DNA of 64,000 nucleotides. Origin: Aurantiochytrium sp. KH105 (Eukaryota > Sar > Bigyra > Thraustochytrida > Thraustochytriidae). Below, in pieces: positions 1 through 64,000 of this stretch (position 1 is its first letter; the number at the start of each line of letters is the position of its first letter). The DNA is taken from positions 124,001 through 188,000 of the forward strand of contig BGKB01000043.1 in NCBI GenBank assembly GCA_003116975.1, written 5' to 3'. Under the pieces are notes generated by a model that did not search any database, was not told the DNA's origin, and saw only the letters and a program-made list of their open reading frames with translations. Made by a program: the position numbers and the translations under genes.

Positions 1-1250
1 GTGTTGCTGCCGCAGAAGCGGAGATAGGTGCCTCAATTTGACAGCGTGAGGTCGAGTGCCTCTAAAACTTCACGGCTTGTAATGCGCAGGCTTTCTAACA
101 CAAGGAAGCTTTTTGATTGTTCCTTGTATGTGTATGAAAGTGCATGACGTGCTCATTGACTTGGTGTTTTTCTAAGGAAGAATCAACAAGCGTCCGACGC
201 GAAGAACCAAGAGCAAGCTTGGAAACTTCATGGTTTGCAAAAAAGGCTATACAACGCTCAGCGCATATGAAGAAGACAGCCTTCATGTCTTTCTTTTGTG
301 TATGCCGCTCATTGACTTGAGTTTTCTTCAAGTAGACATCAACGAGCACGTGACGCGAAGAATCAAAAGTGTGTCATGTATGCAAGACATGGCCCCAAAT
401 GACGGAGAGCGAAACAGGAGCGCAAGAACGGCAAGGCATCATCTTTGGCACGATCGCACCAAGAGCTTTTCGCAAACATCGAGGCCTTTCGCAAGCATCA
501 TTACTAATCGACGATGCTCGTCACGATGAGCTACCCATCACCTTGACACCAGGTGGTAAACTGCTATAGCATTCACGCTCAAGCAGATCCAAAGTGCACA
601 CCCAGTGTGGACACCAAGTGTGCACACCATGGGAAAGCCGCACTAATTCCACGTGCGATCCAAGATCGCACCCACTGCAATGATGCCGCCTTAACGAGGC
701 CCGCGTATCATTCCGTCAGTGAGGCAATGCCGTCCTTGACGAAGGCCCAGCGCATTGCTGGATAATGTCGCCTTGACGAAGGCCCAGCACATTACTCCAT
801 CACCTTAAATGCTGCTCTTACACGAGCCCACGCATTTCATTTCATCATGCTATTCACAGCGTGAATCATAGTCTAAGCTGCACGAAGCCGCGCACACGCG
901 GGCTCTCGTCCGCCAGCAGACCCGAATCACCCGAGCACTCGAACCCAGTGCGAGTTCCGAGTTACCCGCTCCAGGGTGGCCATTTGCAAGCGGGCTCTTC
1001 CTAATCGTTCGACTCCCTTGCAACCTAGGCAATCAACCACAGTCTCCGAGCAGCTGCGTGAGACTCCAACTTCTTCCTCCCCATCGCGCTACGCGCGGAG
1101 GGGAGATTTCTTTTACGTTTAGACGAATCATCTTTGTTGTTCTTTCTTTCAATCAGACTTCGCGTCAATAAATTACATTGTTTTTCGCAAGCCGTAAGAA
1201 GTTGCCTTTCGCAAGCATCGAGGCAAGCATCGAGGCAAGCATCGACGCAC
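1..1250. repeat. Non-coding DNA with degenerate tandem repeats
   Basis: No credible gene is visible; the frames here are short and repeat-derived. Two diverged units of about 158 bases begin at 66 and 224; each starts with an AACTTCAYGG-like segment and shares the stretch around 151-210 and 306-366. A second family of four degenerate units (38-47 bases) starts near 679, 726, 764 and 808, each opening with AATG and containing a (C)GAGGCCC or GAAGGCCC-like core. The string TTTCGCAAGCATCGAGGC recurs in variants near 467-505 and 1205-1250. This could be subtelomeric or decayed satellite DNA, but nothing shows that a chromosome end is close. Confidence 0.6.
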
Positions 1251-3095
1251 TGTAACTCCTGAGCTTGCGCTAAATTTGCGCTTCTTTCAAAAAAAAAAAG
1301 TCACCTGTGAGTGCGACAAGAGGCCATGTACATTGCCCTTCGAGACAGGAACCCTTTCAAGTTAAGAGGATGCTATCTCGGGCAATTTGGAGCGAACAAG
1401 TGTACCAAACGGATCCCAGTAACGAAACGACTGTCCCGTCGCTGTAGCTCGAGTAACCAACATCCACTGCCAAATGTGTCATATCAAACATTCAACGGTA
1501 CCTCGCTCCCTCCTGTACACGTCGCGTTTACTAAAGAGCCCACCCAGTCGGACCTTTTCAGGTGCGCTGGCTACCGCGCGGAGGTTTCATTTCGCGCGCA
1601 GCGAGCGGTCAGGGCGATGTGCTCGTATCAGCGCGGAGACGGTCACGGCCAAGGTCACGGTCATGGTCACGGTCTCGTCTCCTTTCCATTGCATTCCATT
1701 CGATTCGTTTCGTTCCAACGGTACCAGTCGCAGCCGGTCAGTTTAGTTGCACTGTGCGGACGTCGAGTGCAATGCCGAAAGAAGGAAAGAAAGAAAGGAA
1801 GACCGGCCAGTCCCCCGTTTCGCGTGGGCGCTGTTGTTGTGCTGGCTTCACGTCTCCTCCCCCGAAACGTGCATCTTTGCAGGCCTGTGCTGCTCCCTGC
1901 GCTCTCAGAGGTCGAAAGTGAAGCGCTCTCACATCTTCAATGCTGTGTCTTTTTTTTCAATTATTCTTTTCTTGCCGGTGTTCTTTTTTCCAACCAACAA
2001 ACTTTTTTCTTTTTCTTTTTCAACCTTCTTTCTTTTTCTTTTTCTTTTCTTTTTATATTTCTTTTCAGTATTCGTCACGGGCGCTAATCTTCTTATATGC
2101 CCTCGTATCACTCCATTTTACTGGACGATAATTGAGTGCGAAAGGGGCATTCTGCACGTCTCTGTGCAGCCGGTCTCATCTCCTCGCGCGCCGTCCGGCT
2201 TCGCGCAAGTGAACAATGGTGCTATTCTCCACTTACGCTGGGCCCTGGCCAGTCAACTCACCTCGCCAACCAACTGACTATAATAACTAACTGGCGGGCT
2301 GGCTGTCTGGCCGCCTGGCCACCCTATCTATCTCTCGATCCCAACCTCCGCCAACCGCTCGTCCATTCCCGTCGCCCGCTCTACAGTGCACTGCAGGCGG
2401 TCTTCGAGCGGTCTCCCTCGCCGGTATCCGGCCTAGCCTCGCCAACATGCAAGCAACCATCGCGTGCGCGGGTCGGTCGTGCGGGGCGCCATTACTGGTA
2501 GTAGTAGTATAGATGAATGAATGTCCGCAACTTGCAAAGCTTCACTAGGCCTATCCGGAGTCTCTCTCTCTCTCGCTCGCCGTCGCTGCAGCGTGCCGCT
2601 CGTCGAGGACGGATATACACCCACGAAAAATACACCCACGATAAGATCCACGCTTTTCTCGACGCAGCTGACGCGCGTGGCCTGGCCTAGGCCCATGCCA
2701 AGTCAACTTGCCACCCTGCCGGCATTGGCTTCATCGCTCCGGGCTAGTCACGGTGGCGTCCATCTTGGATTCCCGCTTCGTTCTTCCGGGAAATCCACTA
2801 CGGGACAGGCCGCGCCCGTCCCGCCGGCGCCTCTGCTTACTGTTAGTAGAGTAGCAGGCATGGCGGTCCTCGCCTCCCGCCTCGGCCCGCCCCGCCCGCC
2901 CTGCCCCGGCTCGCGGCCGCACCGGAGGCTTCGCGCTGGCACGGGCCAAGAGCTGCGCGGACGCGTGCGCAGAAGCGTGCGCGAGCGGCGGCGGCTGCGC
3001 GGGAGGGAGGCTGGGTCCGGGAGGGAGGAAGAGCGAGAGACGGACGGCAGCCGCAGGCGCGCGTGCGCGGCGGGCCGGCTTCACGCGCGAACGCG

Positions 3096-3155
3096 CTATA
3101 GCCGACTTGCATCGCGCGGAATCCGACTTGCGGGGGAGGGTTTGGCCGACTTGTG
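3096..3155. promoter_or_regulatory. Cluster of GCAAGTSGG-type motifs
   Basis: Three inverted copies occur in about 60 bases: CTATAGCCGACTTGC, GGAATCCGACTTGCG and GGCCGACTTGTG. The same core on either strand recurs in several other upstream regions of this window (see 32291, 38576, 39801, 45304 and 58741). The nearest downstream gene start is 4207, about 1 kb away. The regulatory role is inferred from recurrence only. Confidence 0.45.
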
Positions 3156-3539
3156 CACAGTCGGCCTTTGCTTGGCTGGGCTTGGCTTGGCTTGCCAGGT
3201 TGCAAAAGTTCAAAAATGGAGGAGAAAACTTTTCTTCTTCCTTTTCCATTTTCTCTCTTTTTCTTTACTTTTTTTACTTTTTTTCAAGGGCGTTCTCTTT
3301 GTTCCATTCGATCGCGCGGCTGACCAGTCTCTCGCTTCGCTTCGCTTCACCTCGGTGCGCTGTGCTGCGCTTGTAGCGCGTGGGACCGACCGTCTTCTGA
3401 CCCGGGGCCATGATCAGCCAGCCAGCCGACCTGGCGGGCCTCCAGCTTCCCGGCTCCAGCCAGCTCGCAGCCGCGGCGGACCCGCCTCAAGACGAAGACT
3501 CCGTCGCCAAAAAAATATATCAAAAAATCAAAACCAAAA

Positions 3540-3540
<1 letters not shown>

Positions 3541-3601
<61 letters not shown>
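3541..3601. repeat. GAAA tetranucleotide microsatellite
   Basis: About fifteen uninterrupted copies of GAAA lie in the upstream region of the 4207 gene. It is a simple-sequence repeat with no coding content. Confidence 0.95.
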
Positions 3602-3602
<1 letters not shown>

Positions 3603-4206
3603 GAGCGAGTCCGAGACCTCGATCGCTCGTGCGACCTCGCTCGCCGCGCTCGCCGTGCCGGCCCGCGTCCAGACCCCGTTCGCCCCGCGCTCCCCGCTTA
3701 CCCCTCTCCTCCTCCGGTTCCCGCCCCAACCCCTCCTCCTCCCCTGGGCGTCTCCGTTCGCGCGGTCCGTCTGTGCCGATCGGTCGCGAGTCACGTCGCG
3801 AGGCCAAGGCGCAGAAAGAAGCGCAGAGAGAGAGAGAGGGAGCAGCGTCTTTCTTTTTCTTTTTCTTTTTCGTTTTCTTTTTCTTTTCTTTCCCTTCCTT
3901 TCCCCTACTTTCCTTCCTTCCTTTCCTTCTGTTTCCTTTGTTTTGAATTCATTTCAAATCGACAGAAGGAGGCGAGGAGGCAAGCAAGCAAAGCGCCTTC
4001 GACCCCCGCGACGACGCGACGCGCGACGCGACGCGACGCGACGTGGACCCCCGCGCCGCGCAAGGCCCCTGCCGTCGGCGGCGGCGTCGCCTTCGCCTTC
4101 GCCTTCGCCCTCACCCCGCGGCCCTCTCGGCGGAGGAGGTTGAAGACTCGACGGAGCGAGAGAGCGATCGATTGAGCGAGTGATCGCTTTTGCTTGACCG
4201 TGCGCC

Positions 4207-6156
4207 ATGGGCCTGCGAAAGGCGGTCGCGGCGCTGGCCGCCGTGGCAGCGGCGGCGGCGATCGCGCCGGGCGCCGTCGGCGCGGCCGAAAGCGACGACG
4301 CGTACGGGGGCGGGTACTCGTCCGATCACTTCCTCGAGTACGCCATTCGCTTCACGTACATTTGCAGGGAGGATGGCGGCGGCCTCGAGGACACCTCGTT
4401 TGGACCCTGCCTCTACGCCTCGACGACCGTGCTCGATGAGAACTCCAACACCCACGTTTTCGCGAGCGATATCGAAACCAGCGACCTCGATGACGCAGAG
4501 AAACGCGCCCTTGTCGACAACGAGTACGGATGGCGCGTCTACTTTAGTGGACCCGATGATAACGACACCGCCGTCGAATATGTCGAGATCGAGCACAACT
4601 ACACAGATGGCGGCCTCGATCTCGTCCAGGGCAGCACGATCAATATCTGGAACATGACGATCAACCATAAGGAGGGCGAAGCCCTTGAGCTTGGCCTCGT
4701 CGGCAACACTCTTCCCTCGGACCTCGCAGGGCCGTACCAATTCTCCTTCAACGTCTCGGGCGTCATTCAATGTCTTTCCATCAACAACACCCGACACGTG
4801 TACATGGGCGACTGCTCGAGCAACAACTCTCAGCTCAAGTTCGTAGACTTTGTGGCCCCTTCTCTGTCGCCCACGGGCGCACCCACGTCCACGCCCGCGC
4901 CCACCAGCACCTCGCCACCGACCACTGCTGGCGACAACCAGAACGACTTTTCCGAAAAGGTCGTTCTCCTGCGCAGTTCTTACAGGGATACCTACAACAA
5001 CGGCCTTCTCCTTGGTCTCGGCATCTCTCTGGGAGATAGCGCTCCCAGCAAGGGCGACAAGCTCCAGCTCAAGAGTCTCACCAAAAACTACTTTAGGGAG
5101 AATCTCGATCAGTACAAGATGATCTGGAACCATGACTCGAACTACAGGCTCGGGCTTGCACTCGACAGCGAGGGCGATTCCGATCTCTTCATGCAATCCA
5201 AGAAGAACGTCGCGCGTCTCAAGCACAACCCCATTGACAAGTTTGGTTACGTCCAGCTTGCCGACATGAACGACCGCGGGAAGCAGATGTTTACCTTTGT
5301 GCGAAGATCAATCAACAGCAACGACGAACCGGTCGTCAAGATTATCATGGGCAACGACCTCACATCCACCGATGGTGACATTAGCTCCAAAGATCTCTGC
5401 CTCACGGTGGCCAGCTGCGATCCATACGCTGAGGACGTCTGCCGTCCCAACTCGAACCACGTTGGCTGCGAAACATCCTGCGACGAAGACAAGCCCAAGA
5501 TGCTCCAGGGCATTGTCAACGGCTCGTACGTCAAGCTTGCCAACTGCAAGTCCGACTACGACGAGGCCCAAATCTTCGTCGTGACTACGACGGAAGCCGC
5601 CCTTGGTCTCCTTTCCGACTCGAACTCTCCGACGGCTTCGCCCACCACGGGCACGCCTACCGTGCGTCCGACCGCAAACCCCACCGCCAAGCCCACGGCC
5701 CAACCTACGGCCAAGCCCACGGAAATTGCCGATGACGAGCGTGCCTCGGCCCCTGCCGCCGATGAGGACTCCAACGATAGATCCCTTTCCGGACTCTACG
5801 GACTCCTTGCGCTCGTAATCGCCGCCCTTATTCTTGCCGTCTACGTGCGCCGCCGCCGCCGGAACCGCACGCACGACAGGGGCTTTAAGGATGGCATTGG
5901 CGGAGGTCTCTACGCCGATGATGACGACGACGACGATGATGATGATCAGGAGCTGTACAACTCGTTCGACTCGCCCATCGGATCCAACGAGGAGGGATCT
6001 TCGCTCAACGGCGATGGTGCCTCGGCTTCTGGACGCCGCGCCAAGACCTCAAACTCGCTCGAGCAGCCCATGATTAACAAGCGGAGCAACTCGATGTCGT
6101 TTGAGCCCCACGTAGCGCACTTCGAGCAAGAGGCTGGCTTTGTCGCGCGCGTTTAG
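4207..6156 (+). CDS. Type I membrane glycoprotein-like protein, PT-rich stalks
   Basis: This 649-residue single-exon gene starts at GCCATGG. Residues 1-26 form a classic signal peptide (basic n-region, Ala-rich core, VGA cleavage site). The ectodomain has two related-looking Cys-containing segments and several N-x-S/T sites. They are joined by Pro/Thr-rich linkers near residues 218-240 and 475-510, typical of O-glycosylated stalks. A transmembrane helix lies at about 527-549, followed by an RRRRRNR stop-transfer, then a cytosolic tail with a run of about eleven Asp. The topology (secreted outside, acidic tail inside) is clear. I do not recognise the ectodomain family; a lectin-like beta-trefoil is only a guess. 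It converges with the peptidase gene, whose 3' end lies 360 bases downstream. Confidence 0.85.
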   Translation: MGLRKAVAALAAVAAAAAIAPGAVGAAESDDAYGGGYSSDHFLEYAIRFTYICREDGGGLEDTSFGPCLYASTTVLDENSNTHVFASDIETSDLDDAEKRALVDNEYGWRVYFSGPDDNDTAVEYVEIEHNYTDGGLDLVQGSTINIWNMTINHKEGEALELGLVGNTLPSDLAGPYQFSFNVSGVIQCLSINNTRHVYMGDCSSNNSQLKFVDFVAPSLSPTGAPTSTPAPTSTSPPTTAGDNQNDFSEKVVLLRSSYRDTYNNGLLLGLGISLGDSAPSKGDKLQLKSLTKNYFRENLDQYKMIWNHDSNYRLGLALDSEGDSDLFMQSKKNVARLKHNPIDKFGYVQLADMNDRGKQMFTFVRRSINSNDEPVVKIIMGNDLTSTDGDISSKDLCLTVASCDPYAEDVCRPNSNHVGCETSCDEDKPKMLQGIVNGSYVKLANCKSDYDEAQIFVVTTTEAALGLLSDSNSPTASPTTGTPTVRPTANPTAKPTAQPTAKPTEIADDERASAPAADEDSNDRSLSGLYGLLALVIAALILAVYVRRRRRNRTHDRGFKDGIGGGLYADDDDDDDDDDQELYNSFDSPIGSNEEGSSLNGDGASASGRRAKTSNSLEQPMINKRSNSMSFEPHVAHFEQEAGFVARV

Positions 6157-6515
6157 TTCGCTCGCTCGGCTGCAGCTGTACCATTTTCCACTCTGGCCTC
6201 AATTCGACAAAATATATTCTTCCATCTTGTTGTTTGCTTCTTGCAAGCTTCTTGCAATTCGAGTTCCCAGTTCGCTTTGCCGGACACTTTTCCAAAGTAA
6301 AAAAAAATCACTTCTCGGGAAGGGGGCAAAAGTAATGTCTAAAGAATATTCTCTTCCCGTCCTGTGATGGTGCGCACTTCGTCGTTCTTCAACTTTTTAG
6401 AATCTTCTGTGTTTTTTTTTTGTTGTCTGACCCCTTGCCAGGCTCATTCGACGAGGACTCGACCAGTCGCTCCTGAACACAAAGAAACGACGCCAATAAA
6501 TGTCGTCCGGTTCTC
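6157..6515. other. Convergent 3' spacer
   Basis: This is the 359-base gap between two genes facing each other. It contains A/T-rich stretches and an AATAAA-like string near 6496, likely 3' UTR sequence. No gene is visible. Confidence 0.6.
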
Positions 6516-9146
6516 TCAAGTCCTCTTCTTCTTGACCGCCGCCACAGAGCCACTCTCTGAACCCAGATGCTCGTCAAAGTACTCCTTCATGCGCTTTTCC
6601 ATGTAAATGCGGTCCTGCAGACGACGAGGCGAGTGGCGCTCGTCTGGGAACAGCAAGAGATCATACGGTTTAGCCTCTGCAATAAGCGCGTTGATAAGGC
6701 GCGCCGTGTGCCGAAAGTGGACATTTTCGTCGATAAGTCCATGCACGAGCATAAGCTTGCCCTGAAGGTTGCGCACGTGGGCCATTACAGCACCCTCCTC
6801 GTAGCCCCGAGGGTTGGTCAGCGGGGTGCCCATGTAACGCTCCGTATAATGCGTGTCATATCCATCCCAATGGGTGACAGGCGCGCCAGCAATGGCAACA
6901 TGGAATACATCTGGCCTCTTCAACAGGCACATGGCCGACATATAACCACCGTAGCTCCAACCATACATACCCACACGAGAGCGGTCCGCGATACCCTTGC
7001 GCTCTAAAAAGAGAACTCCCTCCACCTGGTCGTCCACCTCGACCGTGCCCATACGGTGCTTAATCGCCCCTTCAAAATCGAGGCCGCGACCTGAGCTTCC
7101 GCGATTGTCCACCTTCAGAACAGCGTACCCGGCATTCACCAGACGCTGGGCACGCATATCCACGGTCACATCCCATCCATTCGTCACGCGTTGCACATGA
7201 GGCCCGCCATAGACCGCCACAATCGTGGGAAAAGGCCCATCGCCGTGCTGTTCTGGGTCAGGGCGATACAAGGCACCGTGCAACAAAGGTCCATCCGATG
7301 GGGCGGGGAACTCAATGAGCTCAGGCGTGACGAGAAGAGGTTGCAGGCGCTCGAGCTCGTCGTGCACGAGCGAGCTTTCCTTGCCAGCGTGCAGAGTGTA
7401 AATCTGGGAAATCCCACGTTCACAACTGTCACCGGAAATACGAAAAAGTTGTGTTGTCGGCGGCGTCAAGATGCTATGGTGCGTCAAGACAGCCAGGTCT
7501 CCGTCAGCATCCATAACCATGCTATTCATCCCGGCAAAGGATTTTGTGAGCGCGCGTCCTTCCGTCGCCGCATCCGCCGAAGACCACAGCGATACGCAGT
7601 ACACATGGCGCTCCAGCACGCTCTCTCTTGTCGCAGCATAGTACAAGAGGCCGCGCTCCAGATCAACCTGAACCAAGGACGTCACCATCCATGGTCCATC
7701 GTCGCAGAGCTTACGGACGAGCTGTACCTCGCCTGTTTGCGACGAGTAAAAGTACAGATACAGCTTCATGAAGCGTGTTTCGCTTTCCGAGCCCCAGATA
7801 AAAAAGAATCCGCACGGTTGTTGACCCTGCCATGCCGCGGCATCCGCTTCGTCGCCACCTTGCATTGCAACGTCGCCCGAAGCGTCCGCACCAGCGCCGT
7901 CCTTGCCATCGCTCAGACCCAAGACTTGCTCGCCGCGCATCGAGTCAAATGAGACAAAGAGGTCGTGCAGATTGATCCAGACGTCAGAGGTCTCACGCTT
8001 GAGCAAAGTGCGCTGGCCCGAGTTGATATCATATCTTACGAGGAGAAGCTCCGACTGCTCGCGATTCTCGAGCTGAGCAGAGAGCGAACCATCCGGGAGC
8101 CAATCAACGCGGGCCAAATACATGTCGTTGTCCCCGGATCCCTCTTTTAAGCTAATGTCGAGCCAACGAACGCTGGGACGCTGCCCGTTGCCTGACGCCG
8201 CCACAGATACAACACCGAGGCGAACGTGTGGGTTCGCTTTGCCTGCAAAAGGATAACGATGATCTTCTTGCGCGCTGTCGCCAACCTCTTCCTTGCCTTG
8301 ATGCATAATGCGGTATTCCGGAATGTGCGACTCGTCGACCAGCTCAAAGGCAATGTGCTGGCTATCGTGTGACCACCAAAAACCATGGTACCGGTCCATT
8401 TCCTCCTGTGCAATAAAGTCAGCCAGACCGCTCGTCTTGCCATTGCCGCGCGAGTCATACGTGAGGCGTTGCGGCGTCTGTGCGTCGGCATCGACCTCGA
8501 GCACATAAAGCTCCGCGTCGCGCACGAAAGCTACCATGCGGCCGTCTGGAGACATGTGTGGGTCGAGCGCGCCTCCTCGGGCGTCATCACCCGGGGCCGT
8601 AGAAGTGACCTTGTCGAATACTTTGCGCGGCGGTGCCGCGACATTGGGCTGCATTTCCTTCATGAAGATGTTGCCGTTGAGCGGAATGAGCATTCTCGAC
8701 GCCAGTGAGGGCGACGAGGACCAGGCATACTGCGTAATGCCAACAGACATTTGACGAGAGCGCTCGCGCCGGAGTTTATCCTCGAGCGAGAGCGTTTCCT
8801 CCGTGTTGCTTTCCTCAGAGCTTGCCGCTGGATCCCAGAGCTTGAACGCCGAGCCCTGCGCATTGCCCTCTTGATCAAGCTCGAGGCAGTAAAGCTGGCG
8901 GTTGAGAAGGTTGTCGCTCGAGTCCGGGCACAGAAAGGCCAAGTATTTGCGGCATGGACTGAACGACGGCTGCGAGGGCGCGATAATGCCTGGCAGCGGC
9001 CGCGCCGCGACAATGAGATCATCGAGTTGACTCATTGTTTCGACACTGCTGCCGCTGATGCTGACAAAGCCCCGCTTGCCGCTTCCGGCACTTGCTGCGC
9101 TAGGTATGGTGGTTACCTTGGTGTCGCAGCAAGAGCTGCTGCGCAA
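6516..9146 (-). CDS. Prolyl dipeptidyl peptidase, S9B family (DPP8/9-like)
   Basis: This 876-residue serine peptidase should release X-Pro dipeptides from peptide N-termini. The C-terminal alpha/beta-hydrolase domain shows the S9 signature GWSYGGY with nucleophile Ser731. The acid is Asp806 in HGLIDENVHF, a string close to the DPP8/DPP9 consensus, and the base is His838 in DERHSPR. The N-terminal two thirds should be the beta-propeller gating domain. There is no signal peptide or transmembrane segment, which fits cytosolic DPP8/9 rather than membrane-anchored DPP4. An in-frame Met38 (start 9035) is an alternative start; the first 37 residues are Ser-rich and lack family features. The gene is a single exon, and all three catalytic residues are present. 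Confidence 0.92.
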   Translation of the reverse strand: MRSSSCCDTKVTTIPSAASAGSGKRGFVSISGSSVETMSQLDDLIVAARPLPGIIAPSQPSFSPCRKYLAFLCPDSSDNLLNRQLYCLELDQEGNAQGSAFKLWDPAASSEESNTEETLSLEDKLRRERSRQMSVGITQYAWSSSPSLASRMLIPLNGNIFMKEMQPNVAAPPRKVFDKVTSTAPGDDARGGALDPHMSPDGRMVAFVRDAELYVLEVDADAQTPQRLTYDSRGNGKTSGLADFIAQEEMDRYHGFWWSHDSQHIAFELVDESHIPEYRIMHQGKEEVGDSAQEDHRYPFAGKANPHVRLGVVSVAASGNGQRPSVRWLDISLKEGSGDNDMYLARVDWLPDGSLSAQLENREQSELLLVRYDINSGQRTLLKRETSDVWINLHDLFVSFDSMRGEQVLGLSDGKDGAGADASGDVAMQGGDEADAAAWQGQQPCGFFFIWGSESETRFMKLYLYFYSSQTGEVQLVRKLCDDGPWMVTSLVQVDLERGLLYYAATRESVLERHVYCVSLWSSADAATEGRALTKSFAGMNSMVMDADGDLAVLTHHSILTPPTTQLFRISGDSCERGISQIYTLHAGKESSLVHDELERLQPLLVTPELIEFPAPSDGPLLHGALYRPDPEQHGDGPFPTIVAVYGGPHVQRVTNGWDVTVDMRAQRLVNAGYAVLKVDNRGSSGRGLDFEGAIKHRMGTVEVDDQVEGVLFLERKGIADRSRVGMYGWSYGGYMSAMCLLKRPDVFHVAIAGAPVTHWDGYDTHYTERYMGTPLTNPRGYEEGAVMAHVRNLQGKLMLVHGLIDENVHFRHTARLINALIAEAKPYDLLLFPDERHSPRRLQDRIYMEKRMKEYFDEHLGSESGSVAAVKKKRT

Positions 9147-9683
9147 ACTACCCTCACCCCTTTTCGATGCGCAAGTTCGCCAGCCGCCAAAAGAGAGTGG
9201 GAAAGTGAGCGAGAGAGACCTGCTTGACCCGTCGAAACGCGAGTCCTTCGCTGCACTTAGCTCTCTAGCTAGCCGAGTATCGCTGGTGGTCTGGTGCTAT
9301 TGCTTTTGACTCTGTGTCTGCTGCACGAGATCGTGCTGCTGGCGCCAGAGTCGCTGTCCAGGACGAAAAGCGACGCTTTGACAAGTGAGGAGGTAGCAGC
9401 CACCTTGCAGTAGGACTACGCTCTCGCGTCTGCCTGCGCCGGCAGCGGAGCAAGGCTGCCTGCAAAGCAAAGGAGGAGGGCTCGGGAGCGTCTCCGGCGC
9501 CCGGACTCGCGCGCAAGCGAGCGCAGCCACGGGGTCGTCGCGCACGAGGACGGCCGGCGGCCGATTGTCTGTTTGGAGCATTCTTATCTTCTCTCGAATG
9601 CCGCTGTGTCCTGTTCACCAGGCCATCGCACGAACTTCGCAGCATCGCGTGCGTAGCTCACAAATTAGAGGACCCGGGAGCGT
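9147..9683. other. Upstream spacer of the peptidase gene
   Basis: These 537 bases separate two minus-strand genes. The stretch is presumably the promoter and leader of the peptidase and the 3' end of the coiled-coil gene. Short frames here have no coding character. Confidence 0.5.
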
Positions 9684-12600
9684 TTAGGGAGGGGACTGCG
9701 GAGCTTGTAGGTCTACCGCCCGGAGTGCAGAGAGCACGGCGGCGAAGTCCACCAAAGGAATGACATCGTAGGCTCGGCAGACGCGCTGGAAGACTTCGGG
9801 CGAGAGCGCGAGACCCGAAGAGAGGGAATGTGACCCCGAGACGCTCTCGAACTTGGTTGCCGTGCACGCTTCGCGGAAAATGCGCAGCACCTTGCGGCTT
9901 GACAAGCTGCTGTTGGCCGTTTGCAGGATCCGCGTGAACTCGTGGAACGATAAGACACCGTCGCCGTCGGTATCCCCACGAATAAAGAGCGTCCGCAACT
10001 TTTCGTCGATATGATGCTCTCGCGCGAGCAAGACTTTGACAAGGCTCTCGAGAGCGCGGTCGATATCTACCACGACCTTGTCGATGCGGTGGGTGCGGTC
10101 CCCAGGAGACTTACCACCCTCATTTCGGTCGTGGTGCAATAGAGCATTTCGCATGTGCATGCGCACAGTGGTTCGATCGCCCTTGGCCACGCCCTTTGGT
10201 ACGCGGATCTCGACCACACGTACACCTTTGACATTGGTGTACTCGGAGTGCACGGCCGCCATCTTTTCGACTGCGCGGCAGTACATGTTCACTTTGCGTG
10301 GAGGCAAAAAGGTACCGTAGAGAGCTCGTAGAAAATTGACTGCTCGATCTAGCGGAACGTATGTTCGGTTTTCGAATTCAATCACATCACCCGCAAGCGC
10401 GTGGTCTGCAAAAGAGACACTTGGAATCGTGCAGTCGACCTCGGTGGCAGCATCATCCAGCGAGAGAGGTCCATTAGGTGGATTTGGCGAACCGCTGCTG
10501 CAAAGTACAGCATTGTGTTGCTCTTGTGCAATGCTTGGACGTAGCAACCACTGTCGAATTTGAAGGAAGACCTGGAGAATGTGATTGTTGCAAATGCGCT
10601 GATCCGTCTCATTGTGCTTGTAATGGTACGCATCAAGAAAACGTGCAAAAAGTTTGACACGCGTGTGCTTTTTCATGTGTGCGCGCACCGCCTGCAAGAG
10701 CTCAAAGAGTCGAAGCTCAGCGACGCGTCGTACCCCATGACGATAGAGAAACTGCTCAATGGTAAAAGCCCCAAGGGTCTGCAGAGCTAAGCCGTCGCTT
10801 GCGTCGCTCTGATCGGCCTCGAGCTTGTCGTCGTACAGTGTCTGTATCTTCTCAAGAACCCATTCTAGAGTCGGTGGGGCTGCGTCCATAGCGTTTGGAG
10901 GCAGATTCGCAAGAAAAGTGGAAAGCTCGGAGGGCATCTCAAATCCGTTCTTGTTGGAATTCATGACGCGAATCATTATGTCGGTCGACAAGCGTGGCAC
11001 GTCAAGACCGCTGCCAGCCCTGTCTGTCTGCGAATCTGCAACACTTTGTTGCGAATTTTCGTGAGCTTTGGAATCATCCTGCTCGAGCGCTATGGTCTCA
11101 GTCTCGGTCGAAGATGACGGTGTGCGCCCGTTCTTGGACCGACTCGCGGCATCCCTTTCATGTCGCGAGGACTCAGATGACGTGTGCGCAGCTCTTGCGC
11201 GCATCGCCTTTTGCCCATCTTCCTCTTGTCGTATCCGTGCCCTCCTTTCCTTTTCAGAAACGTTTGCAGCCGCTGCTTCCTTTGCTGCTTCCTTTGCTGC
11301 AGCTGCTTCAAGCCGGAGACTAGCTTCTGCTTTGAGTGCTTCCATTTCAGCAAGCTCTGTGGCTGTGACTTCCTTTTGCACTTCGACTTTACATCGCGGA
11401 CAACGCGCGAGATTGAATGCTCGCCACCAGAGTGTTTTGTGATATACCTTTTGACTGACGGAAATGATGTCTTGGGTATCACTGTCTGATGCGGATGGTT
11501 TTGCGGTCGTCATGGTGCCCTTGTCTTGCATCTCCACAAGGGCTACATCATCGCCGCGAAGCTTGGCGACCATGAACTTCGCGTCGTTTGCCTTGTTGCG
11601 TTTTGCCTCGTTCTCAGCCACCTGCAAGAGCATTTCCATATTGCTCAAGATAAGTTGTTTTGCCTGGCCTTGATCTTCAAAGTTGTTGACGAGCGTGTCG
11701 AGAGCCTGAAGGGGAGCTTCCAAGGCCAATTCGACAATGTCGGGTCTGGTGTCGACCCCTTCCCGCTCCTCCTCTTCTTCTCGTTTGTACTCTCCTGTCT
11801 TGTCGCTGCTGCTGCCACCGCTGCTGCTGCTGCGACCAGTGCGAAGATTACAATTCGCAGCGTGATCTATTTCGTGGATGCCTTCCTGCTTTCGAGGCGT
11901 TTTGACGCGGGCGAGCAAATCGTTGGACTCGCCGCGAAGAAGGGTTCGTAAATGGGCGACTTCCTCTTCAAGTTCCTCGATCCGCTCTCGTTGTGTGCGA
12001 ACGACGAGATCAGTAGCGTTGGTCTGGGCCCGGAGAACGCGATGATCGCTTTCCAGCGTCATGACCTGCATGCGAAGATCGCGTTCTCTTTGTTTGAGAT
12101 TGGCGGCGCGACGTTGAAGCTTTTGGTCCTTTGCCGCGTGCATCTTGGATGTGGTGGAAAGCAAGTGCTCAAAGCTATTCACGTATCGTGCTCGAATCTT
12201 GGAAAGTATTCGACCGAGCTGTGCGTTTCGTCCGTCCATGTTTTGTGTAAGCTCAGCAAAGTGCGTAGTCAATTCTTGAACGCGGGTTGCGATGCGCATA
12301 AGTTCATCTCGCAATTCGGGACTAGGATCGAGACCGTCATCTACGTCTTCGGCGACTTCTGGCGAATGCAGTTCACGCAGGCCCGCATCACTGTCACTAT
12401 TTCGTGCCAAGTGTGCACTAAAGTCCCTCCGGTTATGTTGTTGGAGAAAGTCGGAATCGGATTCTACGTGGTGCAAGAAGTTGGACTTGGCATTTTGCAC
12501 TCCATGGCCCGAATCATGGTCAACACTTGCCTGCCATCGGGACTTTGCGGCGCCGCGTTTCAATATGTCGGATCCTTTTGTTGCAAGCCCTGGGTTGTTT

Positions 12601-12782
12601 GAGCTTGTCGGCGATGCGCTGCCGTGGCCGGAAACGTGCCGCGCGCCGATGACGGGCAACATTGCGTACTGTTTCCTCCCAGCTAGCTCGTGGAGTCTTT
12701 GCTGAGCTGGGGGCTTGCACTCCCACTCGTACCCCGCCAATGATAGGCTCAACGGACACACCTTGTCGGCCCTCGTTTTCAT
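9684..12782 (-). CDS. Large coiled-coil protein with C-terminal EF-hand
   Basis: The frame encodes 1032 residues. The first third is charged and predicted coiled-coil (heptad-rich stretches around residues 150-290). A CPRC motif follows, then an Ala/Glu/Lys-rich helix and a Ser-rich acidic linker. The C-terminal third looks globular. One canonical EF-hand loop (D937-T-D-G-D-G-V-L-S-F-H-E948) has all calcium-ligand positions, and a second degenerate hand may follow in the last 80 residues. Calcium binding is therefore likely. The arrangement is reminiscent of protist ciliary or TSNAXIP1-like coiled-coil/EF-hand proteins, but I cannot assign a family. It starts in A/T-rich leader sequence and shows no sign of introns. 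Confidence 0.85.
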   Translation of the reverse strand: MKTRADKVCPLSLSLAGYEWECKPPAQQRLHELAGRKQYAMLPVIGARHVSGHGSASPTSSNNPGLATKGSDILKRGAAKSRWQASVDHDSGHGVQNAKSNFLHHVESDSDFLQQHNRRDFSAHLARNSDSDAGLRELHSPEVAEDVDDGLDPSPELRDELMRIATRVQELTTHFAELTQNMDGRNAQLGRILSKIRARYVNSFEHLLSTTSKMHAAKDQKLQRRAANLKQRERDLRMQVMTLESDHRVLRAQTNATDLVVRTQRERIEELEEEVAHLRTLLRGESNDLLARVKTPRKQEGIHEIDHAANCNLRTGRSSSSGGSSSDKTGEYKREEEEEREGVDTRPDIVELALEAPLQALDTLVNNFEDQGQAKQLILSNMEMLLQVAENEAKRNKANDAKFMVAKLRGDDVALVEMQDKGTMTTAKPSASDSDTQDIISVSQKVYHKTLWWRAFNLARCPRCKVEVQKEVTATELAEMEALKAEASLRLEAAAAKEAAKEAAAANVSEKERRARIRQEEDGQKAMRARAAHTSSESSRHERDAASRSKNGRTPSSSTETETIALEQDDSKAHENSQQSVADSQTDRAGSGLDVPRLSTDIMIRVMNSNKNGFEMPSELSTFLANLPPNAMDAAPPTLEWVLEKIQTLYDDKLEADQSDASDGLALQTLGAFTIEQFLYRHGVRRVAELRLFELLQAVRAHMKKHTRVKLFARFLDAYHYKHNETDQRICNNHILQVFLQIRQWLLRPSIAQEQHNAVLCSSGSPNPPNGPLSLDDAATEVDCTIPSVSFADHALAGDVIEFENRTYVPLDRAVNFLRALYGTFLPPRKVNMYCRAVEKMAAVHSEYTNVKGVRVVEIRVPKGVAKGDRTTVRMHMRNALLHHDRNEGGKSPGDRTHRIDKVVVDIDRALESLVKVLLAREHHIDEKLRTLFIRGDTDGDGVLSFHEFTRILQTANSSLSSRKVLRIFREACTATKFESVSGSHSLSSGLALSPEVFQRVCRAYDVIPLVDFAAVLSALRAVDLQAPQSPP

Positions 12783-13056
12783 CTTTTTTTCTTTAATTTT
12801 TTTTCCTTTTCGTTTTGGTTGGCAAGTAAGATCTTCAGATCACATGGACAAGCCGTGATAAAGTTGGGGGATCATCAATGAGATCGGCGGAAATCATTAT
12901 GGGTGTTTATGTACGCATGTACTTTCCCGCCGAGGGGACGGGAGAGAAGAACCAGAAACAAACCTTGACAAAGGTATAAACAAAACGGGGGTCGCTCCGA
13001 TCAATCGGTCAACTGCCGCTCGTTCATCTGGCAAGAACGCCAAATTGGTTTGACAT

Positions 13057-13867
13057 TTACTTGGTAAAGCCGTGCTTCTTGTTCTGGTAGATAGCGCTGC
13101 CGATGGGGATGGCAATGCCGAGGAAGGTGACGCCGAAGACGATGGTGCCGACGACAGCCTTGTTGAAGGGGGGGTGGAACACGCGGTGCTCGTCGTGGCC
13201 GCCGCCAAGCTTGGGCTTGGTGGCCGTCACGAGCGAACGCGACTGGGTGTTGCGGAGGGCCGTCCTGTGCAAAGGTGCATGTGTTCGAGCACACGCGACG
13301 ATGAAAAACAGATTCGGCGCGAACAAGTTCGTGAAGCGTTAGTGGATTTTCTTTTTCGTTTCAAGTACCCCGGATCCCGCGACGCTTCGGATTTCGACAA
13401 AAGAGGACGGCAATATAACGAGCACACCGAGGTTGCAGGCACGTTGCAGCCAGGATACATTAGCACGGCCGGTCGCACGCGGAGACCTCCAGCGCTTCGC
13501 CTCGGGATGAAACCGAAGCGTCCCTAGCCATTCGCGGGCCAACACACGCACACACACAGACGTCCCTGTCCACGCAGAAGAAAGCCCGCTTCCCTCGCGC
13601 GCGTCGTCCTTGTCACTGTCCTCCTCCTGCTGCTGCTGCCTGCTGCGCTGCGCTCCCTCTCCTCCCTGCTGCTGCCGAGCACGGCGGCGTCCGCCAGCGC
13701 ACCCTCGCCCACGCTTATCCCCTCTCATCTCGAGATTCTCATCTCATCTCATCCCATCTCACCCCCGCCCGGCCCCGCCCCGTGGAGCGCGGGCGGGCGA
13801 GCGCGGGCGGGGCGCGGCTGCTGCCGGGCACGTACCTGCGGGCGGCGGCGGAGGCGAGCGCGAGCAT
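13057..13867 (-). CDS. Cytochrome c oxidase subunit VIIc-like protein (two exons)
   Basis: The coding sequence is complement(join(13057..13264,13836..13867)), 79 residues. Exon 1 encodes only MLALASAAAR plus two bases and ends at CCGCAG|GTACGT. The 571-base intron ends TTTGCACAG, and exon 2 continues in frame with TALRNTQSRSLVTA. The joined N-terminus is a good mitochondrial presequence (Ala/Arg/Ser, no acids). The mature part has HPPFNKAVVGT, one hydrophobic helix of about 20 residues and a basic NKKHGFTK tail. Size, single helix and basic C-terminus match small inner-membrane respiratory subunits, most like COX7C; COX8 or another small subunit is possible. An unspliced start at 13326 would replace the presequence with intron translation and is less likely. 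Confidence 0.65.
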
Positions 13868-13995
13868 GGTCTCGGCGGGCTTGTGCTGCTGCTGCTGCTG
13901 CTTCTTCTTCTTCTCCTTTTTGCTGTCTGCTGCCGCGCCACTGCAGTGCCGCCGCGCCTGCTTATTACTACTACTGCCGCGGCCGGCCGCCCCGC

Positions 13996-14389
13996 NNNNN
14001 NNNNNNNNNNNNNNNNNNNNNNNNNNNNNNNNNNNNNNNNNNNNNNNNNNNNNNNNNNNNNNNNNNNNNNNNNNNNNNNNNNNNNNNNNNNNNNNNNNNN
14101 NNNNNNNNNNNNNNNNNNNNNNNNNNNNNNNNNNNNNNNNNNNNNNNNNNNNNNNNNNNNNNNNNNNNNNNNNNNNNNNNNNNNNNNNNNNNNNNNNNNN
14201 NNNNNNNNNNNNNNNNNNNNNNNNNNNNNNNNNNNNNNNNNNNNNNNNNNNNNNNNNNNNNNNNNNNNNNNNNNNNNNNNNNNNNNNNNNNNNNNNNNNN
14301 NNNNNNNNNNNNNNNNNNNNNNNNNNNNNNNNNNNNNNNNNNNNNNNNNNNNNNNNNNNNNNNNNNNNNNNNNNNNNNNNNNNNNNNNN
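13996..14389. other. Assembly gap (394 N)
   Basis: A run of undetermined bases flanked on the right by a tetranucleotide repeat, which probably caused the assembly break. The gap removes most of the promoter shared by the flanking divergent genes. Confidence 0.99.
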
Positions 14390-14439
14390 TGAATGGATGA
14401 ATGAATGAATGAATGAATGAATGAATGAATGAATGAATG
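14390..14439. repeat. TGAA tetranucleotide microsatellite
   Basis: About twelve copies of TGAA (one variant TGGA) lie directly against the gap. The true array is probably longer and extends into the undetermined sequence. Confidence 0.9.
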
Positions 14440-14980
14440 AAACGAAGAGCGCGCAGCTGAAAGTGACGAGCAAAGCACGTTCGATGTGCACTGGCTCGGA
14501 TGACAACTCGGAGACGAAAGGAGGAAAAGACGCTTGGGTGGCAGGCCGGTCTGGACTTGGGCTCTCGTGCAGGCAAGCCGTGTACGTGCATGAGACCCCT
14601 CCTCCCCTTCACTGTCAGCCATGCGCAGCGGCATGTGGCGCTCTCGAGCCTCTCCGAAAGCTGTGCTCGGTGCAGCCTGAACAGGGCTCCCTGTAGTGGA
14701 ATTATTGGCGTACCGTAACGGCTATCCCCACCGCGGCGAGGACGCATTGCAGCCCAGAAAATCCTTTTCTGCCTTTCCTCTTTCTCCGGATCATACTACT
14801 ACTACATGCATCGCACGGAAGCAAAAAGAGAAGGAGCGCAGGGACGCGCGACGAGAAGGCAGGCACCCGAGCGGCTGCGGCGCGCGGCGCGGACGCCTTT
14901 GGCAGACAGACGAGACAGCGCGAGCGAGCGGGCGGGCGGACGCGCGGACGTTTGCTCCGCAGGCCAGCAGCCTGGTGAGG

Positions 14981-16305
14981 ATGCTCCGCTTCGCGGCACC
15001 GCAGCTGGCGCGCGCCGCCGGCGCGACGCCCGCGTTTTCTGGACTCTTGCGCGCTCCGGCCACGACGTCCGCGGCGAGCTTTGTGGCGCGGGCGCAGACG
15101 CTCGCCGTGCGCGGGAATGTCCGAGCGATGCGTCTCTCCACGCAGACCAAGCCGCGCGCACAGCCGCGGGCCAAGGTGGAGACGGGCCATTTCCAGCGGA
15201 GCTCGGTGGAGCGCAAGCCCAAGATTTTCGTGGCCATCTTCGCATTCGGCATGGCCAGCGGCATCTTGAGCCTCGTGGCGTTTTTCGAAATGACTCGCGC
15301 AAGATGCGAGGACGCCCCCGACCCCACGGACTCGCTCATGACCGTAGTGGAACCTGTGACACAGACCAAGTTCCCTTTGACGCTCCAGGACTACTCCACC
15401 GTGGGTTCCACGCACTGGCTGGTGGCGCGCTCGGTGCGCTGCATGCTTGGTCTGTGCTCGCTGGAGCGTGCGCGCGCCTACAGCTACGCAGTGTACTTTT
15501 CCTCGGAGGCCGCCGAGGCCTGCAAAAAGTTGAAATCCATGGAAGAGATCAATGAGGTCCTCTTGCCGAAACGCGTGTGCGCTGAAGAGGCTGCGTTGGC
15601 CAGCGACGAGACCGAGGACCAGCCAGACTTTTTGCCTGCGTCAAAGTTCGAGGGCGCAAAGAAGGGTTATGTCTTTAAGCTTGACAAGGAGAACGGAGGT
15701 CTTGGCTACCACAAGGACAGCGTGTCCCGCATGATGGCGCACGTCCAGGAGAGCCGCGAGTAAGTTACAGCAACGTCGAGCGAAAATATGAAAGGGCGGG
15801 GGGAGGGGGAGGGGGAGGGAAGTTAAGCATTGAGGGGCTGAGAAGAGGATTGTTGCACGGAGGCGATCTGAAAAACTGACTTTTATTTCGAACATCGAAA
15901 ATGTGATGATTTTGTAGCTCGTCCTACCCGAGTTTGGCGCTGCGCATCGTGATGTTGCGCGACCAAAACGGAGACCACATTGCGCACGGTTTCGACCGCA
16001 CGCTTCTTGGCCGCATTCGCTCGGCGCAAGGAGACAAGAAGGGCCGTGGCAAGGACGCTCTGCGCAAACTGACTCAATTTTTGGGCCGTCAAAAGGAGTG
16101 GCGCAAGGGCGACACGCTCGAGTTCATTCGCCTGCCTCACGGTTACACGGACGTGCGCGTCAATGGTGAAAAGAAACTCTCGCTCAACTCCGAGTCGTTG
16201 TCCTGGGCGGTTTTTGACGCCTACATGGGTCCCAAGGGTCACATGTCGTCTGCGTCTCGAGAGGAGCTCATCTCCCGCACGGAGGAGATCTCGTCTCTTC
16301 TCTGA
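14981..16305 (+). CDS. Mitochondrial chalcone-isomerase-like protein (two exons)
   Basis: The coding sequence is join(14981..15759,15918..16305), 388 residues. Exon 1 ends GCCGCGA|GTAAGT; the 158-base intron ends TTTTGTAG; the joined frame reads SRDSSYPSLALRIVM. The start MLRFAAPQLARAAG is chosen because it opens an Arg/Ala/Ser presequence; upstream in-frame ATGs add GC-rich leader translation. A transmembrane helix lies near residues 88-105 (AIFAFGMASGILSLVAFF). The rest matches the chalcone-isomerase-like fold seen in fungal AIM18/AIM46: a GSTHWLVARSVR segment, then ALRIVMLRD, HGFDRTLL, and a C-terminal KGDTLEF...VNGEKK...WAVFDAYMGPKG block. In this branch the domain is usually not a true chalcone isomerase and may bind fatty acids or act in the inner membrane. 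Confidence 0.78.
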
Positions 16306-16763
16306 ATGAGAGAAACCGCGTGATGGTTTCCTCTCCTTTGCTCAGTTCTTTTTTTCATTCCCCCCCCCTTACAGAATTGGATGTTTTCCATCTATTTATT
16401 GCTCGTTCGCTTGCTCGTGAAAAGGAAAGGAAGCCGTTTCTCCGTTCTTTGAAAGAACAGGAAAAGGAATGAGCCAGATGTAAAAGGGAGGCAAAACCTT
16501 TGAAAGACTCTTCTCCGCATCTAGGTCTTGAGTTTCTAGGGAGCGTGCGTGCGTGGGTTCACGATTTGAACGTCAGGTGTCAGAAAAAAAGAACATAGTA
16601 TTGGATTTCATTGTAAATGTGATGGTCATTGTGGATTGGCTTTTTGTCAGTGTGTACACATCGCGCATTGCGCAAAGAAAAGAAAAGGGTATGGGGGTTG
16701 CATGATTTGATTCGAGTTGGTCGACATTTGATTTGTGGTGGGAAATCAACAGACACTTTTGGG
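16306..16763. other. Convergent 3' spacer
   Basis: These 458 bases lie between two convergent genes and are A/T-richer than the flanks, with poly-C and poly-T runs near 16340-16370. They are presumably 3' UTRs. No gene is visible. Confidence 0.55.
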
Positions 16764-17288
16764 TCATGGACCGCTGACCGTGACGAGAGCCCAGAGAACA
16801 AAAAAAGAGACAACAGCCTTCAGGAAAACCTCTTGCGGCGTCATGGTCTCGTCCTCCTCACTCTCCGTCCGCAACTTGCCAATGTAACGCCGAGCCATGG
16901 AGATTTGTGCCGCGAGCTCGCGTTTGTTGATGGCCCGTCGCCGGCGTTTGAGGCAACCCGCCGTCGCGGTCGCTGGTCTCTTGTTGTTGTTCATGTTCGC
17001 CATAGGACTCGACGTTCCGTCAATGGTGGCGCTGCAGCTGGCAGCGGTGGTGGAGATCTCCATGAGAGCTTGCGTCTGCTCGAGCTGTTGGGTCCCCCAC
17101 AAGGAAAATGTGATTTGCGTGTCCTCTGGAATGGTCTGCAGCAGCGCAAAGGCTGAAGTCTTGCGGAATCCCGTCTTGCCTCTGGCCCTGCGCGCCGCCC
17201 TTCCGCTGCTCGATCGCGTCTCGCAAAAGGACCGCGACCGCTTGCGCCTCGGCAACGCCGGCATGCTCGACGTTTCGGCGACGAACAT
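16764..17288 (-). CDS. Possible tail-anchored membrane protein
   Basis: This open frame of 174 residues ends with one hydrophobic helix (VFLKAVVSFFVLWALVTVSG) right at the C-terminus. That is the layout of a tail-anchored protein, with residues 1-150 in the cytosol. The middle (FALLQTIPEDTQITFSLWG) and the basic/acidic stretch before the helix have reasonable codon use. The first 40 residues are Arg/Ser-rich with non-preferred Arg codons, whereas another minus frame over the same DNA (from about 17310) and a plus frame both look better there. The true N-terminus may therefore lie in another exon or frame. I do not recognise the family. Confidence 0.4.
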   Translation of the reverse strand: MFVAETSSMPALPRRKRSRSFCETRSSSGRAARRARGKTGFRKTSAFALLQTIPEDTQITFSLWGTQQLEQTQALMEISTTAASCSATIDGTSSPMANMNNNKRPATATAGCLKRRRRAINKRELAAQISMARRYIGKLRTESEEDETMTPQEVFLKAVVSFFVLWALVTVSGP

Positions 17289-17336
17289 CTTTCTCCACGA
17301 GCTCGTCCGGCGCTACGTCTCGCCTGCGCGCGAGGA

Positions 17337-17381
17337 GAGGCGATGCAATCCGAGGCGATGCAATTCGAGGCGGTGCAATTC
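17337..17381. repeat. Three 15-base tandem units
   Basis: The units GAGGCGATGCAATCC, GAGGCGATGCAATTC and GAGGCGGTGCAATTC are contiguous and differ at one or two positions, followed by GAGGC repeats. Confidence 0.85.
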
Positions 17382-19213
17382 GAGGCGAGGCGAGGCAGAC
17401 CAACGAGGCCGTCTCTCTCGCCCGCCCGCCAGCTCGCTCGCCCTCCGCCCCCGCGCGTCGCGTTCTGGCCCCTTTCCTCGCTCGCACGTGCGGCGCCGAG
17501 ACGTTGCGCGCCCTGGCTCGCCCTCTGGCTCGCCGCGCCCGAGCTCCGCTCCGAGGCCGCGCCGTTGCGGGTCTGCTGCGCGGGCTCCGGGTCCGCGCCG
17601 CCTCGCCTCGCCTCGCGCGGAGGCGGTTTGCTTTGCAGGCTCGCGTGCGCGCCTGTGCAGCGGCAATTGTAGAAGGCCTTCGCAAAGCCGCGACTGGCTG
17701 GCTGCCGGCCCGCCCGCGCGGCGCGCGGGAAGACGGGCGCCGCGCGCGACGGCCGCCGCCGCAGGCGCGGCCCTCGCGCCGCGCAGCGCGGTCGCGGCCT
17801 GCCTGCCTGCCCGCCCAGCCGCTTGGTCGCGACCCGCGCGCGTCGAGCGGCCTCGTGTGCGTGTCTGTCTGCGCGTCTCTCTATCGGCGCGCGCGGCCGC
17901 CGCTGGGCCGCCGTTCCCGCTGGTTCCGGCGGGCCGGCCTCGCTCGCGGGGCCCGCGCGGACTCGCCGCCGGGACGCAGGCGGGACGTCCCGCTGACGCG
18001 CGGCGGGGGGGAGGGGGGAAAAGGCGGGGGGCGTGTGGGTGCGCGGGGAGAGGTTGGGCAGAGACGTACTGTGTGCCCCCCGCGCCTGCTTGCGCCGGGA
18101 GCGGACTCCCGGGTCTAGATTCGACGTCGTACAGGACACGAGGAGAGGATGGGGGATGGATGTGGGGATGACGCGGGAGTTGGTATGCTAGAGTTGCAGA
18201 AAGGTACATGCGCGCAAGGTTCGTGCTGCTCGTAGATCGACAGCGACCGCTGCGAGCGATCAATCGATCGTAGTCGATCGAGCGGTCGACTGGGCGATCG
18301 TGGGATTTTGTCGCGCTTTTTCTGCATCGGACTAGCAAGGGTCGCCAGCGTAGAGCAGCGCAAAGATGCGACAGCGGAGCTCTGACGAGCGAGGCTCATG
18401 AGCTCGGCGACGTGGAGAAGATGCAACGCAAGATGCGATCTTAGTTTCCAGTCCTGCATTTTGAGAAAAATAGAATGGATCCTCACCGACTCACCACAGT
18501 CAGTGCGGAGGCTTCTTGAACTGCAAGATTCGGTAGTTTCGTCGAAGGCGGCGGTCGCCCGTGCAGCAGATGCAGCAGCAGCAGCGAACGGTGCTTCTGC
18601 TGCGCCACGACTGCGTCAGCGACTGCATCTTCTCTTGCTCCGTTTATTCCGAAGATTGATATACCATGAGGCTCGACGGCCGCCACATTACGGAGAAGAT
18701 GTCTCGTACGGCGCTGACGATTACACCAGCCAGCGATGCAAGATGCAAAGAATGGATGGAAATTGTAACGCTTTTATCTTCTACGAGCATAGTAATGGGG
18801 CAGACGAGTGCGTGTGCCTCTTCCATATGGTGCATCTTGTCCGTAGTCGGCTTGATGTGAGGAAGAGCGATCGCGCCACGCGCCATGCAGCGCTTGCGTG
18901 AGTCGATACTTCTTGTTGAGCTTCGAATCGACATTCAAGTCAAGCGGCTGCGACTTCACCGTCGTCGGAAATTGGTGACGAGATCGTTCAATTAGAAAAG
19001 CAAGTGGTACTTTCTTTATATAAATCAGCACAGCCGCCAAAAGATCGTGGCCAAGATGCATCTCTCGGAAGCATTTCAAAGCTGACCTCCCCGTTGCCGT
19101 TTGTTTTTCCAAAAAAAGGTATCCATCCTTCCCCGTTTCCCACCCCGGAAAAAAATAAAGAAGAAGAAAAGAAAATATGATCGAGTAGGCCTAGCAACGA
19201 GCTGACTGACGTC

Positions 19214-19299
19214 TTTCTTCGCAGATTAGATGGTTGCCCCGTCTGCCACGCGCTACTTTCTTCGCAGATTAGATGGTCGCCCCGTCTGCCACGCGCTAC
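19214..19299. repeat. 43-base tandem duplication
   Basis: Two adjacent copies of a 43-base unit (starting TTTCTTCGCAGATTAGATGG) differ at one position. Each copy contains TTCTTCGCAG, a good 3' splice-site-like string. This is a recent duplication in an intergenic region. Confidence 0.9.
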
Positions 19300-19873
19300 T
19301 TCACCCGAAGATCTTTGTCATGACTTTGTCAGAGCTGCGCTGGTGATCGAAGGAAATCTGGCCTATTTACCGTGGTGCGACGAAATTCTCGATAAAGAGA
19401 AAATGCCATCAGGCTATTTGCAGCGAAAAATCAAACTCTGCTCAGGGACGATGTAGAACACGTGCTCGCGACCATCCTGCCGTGCGTGCAATGCCAATCC
19501 GACACATTTCAATCTGTCACCCTTGATGCTGCTCGATATAGCCTCCAAATGTCTCGATTTTCGTAGACATAGGTACAATGTAATGTGAAGCAGGAGAGGA
19601 ATACGCTGCTGGTTGCTGGCAAGTGACCATGACTGTTTAACTACAGTCTCCCAAAATGGCGCCGAGTCTTTTCTTCTGCGCCCATGCCGAGCATCTCTAC
19701 AGCAAGTCAATCACCAGCCAGCCAGCCAGCCAGCCATGCATGGCAGCCAAGCCACCGAGGCCTTCTTGGCGTCTGTCTACTCACTGGTCACTAACACAAC
19801 AAAGTTGGACCCTCGCGCGTGAGTTTGCCTCTATCCCAGAGACCAGGCGCTCGCTTTGCGCGGTGCAAGGGCC

Positions 19874-20554
19874 ATGGCACAGGAGGCAGCGGCGGGCGCC
19901 GCGCCCACCGCCTCAGCAGCGAAAGAGTCCGAGACGCAGAGTAAAGATGGCCTCATCTTCGCGAAGCGCGAGCTCTTCGGTGGGGCCATCACCGCGTCAC
20001 TGCCCGCCGCGTTCGTGGACGTGAGCACCGTGCGCGAAGTCCCGGACCACCAGGAGGTCTTTGCGGACCAAAATACAGACAGGTCGATCATTGTCGAGGT
20101 GCTGGAGCTGACTGCGTCAGAAAGCAACGAGACGGCGGGCAAGTACTTTTTCGAGGACCTCGCCGGCGCCAATGGATCCGAGGCAACAGTCATTGAATAC
20201 TCGGAAGTCGGCGTGCCTGCAACCACGGTTCCGTGCTTGGATAAGGTCGCCGATCCTGCAGCAGCTAGCAACGTGGTCATTGGAACGCAGGTGGTCGCAA
20301 AGTTCAGGGAAAGCGCCAAAAACACCATTCGCGTCTTTCTCTGCAACATTCGGCTCCCCAAGTACACGACGGATATTCTTATTTCGCTCAATGCGCCAGT
20401 CAAGGTATCGGCTGAGAGTAGCAGCGCCGCTTCCTTGCAGGCCGCTGGGGCTGCTTTGGATGCTGATCCAAGCACACAGAGTGAGGATCTGCAAATCTTT
20501 CGCAAGTTTATTCAAAGTTTCGTCATCGAGAATGTGGCGCTCTTTGGGGGCTGA
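19874..20554 (+). CDS. MOG1: Ran-binding nuclear import factor Mog1 (RANGRF)
   Basis: The protein has 226 residues from GCCATGG at 19874; an upstream in-frame ATG at 19856 adds six residues. Mog1 binds Ran and promotes nucleotide release, supporting nuclear protein import. The family hallmark is clear: ELFGGAITASLPAAFVDVST followed by VREVPDHQEVFAD and TDRSIIVEVLEL, matching the conserved N-terminal block of yeast Mog1 and human RANGRF. The C-terminal half (VVAKFRESAKNTIRVFLCNIRL) fits the second half of the fold. The N-terminus is a short Ala-rich extension. Length is near the family norm of about 190-220 residues. Single exon. Confidence 0.93.
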   Translation: MAQEAAAGAAPTASAAKESETQSKDGLIFAKRELFGGAITASLPAAFVDVSTVREVPDHQEVFADQNTDRSIIVEVLELTASESNETAGKYFFEDLAGANGSEATVIEYSEVGVPATTVPCLDKVADPAAASNVVIGTQVVAKFRESAKNTIRVFLCNIRLPKYTTDILISLNAPVKVSAESSSAASLQAAGAALDADPSTQSEDLQIFRKFIQSFVIENVALFGG

Positions 20555-21129
20555 GGCAACCACTACCACCAACACCATCCCCGCGAAGACACTCTGCGCG
20601 GTCTTGTTAATTACAACCTTTCCAGTTTACCCAAGCAAGTGATCTTGTTTCCGCTTTTCTTGTTCTGTTTTTATATTTTAGAATGGGCAATCTAGATCCC
20701 GTGCAGAAGAGCGATTTCTTTTGAGAATAATTCTCGTATGACGAAGATCTCCTCTTAACTGCGTGCAACTTGAAGCACACCCAAGAGCACCGAACCCACC
20801 CGACGGTGGCTTGGTTGTCAACGCTATCGTCGCGCACGACCCAGTCAGCGGCGTAGTCAACGTCGGGTGTCTGGCAGGCAGAATTTAAATAACGCCTCCA
20901 AAGCTCCCTTCCGAGCCATGATACCTTACAACTGATATCGTATCGCAGGGCATGAGCGTAGCTCCAGAGGGCGGCGGGACAACCTATCGTGTCGGCATGT
21001 TTTAGGGCAAAACGAGCAAGAAGACAAAGGCCCCGTGTAAGAGGCGTTGGCTGGCTGAATCGTTACGCTTGGAAGGTAACTCTGGCGCGATTATGAAACA
21101 CTCAGGCAAGCTGCAAAGGATTTGCCCAG
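20555..21129. other. Convergent 3' spacer
   Basis: These 575 bases lie between Mog1 and the glutathionyl-hydroquinone reductase gene, with moderate GC and A/T-rich patches near 20640-20740. No coding signal is visible. Confidence 0.5.
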
Positions 21130-22206
21130 TTAATGTGAAGAGGAAAACATGGCGCGGAAACCCGACTTGCTCGCTCGACCAGCCTTGTCGCGACCATGCG
21201 GCGCAGAGAAGGCCTCGTAGGCGCACTCTGGAAATGGCTTGGAGGACTTGATGCGAAAGTAGGAAATGGGAATAATGCCATGCGGGTTGATCGTTGGATG
21301 GCTCTTGCGATAATGATTTGAGCAGGCATCGAGCACAACGGTCTCCTTGATGCCGGGCATTTGATAAATCTCACGCGTGAACCCCCAAAGATTCGGACAC
21401 GTGTCTGCAATTCTGCGCGTGCACTTGAAATGCTCAGCGTAGATTTCGTCGTAGCGAATGCACGTCACAAAAAGACGCAGATCGGCCTCGGTGAAGCGGT
21501 CGCCCGTCATGTAGCGCTGGCGAGCGAGAATGGCCTCGGCCTTGTCCAGGGCGTCCCAGACGTCGCTGACAGCCTCATCGTAGGCTTCTTGCTTGACGGC
21601 AAAGCCGCATCGATACACACCATTGTTAAGCTGCGGGTAAACCCAAGCGTTGACTTCATCAATGGCCTCGCGCAAGTCTTCCGGGTACAAGTCGATCTCT
21701 GCGAGCGGGCCCGAATCTTTGTCACGGAGAGAGCCAAACTCACTGTTGATCATGCGCAAAATTTCCGCGCTCTCGTTGCTGACAATGCGCTTTTGCTTCT
21801 TGTCGAAAACGATGGGGACCGTGTAACGCGTTTCTACGTCCGGGTCCTGGAGCTCGTAGATCTCTCGGATGGTCGACGTGCCGAGAAGAGTGTCGGGCCT
21901 GCGTTCCGAAAAGACCCAGCCCTTGTGTTCGTCGTCCGCGTCGTCGGGGCGCGTCCGCTGAAAGACGTCTTCCACAGGGATAATCTCAAAGACGTCGCGG
22001 AGACCGAGCAAGTTGATGGCGGCGTAGACGCGCGAAGCCCAGGGGCATGCGTAGGAAATGTACACGACATAGCGGTCCTTTTCCACGGGAAACTCTGTCG
22101 ATCCGTCGGCCTTGATCCAGTTGCGAAAGACGCTCTCCGCGCGCTTGAAGTCGCCCTTTTCTCCCGTCGTGACCCAGCCTTCCTTGGCCTTTTTGTCCCC
22201 GGGCAT
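21130..22206 (-). CDS. ECM4: Glutathionyl-hydroquinone reductase (Xi-class GST, ECM4/YqjG type)
   Basis: This 358-residue enzyme should reduce S-glutathionyl-hydroquinones, using glutathione to release the free hydroquinone. The N-terminal thioredoxin-like domain carries the catalytic cysteine in SYACPWASR (Cys54), the CPWA signature of Xi-class GSTs. The C-terminal helical domain has NNGVYRCGFA, DLRLFVTCIRYD and the signature HYRKSHPTINPHGIIP. Length is slightly above the usual 310-330 because of about 30 extra residues at the C-terminus. No targeting signal is visible, so the protein is probably cytosolic. Single exon with all signature residues present. Confidence 0.95.
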   Translation of the reverse strand: MPGDKKAKEGWVTTGEKGDFKRAESVFRNWIKADGSTEFPVEKDRYVVYISYACPWASRVYAAINLLGLRDVFEIIPVEDVFQRTRPDDADDEHKGWVFSERRPDTLLGTSTIREIYELQDPDVETRYTVPIVFDKKQKRIVSNESAEILRMINSEFGSLRDKDSGPLAEIDLYPEDLREAIDEVNAWVYPQLNNGVYRCGFAVKQEAYDEAVSDVWDALDKAEAILARQRYMTGDRFTEADLRLFVTCIRYDEIYAEHFKCTRRIADTCPNLWGFTREIYQMPGIKETVVLDACSNHYRKSHPTINPHGIIPISYFRIKSSKPFPECAYEAFSAPHGRDKAGRASKSGFRAMFSSSH

Positions 22207-23046
22207 CTTATCTTCTCCTGCTCTCCCCTCCTCTCTCTCGTCCTGTCGCGTCGCGTCTCGAGAGGCTCTAGCAGCTGCACAAGGTCTCTGTTCTAGGTCA
22301 GTCGCGGAGTCTCAATCGAGTTCTGCCGCCGCCTCGAGGCGCACCAGCCGAGCCGAGACCATCCTGCCCCGGAATCTCGCGACCTCGTTCCGAAGCGGCT
22401 GTTCTTCTCCGCCTCAGCTCGGAGAGGCGGTCTCCATGTTCCTGCCTGCCACTCTCACAAGCTTCTTGCTATTGTAGGTATACTGTGGTCATCGGCCGGC
22501 CACGAGACCAGGTCTTCGGGCAAACGCCATGGACGCAGTGCAGACGAAGACTCGCACGTTGTCACGAACGGCGCGCCCTACCCGAGATCGGCCATCAGAT
22601 GGCCCTTATAAAGGGCGGCGCGACGTGCCAATGGTCGTCACGAAGACGGTGATTGTTAAGTTATGGCGATGACGGGGACTCGACTCATTGTGGCGGTGGT
22701 ACTTTCAACGGTGTACTAAAATGCGGTACACGTGGGGCTGGTAAGGGCTCGCTAGAGGGGAAAAAGGCACGTGTGCGTGTGCGAAGTTGAGCTTAGTTTG
22801 TTTCTAGCGAAAACCCTAGACACACTCGGCACGTGCGCAGTCAAAGGCAATCCACTCGTGGCCGAGCAAGAGTAGTAGTGTACTTCGTACACACGCGCCA
22901 CGAGCAGTTGCGCTTGCCGAGCTCCCAACGCGCGAGGAGAGCGGCGGCGCGGACGATCGCAAGCCGCAGCGCGCAGCATCGGCCGCGGGAGTCCGCGATA
23001 AGCCTCGGCCGCTGGAGTCCGCAATAACACGAGCGCGGACGCGAGC
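22207..23046. promoter_or_regulatory. Divergent promoter region
   Basis: These 840 bases lie between the reductase (minus) and the first twin membrane gene (plus). GCCCTTATAAAGGGC at about 22602-22616 is an inverted repeat with a TATA-like centre, 430 bases before the plus-strand ATG. Two near-copies of a GGCCGCKGGAGTCCGCRATAA string occur at about 22979-23032. The second belongs to the tract shared with the downstream paralogue. No gene is visible. Confidence 0.45.
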
Positions 23047-25515
23047 ATGAGCGACAAGTGGTGCTTCGAGTATGACCCTGCAGACGCGTCGAACTTTGGC
23101 GACTGCTGCGACTCTCTTGGTGTCGTACCCAAGCCTTGGTGGTGGTACCTGTTGCTCACGCTGCCCGTCGAGCTCGCCCTCGCGTACTTTCGTGAGACAG
23201 AAGGCGGCAGCATTGGCGAACGCAACACGACAAGGCAGAATGTCGTCTTCTCCATCATCACACTGCTGGCGCTGGCCCCCATCGTGGCACGACTCGTAGC
23301 ACCGACCCTTGACGACTCGCTCGTGCCCGTGTGCGACGGCGTGTGGAACTGCTATCAGGCCTTTGTTTTCACATTTACGAACTCATCCGCCTTGCTGACG
23401 TGCTTGACTTTGTGGGTTCGCATCAAATTCAAGCGCTTCTTCCCGCTGCTCTTGCGCGCGACGCGATTCTGGTTCGGGAATCCGATGTTCACTTTCAATT
23501 TCAATGTTTTCAATGTCGAAGTCTTTGACGTGCTCGACTACGCGCAAGAGAAGGTCATCAAGATGGAGGCCGCCGTGTTTTCCAGGTTTGACGAAGATGG
23601 CGACGAGTCCATGAATGACAAGGCACGGGAAGGCACCGAGATGGCGGTGGAGCACTACTTTGCGATTTTGGTGCTGTGCGGTGGCGGGGCGCTGACTCAC
23701 GTGATCCCGGGCGCGGCGGCATTTGCCTGGATCTTCGTCCCTCTTGTTCTCATGCTCATGGTGTCGCATGCGCTGCGTGTGGGGCCTCTTCGCAACCGCA
23801 CAGCGTTGTGGCTTTTGGTGAATATTCCGATTTCGGTGGCTGGTGTCATTTTGCACATGGCACTGACTGTTCTCACACCAGTACTCGTGGTGGTCGGGAT
23901 GCTTGTGCTGTCGCTGGGGCTTGCGCTGTACGTCATTTTCCATAGCTTGGTACAACTGGCGCATGTTCCGTACCGACTTTCCTACGTTGTGGCGTACGCA
24001 CGTGCTCGGCACCAACTGCGCGTCAAGGAACCACAGTCCTTCCGCTCCAAGGTTCGCGGAGCCAAGAGCCTCGCAAATGCTGTGACCAGCGAAGTTGCTC
24101 GCGTGGAACCTATTGCCGTGTCAATGCATGCCTCGATTCGCGAAGAACTTGAATCTATGGTGAGTGAGGAAGTAGATGCCATCAATGACGAGCCAGACGT
24201 TGCCTTTGACTCGCCGGAAGCCCGTGCCGCGCTCATCAAGAGTCGCAGAGAATTTGCTCGAGCATTTGACAGCAAAATTCTTTCCATGGAGCAAGAGTTG
24301 CTTCGCGAGGTCAACATGGAGAGGTTGGGCCGTGTTGAGGGCGAAGCGACACCAGCCAACCCGCACGATTCCCGCTTCTGGTTCATGTTGACAGCCTTGG
24401 TCTTTCCCTGGGAATTCACGCTTTTGCAAGACGATCTCGCTCTCGTCCGTCGCGAACTGCAGCGCCTACGGGTCGACTCAGCCGGCGATCGACTCGAGTA
24501 TCGCCGAGAGCTTGACGAGCAGCTCCAACGACTTCGCTCCATGCCGCAACCTTACTTGGACTTTGCTACTGAGCTCCGTGAGACTGCTCAAGTGTGGGCG
24601 ATCGAGCGTCAACAGCGCCTCGCACGAGAAGAAGAGTCAGAAGAAGAAGAAGAAGATGAAGATGACTTTCTGGAGGAGGAATTTGACGAAGTCGAAGACG
24701 TTGAAAAGAAGGAAGCAGAGTCTTCCAAAACGCGACGTCGAGCGCCTATGGCACGAAAGAAGAAGGGCAAGGCCAAGGCCGAGGCAACCGAAGAAAAAAT
24801 GAGCATGCCCGTCCGGTCTGCAGCACCAGCCAGACCACCGCTGCTGAAAGCCGCAGCACCACCGCCGCCACCAGGAGGCGGTGGTAGACTTGAACAATCA
24901 ATCCACCGCGAGTGGAGTGAATCGTCGAAACAGCTCCTCACCACATCCGGATTTCTCGGAGACGACATGCTGGATCGCGAGCCGAGGGCACTACTGCGTA
25001 GCTCCTTTGGATATGGCGAGGCGTCTGACATGACAGCGCAAGATTTTGCGGGCTTGAGTGCACCGCAAGTCGAAGATGTCTCGGAGGTGACCAAGGTGGA
25101 ACAAAGCGCCAGGTCGAAGGCACTAGACACCCTCAAGCAGCTTCTCCGCCAACTCAAGCGACTTGTCCTCTTTGACGCTCTTGGTGATCTCGTCATCTTT
25201 GGCACAGCATTTTCACTCGTCGTCTTCAGCATGGCTTCCAACTATGGACTTCTCCTCTACTCGGGCGCCTCGTACATTGAAATTCCCTGGCTCGAGATCC
25301 AGGCGCGTGACTCGTGGCGTGTGATTGACTGCTACTCGTTTTCTGTGGACAACATTTCTTTGGATGTGAGCGCGCTTGGCATCATTGAGCTGGTCATTAC
25401 CGGTTTCGGGCTGCTCATGTCACTCATCTTTGGCACGCGATTCCTAATTCTCTTCATCTCCGATCCTGGACTTTTCCTGGCGGGAGCTTCCGAACTTCAA
25501 GCAGCGGCCATGTGA
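23047..25515 (+). CDS. Polytopic membrane protein, twin copy 1
   Basis: The gene encodes 822 residues in one exon. Hydrophobic segments lie near residues 31-48, 66-86, 205-245 and 255-310, and again near 712-740 and 770-810. The middle (about 310-690) is hydrophilic, partly coiled-coil, with Glu-rich and Lys-rich stretches and a Pro-rich patch (APPPPPGGGG). This suggests two membrane blocks holding a large cytosolic domain. I do not recognise the family. The adjacent gene at 25945 is a tandem duplicate: residues 11-305 are encoded by identical DNA and the last 134 residues by nearly identical DNA, while residues 306-688 differ widely. A 47-base island of identity persists inside the divergent part (24175-24221). 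Confidence 0.88.
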   Translation: MSDKWCFEYDPADASNFGDCCDSLGVVPKPWWWYLLLTLPVELALAYFRETEGGSIGERNTTRQNVVFSIITLLALAPIVARLVAPTLDDSLVPVCDGVWNCYQAFVFTFTNSSALLTCLTLWVRIKFKRFFPLLLRATRFWFGNPMFTFNFNVFNVEVFDVLDYAQEKVIKMEAAVFSRFDEDGDESMNDKAREGTEMAVEHYFAILVLCGGGALTHVIPGAAAFAWIFVPLVLMLMVSHALRVGPLRNRTALWLLVNIPISVAGVILHMALTVLTPVLVVVGMLVLSLGLALYVIFHSLVQLAHVPYRLSYVVAYARARHQLRVKEPQSFRSKVRGAKSLANAVTSEVARVEPIAVSMHASIREELESMVSEEVDAINDEPDVAFDSPEARAALIKSRREFARAFDSKILSMEQELLREVNMERLGRVEGEATPANPHDSRFWFMLTALVFPWEFTLLQDDLALVRRELQRLRVDSAGDRLEYRRELDEQLQRLRSMPQPYLDFATELRETAQVWAIERQQRLAREEESEEEEEDEDDFLEEEFDEVEDVEKKEAESSKTRRRAPMARKKKGKAKAEATEEKMSMPVRSAAPARPPLLKAAAPPPPPGGGGRLEQSIHREWSESSKQLLTTSGFLGDDMLDREPRALLRSSFGYGEASDMTAQDFAGLSAPQVEDVSEVTKVEQSARSKALDTLKQLLRQLKRLVLFDALGDLVIFGTAFSLVVFSMASNYGLLLYSGASYIEIPWLEIQARDSWRVIDCYSFSVDNISLDVSALGIIELVITGFGLLMSLIFGTRFLILFISDPGLFLAGASELQAAAM

Positions 25516-25944
25516 TCAATGAAGCCACCCGTTCAAGCACAGGGGTGTGAGCACAGCCTGATCAAAATGATTTCTATTGTTCTGCTATACACCACTATAC
25601 TCTCTTGTCAAACTCGAACTTGAAAAGCGCGGCCACTTGTCAATTTTGGTGCACATTCCATGAAATATAATGTCGGCGCACATTTTGTGAGTTCCTGACA
25701 GTGTGTCTCTTTGCAGTGCGCATTAGGCTTAACCATAGGAGTACGTTACACACCAATCGAGGTACTACCAAACTCCACGAGCCAGCTTCGCGAACGAAGA
25801 TGGCCCGCGAGACCCGAGCGAAGGATCGATTGTTGATCGGTCATGACTAGAGAGCAAACGTAGAATGGAATCGTGGTCGCCACTGCGTTGCAGTGCGCAG
25901 CCTCGGCCGCTGGAGTCCGCAATAACACGAGCGCGGACGCAAGC
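25516..25944. other. Spacer between the twin membrane-protein genes
   Basis: These 429 bases are mostly unrelated to the upstream region of copy 1. Only the last 47 or so bases before the ATG (from about 25898) match the sequence before copy 1 (from about 23001). Copy 2 therefore has its own promoter apart from that leader. The string CTGCTATACACCACTATAC near 25582 resembles one near 38204. Confidence 0.5.
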
Positions 25945-28392
25945 ATGAGCGACAAGTGGTGCTTCGAGTATGATCCTGCAGACGCGTCGAACTTTGGCGA
26001 CTGCTGCGACTCTCTTGGTGTCGTACCCAAGCCTTGGTGGTGGTACCTGTTGCTCACGCTGCCCGTCGAGCTCGCCCTCGCGTACTTTCGTGAGACAGAA
26101 GGCGGCAGCATTGGCGAACGCAACACGACAAGGCAGAATGTCGTCTTCTCCATCATCACACTGCTGGCGCTGGCCCCCATCGTGGCACGACTCGTAGCAC
26201 CGACCCTTGACGACTCGCTCGTGCCCGTGTGCGACGGCGTGTGGAACTGCTATCAGGCCTTTGTTTTCACATTTACGAACTCATCCGCCTTGCTGACGTG
26301 CTTGACTTTGTGGGTTCGCATCAAATTCAAGCGCTTCTTCCCGCTGCTCTTGCGCGCGACGCGATTCTGGTTCGGGAATCCGATGTTCACTTTCAATTTC
26401 AATGTTTTCAATGTCGAAGTCTTTGACGTGCTCGACTACGCGCAAGAGAAGGTCATCAAGATGGAGGCCGCCGTGTTTTCCAGGTTTGACGAAGATGGCG
26501 ACGAGTCCATGAATGACAAGGCACGGGAAGGCACCGAGATGGCGGTGGAGCACTACTTTGCGATTTTGGTGCTGTGCGGTGGCGGGGCGCTGACTCACGT
26601 GATCCCGGGCGCGGCGGCATTTGCCTGGATCTTCGTCCCTCTTGTTCTCATGCTCATGGTGTCGCATGCGCTGCGTGTGGGGCCTCTTCGCAACCGCACA
26701 GCGTTGTGGCTTTTGGTGAATATTCCGATTTCGGTGGCTGGTGTCATTTTGCACATGGCACTGACTGTTCTCACACCAGTACTCGTGGTGGTCGGGATGC
26801 TTGTGCTGTCGCTGGGGCTTGCGCTGTACGTCATTTTCCATAGCTTGGTACAACTGGCGCTTGTTCCGTACCGACTTTACTACGTTGTGGTGTATGCGCG
26901 TGCTCGGCAGCAGCTACGGGCCAGGGAGCCAAGGGATTTCTACACGAAACCTCTTGGGATAATGGATTTGCCCGAAACGATCAAAAGTGAAATTGAATCC
27001 ATCGAACCAGTCGGAAAGTCAATGCATTCCTCAATTCGTCAGATGCTGGACTTTGAGGTAAATGCTGAGGTGGATGCCATCAATGACGAGCCAGACGTTG
27101 CCTTTGACTCGCCGGAAGCTCGTACTGCGCTCGTTGAAAGCCGTAGGGAATTTGCCCGGACATTTGAAGAAAGCTTACTCTCCATGGAGCAGAACATGTT
27201 TCGTGAAGTTAATTTGGAAAGGCTGGGTCGCGTGAGCGGCGAGGGGACTCCAGCCAGCCCGTACGTCTCTCGAATATGGTTCATGTTGACAGCGTTGATC
27301 TTTCCATTCAGATTCGCACGTTTGCAAGACGACCTTGCGCTCGTCCGTCGCCATCTGCGGCGTCTGCGGCTCGACACGGCCGACGATCGACTTGAGTATC
27401 GCCAAGAGCTCGGCGAGCAACTTCAGCAGCTTTTCTCTATGCCGCAACCGTATCTTGATTACGCTGACAAGCTCTACGAAGTTGGTCAAGAATGGAAAAT
27501 CGAGCGCCAGCAGCGCCTTACTCCAGAAGAAGAAGAAGAAGAAGAAGAAGAAGAAGAAGATATGGAGGAAGAGGATGGCATGACGCTTGGATTGGCGCAG
27601 GACGAAGTTCCCGCCCCTCGGCGGGGCGGAGGCTACTCAAAACGCCAAGAAACAATGGAGCGTAAGAAGAAGGGCAAAGCAAAGACAAAGACGGAAAAGG
27701 AAGCAAGCATACCCCTCGGTACTGCCATGCCGCCTCGAGTACCACCAAGCAGAGCAGCATCGTCAGAAGAACCGTTTGGAGGCCTCGGTGGGCTGGAGCA
27801 AGTAATTCATAGAAGGTGGGACGAAGAAAGGAGACAAAATCTCTCCGCGAGTGGATTTTTGGACTCCGGCATGTTCGATCGAGATTCACGCAGCGCTTCG
27901 CGCGCTCAGAGGCGGGCGAGCACACGGGAATCGAGAGGTTCTCTTCTTGGTCTCGCGTCTGCATTAAGTCTCGAAAAAGAGGAAGCTAGGTCGAAGGCAC
28001 TAGACACCCTCAAGCAGCTTCTCCGCCAACTCAAGCGACTTGTCCTCTTTGACGCTCTTGGTGATCTCGTCATCTTTGGCACAGCTTTTTCGCTCATCGT
28101 CTTCAGCATGGCTTCCAACTATGGACTTCTCCTCTACTCGGGCGCCTCGTACATTGAAATTCCCTGGCTTGAGATCCAGGCGCGTGACTCGTGGCGTGTG
28201 ATTGACTGCTACTCGTTTTCTGTGGACAACATTTCTTTGGATGTGAGCGCGCTTGGCATCATTGAGCTGGTCATTACCGGTTTCGGGCTGCTCATGTCAC
28301 TCATCTTTGGCACGCGATTCCTAATTCTCTTCATCTCCGATCCTGGACTCTTCCTGGCAGGAGCTTCCGAACTTCAAGCAGCGGCAATATAG
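25945..28392 (+). CDS. Polytopic membrane protein, twin copy 2
   Basis: The protein has 815 residues from the ATG equivalent to copy 1; an in-frame ATG at 25873 would add 24 residues of non-homologous leader, which I reject. Topology is the same as copy 1, with membrane blocks at both ends. DNA identity to copy 1 is complete over 25975-26860 and nearly complete over 27988-28388. Between them the proteins share the general plan but differ in most positions. Here the hydrophilic middle contains an 11-Glu run from a GAA repeat (about 27527-27561) and a GMTLGLAQDE segment absent from copy 1. The frame is intact and likely functional. The pattern implies duplication followed by homogenisation of the ends. 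Confidence 0.88.
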   Translation: MSDKWCFEYDPADASNFGDCCDSLGVVPKPWWWYLLLTLPVELALAYFRETEGGSIGERNTTRQNVVFSIITLLALAPIVARLVAPTLDDSLVPVCDGVWNCYQAFVFTFTNSSALLTCLTLWVRIKFKRFFPLLLRATRFWFGNPMFTFNFNVFNVEVFDVLDYAQEKVIKMEAAVFSRFDEDGDESMNDKAREGTEMAVEHYFAILVLCGGGALTHVIPGAAAFAWIFVPLVLMLMVSHALRVGPLRNRTALWLLVNIPISVAGVILHMALTVLTPVLVVVGMLVLSLGLALYVIFHSLVQLALVPYRLYYVVVYARARQQLRAREPRDFYTKPLGIMDLPETIKSEIESIEPVGKSMHSSIRQMLDFEVNAEVDAINDEPDVAFDSPEARTALVESRREFARTFEESLLSMEQNMFREVNLERLGRVSGEGTPASPYVSRIWFMLTALIFPFRFARLQDDLALVRRHLRRLRLDTADDRLEYRQELGEQLQQLFSMPQPYLDYADKLYEVGQEWKIERQQRLTPEEEEEEEEEEEDMEEEDGMTLGLAQDEVPAPRRGGGYSKRQETMERKKKGKAKTKTEKEASIPLGTAMPPRVPPSRAASSEEPFGGLGGLEQVIHRRWDEERRQNLSASGFLDSGMFDRDSRSASRAQRRASTRESRGSLLGLASALSLEKEEARSKALDTLKQLLRQLKRLVLFDALGDLVIFGTAFSLIVFSMASNYGLLLYSGASYIEIPWLEIQARDSWRVIDCYSFSVDNISLDVSALGIIELVITGFGLLMSLIFGTRFLILFISDPGLFLAGASELQAAAI

Positions 28393-28537
28393 TCTGAGAA
28401 AAGGAAAGAGAAAGCAATGTTTTACGTTAATTCAAAGGGTGCTCTGACTAAATCTAGACTGGGGCGGAGTATTGATGAAAAATCGGAAAAAGAAAAGAAG
28501 CTTCTGGGCGGTTCGACTTACACAACAAACTACTGCT

Positions 28538-30763
28538 TTATCCGATTTCCTGGACAAAGGCCTCGTGACAGTCTGAATTGGGAAAGGTGACAACCTTGAA
28601 TGTCGGATTCACCTCTGCAATCTTTTTCAGCCACTCCATGCATGCACCACAAGGTTGGATGGGATTGAGTTCGCCCTGGAATCGTGAATTGGTCCCGGTA
28701 TTTACTCCTCCCCCCGAGTAGACACTCAATGATGCGCTTTGTGTGCGAGGTCTTTGATAGGCGCGGCGAGGCGAGTCGCCAGCCTGCGAAGATGCTACCG
28801 AAGATAACGACGATGAAGTTGATGTGGTTGCATTGATGGGTGCATGCGGCGGCTGCATGCCGTGCGCACTCGCAGACATGGGACGAAGAAGCGGTGAGTT
28901 CTCTGGCGTCGTGTCGGTAATGGAGCGTCTGCTCGACGTTGAACGCCCAAGATTTGGCTGCGGAGTGTTAGCCCGGCTTGAGGCATCCATTGCTAAGGTT
29001 GAATTGTCCGCGCGCGAGACAGTGTGGCGCGATGGCGATGGAGGCAGCGCAGGCGCAGGCGGGTCCAGTGTCATGGAAAGCACGGCAATGTAGCGGAACT
29101 CGCGTCGGCCCAAGGTTTGGTTCGATGCCAGCGCGGTTCCAATGACGTTGCGCTCCGAGCAGAGCGAGCCCGTCGGCATGGACACTTCCAGGTTCATGCC
29201 TCTGTAAAAGCGGGGCTCTTCTTCGTTGTCCATGTGCACCATGAGCACAGAGAGAACAACCTTGCGCGTTTTGCGCAGCCAAAACGCAGAGAGCTCCTGG
29301 AGACTGCCAGCAGCCTTTGCCTGTACGAACTCGTGCTTGTATTTGCGCATCTCGTCAACCACTTGGCGGCATTCAGGCTCTAGATCCGAAATGGGAACCG
29401 GCGGCTTCGTCTCCATTGTCTCAAAGGACTGAAAGATGAGATCCTTGCCGAGAAATCGCAGCTCGTACCAAAAGGACTTGAGCTGCCACATGTGCAGGTA
29501 GCTTGGGCGGTACTGACGAAGCGCCGCGTTGAGCGCGGCAAGGCGGGCGGGCGATCCATCCGTGAGTGCGACGGTCATCCCGAGTCGCTTTTGCCACTCG
29601 TTGCCATAGTGCACAACAAGCGGGTGTCGAAAGGTATCAATGGCGGGGAGTACAATGTCGTTGCAGAACCGCACATTTTGGTCATAATGAAAGATGTCGA
29701 GGCCAGAGTCCAGGCAAACTACCTCAACGGACGGACACGTGCGCTCGATGAATGCCTTGATGATGCGCGCGGCGGCCTTGGTCGAGTTCGAGTTGACGGG
29801 CAGAGCACGGTTGCGTGGAGTGCCAGATCCACTCACAAGAAAGACCACTTTTTGGAGATCCTCTTCTGGGTCCGCCGCGTTTGTCTCCTCCATGTCCAAA
29901 GAGACCGTGTCCTCTACGATACCTAGCCAAGTGAAGAGAAGCTGTGAGACTAGAGGCAGCATGACGGAGCATAGTCGAGGTGTTTGTTTGTTGGTTGCAT
30001 CAGAGATACCATTGTCGTCACCCTTGCGCACGGAGAGCGCGTCCCAGGAATCCTCGACGATGGGGCGCTCGTGGAAGTCGAAACCGACGGGAAGGATGAC
30101 GGGGCCGCCGTGCAAGCTGAGCAGCGACCGCGTCGAAGCGCACGAAGCAAGCGACGTCGCACGTATGACGGCACTCTCGTTGGCGCTGGCTCTTGGAGAT
30201 GTGGACGGAAGCGCTGTTTCTGAGGCGTTCATGGACGATGAAGAGGAGGACGAGGAAGAAGAAGAAGGGTCGCCCACACCAGACGCGGCGGCTACGCCCA
30301 CGGCAGCGGTCGCAGCAGCCTTTGCCGGGCTCATGAGGTTACCGCGGTGATGAGGGTGACGGCTTTCGGAAGGTGAGGTTGGTTGCTGCGATAGGCTTTC
30401 GAAGCTACTTTTGCGGCAGGTTTTGAGCTCCTCCTCCCCTTCATCGGCGTCCTCAGCCTCATTGGCTTCATCGGGGTCGTACTCGCAGTCAATGATGCGC
30501 GCCGCGTCTCCGAGCTCTTGAAGCGCGCTTTCAATCTCGCTTGTGAGCGGATAGAACCGGTTGAACCTTGGACGTGCGAGGATTTGCGTTTTTCCCACGC
30601 CCTCTGCAGCGTAAAAGAGGTCACTCGCTCCACTTCCTGCTAATGCGGCAGCGTCACCGCGCAGCGCGCCGAGGATGATGTCCACGTGCGACACGTTGTA
30701 GACGAGGATCTCTACGCGCTTGGGCTCTGCGCCGCTGTCGCCGCTTCGGACGTGTCTCGACAT
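28538..30763 (-). CDS. Cytidine-deaminase-fold protein with long insert
   Basis: The protein has 741 residues. Two zinc-deaminase motifs are visible: PTGSLCSERNVIG with Cys535 and Glu537 (the H/C-x-E motif holding the catalytic Glu), and PCGACMEWL with Cys705 and Cys708. Both are flanked by matching structure (FRYIAVLSM; FKVVTFPNSD). A Ser/Thr/Pro-rich insert of about 120 residues separates the two motifs, which are normally about 30-40 residues apart. The N-terminal two thirds include a globular domain with VVFLVSGSGTPRN and a Trp-rich helix region (LHMWQLKSFWYELRF). Metal binding looks intact, so activity on a nucleoside, nucleotide or RNA substrate is possible; the substrate cannot be told. 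Convergent with twin copy 2. Confidence 0.75.
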   Translation of the reverse strand: MSRHVRSGDSGAEPKRVEILVYNVSHVDIILGALRGDAAALAGSGASDLFYAAEGVGKTQILARPRFNRFYPLTSEIESALQELGDAARIIDCEYDPDEANEAEDADEGEEELKTCRKSSFESLSQQPTSPSESRHPHHRGNLMSPAKAAATAAVGVAAASGVGDPSSSSSSSSSSSMNASETALPSTSPRASANESAVIRATSLASCASTRSLLSLHGGPVILPVGFDFHERPIVEDSWDALSVRKGDDNGISDATNKQTPRLCSVMLPLVSQLLFTWLGIVEDTVSLDMEETNAADPEEDLQKVVFLVSGSGTPRNRALPVNSNSTKAAARIIKAFIERTCPSVEVVCLDSGLDIFHYDQNVRFCNDIVLPAIDTFRHPLVVHYGNEWQKRLGMTVALTDGSPARLAALNAALRQYRPSYLHMWQLKSFWYELRFLGKDLIFQSFETMETKPPVPISDLEPECRQVVDEMRKYKHEFVQAKAAGSLQELSAFWLRKTRKVVLSVLMVHMDNEEEPRFYRGMNLEVSMPTGSLCSERNVIGTALASNQTLGRREFRYIAVLSMTLDPPAPALPPSPSRHTVSRADNSTLAMDASSRANTPQPNLGRSTSSRRSITDTTPENSPLLRPMSASAHGMQPPHAPINATTSTSSSLSSVASSQAGDSPRRAYQRPRTQSASLSVYSGGGVNTGTNSRFQGELNPIQPCGACMEWLKKIAEVNPTFKVVTFPNSDCHEAFVQEIG

Positions 30764-31052
30764 CTTGGCGCTCGCCTGCCTCGCTTGCTCGCACTATCCC
30801 TTGCCAAGCCTGCGTTCGACGTCGTCACCGTCGGGCCAGAAGGACGGTCTTTGCGCGACGGCTCGCGCGCCTCCTCTCCACTTGGCGGCTTGCTCGGCAC
30901 GTCGCCGCGTCGCGCCTCGGGAGGGATGGTTCGCTTGTGCTTTTTCTCCAAGTTATTATTCGAAGTTACCGGTGATTTCGCCGGGCACGCAATCACTATC
31001 ATTTGTGCGAGTGCTCATGGAGACCATCCCATGGAGGAGAAGATGCACGCCG

Positions 31053-31196
31053 CGCCAAGTCGAGCCAAATCGAGCCAAGTCGAGCCAAGTCGAGCCAAGT
31101 CAAGCCAAGTCGAGCCCAGTCGAGCCAAGCCAAGCCGAAAAGCCAAGCCGAGCAAGTCGAGCCGAATAGCCAAGCCGAGCCAAGCCTAGCCCAGTC
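31053..31196. repeat. 10-base tandem repeat TCGAGCCAAG
   Basis: About eight near-perfect units of CGAGCCAAGT are followed by degenerate AGCCAAGCCG units. The period is close to one DNA helical turn. The array starts about 290 bases upstream of the minus-strand deaminase-fold gene. Confidence 0.9.
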
Positions 31197-31446
31197 AAGA
31201 CAGATCAAGTCTTCATTGCAGAAATGAAACGACGACGCCCGACAGGACAGCAGCACCGTCCTGACGCCCGACACTGAATGTTGGTGTATTGTTGAGGCGA
31301 GGACTTGCCTGGCATGGCCATACACATCCCTTGCCACACCACTTCGAGGGCTCGATCCTCCCATGCATTGCGTTAATGCGAGACGCAACAACAAGGATGA
31401 TTTTGTGTGCGTCCGTCGGTCACGTGAATAGGGCAAAGACCAGCAG

Positions 31447-31475
31447 CGCACGCACGCACGCACGCACGCACGCAC
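31447..31475. repeat. CGCA microsatellite
   Basis: Seven uninterrupted copies of CGCA, an alternating purine-pyrimidine tract that could adopt Z-DNA. Confidence 0.9.
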
Positions 31476-32290
31476 AGACGCACAGACAAATAATGTCAGC
31501 GGGCACTCGTCTTGTCTGGGTGGTTTTTGGTATTGTGCAGTGCAGTGCAGCGTAGTGCTCGTCCTCAACTTTTCACAGTCCGAGCCATCAACCAATAATC
31601 ACTACCGCCCGCGTTGACCTCGCTTCCCTGCCCTCTCTCAGCTCCCCCAAGACCGGTCCTCCTCACGCTCCTCCTCGGGCTGCTCCTCCACCTCATCCAC
31701 GTACTCCGCCCGTCGCCGTCCTTCAGGACTTGGCGCGCGCCTCCTCCTCCTTCTCCTCGCGCGTGCGAGCGTGCGTCAGGCCCAGCGTCGCGCAAAACCT
31801 CCCGGACATCATCAAGGCTACACGTTGCTTGCTGCTCCTTATTCACATCAGCCAGGCAGAGTGTGCACGTGTGCACGTGTGCGCTGGCTGGTACTGCTGG
31901 CGGTGCACACCCCCCTTACGGTAAATCATTCAAGGGGGTGCTGGCTAGGCCTGCTTAGCGCCCGCCTAGGCTGCCTGGGCTTTAACTTTTCTGTCCTTGC
32001 TCGCAGCCGCCTCGCTCAGGCAGGCTGGGCGCGCGCCTCCGAGACGGCGCGTGCCCGCGGCGAGCGCGAGGGCGCGCGGCTCGGGCGGTACGTCCGAGGC
32101 CGGGCCTCGCGGCCTGGGCTGGGCTGGGCTGGGCTGGGCTGAGCTCGGCTGGGCTGAGCTGGGCTGGGCTCGGGGGCAGGGGAGGGGGGGCGGGCGGTCG
32201 TGGGTTGTTTCGTTCGGTCACCGGGGCTGCGAGGTACAGTACGCGTAGGAAGTCCTAAGCCGCGGCTAGCGGTCCCCGGCGCGGCGCGGC

Positions 32291-32330
32291 GCAAGTGGGG
32301 CTCGGGCGCGGCGCAAGTGGGCTATCGCCG
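32291..32330. promoter_or_regulatory. GCAAGTGGG motif pair
   Basis: The sites GCAAGTGGGGCTCGGG and GCAAGTGGGCTATCGCC lie 22 bases apart, about 480-515 bases before the ATG at 32806. They match the motif found in other upstream regions of this window. The role is inferred from recurrence. Confidence 0.5.
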
Positions 32331-32805
32331 CGCGCAAGGGCGGCAAAGGCGCTATAACGCAGTGGCCGCGCCTCGCAGCCTGGCCGCAGCACCAGACCCA
32401 CTCGCCCCTCGAGTCGCCTCGCCTCGCCTCGCCTCGCCTCGCCACGCCACGCCAGGCAAGCAAGGAAGGGCCACGCACGCCGCGCGGGGTCGCGCGCGCG
32501 AGCGGCGGGAGAGCGAGCGATCGAGCGAGGCCGCGCGGAGAGGCGCAGGGAGGAAGAGGGCGCGTGAGGCGGCGGCATCGATCGGCCGGGCTTGCGTGCT
32601 TACCTGCCTTGCTTGCCTGCCTGCTTGTCGCGCCTAGCAAGCGAGCAGCGCGTGCACGTGCGTGCACGTGCCGCGGCTGAGCGGCGGCAACGCGGAGGCC
32701 GAGGACAGTGCAGCGCGGTGCGAAGCAGAGGCCGCGGCGGGCGGCAAGGCGCGGAGCAGAGCGAAGCAGAGCAGACCTACGCAGCGCGGCCGGTCGTGAG
32801 CAGCG

Positions 32806-35562
32806 ATGGAGGGCGAAAGCTCGTCGAGCTTCGTGGAGAACTGGAAGCGGCTCGACGGCCAGTTCGATGAGTACGCGCGGCTGCGCGAGCTGAGGTCGCT
32901 GGTGGCGCAGGGGGCCATCAGTCAGGCGCTGTACGACCAGATGCACCGCTACGTGCTAGAGAAAAACCTGTCCAAGAAGAAAAAAGGCGGTAAGAAGAAG
33001 TCGACGCGCGAGGCGCCCGAGCTGCCGCCGCGGAAATCGTCCATCTTCAGCCGTGGCAAGAGCGGAACCCTGCCCAAGGGCTCGCGCATCATCGAAAAGG
33101 GCGGCGAAACCCTGGTCGAAGGCGATGAGCGCGCGACGCTTTGGGGCCGCAAAGCCGTCATGGAAGGCTTTTTGTACAAGCGCGCCACCAAGAGTGGGCG
33201 CAATTGGAGGCGTCGCTACGTCAAGATCTACTTTGACAGGATGGACTACTTTAGCAAGAAGACGGACAAGACGCCGCGGGGAACGATCCACCTGACCAAG
33301 GACTTTTTTGTGGCAGATTCGATCTTGCGTCGCATCAAGAACACGCGTCCACACGGCTTTATGGTGTCTGATTTCGCCACCACCTTTTACCTTGCAGCGT
33401 CCTCCCCAGAGGCAAAGGTGTACTGGATGCACACGATCCAGCGCGTCCTGCAAAAACTCAAGGACCAAGACGAGCAAACCGATGAGCCCGTCCGCCTCGG
33501 CGAGCCTGAACGCACACCTTCGATGCGGGAAAGAGACATGCAGGCTCGCCTCGACGCGTATCGACGTGGCCTCCCCGTTACCGAGGTCGCACGGCACGTG
33601 TCCAAGGCCTCGAGCAAGGGACGGAGCTCGAAGGTGAGCGCCTTCAAGGCAGCTTCCCTCGGCGCTCCTCAGAGCCGCGTCGAAGTTGACGACGACGAAG
33701 AAGAAGATCTTGTCGAAGATGAGGATGTCAGCGACCTCGACGACGACAGCGCCGTCGAGGAGGAAGACGAGGAGGAAGAGGTGCACGATGACGACGACAA
33801 TGACGACGAAGCATCTGGCACGACCAGTGGTGCTCCCGTAGTTAGCTACATGGCTCCCTTGCGCGTGAGCGGAGGCTCGTCCAAGGGCCCAGACGGCATG
33901 CCCGTTCCGCGCATCATGTCCGGCAAATCGGCCGTGTCCCACACCAAGAGGCGCACTCTCTTGAGCGTTGAGCACGAGACCAGGACGCGGAGCATTGCAG
34001 ACGCTGCACTGAGCGCGCACGAGTCTGCGCGGCGTAGCGCCCAGGTCCATTTGGGTCTCGACGTGATGTCGTACGACCAGCAGGAGGACCTCCGAGATGA
34101 GGCTGCCACCGCTCAGGCGACGCGCCTCATGGCAGACATGGAGAACGAAGCCGCTATGTCCGAAATGGACAGCATGCTCTCTGCCAAGGACGCGCTCAAG
34201 GAGGAGCTACGCGCCGCGCGAGAGGCCGGAGACGAAGCCCGCGTCCGCAGTATCGAGGAAGAGTACGAAGAGACGAGAGCCAAGATGCAGGAGCTCGAAG
34301 AAGTCATGGCTCGATCCGCAGCAGAGCGGGCCGAAGCGGAAGAGATCGCCGAGCGGAACCGTGAACAGATTGCGCGCGCCAATGCAGCGAACGCCATCGT
34401 GCTGGAGCTCGCCAAGGTCGATGAGGCCATTTTGCTCGCCGAGCAACTGGCAGAAAAGGCCGATGAGGCCAGAAAGCGCGCCGAAGCAGCCGCCGCCAAG
34501 GTCCACGAGGAAGCACTGGCCGAGTCAAGGGAGCAAGAGGCGAAACTGCGCGAAGCTGAGGAGGCGGCCCGCAAGGCCCAGGAAGAGGAGGAAGAGCGAG
34601 CGCGGCAGGAAATGCTCATTGCGCAAAAGCTCGAGGAGACAGCGCGGAAAAAGGTGAACGAGAAGCAACGGCGAAAGATCGAGGAGGTCGCCGAAAGCGC
34701 TGCCAAGGCCCGCGCGGAGGCGGAGGAGCGCCGATTCGAAGCAGAGCTCGCGGCGACCGAATTGGCAAACCAGAAACTCGACTCCCTCGCCAAGGCAGCG
34801 GCTGTGGAACGCGCGCTGAATGAGACCAAGGCCATGATTAACAAGTCCCGCACGCGACAGGGGCTCGACGAGTTCGGGTTTGCGCGCCCACGCGAAGAGC
34901 GCGAGAGCGGCCGTGCCTCGGCCTCCGCAGAACCACCGCGCAGGAAGCGCAGCTCGATCTTTGACAAGCTTCGCTCGCGACGCAGCAAGAGCCGGGCCTC
35001 GGCGACGTCTTCGCGCGCGCCTGCAGGTGCGGCTCCGCCCGCCTCACCCACGTCTACTGGGGACCCGGCGGAGGCCTCGAACTCGTTTCGCTCGTTCTTT
35101 TCAAGCTTCACGCAAGCTGCCGTGGACGGTATCGAATATGTGACGGGCCTGCAGCTCGCTGGAGACGAAGCAGCTGCGGCCAATGGGGAGCAGGGCCTCG
35201 AGGACGACGACGCGGACTCCTTTTATGATGAGGAGGATGACTACGACGCGGCGTCTGACGACGGCGACATGTTCGACAAGCAGCTTCGCGCTGTAGGTGA
35301 GGAAGAAAGACTCCAAGCTGCGTCGGCCTGGATCGAGTTTGAGACGAACCGTCTGCTCGAGATCATCAAAGACATTGGTTACGAGGACGAGTACGGTCGC
35401 TCCGTGGCGACGTTTAAGGACCTTCTCGATGTCTACGAGGACATCTCGGATACCCTTGTGGGAATTTTAATTCGCGCCAAGCGTGCCGGCAAAGTTTATT
35501 ATGAGGGCGACATGCTCTTTGAGATCGAGCATGATGATGTCGAGATCACCGCTCTCGAATGA
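32806..35562 (+). CDS. PH domain, coiled-coil and costars-domain protein
   Basis: The protein has 918 residues. An N-terminal segment with a Lys-rich patch precedes a PH domain at about 119-222 (MEGFLYKRATKSGRNWRRRY ... VYWMHTIQRVLQKL), likely binding phosphoinositides. An acidic Ser/Asp/Glu linker follows, then a long coiled coil (about 430-680), a basic region and a second acidic run. The last 76 residues (about 843-918) match the costars domain: LLEIIKDIGYE, TLVGILIRAKRAGKVYYEG and HDDVEI correspond to its conserved blocks. Costars domains occur in ABRA/STARS and Dictyostelium costars, which regulate actin and SRF signalling. The combination suggests a membrane-recruited actin regulator. 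Actin itself is the convergent neighbour. Single exon. Confidence 0.85.
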   Translation: MEGESSSSFVENWKRLDGQFDEYARLRELRSLVAQGAISQALYDQMHRYVLEKNLSKKKKGGKKKSTREAPELPPRKSSIFSRGKSGTLPKGSRIIEKGGETLVEGDERATLWGRKAVMEGFLYKRATKSGRNWRRRYVKIYFDRMDYFSKKTDKTPRGTIHLTKDFFVADSILRRIKNTRPHGFMVSDFATTFYLAASSPEAKVYWMHTIQRVLQKLKDQDEQTDEPVRLGEPERTPSMRERDMQARLDAYRRGLPVTEVARHVSKASSKGRSSKVSAFKAASLGAPQSRVEVDDDEEEDLVEDEDVSDLDDDSAVEEEDEEEEVHDDDDNDDEASGTTSGAPVVSYMAPLRVSGGSSKGPDGMPVPRIMSGKSAVSHTKRRTLLSVEHETRTRSIADAALSAHESARRSAQVHLGLDVMSYDQQEDLRDEAATAQATRLMADMENEAAMSEMDSMLSAKDALKEELRAAREAGDEARVRSIEEEYEETRAKMQELEEVMARSAAERAEAEEIAERNREQIARANAANAIVLELAKVDEAILLAEQLAEKADEARKRAEAAAAKVHEEALAESREQEAKLREAEEAARKAQEEEEERARQEMLIAQKLEETARKKVNEKQRRKIEEVAESAAKARAEAEERRFEAELAATELANQKLDSLAKAAAVERALNETKAMINKSRTRQGLDEFGFARPREERESGRASASAEPPRRKRSSIFDKLRSRRSKSRASATSSRAPAGAAPPASPTSTGDPAEASNSFRSFFSSFTQAAVDGIEYVTGLQLAGDEAAAANGEQGLEDDDADSFYDEEDDYDAASDDGDMFDKQLRAVGEEERLQAASAWIEFETNRLLEIIKDIGYEDEYGRSVATFKDLLDVYEDISDTLVGILIRAKRAGKVYYEGDMLFEIEHDDVEITALE

Positions 35563-35758
35563 GTCTCGTAAGTGCAACATGCTCTTCTTTTTTCCTTTCC
35601 TGTAGAGAGTGAGCACGATGATGTCCAGATTTTCACTATCGAATGAGCAGAGGCAACTCAATCGAGTTGAATGAATGCGGCGAGAGTGCAACGTGCTCTT
35701 CTCTTTTCCCATTCAAAGATTGACCTCGTTGATGTCGAGATTGCCGCGCTCGGATGAG
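35521..35758 (+). repeat. Tandem degenerate copies of the costars gene 3' end
   Basis: The real 3' end (GATGATGTCGAGATC ... CTCGAATGAG, from 35532) recurs as CGATGATGTCCAGATT ... ATCGAATGAG (from 35616) and CGTTGATGTCGAGATT ... CTCGGATGAG (from 35727). Each copy also carries the GTGCAACRTGCTCTT string. Copies 2 and 3 are preceded by pyrimidine tracts ending CTGTAG and TTCAAAG, and a GTAAGT follows the real stop. They could be relics of tandem duplication or alternative terminal exons. Confidence 0.7.
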
Positions 35759-36242
35759 TTAAAGCTACGTGTGTTTGTTTTCCTGTCCCAAGAGGTTTGG
35801 GCCACGGCATGCCGTGCTCTTCGACAATCCGTACTGCAAAAGCACCAACCAACCCAAGCCATACCTGTGCCGACCGTTCCGTATACCTACAATAATTCGT
35901 TTTCTTTGTGTTTTCTTTCTATTATTATCATCGCGCATGTAGCCTCTACTCGAATGCTGACGAGCTCGTCATGAATCCGTCAATCCATCGCGCATTCTCC
36001 CCCACAGGTAGTCCGTCCCAGATTTGAACCAATAATAACAAACAAGAGCGAGAGAAGCAACAGAAAAACAAAAAGTGAAAAAGGTAGAATTTTGGATAGA
36101 ATTTATGGGCAAAGGATTGAAGTACTACAGACAGCGTGGCCGGTCTCGACGCGCCTCGAGAGGCTCGGACCTAGCCCTGAGAAAGCACTGAAGCCTCGAC
36201 TCAGGGGGTCCCTCCTGCATTGGGCGCGGACGACTCGGCAAC
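35563..36242. other. Convergent 3' spacer with degenerate copies of the costars 3' end
   Basis: These 680 bases lie between the costars gene and actin. Two degraded copies of the costars gene's last segment occur at about 35570-35670 and 35680-35760 (see repeat entry). The rest is A/T-rich, probably UTR. A TTTGAACC string near 36025 resembles a tRNA T-arm but has no matching stems. Confidence 0.6.
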
Positions 36243-36291
36243 TTAGAAGCACTTGCGGTGGACGATCGAGGGTCCAGACTCGTCGTACTCC

Positions 36292-36323
<32 letters not shown>

Positions 36324-37373
36324 GAGCGAGGCAAGGATGGAGCCACCGATCCAGACAGAGTACTTGCGCTCGGGGGGAGCGACGACCTTGATCTTCATGG
36401 TCGAGGGGGCGAGGGCGACCATCTCCTTCTCGAGACGGGCGGCGAGGCCCTCGTACATGGTGGAGCCACCAGACATGACGATGTTGGCGTAGAGGTCCTT
36501 GCGGATATCGACGTCGCACTTCATGATGGTCTGGAACATGGTGTCATGCACACCCTGGGCCTCCTTGCCGATGAAGGACGGCTGGAAGAGGACCTCGGGG
36601 CAGCGGAAGCGCTCGTTGCCGATGGTGATGACGTTGCCGTCGGGAAGCTCGTAGGACTTCTCGAGGGCCGAGGACTCGGCGGCGAGGCGCATCTCCTCGT
36701 CGAAGTCCTGGGCGACGTAGGCGAGCTTCTCCTTGATGTCGCGGACGATCTCGCGCTCGGCGGTGGTGGTGAACGAGTAGCCGCGCTCGGTGAGGATCTT
36801 CATCATGTAGTCGGTGAGGTCACGGCCGGCAAGATCGATACGGAGCACGGCGTGGGGGAGAGCGTAACCCTCGTAGATGGGGACGGTGTGGGTGACACCA
36901 TCACCAGAGTCGAGGACGGCACCGGTGGTGCGGCCAGAGGCGTAGAGGGAGAGCACGGCCTGGATGTTGACGTACATGGCCGGGACGTTGAAGGTCTCGA
37001 ACATGATCTGGGTCATGCGCTCGCGGTTGGCCTTGGGGTTGAGGGGGGCCTCGGTGAGGAGGACGGGGTGCTCCTCGGGGGCGACGCGGAGCTCGTTGTA
37101 GAAGGTGTGGTGCCAGATCTTCTCCATGTCGTCCCAGTTGGTCACGATACCGTGCTCGATGGGGTACTTGAGCGTGAGGACACCACGCTTGGACTGGGCC
37201 TCATCACCGACGTAGGCGTCCTTCTGGTCCATGCCGACCATGATACCCGGGTGCTTGGGGCGGCCGACAATCGAAGGGAAGACGGCGCGGGGAGCGTCAT
37301 CACCGGCGAAGCCGGCCTTGCACATGCCGGAGCCGTTGTCGACCACGAGGGCCTGAACCTCATCGTCCGCCAT
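36243..37373 (-). CDS. ACT1: Actin
   Basis: The protein has 376 residues, the canonical length, from [20 protein letters not shown] to SIVHRKCF. The ATP-binding phosphate loops ([15 protein letters not shown] and [15 protein letters not shown]), the DNase-I loop region and the hydrophobic plug segment are all conserved. Codon use is extremely biased to C/G third positions, as expected of a highly expressed gene, and there is no intron. The open frame continues upstream to 37592, but the start at 37373 gives the universal actin N-terminus (leader ...CACCAAGCAAG|ATGG). It converges with the costars-domain gene. The strong bias creates a long meaningless frame on the opposite strand. Confidence 0.99.
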
Positions 37374-40310
37374 CTTGCTTGGTGGGTTGTTGCTTGTACT
37401 TGCGCGGGGGAAGGTTGCTTGTTTTGCTTGCTGGGTTGCGGGTCTGCTTGCCGTCGATCTGCTGCAGCGCGAATCCTGCGCGCTCTCTTCCGCGCTCCCC
37501 GCGTTCCCGCTTTTGCCCGCCTCCCTCGCTGGATCCAGGCTGGCGACCGCACCCCCGCCGCCGCAGGCCCCGCCGCGCAGGGGTACCGCCACTGTTGCTG
37601 GGGACGCATGGCATCTGCTCCACGAAAAGCTAACAGGGTCGTGACCACTGACTTCAGTCGAGCGCGCTGCGGAGCACGTGCTCCCCTCTCAAAGTACGGT
37701 CGATGTAAGATATAGGAAGCAAATGAAACTCATGCGGGAGATTACTTTTCGATGATCGACCGAAAGAGGGGGAGCGGTGGGAGGAGAGGATTTGACAGTG
37801 ATGGCATGGTCGGAGAAGGCAAACGCTGTCCCCAGGGAATGCACCTGGCGCACACCGGAGGTGGTGAGGGCCGGCAGAGGATGAGTCGCAGTGGAGCGTA
37901 GGTGGACGAGGCGGACGACTTGCGTTCGCCCCCCCGACGAACGTGCGGGGATCATACCTCGTGTCTAAATCCTACTGTTTAGAATATATAAGCTCTATGA
38001 GTCTACGTGGAAAGAACCCTCGCTCGCAAAGATTTGGCCCCCTCTAGAGTAAGGAACGACCGCCCCTTGTGAGTCCAAATATCCCCTCCTACGTCAACGC
38101 CGTTTCACGCCAGTAGCCGCTTCAATGAACGCCACTGCTCATATTCGCCAGTGCTGCACTCGATCCTTTTCAATCGTGTCAAGATTTCACGTCTCCCGCA
38201 GTCCTGCTATACACCACTGTACCATATTTGAGTGGAGAGTCTGCTTTGATTTCCCCCGACTTTGGCGGTGCATCTCGCGCCTCCAGTGCGCGAATCCTGC
38301 GCTGCAGGCGGACACGAGCGCGGAGCGTAGAAGGAAGAAAGTACGCAGCGTGGACCGATCACTCGCGTCCCGTTTGCGGCGATGGACCTCTCGGGTTTCT
38401 GCGTAAGCTCGACGAGTATATTTTTACTTTTCTAAACTAAAGGCAGCCCGACAAGGTAGTCGGCCACCCCGCGAGTGCTGCTCTGCGACAGTCACTGTCA
38501 TACACACCGGCCGGCAGTCAAGCAGGCTACAAAAGTAGAAGTAGGGGGCTACGCATCCTACGCACACGCTCCCCGCAAGTGGACAATGGCCGTGCGCACA
38601 CTGCGCGTCGATGGACACGCAAGTGCGTCCAGCCGCATTCTCGTGTTGCCCTGACAAGGCAGCGCAGTGCAGTGCGGCGCAGCGCGGCCAGGCCGCTGTC
38701 CCGGCCTGCCCGCCCTCCTCCCTCCCTCTTTCCCACTTTCCCTCTCTCCCTCCCCCACTCTCCCTCTCCTCTCCGCCCCACTGCGCGCCGCTTCCAAGGA
38801 GGCACTTCCGCATCGGCTTCCGACACGCTGCCCCGCCTCCTCCTCCTTCCCTTTCCCTTAATCTCTCCTTCTTCATAGTATAGTAGTAGTAGAGCGGTAT
38901 AGCTGAGGCGCATCTTCATCTTCCGGGGCGCCGGGCGCACACCCCGTCGGCGTACGGTTTCGCGTAGGCGGCGATAGTACGTCCTGGCTTCTGCAGCTGC
39001 AGCTGAGCGGGGGACGCGCACACCCTCTTTCGGCGCGCGCGCGGCCCGGGTTCCGTCCCGTGCGTAAAGGCGAGGAGGTATGGTGGGGAGAGTCGGCGCG
39101 GTTAGTGCACACAGCAAGCTCGCTCTTCGCTGTCGTGGTCGCGCGTGCGCGCTCTTCTTTTGTTCATCATACCTTCGGAAGTACGTCGATCGTTCGATCG
39201 ATCGATCGATCGGTCGGTCGGTCGATGCGGGTTGTTGGCGGCGCCATCACCCACCACTCACAACTCAAGCGCGAGCGAAGTACGAGTCGTTCATTATAGA
39301 CAAAGAAAGAGCTCTCAGGCTAGCCGGTGATCCTGGCTCTATCCTGGACAACAACCAACTTCGAGTCCTCAAGAGCCAGGCTGCTCATCTTTGTACTCCA
39401 TCTTGACTGGCTGGCTTGTCCATTCCATTCCATTCCGCGGGCCAGAAAGTAACCGTGGCCGAGCTGCGGCTTCGGCCACTCCGAGTCGCCGGCTCGCCAA
39501 TCCAGGCCGACTTTTGCGGCTCCGGCGAGTCAAGAATCAACTTCTCCTCTCCGTATCTCTCTCGCTCTCTCTCCCGGCTACGTATACCACGACGGGAACC
39601 AGGGGTCCTCGTAGGGACCCCATCTCTCCAGGTGTGCGCCCGTTTGCGTACCAGCAGGGCAGCGCTCGCTCGAGGCGCGAGCGAATCTTGAGCCCGTCGC
39701 GAACTAGTCAACTTGACTATAGAACCTGCGCGTGGTCTCCCGGCTGCTGGCTGCATGCGCAGAGGCAAGTGAAACTCTCCCGAAAGTCGCACTGGGCGGG
39801 GCCATAGCCGACTTGCCGGGGCGGCGCCGTTCAGTGGCAGGCGTAGCAGCCATTCAGCCGAGCGTAACCACGGCGCAGAATAGGGAATGGCGCGAAGCTG
39901 CACTTGCGGCGCGGCGCGCGCGAATGGAGTATCGGCCGGCAGCAGGGTTTAGCGCGCTTGGCGCAAATGAACAAAGGCGCGGAGGCCGGACCTGAGGGCG
40001 CGAACTCGGGAGGCGCACGGCGCGCCCAGACGACTCGTGCGGGCCCGCCCCGCCGTGCCGCGGCGTACAGAGCGACCGGCCGGCCGGCCCTCCGCCCGCC
40101 CGCCCGCCCCCGCGGCCCCTCTCCAGCGCCGGGAAAGCGCTCGCGTCGGCAAAAAGGAACGCGCGAGCCCCTGCGGCGCGGGATATCCACGTCGAAAGAG
40201 GAAAAGCATACGAGGGGGTCTTCGCACAGTTGCGCTACGCGACGAGCTTTGCGCGCCGCGCTGCGAAATTTTGACAAGAGTCGAGGCGAGGGGAAACGAA
40301 CAAGCTCACC
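37374..40310. promoter_or_regulatory. Long divergent intergenic region between actin and the PHD gene
   Basis: This 2.9 kb region contains the actin promoter on the left: C/T-rich leader and a TATATATT-like string on the minus strand near 37984. A GATC/GGTC repeat lies at 39186-39228. GCAAGTGGACAATGGCC lies at 38576-38592. A GC-rich part (39780-40290) holds further copies of the GCAAGTSGG motif (39801-39930). Pyrimidine-rich stretches occur at 38700-38880. Several frames are low-complexity; I see no supportable gene. Confidence 0.5.
39801..39930. promoter_or_regulatory. GCAAGTSGG-type motifs upstream of the PHD gene
   Basis: GCCATAGCCGACTTGCC at 39801-39817 is an exact inverted form of the motif. 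GGGAATGGCGCGAAGCTGCACTTGCGGCG near 39885-39913 combines its two halves. The distance to the ATG at 40311 is about 380-510 bases. Confidence 0.5.
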
Positions 40311-41963
40311 ATGATGAAATCCTCCATGCCCAAGGAATCCTCGCTCGGAGACATCATGCGACGCAGATCCTCCTCTGCCAACTCCGCCTCGGATATGGAC
40401 GACTCGCCCCGCAGACGCCGAAGAAGCGCTGACCAGACCAAGCGGTCTTACGTTGAAGACGACGGCGACAACGAAGATGACAACGACGAAGAAGAAGATC
40501 ATGGCTTCCTCTCAGACTCCGACAAAGAAAAGTCGCATCGAAGGGCCGTCATCGCAGCCAATATCGCGCAAAAGGCCGCCGACCGCAGGCACCACACCAA
40601 CGACAGCAACGGCAAACGCGCCTTGCAGTCCTCCTTGGCGTCTTCGCCTTCGTCTTCCACGTCACCGTCAACTGCGAACGGGGCCCTTTCTCCAAAGTCA
40701 CATCGCCCCGCATTGCCTTCGCTTACCACGATCGGAAGACGGCGCAGCAGCTCCCGTGGCGACCGACTTCGCGCAAGAGCCTCTCCCTCGAATTACAGCA
40801 CTGACTCCGAAAAGGATCCCGAAAGCGTCAAGGCCGAAACCTCGCTCGAGGACGACGCGGCCGACCTTCTCGCTAGTGGATCCAAAGGTCGCGACCATCT
40901 GACTCGCAACGCCGAGGACATCGCGGCCGACGCACTCTGCGGCGCTCTTGAAGCCGACGCCTCGCCCAGTCCACCAGCACCGAGTACGTCTCTTCGCGTG
41001 AAAACCAGTCCCTCCAATGCCACCGCGGCCAGCTCTTCGGGAGACTCCGACGAGCCAGACACCAATGAATCCCAGGGCGCCGTGGAAATGGAAGGCGTCT
41101 GGGATGGCAACGAAGAAACATGGACCGGAACTTGGTTCCAGGTCGAACTGCCCGAGCTTGACGCCCCTTTCGAATACAAACCCCTTCCCGCTGAAGTCGA
41201 TGCTGATATGGTCGATATGCCTTGTGAACTCTGCAAAGGTTCCGATCCAGAGGGTTTTCTCTTTTGCGACCTTTGCAACCGTGGCTTCCACATGTGGTGC
41301 TGCGGTCTCGTTGAGGAACCCGGTCCTGATGAAGACTGGCACTGCAAATCTTGTTCAGCCGTTCTTAAACGCTTCAAACAGCAGCTCCCGCCCTCTCGAC
41401 GCTGGTCTGGATGGTTCCGCATGTCCAAAAAGGCCCACCTCAAGGGTTATCAGTACAAGGAGACCTTCAAGGTCAACTTTGATTATTCGACCGAGTTCAA
41501 GCAGTCAAACCTCATTGCCAAGTTTTCAGGCGACGGAAAGAATCGCCTCGGCGACTTTCGCTTCACGGGGAAAATGACGTATGAAGATGGAAAAATTTAC
41601 CTGCGCTCGCGCAAGTCCTATCTTCGTGAGCCGGTCAAGCGGAAAAAGACGCCTTCCTCTATTTCTGCTCGCAAGCGAGAAAAAATTGTCGATTCTAGAT
41701 CGGTATCTCCCGAACCTGTTGACCTTCGCTCTCCGGGCGCGTCCCCCACGGGACCGTGGAATGCAGGTCAGCGCCGCGCATCGAATGCGACTACACCTGC
41801 CGATTCCGTTGCTACGTCTCCTGGCGCCTTTACCAACGGCCCGGCGGCCTCGACAAGCGCCTCGCACCAGCCAAACCTCACTGCAGCTGCTGCAGCCTTT
41901 GCGGCCAGCGCAAATGGAAGTAGACTCCCGTCTTTGCAGCAGCAGCAGCAGCAACAGCAACAA

Positions 41964-41994
<31 letters not shown>

Positions 41995-43121
41995 TTTTGC
42001 AACAACAACAACAACAACAACAACAACAGCTTTCACAACAAGCAGGCTCCCAATACTATGTGGACTCGAGCGACCCGCGTCAAGTGGCGCTAGCCTTTGG
42101 CCTCGTATCTCGTGAACTCCATCGTTTGCGCGGACCCAAGACGACTCTCGTTGTGACCGACCTTGACTGCGGATTTGGCAAAAGCAATTCCCGAAACGAA
42201 TCGCCCAATCAGCTCCCACTTCTCTGGCACTTTGTCGCTGCTCTTCCCGGAAATCTCAAGTGGATCTCCGAAGTGCCGCGCGGTGCGCTTGAGATTCTCT
42301 TTCGCATGCATACTCTCGAGTATTTGACTGATCTTATGCAAAAGTCGAAGCGCGACAATGATCTCGAAACCAGATTTACCGCAGCGGTCAAGGCGTGCGG
42401 TGCGATGGCTCTCGCAATTTCTAGCATCATTCCAGATCCTCGCCAAGTCCCTCATCTTCGTCTTGCAACCAACAAAATACCCCAAGGAAGCAACGCAATT
42501 GTGCTTGCTTCCCCTGGAACGAGTCGCACGGGCATTCGCGGTCTCGTCGGAGAACCCATGGGCTCCTCCGTTGCAGCAGATAACACCAACGCATCCGGAG
42601 ATCCCGGCAAGCGAGCGGATACACGCAGGAATTCTCTCAACGGTAGTGCACTTGACGCAGCGTCATCATCAGCAACTGCAACTGCAACCACGACATCATC
42701 CGAGGCCGATGGCTCCTGGAGTGTGCTCAATTATGTGGCACATGGTGCGATTCATGCCAACGACTTGCTTGGCGAGCGCGTGGCGGTTCTCAGCGTTTCC
42801 CCCTCGGACCGTGCGCTTGGTACTGCGCAGATCCTCAAGGGTCGTGGCATCTTCTTTGCCGCAAATTATGCAGAATCCGGCATGGACTGGCTCGACAAAA
42901 TTCGCACCGCTCTCGAAGGACTTAAAGAGTTTCAGCCTACAGTGCTCATCGTCACCCAGGCCTTCGCCGTGCCAGACACCTGTCCGCCAACTGTCGTCAC
43001 GAAACTCACGCTCGATTTGCTCAGCATTTGTTCACAGCTCATCTCGGTGGTAGAGGAGGCAACACCGGACATGAGTCACCACCTTCGCGCACACATCGAG
43101 GCTCTCCAAGCCTTTGGATAG
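40311..43121 (+). CDS. PHD-finger protein with probable inactive HDAC-like domain
   Basis: The protein has 936 residues. The N-terminal 280 are Ser/Asp/Glu-rich with basic patches, suggesting a nuclear protein. A PHD finger spans Cys305-Cys348 (PCELC ... FCDLCNRGFHMWCC ... WHCKSC), a zinc fold that usually reads histone H3 tails. A beta-rich segment (370-430) and a Gln tract (about 543-576) follow. Residues 590-936 resemble a class II histone deacetylase: LFRMHTLEYLTDL, RFTAAVKACGAMALAI, NYVAHGAIHAN and ERVAVLSV...LGTAQIL align with its landmarks. The catalytic strings are lost: RPPGHHA is ASPGTSR (733-739) and DVHHGNGT is SVSPSDRALGT (828-838). A scaffold or reader role is likely; the HDAC relation is inference by eye. 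Confidence 0.7.
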
Positions 43122-43643
43122 GGAGAGTGTGCTTTCACAATAAAGGATATAAAGATCGATAAGCCGCAAAAGGTCTCCGTCTGCAAGGGAATTGGCGTTC
43201 CGCTTCGAGTGCAGTCTGCCGAGAGTCCCAGACCCTTATACATTGCCCTTGCGCGCAACCTCCCCCCAAAAGAAAGAGAGCAAGTTTAGAAAAAGGAGGA
43301 TCGAATCGAATCGAATCGAATTGAACCGAAAAGATATATTGTGCTATGCGTCAGGTTCACCCCGTTTCTTCTCTTTGACTTATCCGTTGGTCGTATTGTG
43401 CGAATCCCATCCTCATCCGGATCGGTCGACTTTGCAGTTTTCTCTTTCCCCTTGAAACGAATGATGACATCCTGGAAAGTCATCATCTTTTCCACGCGCA
43501 AGCGAAGAGGTTTCCGCATGATCTCGCGTCTTGCAGACGAGGATGGTCACACGCCCGACCGACAAGCAACAAAGATTTCATTTTTTTTAGTCGATTCTAT
43601 TCTCACATTTCCAGGATTTATCTTAAAGGCTTCGCAATCAAAC
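43122..43643. other. Convergent 3' spacer
   Basis: These 522 bases lie between the PHD gene and the ankyrin-methyltransferase gene. They include a GAATC repeat near 43301-43320 and A/T-rich stretches. No gene is visible. Confidence 0.5.
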
Positions 43644-44948
43644 TCATGCGGTAGCCTTGAAGCGATACAAGGTGAACTGCGTCGCAGCAATCTCCGGGAA
43701 GCGCAATGCATAACTTGCCGGCGCCTCCTTAAAAGGATCGTCCAAATACGCTGCCGGGGCAGGAGAACGCTCCATGGTGAAACCAACAGCCTCCATCGCC
43801 GCGAGGAACTCACGCAGTCCCGCGCGATCGTCGTCGGCCGACACATAGAGGAATTCGCCCTTCTCGCAAAGAAGAGATTTGATTGTGTGCACAAGCGGAC
43901 CGACAAGATCCAAATCGTACACCAAATCAGATCCAATGAGCACATCTGTTTTCCCCTTCAAGGTCTCGGACCACGAGGATTCCTCCGTCCAGTCCAACGC
44001 ACAAGCAGAGAGACTTGCATTCTCACGGGCGCCGGCATGAAGACCAACATTGTGTTCGGTGTTGAAGTACGTCGCAGAATCCACATCTGTCACCACTACC
44101 TCTCGCGCCTCCGTGCAGCGGTACGCAACGATGCCCGGAAGTCCACAGCCTGCACCAAGTTCTGCCACCAACTTGCCCTGGAAGAGCGTCTTCTCATCCA
44201 CGATCCACCGTGATAATGCCAATGAGGCTGCCCACAGGAACGCACCCGTCGTTTTTAAATCATCGGTAGTCTTTGATGTGTCCACGAGACCGATCTCACG
44301 CACGGCCACTTCTTGGTCGCCAAAAACGCACAGGCTCTGCGACGTTTGCGTCTTCACACGGCACATTCCATCTTCCGTCTCGCCGTCCACTTCGGCCTCC
44401 GAAGCCGTGCCGCCCAAAGCACCGCTCTCTGAGTCCTCCCCGTCCTCTTGACCAGCCTCTCCATCTTGTGACTGGTTTTTACCGAGCTTGTCCGCACTCG
44501 GGTGCTTTAGCACAGCTTGCACGATGGTGGCATTGTTTGTGTCCATGGCTAGCGTCACGCTCGACTTCTTTTGCGCATTCTGGTCGAGAACGTCAATGTC
44601 TTTCCCATGTTCAAGAAGAGCAGCCACGGCCTTCTCCTGTTTGTTTTCGAGAGCCCAGTGCAAGGGCGAATTACCAGCCTTGTTCTTGCCAAATGTTGCG
44701 CCCTTCTCCACCAGCAGGAACTTGACCACCTCGCCGTGATTGTTGGCGCTGGCCATGTGTAGCGCCGTGTTTCCGTCTTCGTCCGTCACATTTGGGTCCA
44801 TGTCGGGCACCATTTTCCACAGCAAGCGTAGGTTTTCTAGCTCGTCATACCTGGAGCACTCCAACACGTCGTTCTTTGCCGCTGCCTGGTCGCTGGCCGA
44901 CAGCGACGCAAAGGCCCTCGGCGTCACCTCGTCGCCGTCGTCTCCCAT
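43644..44948 (-). CDS. Ankyrin-repeat protein methyltransferase (METTL21/EEF2KMT-type)
   Basis: The protein has 434 residues from ACCATGG. About three ankyrin repeats lie at residues 36-150 (DGNTALHMASANNHGEVVKF, AGNSPLHWALENKQEKAVAA). An acidic Ser/Glu linker (155-195) leads to a class I SAM-dependent methyltransferase of the METTL21/FAM86 group (Methyltransf_16). Its features are GAFLWAASLALSRWI, motif I VAELGAGCGLPGI at 261-273, an acidic motif II end (VVVTDVD) and DVLIGSDLVYD where this family has its D/E-x-x-Y substrate motif. These enzymes methylate lysines on chaperones or translation factors. The ankyrin part probably selects the partner. Single exon, nothing missing. Confidence 0.9.
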   Translation of the reverse strand: MGDDGDEVTPRAFASLSASDQAAAKNDVLECSRYDELENLRLLWKMVPDMDPNVTDEDGNTALHMASANNHGEVVKFLLVEKGATFGKNKAGNSPLHWALENKQEKAVAALLEHGKDIDVLDQNAQKKSSVTLAMDTNNATIVQAVLKHPSADKLGKNQSQDGEAGQEDGEDSESGALGGTASEAEVDGETEDGMCRVKTQTSQSLCVFGDQEVAVREIGLVDTSKTTDDLKTTGAFLWAASLALSRWIVDEKTLFQGKLVAELGAGCGLPGIVAYRCTEAREVVVTDVDSATYFNTEHNVGLHAGARENASLSACALDWTEESSWSETLKGKTDVLIGSDLVYDLDLVGPLVHTIKSLLCEKGEFLYVSADDDRAGLREFLAAMEAVGFTMERSPAPAAYLDDPFKEAPASYALRFPEIAATQFTLYRFKATA

Positions 44949-46025
44949 GGTTCGAGCCTTCTAAGTGGGCTGAGTAGCTATCGTTGACCGACTGGCTGAC
45001 GAGCCTCTCCACCGCCGCCACGTCGCCCCGCGTCAGCTCGCGTCGCCTCGCGTCAACTCGCGTCGACTCGCGTCGCGTTGCAATATGTCGCAGCGCTCCC
45101 CAGCTTGCCCGCGACTGACTGGATGCGAGCACCGACCTCACTGTCAGCAGCCAGGAGGGAGAAAAGAATGAAGAAGGTCCATCTCGACCATTGGGGGGGC
45201 TCCGCGCGAGTCTGGCCGCCAGCCCCGCCTCCGGCCCTGCTCGGTCTCCGCGGGGGCCGCTGAAGTTTTCCTCCTCAAGGTGCGCGGTGCCCCCCGGCCG
45301 CGGGCGCAAGTGGGTCCGTCTCTGCGGCGCAAGTGGGTTATGGGCGGCGGCAAGTGGGCGAAGGGCGGCGCAAGTGCGGAATGGCGGCGGGCGGCGGCGA
45401 GGCGCGAGCAGCGGCGCCGCCGCAAGTGGAGGTACGCGGCGCGCAAGTGGGGCAAACGGCCGCCGCAAGTGCGGAAAGCGGAGAGCGGCACTTGCCGCGC
45501 CGCGTCTGCACTAGATCGCCGACACGGCCAGAACAAAAAAGAGAAACAAAAGACGAATTCGAGGAGGGCAGGCAGCCGCGCGCGGCCTGCGTGCGTGCCT
45601 GCGAGCGAGCGCGCGGACGCGAGCGCGCGGGAGGGCGCGCGGGCGAACGCGCGGAAGGGCGCGCGCGACGGTCGGCGGCGCGGCGGCGCGCGGCGCGCGG
45701 CCGTGAGCTGGGCCGGAACGGACCAGACCGCGACTGCCTGTCCCCGCGACGGCGCGGCGCGGCGAGGCTGCTCTCCGAGCAGCGCGCGCCTCGAGCGACG
45801 GACGAGGGCCACGACGGCGAAGACGAGGGCGAAAGTGAAAGCGAAAGCGAAAGCGAAAGCGGGAGCGTGAACGAGGACGACGAGGACGAGATCGCGACGA
45901 TTCGTCTTGCTTCGTCCTTTTTTCCCTTGCTTCTCTTTTTGACTTTCTTGTCCTCTCCTTTCCCATCTTCTTCTCTTCATCTGTCTGTGGAAAGCTGAGG
46001 CCCGCGACGCCGCCCTGGCGGCACA
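44949..46025. promoter_or_regulatory. Divergent promoter region of methyltransferase and SYF1
   Basis: This 1.08 kb region contains the densest array of GCAAGTSGG motifs (45304-45497), a GCGAAA repeat (45828-45865) and a pyrimidine-rich tract (about 45900-45990) just before the SYF1 ATG. Degenerate GCGTC repeats lie at about 45030-45075. No gene is visible; long frames on both strands are compositional. Confidence 0.55.
45304..45497. promoter_or_regulatory. Array of at least eight GCAAGTSGG motifs
   Basis: Cores start near 45305, 45328, 45350, 45370, 45422, 45443 and 45466, with an inverted copy near 45488. The fullest versions read GCAAGTGGGTTATGGGC, GCAAGTGCGGAATGGCGG and GCAAGTGCGGAAAGCGG. 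Spacing of the first four is about 20-23 bases, close to two helical turns. The array lies 356 bases from the methyltransferase ATG and 529 from the SYF1 ATG. Confidence 0.55.
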
Positions 46026-48605
46026 ATGGAGTCCGCAATTGAGGAGAAACTTGTACGCGAGCCCCACGTAGTCAAGCGATGGATAGAATACCTTGATGTG
46101 AAAAAAGATGCTCCGTATCTGCTCCGCGCAGCCATCTACGAGCGAGCTCTCTTTCACCTCCCTGGCAGCTACAAACTTTGGTTCAGATACCTCGACGAGC
46201 GGTGCAAACACGTTCGGGGCAAACCGCTCGCTGAAAAGGAATACGAACTCACCAACGCAGCCTTTGACCGCGCGCTCGTGTACATGAACAAGATGCCCCG
46301 CATCTGGATCATGTACGCCGCCTTCTTGCGCTCGCAGGACCTCATCTCCAGGTGCAGACTCGCCCTTGACGATGCTCTGCGTGCCTTGCCTATCACGCAA
46401 CACAACCTCATCTGGGATGAGTACCTGCGCTTCGTCTACAAGCACAACGAGCTCTGGCAGCTTGGCTGCCACGTGTGGCCAAAGTACCTCCAGTTTGAAC
46501 CTCGCCATCGCGAGAAATATGTCGACTATCTTCTTGAAGCCAATCGCCATGGGGAGGCCATGGAGCAGATTGGTATCATGGTCAGCGACCCAGGCTTCGT
46601 TTCCGCCGAGGGGCGCACGCTTCACGACATCTGGATCCAGCTTTGCGACCTTATCGTCAAGTATCCCGCAAAGGCCGCCAACCTCGGCCGCAACAAGCTC
46701 GACGTCGAGGCTGTACTTCGCGCAGGCTTGCGCAGGTTTTCAGACGAGACGGGCCGTCTCTGGTGCGCGCTCGCCGAATTTCACATCAAGCTTGGCCAGT
46801 TTGGCTCCGCCGAAGATGTCTACGAGGAAGGTATGCGCGCAGTCAATACTGTGCGTGACTTTAGCACCATCTTTGACGCCTATGTTCAGTACCAGGAAGC
46901 AATGCTTACGGCCAAGATGGACCTTTTTGGAGACGACGAGGAAGAAGACGGAGACGAAGCGCGCGACAACAACACAGATTCTGGCACGGGGAGCAGCGCC
47001 ATCGAGGGTGGTACTGAAAATGACAAGGCTGCCGCCGAGACCGCGATCGAGGGACCTGAGGCGAAACGCCGCAGGACAACGGCGATTACCGAACCCTTTT
47101 ACCACATTAACGCAGACTCAGAAGACAAGGTCAATGACGTTGACTTGCGCCTTGCGCAACTGTCCTTTATCATTGACCAGCGCCCGTTTCTTCTCAACGA
47201 GGTGGTCTTGCGCCAGAACCCGCACAATGTGCAAGAGTGGCTCAACCGCGCGAAACTTTTCCGAGAAAAGGAAGATGTTGCGCAGGTCGTTACCACGCTC
47301 AACCGCGCGCTCGAGGTCGTCAACCCGGCCTTGGCTCTTGGGCGCCCCAGCGAACTCTGGATTCAGCTGTCCAAAGTGTACGAGGACAATGAAGACTCCG
47401 AAGAGGCGCGCAAGGTCTTGCAGACCGCAGCCGATAGCCCCTTTCGAGACGTCGAAGACCTCGTGGCCGTTGTCTGTGCTTCGATCGAACTCGAACTCCG
47501 CCACGAGGCCTTTGAGCGTGCACTTACGCTCGCTCGGGACGCCGTCAAGCGACCTTCTGAGCGCGCCATTGCCGAGAACATTGCTCTGCAGCGCCAGCGC
47601 CGCACCAAGGGTGTCGAAGGCCCAAGCGTGCCCGGAGCGGACGATGTCAAGAACACCGAGGGCATCGTCAAGGAGAAATTTCGCCTGCAGCAGCGCCTGT
47701 ACAAGTCGACCCGCCTTTGGAGCTTGTACGCGGATCTCGAGGAATCTCTCGGTACGCTCGCCACTGCTCGCGCTGCATATGAGTCCATGATCGACCTCAA
47801 GGTCGCCACGCCGCAGACCATTCTCAATCTGGCCTGCCTGCTGTATGAAAACAACTTTTACGAGGATGCCTTTAAGGCTCTTGAAAAGGGTGTTGCACTC
47901 TTTGACTGGCCACACGTGGGGGATATCTGGAGCGCCTACCTCACAAAGTTTGTCAGCCGCTATGGTGGCTCCAAGATGGAGCGCACGCGCGAGCTCTTTG
48001 AAAAAGCTCTTGCTGGTGCGCCTGCGGACAAGGCCAAGCCGCTCTTTTTACTTTTGAGTGATTTTGAAGAAGAACATGGCGACTCCACACACGCCATGGC
48101 CAACTACGAGCGCCTTTGTGCCACGGTTCCCGAGAACCAAAAGGTCGACATGTACAACCTCGCTGCTGCCAAGGCGCACGAGCTCGTGGGTGTCTCTCGC
48201 ATGCGCAACATTTTCGAAAGCGCACTCGAAGACCTCCAGGACCCTGTCAACCTGCGCGAAGTCAGTTTGCGCTTTGCAGAAAAGGAGCGCGCTCTTGGCG
48301 AGATCGACCGCGCACGTGCAATCTTCAAGCACGCGGCCCAGTTTGCGAACCCCCGGACAGTGCTCTCATTTTGGGATCGCTGGAAAGAGTTTGAAGTCGA
48401 GCATGGTAACGAAGACACCTATAAGGAGATGCTCCGGGTCAAACGATCGATTCAGGTGCGCTTTCAAGACACAAACTACGCCCTTGGCCAGAATGATTCT
48501 CATGACAGCGAAAAGCCCTTTGCGTCCCAGCAAGTTACGAACTCTGGCAACAAGAAGGACCCCAATGACAAAGACAAGGTCGAGGACGGCACGCCTGCGC
48601 CTTGA
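46026..48605 (+). CDS. SYF1: Pre-mRNA-splicing factor SYF1 (XAB2)
   Basis: The protein has 859 residues built almost wholly of HAT (half-a-TPR) helical repeats. SYF1/XAB2 is a scaffold of the Prp19-associated NineTeen complex in the spliceosome and, in animals, also acts in transcription-coupled repair. The N-terminus (KRWIEYLDVKKDAP, RAALFHLPGSYKLWFRYL-like block, PRIWIMYAAFL, LRALPITQHNLIWDEYLRFV) is highly conserved family sequence. An acidic insert near residues 300-345 (DDEEEDGDEARDNN) and a disordered C-terminal tail are usual. Length agrees with the 855-residue human protein. Single exon; the start follows a pyrimidine-rich leader. Its presence shows the organism needs a full spliceosome despite few introns here. 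Confidence 0.96.
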   Translation: MESAIEEKLVREPHVVKRWIEYLDVKKDAPYLLRAAIYERALFHLPGSYKLWFRYLDERCKHVRGKPLAEKEYELTNAAFDRALVYMNKMPRIWIMYAAFLRSQDLISRCRLALDDALRALPITQHNLIWDEYLRFVYKHNELWQLGCHVWPKYLQFEPRHREKYVDYLLEANRHGEAMEQIGIMVSDPGFVSAEGRTLHDIWIQLCDLIVKYPAKAANLGRNKLDVEAVLRAGLRRFSDETGRLWCALAEFHIKLGQFGSAEDVYEEGMRAVNTVRDFSTIFDAYVQYQEAMLTAKMDLFGDDEEEDGDEARDNNTDSGTGSSAIEGGTENDKAAAETAIEGPEAKRRRTTAITEPFYHINADSEDKVNDVDLRLAQLSFIIDQRPFLLNEVVLRQNPHNVQEWLNRAKLFREKEDVAQVVTTLNRALEVVNPALALGRPSELWIQLSKVYEDNEDSEEARKVLQTAADSPFRDVEDLVAVVCASIELELRHEAFERALTLARDAVKRPSERAIAENIALQRQRRTKGVEGPSVPGADDVKNTEGIVKEKFRLQQRLYKSTRLWSLYADLEESLGTLATARAAYESMIDLKVATPQTILNLACLLYENNFYEDAFKALEKGVALFDWPHVGDIWSAYLTKFVSRYGGSKMERTRELFEKALAGAPADKAKPLFLLLSDFEEEHGDSTHAMANYERLCATVPENQKVDMYNLAAAKAHELVGVSRMRNIFESALEDLQDPVNLREVSLRFAEKERALGEIDRARAIFKHAAQFANPRTVLSFWDRWKEFEVEHGNEDTYKEMLRVKRSIQVRFQDTNYALGQNDSHDSEKPFASQQVTNSGNKKDPNDKDKVEDGTPAP

Positions 48606-49126
48606 ACCGTTTGAACATGCGGGGTGGGATGGTAATGGGCTCGATTTCTCCATGGGCGGAGATTCCGAAGCCTCTTTGTGACAACTTACGGCGCGTGCTT
48701 TCTCTTGCTAGAGTCGGCACTCCTTTTTCAAAACAAACCTTTTTACAAACCTTGACAAAACTTCAATTTCACTTGTGTGCGTATGGTATTATATATTCAA
48801 TTTGTGAGAGAGAATGGAAAGGAAAGCGACTATGGCTTATGCTTGTCTGTTACCGAATTGGATGCAAAGCCCAAATCTCTGTAGCACAAAGATCTTCCTT
48901 TCGGCGCAATTATTTTTTCTTTCTGCGATTTCAACCTCGAAATACAATTGCCCTATTCAATTCTTTGAAAGGCTAGTCTCCTGAAATGAGAGAGCCAACT
49001 CCTTGCGAAGGAGCAGACAGACATGCGAAAATGAGCTTGAGATACGAATCTATATAGCTTTGGAAGATGGACCATCCTGTGCGCGGAAATATAATTGACT
49101 GCATATATGTATAAATCTACTCGGCC
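48606..49126. other. Convergent 3' spacer
   Basis: These 521 bases lie between SYF1 and the 49127 gene, A/T-rich relative to the window (for example 48780-48820, 48900-48970 and 49080-49120). Probably 3' UTRs. Confidence 0.5.
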
Positions 49127-51940
49127 CTACTTTTCGTGTGCGCGCAAGTACATGTCGTAGACCATGGGCATTACAAATACCTCGTCATCATAAAACGTTT
49201 CGATGAGAGGCAAAATTGTTTGCGTCTGCAAGTACTCGGCGCGATGACACACTTTCAAAAGCAACTTGAGCGGCCGCGAGTGCGAATATGGATCCAAGCC
49301 AGTTTCAATCTGGTGGAGCCACTGAAGCATCTGACCGAGCACCGGGTCGTCACCGTGCAGCACATCGCCGTCCAATATGCGATCCACGACAGCCAGCACC
49401 TTGAGCATGGAGTCCTGACCTTTTGAACACCGCCAAATCTCTTGCAGAATCGGAATACACTCGCGCACGATCGTTTTGTTATGCCGCGCACTGTGGTAGA
49501 TGCGCTCGAGGTCGCGCATCCGAATAGGAGTGTTGTCCTTGGTCAAGTTGATAAGAACGCGATGTAACTCTTCGGTGTGATGGATCCACTTGCCATTGAT
49601 GCTGTCTTGCAGTCGCCGTCGCATATCATCCATTTTGCGCTTGATGCTGTAATCTGTCTGCGAGCCCACCGTAGAAGCTTTGAGACCCGTGAACTCGTTC
49701 AGAGCGTTTGCCAGCTGCGTGATTTCTCTCCGTCCAAAGGGAAACATCTTGATCACCTCATTCGACGTGTACAGAGCCAGAAAAGATCTCGTTTGGTCGA
49801 GCGGGCCAAAGGTATATCGACGAATGGCTGAGGTCGGCACGGTGAATAAGGACGCGGCAATTTCATTCCCTCGATTCGCGGTCTGAACCTCTTCCTCGTC
49901 ATTTTCCTGCTGGAGGAGAGCACGTTGCGATCCACTTTCTGTATACAGCACGCTAGCCAGCAATCTGTGAAACGACCGCGCGATTGGGGTCGAGACGTGC
50001 CGCACTCGGGCAGTGGACGCATCGGGATCGAAATGCTCGTCCCCCGTCAGTATACCCTTTCCGAACTTTTTCACCATTCCCTCAGCTGGATCTGCTGAGG
50101 TCCGGTGCACATCATACACCTTTGAAGGCACGTCGCCACCTTCCTCGTCGTATCGATCCGTACTGCTTGTCACTACGGACTCGAGATCAGACATTTGCGA
50201 GGCCCGCATGCTTCCCGTATCCGGTGGATTCACCATGACCCAGGTGAGGCGATTTTTATACAATCGAAAGGTTCCAAAGTGCTGCGAGGTCATCTCGTCA
50301 TCCCCGACGAGATCAGGCTGGGTCAAGGCAACGCTCTCCGGATTCGTATCGACTTGAAGCCAAATCTTTGGCACCTCTGCCACCTTGGTGCCCTGCGGAG
50401 CGGCATAAAACTTCTCGTTGTCGAATTCTGCAGTGGTGGGTCGGTTTTTTCGCTGTGCTTCCTTCTTGCCTTCTGCCTCGGCGAGCTCCGTTGGCGTGGG
50501 CACCTTTCCGGAGGTCGGGCTTGTTGGACTTCCCAGGGCAATTTGCACTTCTCCAATGGGGCCCAGAGAGGAAAGCGCAGATGCTGATGATAGAAACGCG
50601 GATGGGTCTCTCGAGAAGAGACCCATCTTACTTGCCCCCAAAGACGTCCGCGCGGTTAGCTGACGAGATGAAACAGATGGGTTTCTCAGCATCTGTGAGG
50701 AACCCATATTGCTGAGCATTCGCGTCATTGATTGGGAGTCCATGCCAGAAAACGAAGGTTGTCCACTGAGTTTGCGCATGCCGCTCGACGTCCTTGAGCC
50801 GCGCTGTGCTCGAGAGTTCTGGTGCAGCGAGAGCATCTGCATGTTTGTTGCTTTGCTGGCTTCCAGAGCTCGATCCAGGGCAGCACGTAGATCCTCTACC
50901 AAACTCCCAATCTCAGCTTGAAAGGTCGCTGGGTACGCAATTTCTGCAGCGGACAGATTCAGTGTGACTGCTTCTCGAAAAAGCGTATAGGCCGTTGGCA
51001 AGGATGGTGGGAAGGAGGATGTTTGTCGGGAAATGATGCGAGCCATTGCGCGAAATCGAATTTCGACAGAGACAATTTGCGAGGACTCACGCTCGAGAGC
51101 CTGTAGGTACGCCATCACAGCCATGAAGCTTGCGCTTCGCGTTTTGCGATCCTTGAGCTTAAGAATAAGAATTTTCTTCTCGTGCGAGCCGAGAGGAACA
51201 GGATTCTCATCGTAGGTGAAGCTGCGGATCGTGCTTACCATGTCTGCGGTTCCAAGTTGCAGCTTTTTCCCTGGTCTCACCCGGTTCATTGCACTTGTAA
51301 TAAACTCCTCCGCATCCAAAGCAGATAGAGAGATTTGCATCAATGGCAGCAGAGGCAACAGAGGCAATCTGGCGAGCACATCGAAAGCTGTCATTTGGGC
51401 CTCTTTTGAGAGAACTTTGCTTTGCAGTCCAGTCCGAAGAGAGGCGTAGATTCGAATCGCTTCCACGCCTCCAAGCGGAGAGACTGCTGGGTGATCTCGT
51501 GTGAAGCTGTCAATCCATGACATGAGTTCATCGAGCAAATCATGGTGCTTTACAGCAAGCGCCTCTCTGAATATATGTGCCCAGGCACGATAGATAGCGA
51601 GCTTATTGATGCTCTTGTCCTCGCACTCTAGACCGCTTGCCGACAAAGCGCCCGGTGTTTGTGCATCTCCTTCGTCATCGGCATATTTTCCCACTCCAAG
51701 ACCCTCTTTTTCGTCTACACCGTCGAGACGTGTCGCTCGTAATAAGTTTGCGGAGCCGTCCAGTTCGGCACTGCGCTGCTGCGCACGCGCCTCAAGAAAG
51801 GATCTGAGCGAAGAAATTTCTCGCGTCATATGAAAGCGATCGCACAATTGCTCCACACGGTCTTCAAAGGACGGCGCCTCGCTTTCAACTTCGTCGTCCT
51901 CGTTCGCCATGGTGGCTGACGGCTTAAAAAGAAACGCCAT
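49127..51940 (-). CDS. Unrecognised 937-residue protein
   Basis: This is a single open frame of 937 residues; a second in-frame ATG at 51910 with a better context (ACCATGG) would give 927 residues beginning MANEDDEV and may be the real start. The N-terminal 340 residues are helical. Residues about 370-500 are Ser/Met-rich and disordered. A beta-rich middle (FRLYKNRLTWVMV; RRYTFGPLDQTRSFLALY; EVIKMFPFGRREITQLANAL) resembles a split PH-like or GRAM-like domain. The C-terminal 170 residues are helical (LHRVLINLTKDN, ERIYHSARHNKTIV). There is no transmembrane segment or signal. Codon use matches the neighbours, so it is a real gene, but I cannot name a family. Confidence 0.8.
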   Translation of the reverse strand: MAFLFKPSATMANEDDEVESEAPSFEDRVEQLCDRFHMTREISSLRSFLEARAQQRSAELDGSANLLRATRLDGVDEKEGLGVGKYADDEGDAQTPGALSASGLECEDKSINKLAIYRAWAHIFREALAVKHHDLLDELMSWIDSFTRDHPAVSPLGGVEAIRIYASLRTGLQSKVLSKEAQMTAFDVLARLPLLPLLPLMQISLSALDAEEFITSAMNRVRPGKKLQLGTADMVSTIRSFTYDENPVPLGSHEKKILILKLKDRKTRSASFMAVMAYLQALERESSQIVSVEIRFRAMARIISRQTSSFPPSLPTAYTLFREAVTLNLSAAEIAYPATFQAEIGSLVEDLRAALDRALEASKATNMQMLSLHQNSRAQRGSRTSSGMRKLSGQPSFSGMDSQSMTRMLSNMGSSQMLRNPSVSSRQLTARTSLGASKMGLFSRDPSAFLSSASALSSLGPIGEVQIALGSPTSPTSGKVPTPTELAEAEGKKEAQRKNRPTTAEFDNEKFYAAPQGTKVAEVPKIWLQVDTNPESVALTQPDLVGDDEMTSQHFGTFRLYKNRLTWVMVNPPDTGSMRASQMSDLESVVTSSTDRYDEEGGDVPSKVYDVHRTSADPAEGMVKKFGKGILTGDEHFDPDASTARVRHVSTPIARSFHRLLASVLYTESGSQRALLQQENDEEEVQTANRGNEIAASLFTVPTSAIRRYTFGPLDQTRSFLALYTSNEVIKMFPFGRREITQLANALNEFTGLKASTVGSQTDYSIKRKMDDMRRRLQDSINGKWIHHTEELHRVLINLTKDNTPIRMRDLERIYHSARHNKTIVRECIPILQEIWRCSKGQDSMLKVLAVVDRILDGDVLHGDDPVLGQMLQWLHQIETGLDPYSHSRPLKLLLKVCHRAEYLQTQTILPLIETFYDDEVFVMPMVYDMYLRAHEK

Positions 51941-53395
51941 CTTGCACGGTCTGCGCGGTCCCTCGCGGACTTTGTTTTACACGCAAAAACTTGCGAGCGT
52001 GCCACCCACGCACGCGTGCGCGCAGACACGCGCACGCACGCGTGCTCGGGCAGTGCGCGCCTCGACTTTGTTGCGACAAGACAACCGCCAGAGCTTTCCT
52101 CTTTGTTTACTTTTCCTCACAACCGCCACCGCCTGCCAGCCAGCCTGCGTGTGTTTGCGCGAGCGCCTGTCTGCCTGCCTCTCGCGAGAGCACCTGCTCC
52201 TGTCTCGCCGGGAGCGCCTTCTCACGGCGCACGAGGGCGCGCGGCTTTGGCTTCGCGCCACTCCAGGAGCGCCGCGCCAACCCGGCTGCTCCGCGATTGA
52301 GAGCGCCTTTTGCTGTAAAAAGTGTGCAGCGCGTCAATCAATCCGTCACATCAAACAAAGCAAGGCTAAAGCTAAGAAAAGAAAAGGCAAGGTCAGCACA
52401 CACGCACCCTTAAGTCGTGGCGTCTACTCTCAGGCACGAGAGGTTGGCCAAGGAAGGCGAGCGCGGTCTCTTGAGCTGCCAGAATAGTTCCAGTTGATTG
52501 TCCTGGGAAGAGGCCAGGCACGCACGACAGGACAAAGTGAGGTCGAAGAGCGCAGCCGCGCGAAGCAAAGCGAAAGCTAGCAAAAGCAGAGCAAGGCATC
52601 AAGGAAGATGGCGCCGAAAAGGCGCCGCGCATTACATCAATGTGCTTTCAACGAGGCCTCCACTGTGGGGCCCTTCTTCACTTGCTGCCCGCGCCGTATG
52701 CAGTAGAACGAACAACAACAGCGATGACAAAATAACGGGCCTCTACCGGCTCAGCCGGCGACCGAAGCTGCCGCCCGATGCCGCATCATCACCGCAGTCT
52801 CTCGGATGCCCCTTGTTTCGCACCCGTACGGCGTGCGTGCTGCGCCCCCCCCCCCATCAGCGAGCCGCTGCAAGCCTCGATGCGACCTGGGGAGCTTACC
52901 CTGACCAAGCTGGGTCCGCCACGTATCGTAACGGATCGCTTCACATTCAAGCGTACCGGACCTCGTGTTTCTTTCTTATAAAATACAAGTGTTTTATTTG
53001 GGTTTCGCTATTTAAGGTACCTCCTTTTCTCGGACAAAATAACTGGGCAAAACGGTGTGTACCAACCGGCTTAAAATAAAGCTTGCCTTACCTTATTTGC
53101 GAACTTCACAGGAACCGAAAAAGCGGTGCGGGCGACCCGGCCGATGCGTGGATCTCATCTCTTATTTTTATGACTCATAAGAAAAAGGCTGCGTGCAAGC
53201 TGCCAGCTGGTTAGTTGCGATAAGGCTGACATACATGACAGTGAATGCGCTGAAAGTATGGAAAACAAGCGCATGAATGAAAAAGTTGAGTCGAGTCGAG
53301 TCAGAGTCACACGCTCCTTAACATTCTACATACATACATGCATGGACATCACTGTGCTTTTCCTGCCAAAGGTATGAGAGCAGAAACGGAGAAGA
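51941..53395. other. Divergent intergenic region
   Basis: This 1.46 kb region includes a CGCACG-rich stretch near 52010-52045 and a ten-base poly-C near 52848. The AT-richer part (52960-53100) has open but unrecognisable frames. GAGTC repeats lie near 53288-53310. No copy of the GCAAGTSGG motif was noticed here. No supportable gene. Confidence 0.5.
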
Positions 53396-54901
53396 ATGCT
53401 CAACAGGGTCAAGGCGCGCGTGGGAAAGGTCGCTGCACGGGCGCAACCGGCGACCGAGACCGCGCAGGATGCGCCTGTAGATGTAGGTAATCGGATCGAA
53501 GAGGACGGCGACGGCAGCGATCAGAAAGGGGCCGACAGGTCCGCACCGCAGCAAAAGAAGAAACAGCTCGAGCACACGCTCAAGCACAAGCAAAGGCAGG
53601 ATCCCGGGCAGAATGACACCACCAAACCAACGGCGGAGGCAGGCTCCAACGAGCACGGCAACGGCAACGACAACGATAGCGACAATGACAATGACAATGA
53701 CAACGACAATGTCAATGACAATGGCAACGACAACGACGGTGTGAACGCTGCCGCTGCCGCTGCCGCCGGTACGAGAGCTCGTTTGTTGACAAGCGTGGGA
53801 GCGAGTAGATTTCGAGAACGGCAGCAGCAAGGCAAAGTAGTGCTTTCCGAGGCCGCACGTAAGCTCGTTAGCAAGTTTGAGCTGCCTCCACCACGTGCAA
53901 GGACGTACAAAATTCTCTTTGGCGATGAAGAATGGACCTACGTCGGAGCATGGCGAAAAGGCGTGCCTCATGGCAAAGGCACGGCGACGTCACCCCACGG
54001 GGAACAATACAATGGAGACTGGCAAGAAGGTATTCGTCACGGTCACGGAAAGTACATGTGGATTGATGGCAATGTATATATTGGGGAATGGCGCGATGGT
54101 GATTTTATGGGCAAGGGCAGATACGAGTGGCAGAATGGCGACTGGTACGAAGGAGACTGGGTGAACGGGATACGGCACGGTAAAGGAATCTTTACGTGGA
54201 GCAATGGTGACGTCTACAGCGGAGACTGGGTCAACGGAATTCGCCATGGCACAGGAAAGATCCGATGGAAGTCGGGAGCCAAGTACTCTGGCGAGTGGAA
54301 GTATGGTCGACCCGATGGACTCGGCAAGAAACGTTGGGAGAATGGATCAAAGTATATTGGTATGTGGAAGAATGGACTCCAGAATGGCTACGGTGTCAAA
54401 TTGCACGAGGGCTCGCGCCATGAGGGAGGTTGGGTCGATGGTAAAGCAGAAGGGTATGGTCTCAAGACCTGGAGCGATGGCACCACTTACGAGGGGCACT
54501 GGCTCCAAGGTCTGCATGCAGGCCACGGAATCAAGCGATTTGAAAACGGCAGCAAGTATGACGGCGAGTGGTTCGCCGGCACGCCTCACGGCCGCGGAAT
54601 GCTATTTTGGGCGGATGGCCGATGCTATGACATGGAGTTTGAGCACGGCAAGTACAAGAATCTCATCAAGTCATACGCCAAACATGGGCAATACGCCAAC
54701 GACTGTCTGGCCGAAGTTGTCCCGTATTGCGAATGCGTCAAGCGCGCGCTCAAGCGACGTCTCAAAGTCGATAATAGCATGTTTTCGGCCTTGAACTATC
54801 CGTACGTAGAGTTGCGGATGCCAAAGAATGCGCTATTTGTCGGTCGTGAGAATCTCCGAGGCATACTCGGTGCTCCGCCTATAAAGCCCACGTACGACTA
54901 A
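53396..54901 (+). CDS. MORN-repeat protein
   Basis: The protein has 501 residues. The N-terminal 180 are disordered, with an Asn/Asp dipeptide run (about residues 88-118) and a poly-Ala patch. Residues 182-412 hold ten MORN repeats of 22-23 residues plus a partial eleventh, typified by YEGDWVNGIRHGKGIFTW. MORN arrays bind phospholipids or scaffold cytoskeletal and ciliary assemblies. The C-terminal 90 residues are a conserved-looking Cys-containing segment (VVPYCECVKRALKRRL) without a name that I know. There is no catalytic domain (for example a PIP kinase) behind the array. Single exon; the 3' end converges with eIF3a, 243 bases away. Confidence 0.9.
   Translation: MLNRVKARVGKVAARAQPATETAQDAPVDVGNRIEEDGDGSDQKGADRSAPQQKKKQLEHTLKHKQRQDPGQNDTTKPTAEAGSNEHGNGNDNDSDNDNDNDNDNVNDNGNDNDGVNAAAAAAAGTRARLLTSVGASRFRERQQQGKVVLSEAARKLVSKFELPPPRARTYKILFGDEEWTYVGAWRKGVPHGKGTATSPHGEQYNGDWQEGIRHGHGKYMWIDGNVYIGEWRDGDFMGKGRYEWQNGDWYEGDWVNGIRHGKGIFTWSNGDVYSGDWVNGIRHGTGKIRWKSGAKYSGEWKYGRPDGLGKKRWENGSKYIGMWKNGLQNGYGVKLHEGSRHEGGWVDGKAEGYGLKTWSDGTTYEGHWLQGLHAGHGIKRFENGSKYDGEWFAGTPHGRGMLFWADGRCYDMEFEHGKYKNLIKSYAKHGQYANDCLAEVVPYCECVKRALKRRLKVDNSMFSALNYPYVELRMPKNALFVGRENLRGILGAPPIKPTYD
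53655..53745 (+). repeat. GACAAT/AACGAC hexanucleotide repeat in coding sequence
   Basis: An imperfect hexamer repeat inside the MORN gene encodes alternating Asn-Asp residues in the disordered N-terminus. It is in frame and does not interrupt the protein. Confidence 0.85.
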
Positions 54902-55144
54902 TTCGGGAAAAATCAATCCACAATGTCGCATTTCTGTTCTTTTCACTTCTCAAACAAAATAACTGCACAAGGTAGCCTTGCATAGGTGAGCACAGACGGC
55001 TCGTAACAGGGAAAAGAAGCCAAGACAGTAGAGAAAGCAATAAAACACGTTCGACGTCGAATCGATTGCTTATTTTATGAAAAGAGTATTGATGGCAAAA
55101 CATGAGTTGTGGGGAAAAGTTGGTTCTGTGCGCCTTTTCTCATA

Positions 55145-58100
55145 CTAACGCCAGCGACCGCTATCCGCGCCACCGCTGCGACCAAAGGTGCGCTCGCTAC
55201 CGCGATCACCACCATTAAAGCCGCCACGACGATCACTAAAGCCTCCACGCTCGCTGTTACCAAAGCCTCCACGCTCACTGTTGCCAAAGCCGCCACGGCC
55301 ACCACCGAAGCCGCGCTCGCTGCGCTCACCACCTTCACCGCCAAAGTTGCGCTCGCCATAGTTGGAGCGACCTCCGCCAAAAGCAGAGCTGCCCGGGCGC
55401 TCCGAGAAGCCGCCGCGGCCACCGCCAAAGCCACCACGCTCTCCACGCTCGCCGCCAAAGCCGCCACGACCACCGCCGAAGCCGCCGCGCTCGCCTTCGT
55501 ATCCGGCGCGCTCACCGCCGCCGCGCTCGCCAAAGGCACCGCCGCCGCGACCGCCGCTAAAGCCGCCACGACCGCCGCCAAAGCCACCACGGTCGCCACC
55601 AAATCCGCGACGGTCACCACCAAAGGGACCATCTTCGCCACCACGGTCGCCGCCAAAGCGACCGCCGCCGCGATCGCCACCAAAGCCGCGACGCTCGCCG
55701 CCAAAGGGGCCATCGTCACCACCGCGGTCGCCACCAAAGCCGCGACGCTCGCCGCCAAAGGGGCCATCGTCGCCACCACGGGCCTGGGCCATGCCGAAGC
55801 GGCCGCCATCATCCTCGTAGCGCATGGGCGGGCGGTCTGTGGGGGGTGCGTCATCCATCATGGGGCGGCGCGACGGGCCGTCGTTCATGCGGTCGCCACC
55901 GTACTGCTCGCGCTCCGAGCGCATGCGCTCCTCGCGCTCCTGGCGCTCCTGCTCTTCGCGCTCCTGCTCCTCGCGAAGACGCTCCTGCTTCTGGCGCTCG
56001 CGCTCAACACGTTCGGCCTCGGCCTTACGCATCTCGATCTCCTTGGAAGCCTTGGCGCGGGTCTTGCGAGCACGGTCGAGCTTGGCGAGCTTGAGACGGC
56101 GGTCGCACTCCTCCCAGCGCTCCTGGCGGTCCGCCTCGTACTCTTCGTTCCAGCGAGCCATGAGCTTGTCTTCGAATTCCTTGCGGGCCTTTTGCATGTG
56201 GGCGTAAGTGGCCTTGTTTTCGAGGTTCTTCTTGTGCTCGTCGAGGCTCTTGGCCTTGAGAGCGGCAAAACCCTTTTTGTGGTCCTCCTCGTCCTTGACG
56301 AGACGCTCCTCGTAGAGCTTCTTGAGCTTGGGGATCTCCTTTTCGCGGAGCGCGCGGACGCGAGTGTCCAGGCGCTTGGCGGCGGCAATAAGCTTCTTCT
56401 CGGTCTCGATGGACTCGTCGAGAGCCTTCTTGCGCGTCTCCTCGATGAGCTTTTCCTGCTCCTCCGAGGTCATGTTCTTGCTGAGCTGGCTGACATCAAC
56501 ACCCTCGTCGATGAGGCGCTGCTTGAGCTCGAACTGCTTCTTCTCCTCCTCGAGGGCATCGAGCTCCTTTTGGGCACGAGCGTCCTTGTGCTTTTGCAGG
56601 CGCATAGCCTCGGCCTTCTTGCGCGCGGCCTCTGCTTCCTTGCGACGACGCTCGACGTCAACCTTGCGCGCGTGCTGCTCGCGATCGTGGTCATCCTTGC
56701 GCTTGGAAATAATATCGCGACGGCGAAGCACCTCCTGGTGCGTCTGCGAGAGGTGCTCAAGCACGGTCTTGGCACGTGCGGCGCGGGCCTCGGCATAGAG
56801 CTTTGCCTTGCCCTTGGGCTCCAGCTCGGCGCAGATGGACTTGAGACCACGCGCCATATCAGTGAGAACCCACTGGGTACGCTGCTCCTCCATGATGTCC
56901 TCACCGAAGCGGATGCAGCCGGCGGTGTGATCGAGCGTGAGCGAATGGGCCTCAATCTGACGCGTCTTGATCGCCTTGATCAAGTACGACTCAATGGACA
57001 TCCACGGCTGGTTAAGGGGCTCCATCATCTTTTGTAAGTACTCAAGTCGCACAGAGTAGTACACCTGTGCGAGCTGGGAAATGACACGGACGATAAGAAG
57101 CTGCTCAAGAGGCTCCACGTAGTGCTGGAGGCGCTCATCCGCCTTGAACTTGTTGAGGATCGGGCCGGCCTTGGCTGCGAGCTTGAGCGGCGCGAAACTG
57201 CGCTCAAGCTGCAGAAAGAGCACGCGGGTCTCGGGCGTGACGAGCTCGAGGATGCCATCATCGACGAGCTCCTTCATGAGGGCCTCGCGGTCCGTGGTAG
57301 TCTCGAAGCCAAGGAGAACAGCAAGCTTGTTGTTCTTTTGCTTCTCGACGCTCTTGGAGCCATAGGTGGTACCCGCCTTGGCATTCTTGAGGGGAATGCT
57401 CATGGCCGCGAGCAAGACGCAGCTGGCCATCGTAGCGCTTTCCTCGGGTGTGAGACTCTTGTTCTTCTCCACCGAGATCTGAAAGTAGGCCCTGTAAGCG
57501 TAGGCGTGGAAGAGGTAGTTCTCAGCCACGAGAAAGAGATCCGTGAGCTTCTGGTAGTAGGTGGCCTCGAGCTGGCTCGAAGGGCGCTGCTCGGTCTTCA
57601 TGAAGATGCTGTGGATATCCTCGATGGTGCGGAAACCTTCGTTCCAGAGCTTGAGCTGCGAAGCGACCTTGAGCTGCTCGAAGCGGGTGGCCAGCTGCAG
57701 CTCAAGAGCCTCAGGGGGGGCAGGGCCATCACGGTCGCGGGTGCGGTTGGTGTGGTTGCGCATGGTGTCGCAGAGCTTGCGGAATTCCACCTTGCGGCTG
57801 TACTCGACGCAGAACTTCATGGTGCGGAGAGCCGTGCGCTGGTACACGTTGGCGAGCTTGTGGTTCCCGCGCAGAATCTCGAGCGTCGACCGGTACGACT
57901 CCCACATGAAGCGCAGCCAGGGCACAAGGACCTCGCGCTCGGTGCGTTCCTTGTTTTGTTCGCTGCTCACAGACTCAAGGAGGATGCTCTCTGGGGTCTT
58001 GTCGTTCTCGAGATCTTCGACATCGTCGACGGTCTTGCGATCGCAGACGGCCGACATCTCCTTGACGCGTTTCTCGGCCAGATTGAGCATGTACTCAATC

Positions 58101-58366
58101 ACGGTCTCCAACGACTGGGGCGCCTGTACCTGGCAAAGATTGCGATACTGATGCAGACCCTCTTTGGCCATGAAGTTGTTGCGAGAATCGACGCACAGGT
58201 CCATGAAGCGCTCCATCACCTGGATGTGGGCGGGCTGCCATTGTCGGTTCCGCCGCAGCGAGAGAAACTCGTACAGGACCTCGAGGGCCTGCTTCTTCTT
58301 GCCGACCGCGATGAACTCATCGGCGCGCTTGAGCACGTTCTCCGGCTTCACCACGTACCAGCTCAT
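55145..58366 (-). CDS. EIF3A: Translation initiation factor eIF3 subunit A
   Basis: The protein has 1073 residues. eIF3a is the core scaffold of eIF3 on the 40S ribosomal subunit. The N-terminus ([37 protein letters not shown]) is diagnostic. A helical repeat region and PCI domain follow (to about residue 510), then a long charged spectrin-like helix (540-870, Arg/Glu/Lys-rich). The C-terminal 200 residues are Gly/Arg/Phe-rich repeats such as [16 protein letters not shown], an RGG-type RNA-binding tail replacing the Asp/Arg repeats of animals. Length lies between yeast (964) and human (1382). The start gives the family N-terminus [12 protein letters not shown]. Single exon; strong codon bias creates long antisense frames. 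Confidence 0.97.
55175..55790 (-). repeat. Gly/Arg/Phe coding minisatellite in eIF3a
   Basis: Tandem imperfect units encode FGG, RGGFGG and a longer [16 protein letters not shown] block repeated two to three times. The frame remains open throughout. Such arrays change length easily. Confidence 0.85.
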
Positions 58367-58486
58367 CGTGCCTGATAGGGAACGAGGGCGGCGCTGTCAA
58401 CGCAACGACGGGCTCAATCAAGCTCTTCTCCGTCCACGTCTCCGTCTCCGGCGCAGGAGGCGCGCGGCGCTACGCGGCGCGGCGCA

Positions 58487-58506
58487 GGGGGGGGGGGGGG
58501 GGGGGG
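58487..58506. repeat. Poly-G run of 20
   Basis: An uninterrupted run of 20 G on the plus strand, 121 bases upstream of the eIF3a ATG. It could form a G-quadruplex, and its exact length is uncertain in any assembly. Confidence 0.9.
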
Positions 58507-58740
58507 CAGAGAGCGCGGAAGGGCGGGCTTCCGGGCGTGCGCGGGCTGCCGGGCGTGCGCGGGCTGCCGGGCGTGGGCAGCTCTGCGCGCGGGCGGTCGT
58601 GGTCTGCTCTCTCTCTGCTCCTCTCCACTCCCGCGATCCTGCTGTTTGTGCGGCTGCAAGCCATCGATCTCCCGCTAGGCCGAACGCTAGCACCCCCTAG
58701 CGGCATCGGCAGCGGCAGGGCCGCTTGGCGCCGCGCCCGC

Positions 58741-58894
58741 GCAAGTCGGGAATGGGCGGCCGCAAGTCGGGAATGGCGGGGCAAGTGGGCTATGGGCTAA
58801 CTGTAGGAGGGCGGGCGCGGCGCTTGCAGCGGGAAATGTGTCACTTGCGAACGGTGCATAACGCACTTGCGGCGGGGGCGATAGCCGACTTGCC
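58741..58894. promoter_or_regulatory. Array of GCAAGTSGG motifs, both orientations
   Basis: Forward sites are GCAAGTCGGGAATGGGCGG (58741), GCAAGTCGGGAATGGCGG (58762) and GCAAGTGGGCTATGGGC (58781), spaced 19-21 bases. Inverted partners follow near 58842, 58864 and 58878 (GCGATAGCCGACTTGCC). It sits between the divergent eIF3a and 59040 genes. Confidence 0.6.
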
Positions 58895-59039
58895 AGGTGG
58901 CTTACTTTCTCGTTGCAAGGAATGAGCACGTGTGCTCGAAGAAGGAGAAGAAGGAGACGGAGAAGACAAAGCAAAAATCAACGCGGTCCTCGCGGAGACA
59001 AGAGACAGGCAAGAGAGGAGACTCGACGGAGCTGGCAAG

Positions 59040-60284
59040 ATGTCGGGCGCGGGCGAAGTTCACACGCCGGAGCGGAGCCAGAAGCTCAAGGAGGAGCAGA
59101 CGAAACGCAACTCAGCCTTTAAGGAAAACTTGAACACCAGGCTGGAGCAGTTCGCGCAGGAAGAGCGCGAGACAAAGGCCCGCTTCGAAGCCAACAAGCC
59201 CGACGTGGCGGCGCGCAAGCAAGAGGTCCGCGATGAGCAAGCAAAGCGTGATAAAGCCTTTGCGGAAAAGCGCGAAGCCGCCGTACAAAAGTACTTTCAG
59301 GATCTTGAGGAGGCCGCGCCTGCTCGCGAGCAGCAACGTCGCGAGATGACAGAGTCGATCGCTGCGCGCACGAAAGCGTCCCATGAGGCCCGTGTCGAGA
59401 AGGATAATGCCTTCAAGGCCGATCGTGACCAGCGCGTCAAGGAGTACGTTGCCAGCGAGGACGCCGCCAGCGCCAAGGGCAAGTCCAACGAGGAAAAGGA
59501 GGCGCTGCGTGACCAATTTCGCGCCAAGAGCCGGGCCGATGCCCTCAAGCGTCGCCAAAAGTACGCCGAAGAACAGAGGGCCAAGTGGGCGGCTAGCCTT
59601 ACCTCTGGCGCCGAGACCTACTACAAGAACAAGGCAGCCGCCCCAGCCCCGTCGCGACCTCGAAGGTCGACACCGGACTCTGTGGCTGGATCCAACAACG
59701 AAGGCAAGGGGGCAGAGCTCAAGAAGGACGGCGGCGCTTCCCAAGAGGCAGCTGTCCCCGCACACATTGCGTCGCAGCGCGCTCTGCCCATCTTTATGAG
59801 CCGCGGCGTTCCTGTACGAGAGCGTGCAGAGCCTGCCGTTGACGCCGCTGCAGCCAAGAAGGAAGCCCAAACAGCACCGACGAAGATTGCAGCCCGTAAT
59901 GCCGAGAAGCGCGACGCACGTGCTGCGCGCGATGCCAAGTTCAAGGAAGATTATGCGTCCACTCTCCGCGCCTTTCTCGAGGAGGAGTCTGTTCGCGAAG
60001 AGGAGTCTGCTGCTTTTAGCATGAAGATCGTGACGGACCTCAAGGACAAGTTCAACGCTGACGCCGATGCACGCAAGGCGCGCGACGAGAAGCAAGCGGC
60101 TGCTCGCCAAGAAAACCTTGCTTCTTTTCTCGCTCGCGAGAAGGATGATCTTGCTCAAGAAAAGGATGCCAACGCTCAGAAGATCACGGAAATCCAGACG
60201 CGCCTTCGCGACCTCGATGCCAAACGTCGTGCCATGGACGCCAAGTTTCGCGAGGCGCGCACTGCGGCCGCGGCGGCTCACTGA
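59040..60284 (+). CDS. Charged coiled-coil protein, unrecognised
   Basis: The protein has 414 residues from AAGATGTCG, almost entirely Ala/Glu/Lys/Arg helix with heptad character. A flexible Pro/Ser linker near residues 205-275 contains HIASQRALPIFMSRGVPVRE. Repeated phrases such as AKRDKAFAEKRE, KDNAFKADRD and RDAKFKEDYA suggest an internal repeat of roughly 40 residues. No catalytic or targeting motif is visible. Structural or cytoskeletal proteins of this kind are common in protists. The open frame runs upstream to 58932 without an ATG. A separate ATG at 58922 in another frame overlaps this start, so the transcript may begin downstream of it. Confidence 0.8.
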   Translation: MSGAGEVHTPERSQKLKEEQTKRNSAFKENLNTRLEQFAQEERETKARFEANKPDVAARKQEVRDEQAKRDKAFAEKREAAVQKYFQDLEEAAPAREQQRREMTESIAARTKASHEARVEKDNAFKADRDQRVKEYVASEDAASAKGKSNEEKEALRDQFRAKSRADALKRRQKYAEEQRAKWAASLTSGAETYYKNKAAAPAPSRPRRSTPDSVAGSNNEGKGAELKKDGGASQEAAVPAHIASQRALPIFMSRGVPVRERAEPAVDAAAAKKEAQTAPTKIAARNAEKRDARAARDAKFKEDYASTLRAFLEEESVREEESAAFSMKIVTDLKDKFNADADARKARDEKQAAARQENLASFLAREKDDLAQEKDANAQKITEIQTRLRDLDAKRRAMDAKFREARTAAAAAH

Positions 60285-60810
60285 GACCGAAACGCTTGGT
60301 TGAGCGTTCCAAAAAGCCATTCTTTACGAGCGCCCACTCCATCATTGATCGCTCACTCCAGACAAGATTCTTATATGTCCCATTTTTAAAAATTGTTTGT
60401 CCGTAAAGCTGTTTTCTGCTGCCGGTCATTTGCTTTTGCGATGAGACTACAACAATTTTCTGATCCTCAATTTGCATTCATCTTGTATGATGTATTTTTT
60501 ATTAAGTTTTGGCTGCAAGCATGCGGTAACCTGTGACTTTATACATTCGCTGAGTCGATCTTACAAGAAACGCCGTCTCTTGTCATTTTCTACTTTACTC
60601 GACTAGGTCTACGTGGGAAGCACTTTAGCTGAGCGCTCATCGTGTCATGAACGCAACAAATGGTCTATTTGACCGATATATGGGAAAACAAAAACTGGTC
60701 CATTTTGGCTGGCTGGCTGCCTGGTTGGACGTGTAGAACTCCTCCATCCACCAAACTCGCGCGCGAGTGCGAAGTCGTGGCGAGCGCAGCAAGGTCGCGA
60801 TCTCGCAAGA
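60285..60810. other. Spacer between two plus-strand genes
   Basis: These 526 bases: the left half is A/T-rich (3' UTR of the coiled-coil gene), the right half the presumed Mpp10 promoter. The sequence TGGCTGGCTGGCTGCC lies near 60707. No gene is visible. Confidence 0.5.
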
Positions 60811-61350
60811 ATGGTGTTCACGTCGCTTTGCAGCGGGGAGCTGCCCGAGGCCAAGGTGCTCGAGTCCCTGCGCGCGTTGCAGGCAGAGCAATTTGGGGGG
60901 TCGCGCGAGGAGCTCCGGGATGCCGCTGGTGTTGCGCTCAAGGGGCTCAAGGCGCTCTTTGACGCGGTCAGACGCGCAGAGACGACATCTAAAGGCGTCA
61001 AGGCGCTGGCAGGCAATGGCCATGGCGAAATCTCTGACGTAGACGATGATGACGTCGATAGCGAGGAGGACACGGATGCCGAGGCAGACGCTTTGCGCAC
61101 CAAGTCCCGCAAGCGCCAGCGCCCGATTGGCTCGGGTCGACTCGATGAGCTCCCTGTGGAAGGCTTTGACTCCGAGCAGCTTTGGGCAATGCTCGATATG
61201 GAGAACAAGCCTACCATGCGTTATCTAGAAGAGATGCTCACGGATCTCGAGACTGCGAATGAGCAGGCGGGTGGGGACCTTACTCTGCTTGCAAGGACAG
61301 CAGACGATGAGGACGAGGATGAGGATGACGACGAGGACGACGACGACGAC

Positions 61351-61381
<31 letters not shown>

Positions 61382-63141
61382 ACGACGACGGAGACCTCGC
61401 TGCAATGCTCGCGAGAGCGCGCTCCCGCAAAAACGCCCAAAAGACCAAAACTGGTGCCGTGGACGAGGACGAGGACAGTGACGCCATGGAGGCCGACGAT
61501 GACGACGAAGAAGGAGAAGAAGAAGAGGAAGAGGAAGAGGAAGAGAAAGAGTCAGATACGAACGCGGAAGATCTTGATGTGCCTACGGAAATGGATGATG
61601 ACTTTTTTACATTTGCGGACATGGAAAAGTTTACGTCGAGTATGGAGGATGATGATGTGAAAATGAAACTGAAGCAGCTCAAACGGGAGGAGAAAGAGAA
61701 GGAGAGCGACGCCAAGGATGCACGAACAAGTCTCGAGGAAGACGACTACAGCGACGATGGCGCAGGCGATCATCCCGAAGCAGACGACGATAGCGACGCC
61801 GATGACGACGACGACGACTCTGGTGTCGATCTTGACGCTGTTAACGACGAAGATGAAGACGACTCGAGCGACGAAATGGCACGCCACGCCACATTTTCAG
61901 ACTTTTGGGGAAAGTCCGGTAAGCCCAAGCCAAAGAGAACACCGCCGACGACACTGTCAAAGAAGAAGAAAAAGGTCACAAAGCCCGATGAGGACGAAGA
62001 GTTTGACGACGATGACGACGACGATGATGAAGTCGAAGTGGAAGAGGAAGAGGAGGAGGAGGAAGAGGAGGATGCCGAGCCAATCGAAGATGTCGATGGC
62101 GAGGAGTCCGACGCCGCCGCCGCTACCGCCGAACCGGACGTGCGTCTTTCAACCCACGAGGAACAGCAACTGGCGCTACGCGAGCAAATTCAAGAATTTG
62201 AGGATGAGCTCGTTGGAGAAAAGAATTGGGAACTCACCGGTGAGACGCGAGGCAGGGATCGTGAAAAGAATGAGCTGCTGGAAAAGGGCGCCGACCTGGA
62301 GGTGGACTACATTGCGCGACCCGCGCCCGCAATCACCGAGGAAGTGACGCGGAGTCTGGAGGACACCATTCGTCAGCGCATCTTGGACGCTGACTTTGAC
62401 GATGTGGAACGCAAGCTTCCCATGGAAAAGGACGCAGACTACAGGCCCAAGGCAGAACTGTCCATGGAAAAGAGCAAGGTCGGCCTCGGCGAAGAGTATG
62501 CCAACGCCTACGAGCAGCAGGTGCTCGGACATGCTTCCGAGACTGACACGGCGCGTACGGAAGCGCATCAGGAGCTACACAGCCTTTTTACCTCATTGTG
62601 CCACAAACTCGACTCGCTGTCGAACTTCCACTACACACCCAAGCCACCAACGCTTGAAGGCGCCGTGGAGGTCAAGAATACCGCTGCCATCGAAATGGAA
62701 GAAGCCATGCCGGTCGCTGTAAGCGCATCTGCCCAGGCTGCGCCGGAGCAGGTGCTCGCCGTAAAGAAGGGTCGCGAAGGTGTCGGCAAGACGCGCGAGG
62801 AGATGGACCAGGACGAGCGCAAGGCACTTCGACAGGCGACCAAAACGGCCAAACGCAAGCGCAAGCGTATGCGCGATGCGGAGAAACGCATCGTATCGAA
62901 ACTGAATCCTGGGCTGGGCAACAAGCACGCCAAGCGTGCGGCTGCTGTGACGGCGAGCGGCGCAGCGACGCCTGGAACGGTTGGCGACGACACGAAATGG
63001 ACCAAGTCTTCGACCTTTTTCGCCAAGATGCAGCAGAATGCAGCCGATGACCAGACGGGAGGGTACCGCGGCAAGGCTGAACGCCAGTCTCGCGACGACA
63101 AGCTGAGCAATGCCAGCAGGACAGCGCAGCTGCGTCTTTAG
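60811..63141 (+). CDS. MPP10: U3 small nucleolar ribonucleoprotein Mpp10
   Basis: The protein has 776 residues. Mpp10 joins Imp3 and Imp4 in the U3 snoRNP/SSU processome and is needed for early 18S rRNA cleavage in the nucleolus. Family landmarks in order: VEGFDSEQLWAMLDMEN (about 130-145), long Asp/Glu runs (165-230, 310-345, 395-425), DDDFFTFADMEKF, HATFSDFWG, then the conserved C-terminal core (DELVGEKNWELTGETRGRDR; LEVDYIARPAPAITEEVTRS; FHYTPKPP) that contacts Imp3/Imp4. The basic Lys/Arg tail (KRKRKRMRDAEKR) is also typical. The acidic runs come from GAC/GAG/GAA repeats. Single exon and complete. Confidence 0.96.
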
Positions 63142-63772
63142 ATGTCTCTCTTATACACACCGATTCCCTTTTTGATCAACCAAGATAAAATAAATCAAAA
63201 CAATCGAAAAGTGACTGTTGCGTGGATGATGATGATCATAATGATTTGATGATGACAGTTGCGTAGATGATGATCATGATCATGATCATGATGATGATAG
63301 ACGAGCCTACTTTGTACACGTGGTAGAATTCTACAATTCGACGTTAACGAGTTACGCGGTAGGCTTGCAAAGGTAGAGCGAGCTCGAGAGGGAACAGATA
63401 AAAGCAGCAAGAGACGAGAAGAAAGAGAACAGGGAAACAATATTGAGTGCTTCGAGATAATGATCGAAGGAAATTCAGAAACTTGAAGGTTCACAGCAAA
63501 CGATGTGAACGAAAAGAAGAAAAAGAAGAAAAAGAAGAAGAAGAGGAAATTCAGGTCGAGACCTCGTCGGCTCATCTTCTCCGAACTTTCGTCGACGAAG
63601 GAAGAGCCCATAAATGGAGGCACTCGTAATGGAATGGGAGGGTAAAGGGTAAAGTCAGACCTCTACGGTCAATATGCGCGGATGATTTCCGAGGCGAATC
63701 AGGGTGAATGAATAAAGCAGCAACAAGCCAGGTGAAAGATACAGAACACGAAGAGCGAGCGACCCTCTCTAG
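63142..63772. other. Convergent 3' spacer with TGATCA/TGATGA repeats
   Basis: These 631 bases include clustered ATGATG and ATGATC repeats (63225-63298, several TGATCA palindromes in a row) and GAAGAAAAA repeats (63510-63545). These give low-complexity frames only. No gene is visible. Confidence 0.5.
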
Positions 63773-63982
63773 CTAGGCCATCACTTGGAAAAGAGGCTCT
63801 AGCTCGCCTTGTGATTGGTCCTGTCGGAGCTCCTCGAGCGAGGCTTCCTCCACGCAAATATGGCCGAAAGGATCGTATTCGCTGTCGCGCATGAAATTAT
63901 CCAACTTAACGCGCAATTGCGCAGAAAGTGTCTTTTTCAGAGCGGCGGTGCGCTGCTTGTGAAGCGACGACTTGCCCGACAT
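63773..63982 (-). CDS. Small unrecognised protein at the window edge
   Basis: An ATG at 63982 gives 69 residues (MSGKSSLHKQRTAALKKTLS ... GELEPLFQVMA). The frame is open through the window end, so either this is a small complete protein or the last part of a longer or spliced gene. The composition is a basic N-terminal helix followed by an acidic segment (ASLEELRQDQSQGELEP), and codon use is fair. No family is recognised. It converges with Mpp10. Confidence 0.45.
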   Translation of the reverse strand: MSGKSSLHKQRTAALKKTLSAQLRVKLDNFMRDSEYDPFGHICVEEASLEELRQDQSQGELEPLFQVMA

Positions 63983-64000
63983 TTCGCTCTTTTCCAAGAG

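Follow-up and report, generated by a model that had tools for sequence, protein, structure and literature searches.

GCAAGT-containing sites on a 21-bp lattice lie upstream of genes in the thraustochytrid Aurantiochytrium sp. KH105

The window, a stretch of 64,000 nucleotides covering positions 124001-188000 of contig C43 of Aurantiochytrium sp. KH105, contains a motif that is real and genome-wide and whose copies are arranged on a lattice of about 21 bp. Its enrichment, phasing, freedom of orientation, position upstream of genes and the conservation of its hexamer GCAAGT between alleles were observed, and the motif is probably a site array for one sequence-specific nuclear protein that marks DNA upstream of numerous genes. 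Genome-wide searches were performed with the 76.03-Mb assembly of 367 contigs; for this diploid assembly the accessible part of the genome report gives 76.7 Mb of scaffolds with 54.4% GC (PMC5924542), and the window has a GC content of 57%. Both haplotypes are assembled as separate contigs (C43/C46, C16/C41, C5/C21, C27/C32 and others) and therefore copy counts obtained from the genome are roughly doubled.

The preliminary description had given the motif the shape GCAAGTSGG-N-ATGGC. With at most one mismatch this pattern was found 730 times in the 76-Mb genome (351 and 379 matches on the two strands) versus 18 times for the reversed control, and the core GCAAGTSSGSWATG was found 607 times (304 and 303) versus 2 times for its reversed form. 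Within the window, where up to three mismatches were allowed, 29 matches were detected versus 12.9 ± 4.0 in shuffled sequence, and 29 was reached in 0 of 100 shuffles. GCAAGT alone is mildly enriched, with 1.13 copies per kb outside ORF models versus 0.81 per kb in coding sequence, and in a general search for k-mers enriched outside the (incomplete) ORF models the motif was not ranked. The feature that sets the motif apart is its phasing and not the abundance of GCAAGT alone.

Column frequencies were determined for the 81 half-site pairs with a period of 19-23 bp among the 100 pairs listed, in all of which GCAAGT was fixed by the query. In these 81 phased pairs, position 7 was G in 71 and C in 10, position 8 was mostly C/G, position 9 was G or A, position 10 was G/C, position 11 was A, T or C, and positions 12 to 14 were A (63%), T (62%) and G (52%), so that W-A-T-G was present in 23 of the 81 and W-A-T in 36; linker positions were C/G in about 90% or more. 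The motif thus takes the form GCAAGTG-S-R-S-W-A-T-G in GC-rich linkers and, judging from these frequencies, consists of a hard core, GCAAGT-S, followed by a looser preference for R-S-W-A-T-G. Of the shape proposed originally, the first half therefore survives as the hard core, but the motif is broader than GCAAGTSGG and its second half is loose. An EM refinement with 40 columns drifted into the GC-rich flanks and was discarded. We take GCAAGTG to resemble a non-canonical E-box (CAAGTG) and the sites of NK-homeodomain proteins.

A spacing of 19-23 bp, which had been noted for some of the sites, turned out to be the main feature of the motif. Among the matches listed, tandem core pairs had a period of 19-23 bp in 100 of 100 cases when 16-30 bp were allowed, and tandem half-site pairs in 81 of 100 when 7-37 bp were allowed (19 exceptions), the mean period of these 81 listed pairs being 21.2 bp. 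Second neighbours were separated by 40-46 bp in 21 of 24 cases (31-61 bp allowed) and by 35 bp in the other three. Genome-wide, tandem core-plus-half pairs were detected 251 times versus 0 times for the reversed control and tandem half-site pairs 2200 times versus 60 times, numbers that are smaller when expressed as independent pairs because the lists include both alleles of many loci.

Inverted pairs displayed equally characteristic gaps. Head-to-head core pairs were separated by 9-13 bp, typically by about 10.5 bp, in 12 of 12 cases (0-30 bp allowed), which come down to about 8 independent loci once obvious allele pairs are merged, and tail-to-tail core pairs were separated by 4 or by 25-26 bp in 5 of 5 cases (0-28 bp allowed), corresponding to about 3 loci. 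For head-to-head half-site pairs, 1190 strand-matches were obtained genome-wide versus 95 for the reversed control, and a gap of 9-13 bp was present in 27 of the 57 places listed, the other 30 being spread broadly. The inverted pairs define a cell of 10.5/2 + 14 + 4/2 = 21.25 bp, which is so close to the mean tandem period that both orientations evidently share one 21-bp cell, that is two turns of DNA. A single cell close to a multiple of 10.5 bp accommodates all of these arrangements, with exceptions; in the array at 58.7 kb of the window, for example, the plus and minus halves are 40 bp apart, measured between 14-mers, and so lie off the lattice. As a separate observation, sites that overlap at a distance of 13 bp (GCAAGTCGGGAATGCAAGTGCGGAATG), the ATG of the first merging with the GCAAGT of the second, are exceptions to the 21-bp spacing at C96:44845 and C147:128341 and similarly at C69:323055.

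Within the window, sites were present at every place where they had been noticed. The 58.7-kb array consists of three tandem plus-strand sites at 58741, 58762 and 58781 (58741..58796; 21 and 19 bp apart) and three minus-strand half-sites with first bases at 58848, 58870 and 58893 (58835..58893; 22 and 23 bp apart), and this order of +++--- in 58741-58893 bears out the claim that both orientations occur, even within one cluster. On its left, the gene for eIF3a (55145..58366, minus strand; eIF3a_PCI_TPR-like, E 3e-111) has its start codon 375 bp from the array, and on its right an ORF of 414 amino acids with no Pfam match (59040..60284, plus strand) starts at a distance of 147 bp. The 45-kb array (45306..45495) comprises eight half-sites, seven on the plus strand (45306, 45329, 45350, 45370, 45422, 45443 and 45465) and one on the minus strand (first base 45495), between the divergent genes for an ankyrin/lysine methyltransferase-16 protein (43644..44948, minus strand; start 358 bp off) and the splicing factor SYF1 (46026..48605, plus strand; start 531 bp off). 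Two tandem plus-strand sites at 32291 and 32313 (32291..32328; 22 bp apart) are located about 490 bp upstream of an ORF with matches to PH and Costars domains (32806..35562, plus strand), and two tandem minus-strand sites at 3095 and 3116 (3095..3131; 21 bp apart) are located about 1.08 kb upstream of the plus-strand ORF 4207-6156. A plus-strand site at 38575 is accompanied by a half-site 44 bp further on at 38619 (38575..38632), between a divergent actin-family gene (36243..37592, minus strand) and a PHD-finger gene (40311..43121, plus strand). Also upstream of the PHD-finger ORF are a plus-strand half-site at 39765, a full minus-strand site at 39801-39816 and a minus-strand half-site with first base 39907; since these are mutually out of phase, 39765..39907 was not counted as a cluster. 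Finally, two weak sites at 2205-2220 (plus) and 2221-2236 (minus) form a tail-to-tail pair with 4 bp between 14-mers.

The sites had been described as near-identical and as confined to non-coding DNA, and both statements apply to the better matches: ten sites in the window have at most one mismatch to the 16-mer of the preliminary description, and all ten lie outside the codon-usage gene models. Several of the named sites, however, deviate further from the 16-mer, with 3 mismatches at 2205, 2221, 3116 and 32291 and 2 at 45350, and matches with 2-3 mismatches also occur inside coding ORFs, for example at 25065 and 33923. Mechanically called ORFs overlap some of the sites with at most one mismatch, such as ORF 2521-4143 over the 3095 site, and beyond the window one match with 1 mismatch was located inside an ORF model (L012:7457).

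Positions relative to genes were analyzed in a sample of 264 kb, composed of the window plus 20 stretches of 10 kb taken systematically, using codon-usage ORFs made for this analysis as gene models, which are incomplete and intron-blind. The sample contained 41 phased half-sites in 11 clusters. For 179 control words of the same composition, the median number of phased half-sites was 0 and the maximum was 8, apart from CAAGTG with 28, a word that overlaps the motif itself. A modelled 5' end of a gene adjoins 10 of the 11 clusters, and 10 of the 11 lie outside ORF models, the remaining one being inside a model of 40 codons that we consider spurious. For seven clusters the genes on either side are both modelled, and 5 of these 7 are flanked by divergent genes; one (L020) has a 3' end on one side and a start on the other, one (L028) has the start of a short model on one side and the 3' end of a UFD1/UBX gene on the other, and none of the 7 lies between two 3' ends. 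In the four clusters with one modelled neighbour, a 5' end was found in 3 and a 3' end in 1 (L027). At a further locus (L001) the modelled neighbour, a tubulin-tyrosine ligase gene, faces the site with its 3' end. Enrichment over controls and placement upstream of genes, as expected for a transcription-factor site, were therefore both found.

The genes whose modelled 5' ends face sites, drawn from the clusters of the 264-kb sample and from the site-centred loci L002-L008 as a plain list, encode eIF3a, SYF1, eIF3e, V-ATPase AC39, L10e, a DEAD-box helicase, 14-3-3, dynamin, an aminotransferase, a PHD-finger protein, a PH/Costars protein and an actin-family protein. Cluster density is uneven, with 5 of the 11 clusters in the window and 6 in the remaining 200 kb. 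Extrapolation from 11 clusters in 264 kb gives about 1,600 clusters per haploid genome, and from the 6 clusters in the 200 kb outside the window about 1,100, the latter being the less biased figure.

In order to judge conservation, the haplotypes were compared. The second haplotype of the window is found on contig C46 and is 5-10% diverged in aligned pieces, with many indels. In 14 allele pairs, 791 of 812 aligned columns were identical in sites versus 7420 of 8565 elsewhere. The two haplotypes agreed in GCAAGT in 57 of 58 comparisons (20 of 21 in the window and 37 of 37 at picked loci), and controls with neighbouring 6-mers were kept in 71% of cases in the window and in 65% at the picked loci. 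The single GCAAGT lost was a GCAAGTT, so that GCAAGT-S was identical in 57 of 57 comparisons and conserved above its surroundings, with the qualification that 37 of these 57 half-sites come from loci picked because both alleles match the motif; in two regions of the window one allele's site was already known before the comparison, and the 3095 and 32291 sites were left out because the allele pieces L030 and L031 did not span them. Only 2 indels, both of 1 bp, were present within clusters in 1041 aligned columns, versus 81 events in 7801 columns outside. Mismatches in the window were only slightly fewer in clusters (13 of 323) than outside (294 of 4315; Fisher p 0.06), and at picked loci they amounted to 18 of 718 in clusters versus 306 of 3486 outside. 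The clearly conserved unit in the window is the hexamer and not the whole cluster. About 90 bp around the 2205..2236 pair are identical in the other haplotype. At another locus (L053, about 40-95) a perfect inverted repeat (GGGGCCCCCAATAGAT...ATCTATTGGGGGCCCC) was seen upstream of a site array, and the allele (L054) carries a shortened form of it.

Several other explanations were weighed. The preliminary description had suggested a core promoter or initiator element, which would fix the transcription start, and the upstream location, together with the distance of 150-700 bp between several clusters and a modelled start codon, would agree with this. However, the nearest modelled start codon is anywhere between 147 and 2404 bp away, up to eight copies and both orientations occur within one cluster with no fixed orientation relative to the gene, and core elements of oomycetes are described in the accessible part of one report as orientation-biased and close to the start (PMC3599244); this role is thus very unlikely. 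The refuting case named there, that the sites prove to be copies of one dispersed repeat, was considered in a wider form including transposable elements and elements acting at the RNA level. The copy number is high (730), but with the sites masked only 5 of the 351 pairs formed by 27 non-allelic loci match (over 17-40 bp, low-complexity filter on), and the 25 of 351 that match with the filter off do so mostly through GC-rich simple sequence. As homology between these 27 loci hardly extends beyond the motif in this comparison, as strand counts are near-equal for pattern and core, and as an Rfam search of the window returned no family, an origin of this kind is extremely unlikely.

The sites could also be decaying GC-rich minisatellites with a 21-bp unit, generated by slippage and without function. 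With Tandem Repeats Finder, arrays whose period is 21-22 were detected at 32285, 45324, 45416 and 58739, some adjacent units share linker sequence (for example CGCGCCGCC), and triple half-sites with this spacing are found in viral contigs as well (113 stretches with this looser pattern, 80 of them listed). Those viral triples, which span 49 bases (two periods summing to 42) in 68 of the 86 matches listed, are tentatively taken for in-frame coding repeats; the tandem core pair itself was found in viral contigs in 1 stretch with one pair and in prokaryote contigs, used as negative control, in 4 stretches with 5 matches, and the viral locus L059 had 5 half-sites versus 4.4 expected. Against slippage, one hexamer occurs at hundreds of unlinked loci with differing linkers, units flip orientation within a matching cell, periods spread over 19-23 bp instead of keeping one unit length, and the hexamer is kept while flanks vary by indels and, once masked, hardly match, all of which renders a minisatellite origin highly improbable. 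Architectural or replication sites, such as insulators, boundaries or origins that are located at promoters because chromatin is open there, would fit the freedom of orientation and the placement between divergent genes, and we consider them unlikely.

Location, phasing in three arrangements and conservation of the hexamer together make a strong case for a sequence-specific protein that occupies one side of the helix at steps of two turns, and free orientation and variable distance point to an activator or promoter-marking factor and argue against an initiator. The earlier proposal of a transcription-factor site specific to this lineage is thus well supported by promoter location, phasing, allelic conservation and excess over controls; protein binding, its cooperativity and an activating effect are what we infer from them. 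One sequence-specific nuclear protein would bind sites upstream of a large number of genes, many with housekeeping functions and frequently arranged as divergent pairs. Within a site, GCAAGT-G/C is the near-invariant half, and the looser half, around W-A-T-G, follows roughly one turn of the helix later; the protein therefore probably contacts two adjacent major grooves on the same side of the DNA. With sites every 21 bp in either orientation on a common lattice, the bound proteins would line up on one face, where neighbours could bind cooperatively, and the array could recruit the transcription machinery in both directions. A bolder version, in which an entire lineage of protists would define its promoters mainly by such arrays, is put forward tentatively and is rather doubtful; one dedicated factor would then tile GC-rich promoters in 21-bp units of either orientation, and the resulting nucleoprotein array on one face of the DNA would open bidirectional promoters.

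In animals, housekeeping and bidirectional promoters carry activator motifs that work regardless of orientation, such as the sites of NRF1, ZNF143, YY1 and M1BP. The present motif is like them in having many copies upstream of housekeeping genes, in either orientation and often between divergent genes, but it differs in sequence and in its lattice, as those sites are usually single or few and are not known to follow a strict two-turn lattice. Helically phased transcription-factor sites are also known as homotypic clusters, in which repeats on one helix face suggest cooperative binding; what differs here is that the lattice is found again and again across one genome and admits either orientation. 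A transcription-factor motif at promoters is of a known kind; the unusual part is an orientation-free 21-bp lattice throughout a genome.

Among stramenopiles, the accessible part of a study of Phytophthora infestans describes INR, FPR and DPEP as orientation-biased core promoter elements near the start, INR and FPR being AT-rich and DPEP (SAASMMS), about 26 nt downstream of the start, being slightly GC-rich and tending toward housekeeping genes (PMC3599244). The likeness lies in the presence of promoter elements in stramenopiles and in the slightly GC-rich, housekeeping-linked DPEP; however, in the best register, compared by eye, SAASMMS asks for M where CAAGTSS of the present motif has T, so that the sequences do not match. 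Motif-3 of P. infestans contains CAAGTC in two listed occurrences, but its listed sites are AT-rich and it is without the second half and the lattice of the present motif, as far as the accessible text goes (PMC3520976). The accessible parts of the Phytophthora promoter papers (PMC3599244 and PMC3520976) and of PMC11267843 and PMC12695648 do not describe the motif, and its letters are absent from the available text of an ATAC-seq study of S. limacinum, which names the motif families BPC, MYB, OBP and others (PMC10840233). Literature searches by motif letters or by thraustochytrid and labyrinthulomycete promoter terms did not find the motif, and logos that are only drawn could escape such text searches.

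Thraustochytrids are used for omega-3 oils, and the literature searches yielded very little on their promoter elements. A motif in perhaps about a thousand promoters would give access to a main regulator of basic genes, the 21-bp lattice might serve as a design rule for bidirectional promoters, and the arrays could provide naturally occurring test cases of how cooperative binding depends on helical phasing. In the same genome, the PfaD family of PUFA synthase gave four strong matches (two genes, each on two contigs), a profile that is also matched above threshold in 1 of 14 control genomes, and a profile search of the genome for the light-harvesting family gave no match. Both results and the GC content of the window agree with a thraustochytrid, and the first 156 bases of the 18S gene resemble those of labyrinthulomycetes.

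Two further sequence features were observed. Repeats of about 10 bp with units resembling TCGAGTCG or GCCAAGTCGA are located near motif clusters or gene starts, in the window at 31054-31196 and 45021-45074, downstream of the site at L001, and at L051/L052; in the masked-flank comparison L001 and L051 match at these repeats. With 10 bp to a helix turn, they may represent another promoter element with helical phasing. Outside ORF models, the palindrome TAGGCCTA occurs more often than expected (28 copies versus 11 expected on both strands of the 264-kb sample), and 2 copies are located in the window (2546 and 19186) versus 0.15 expected.
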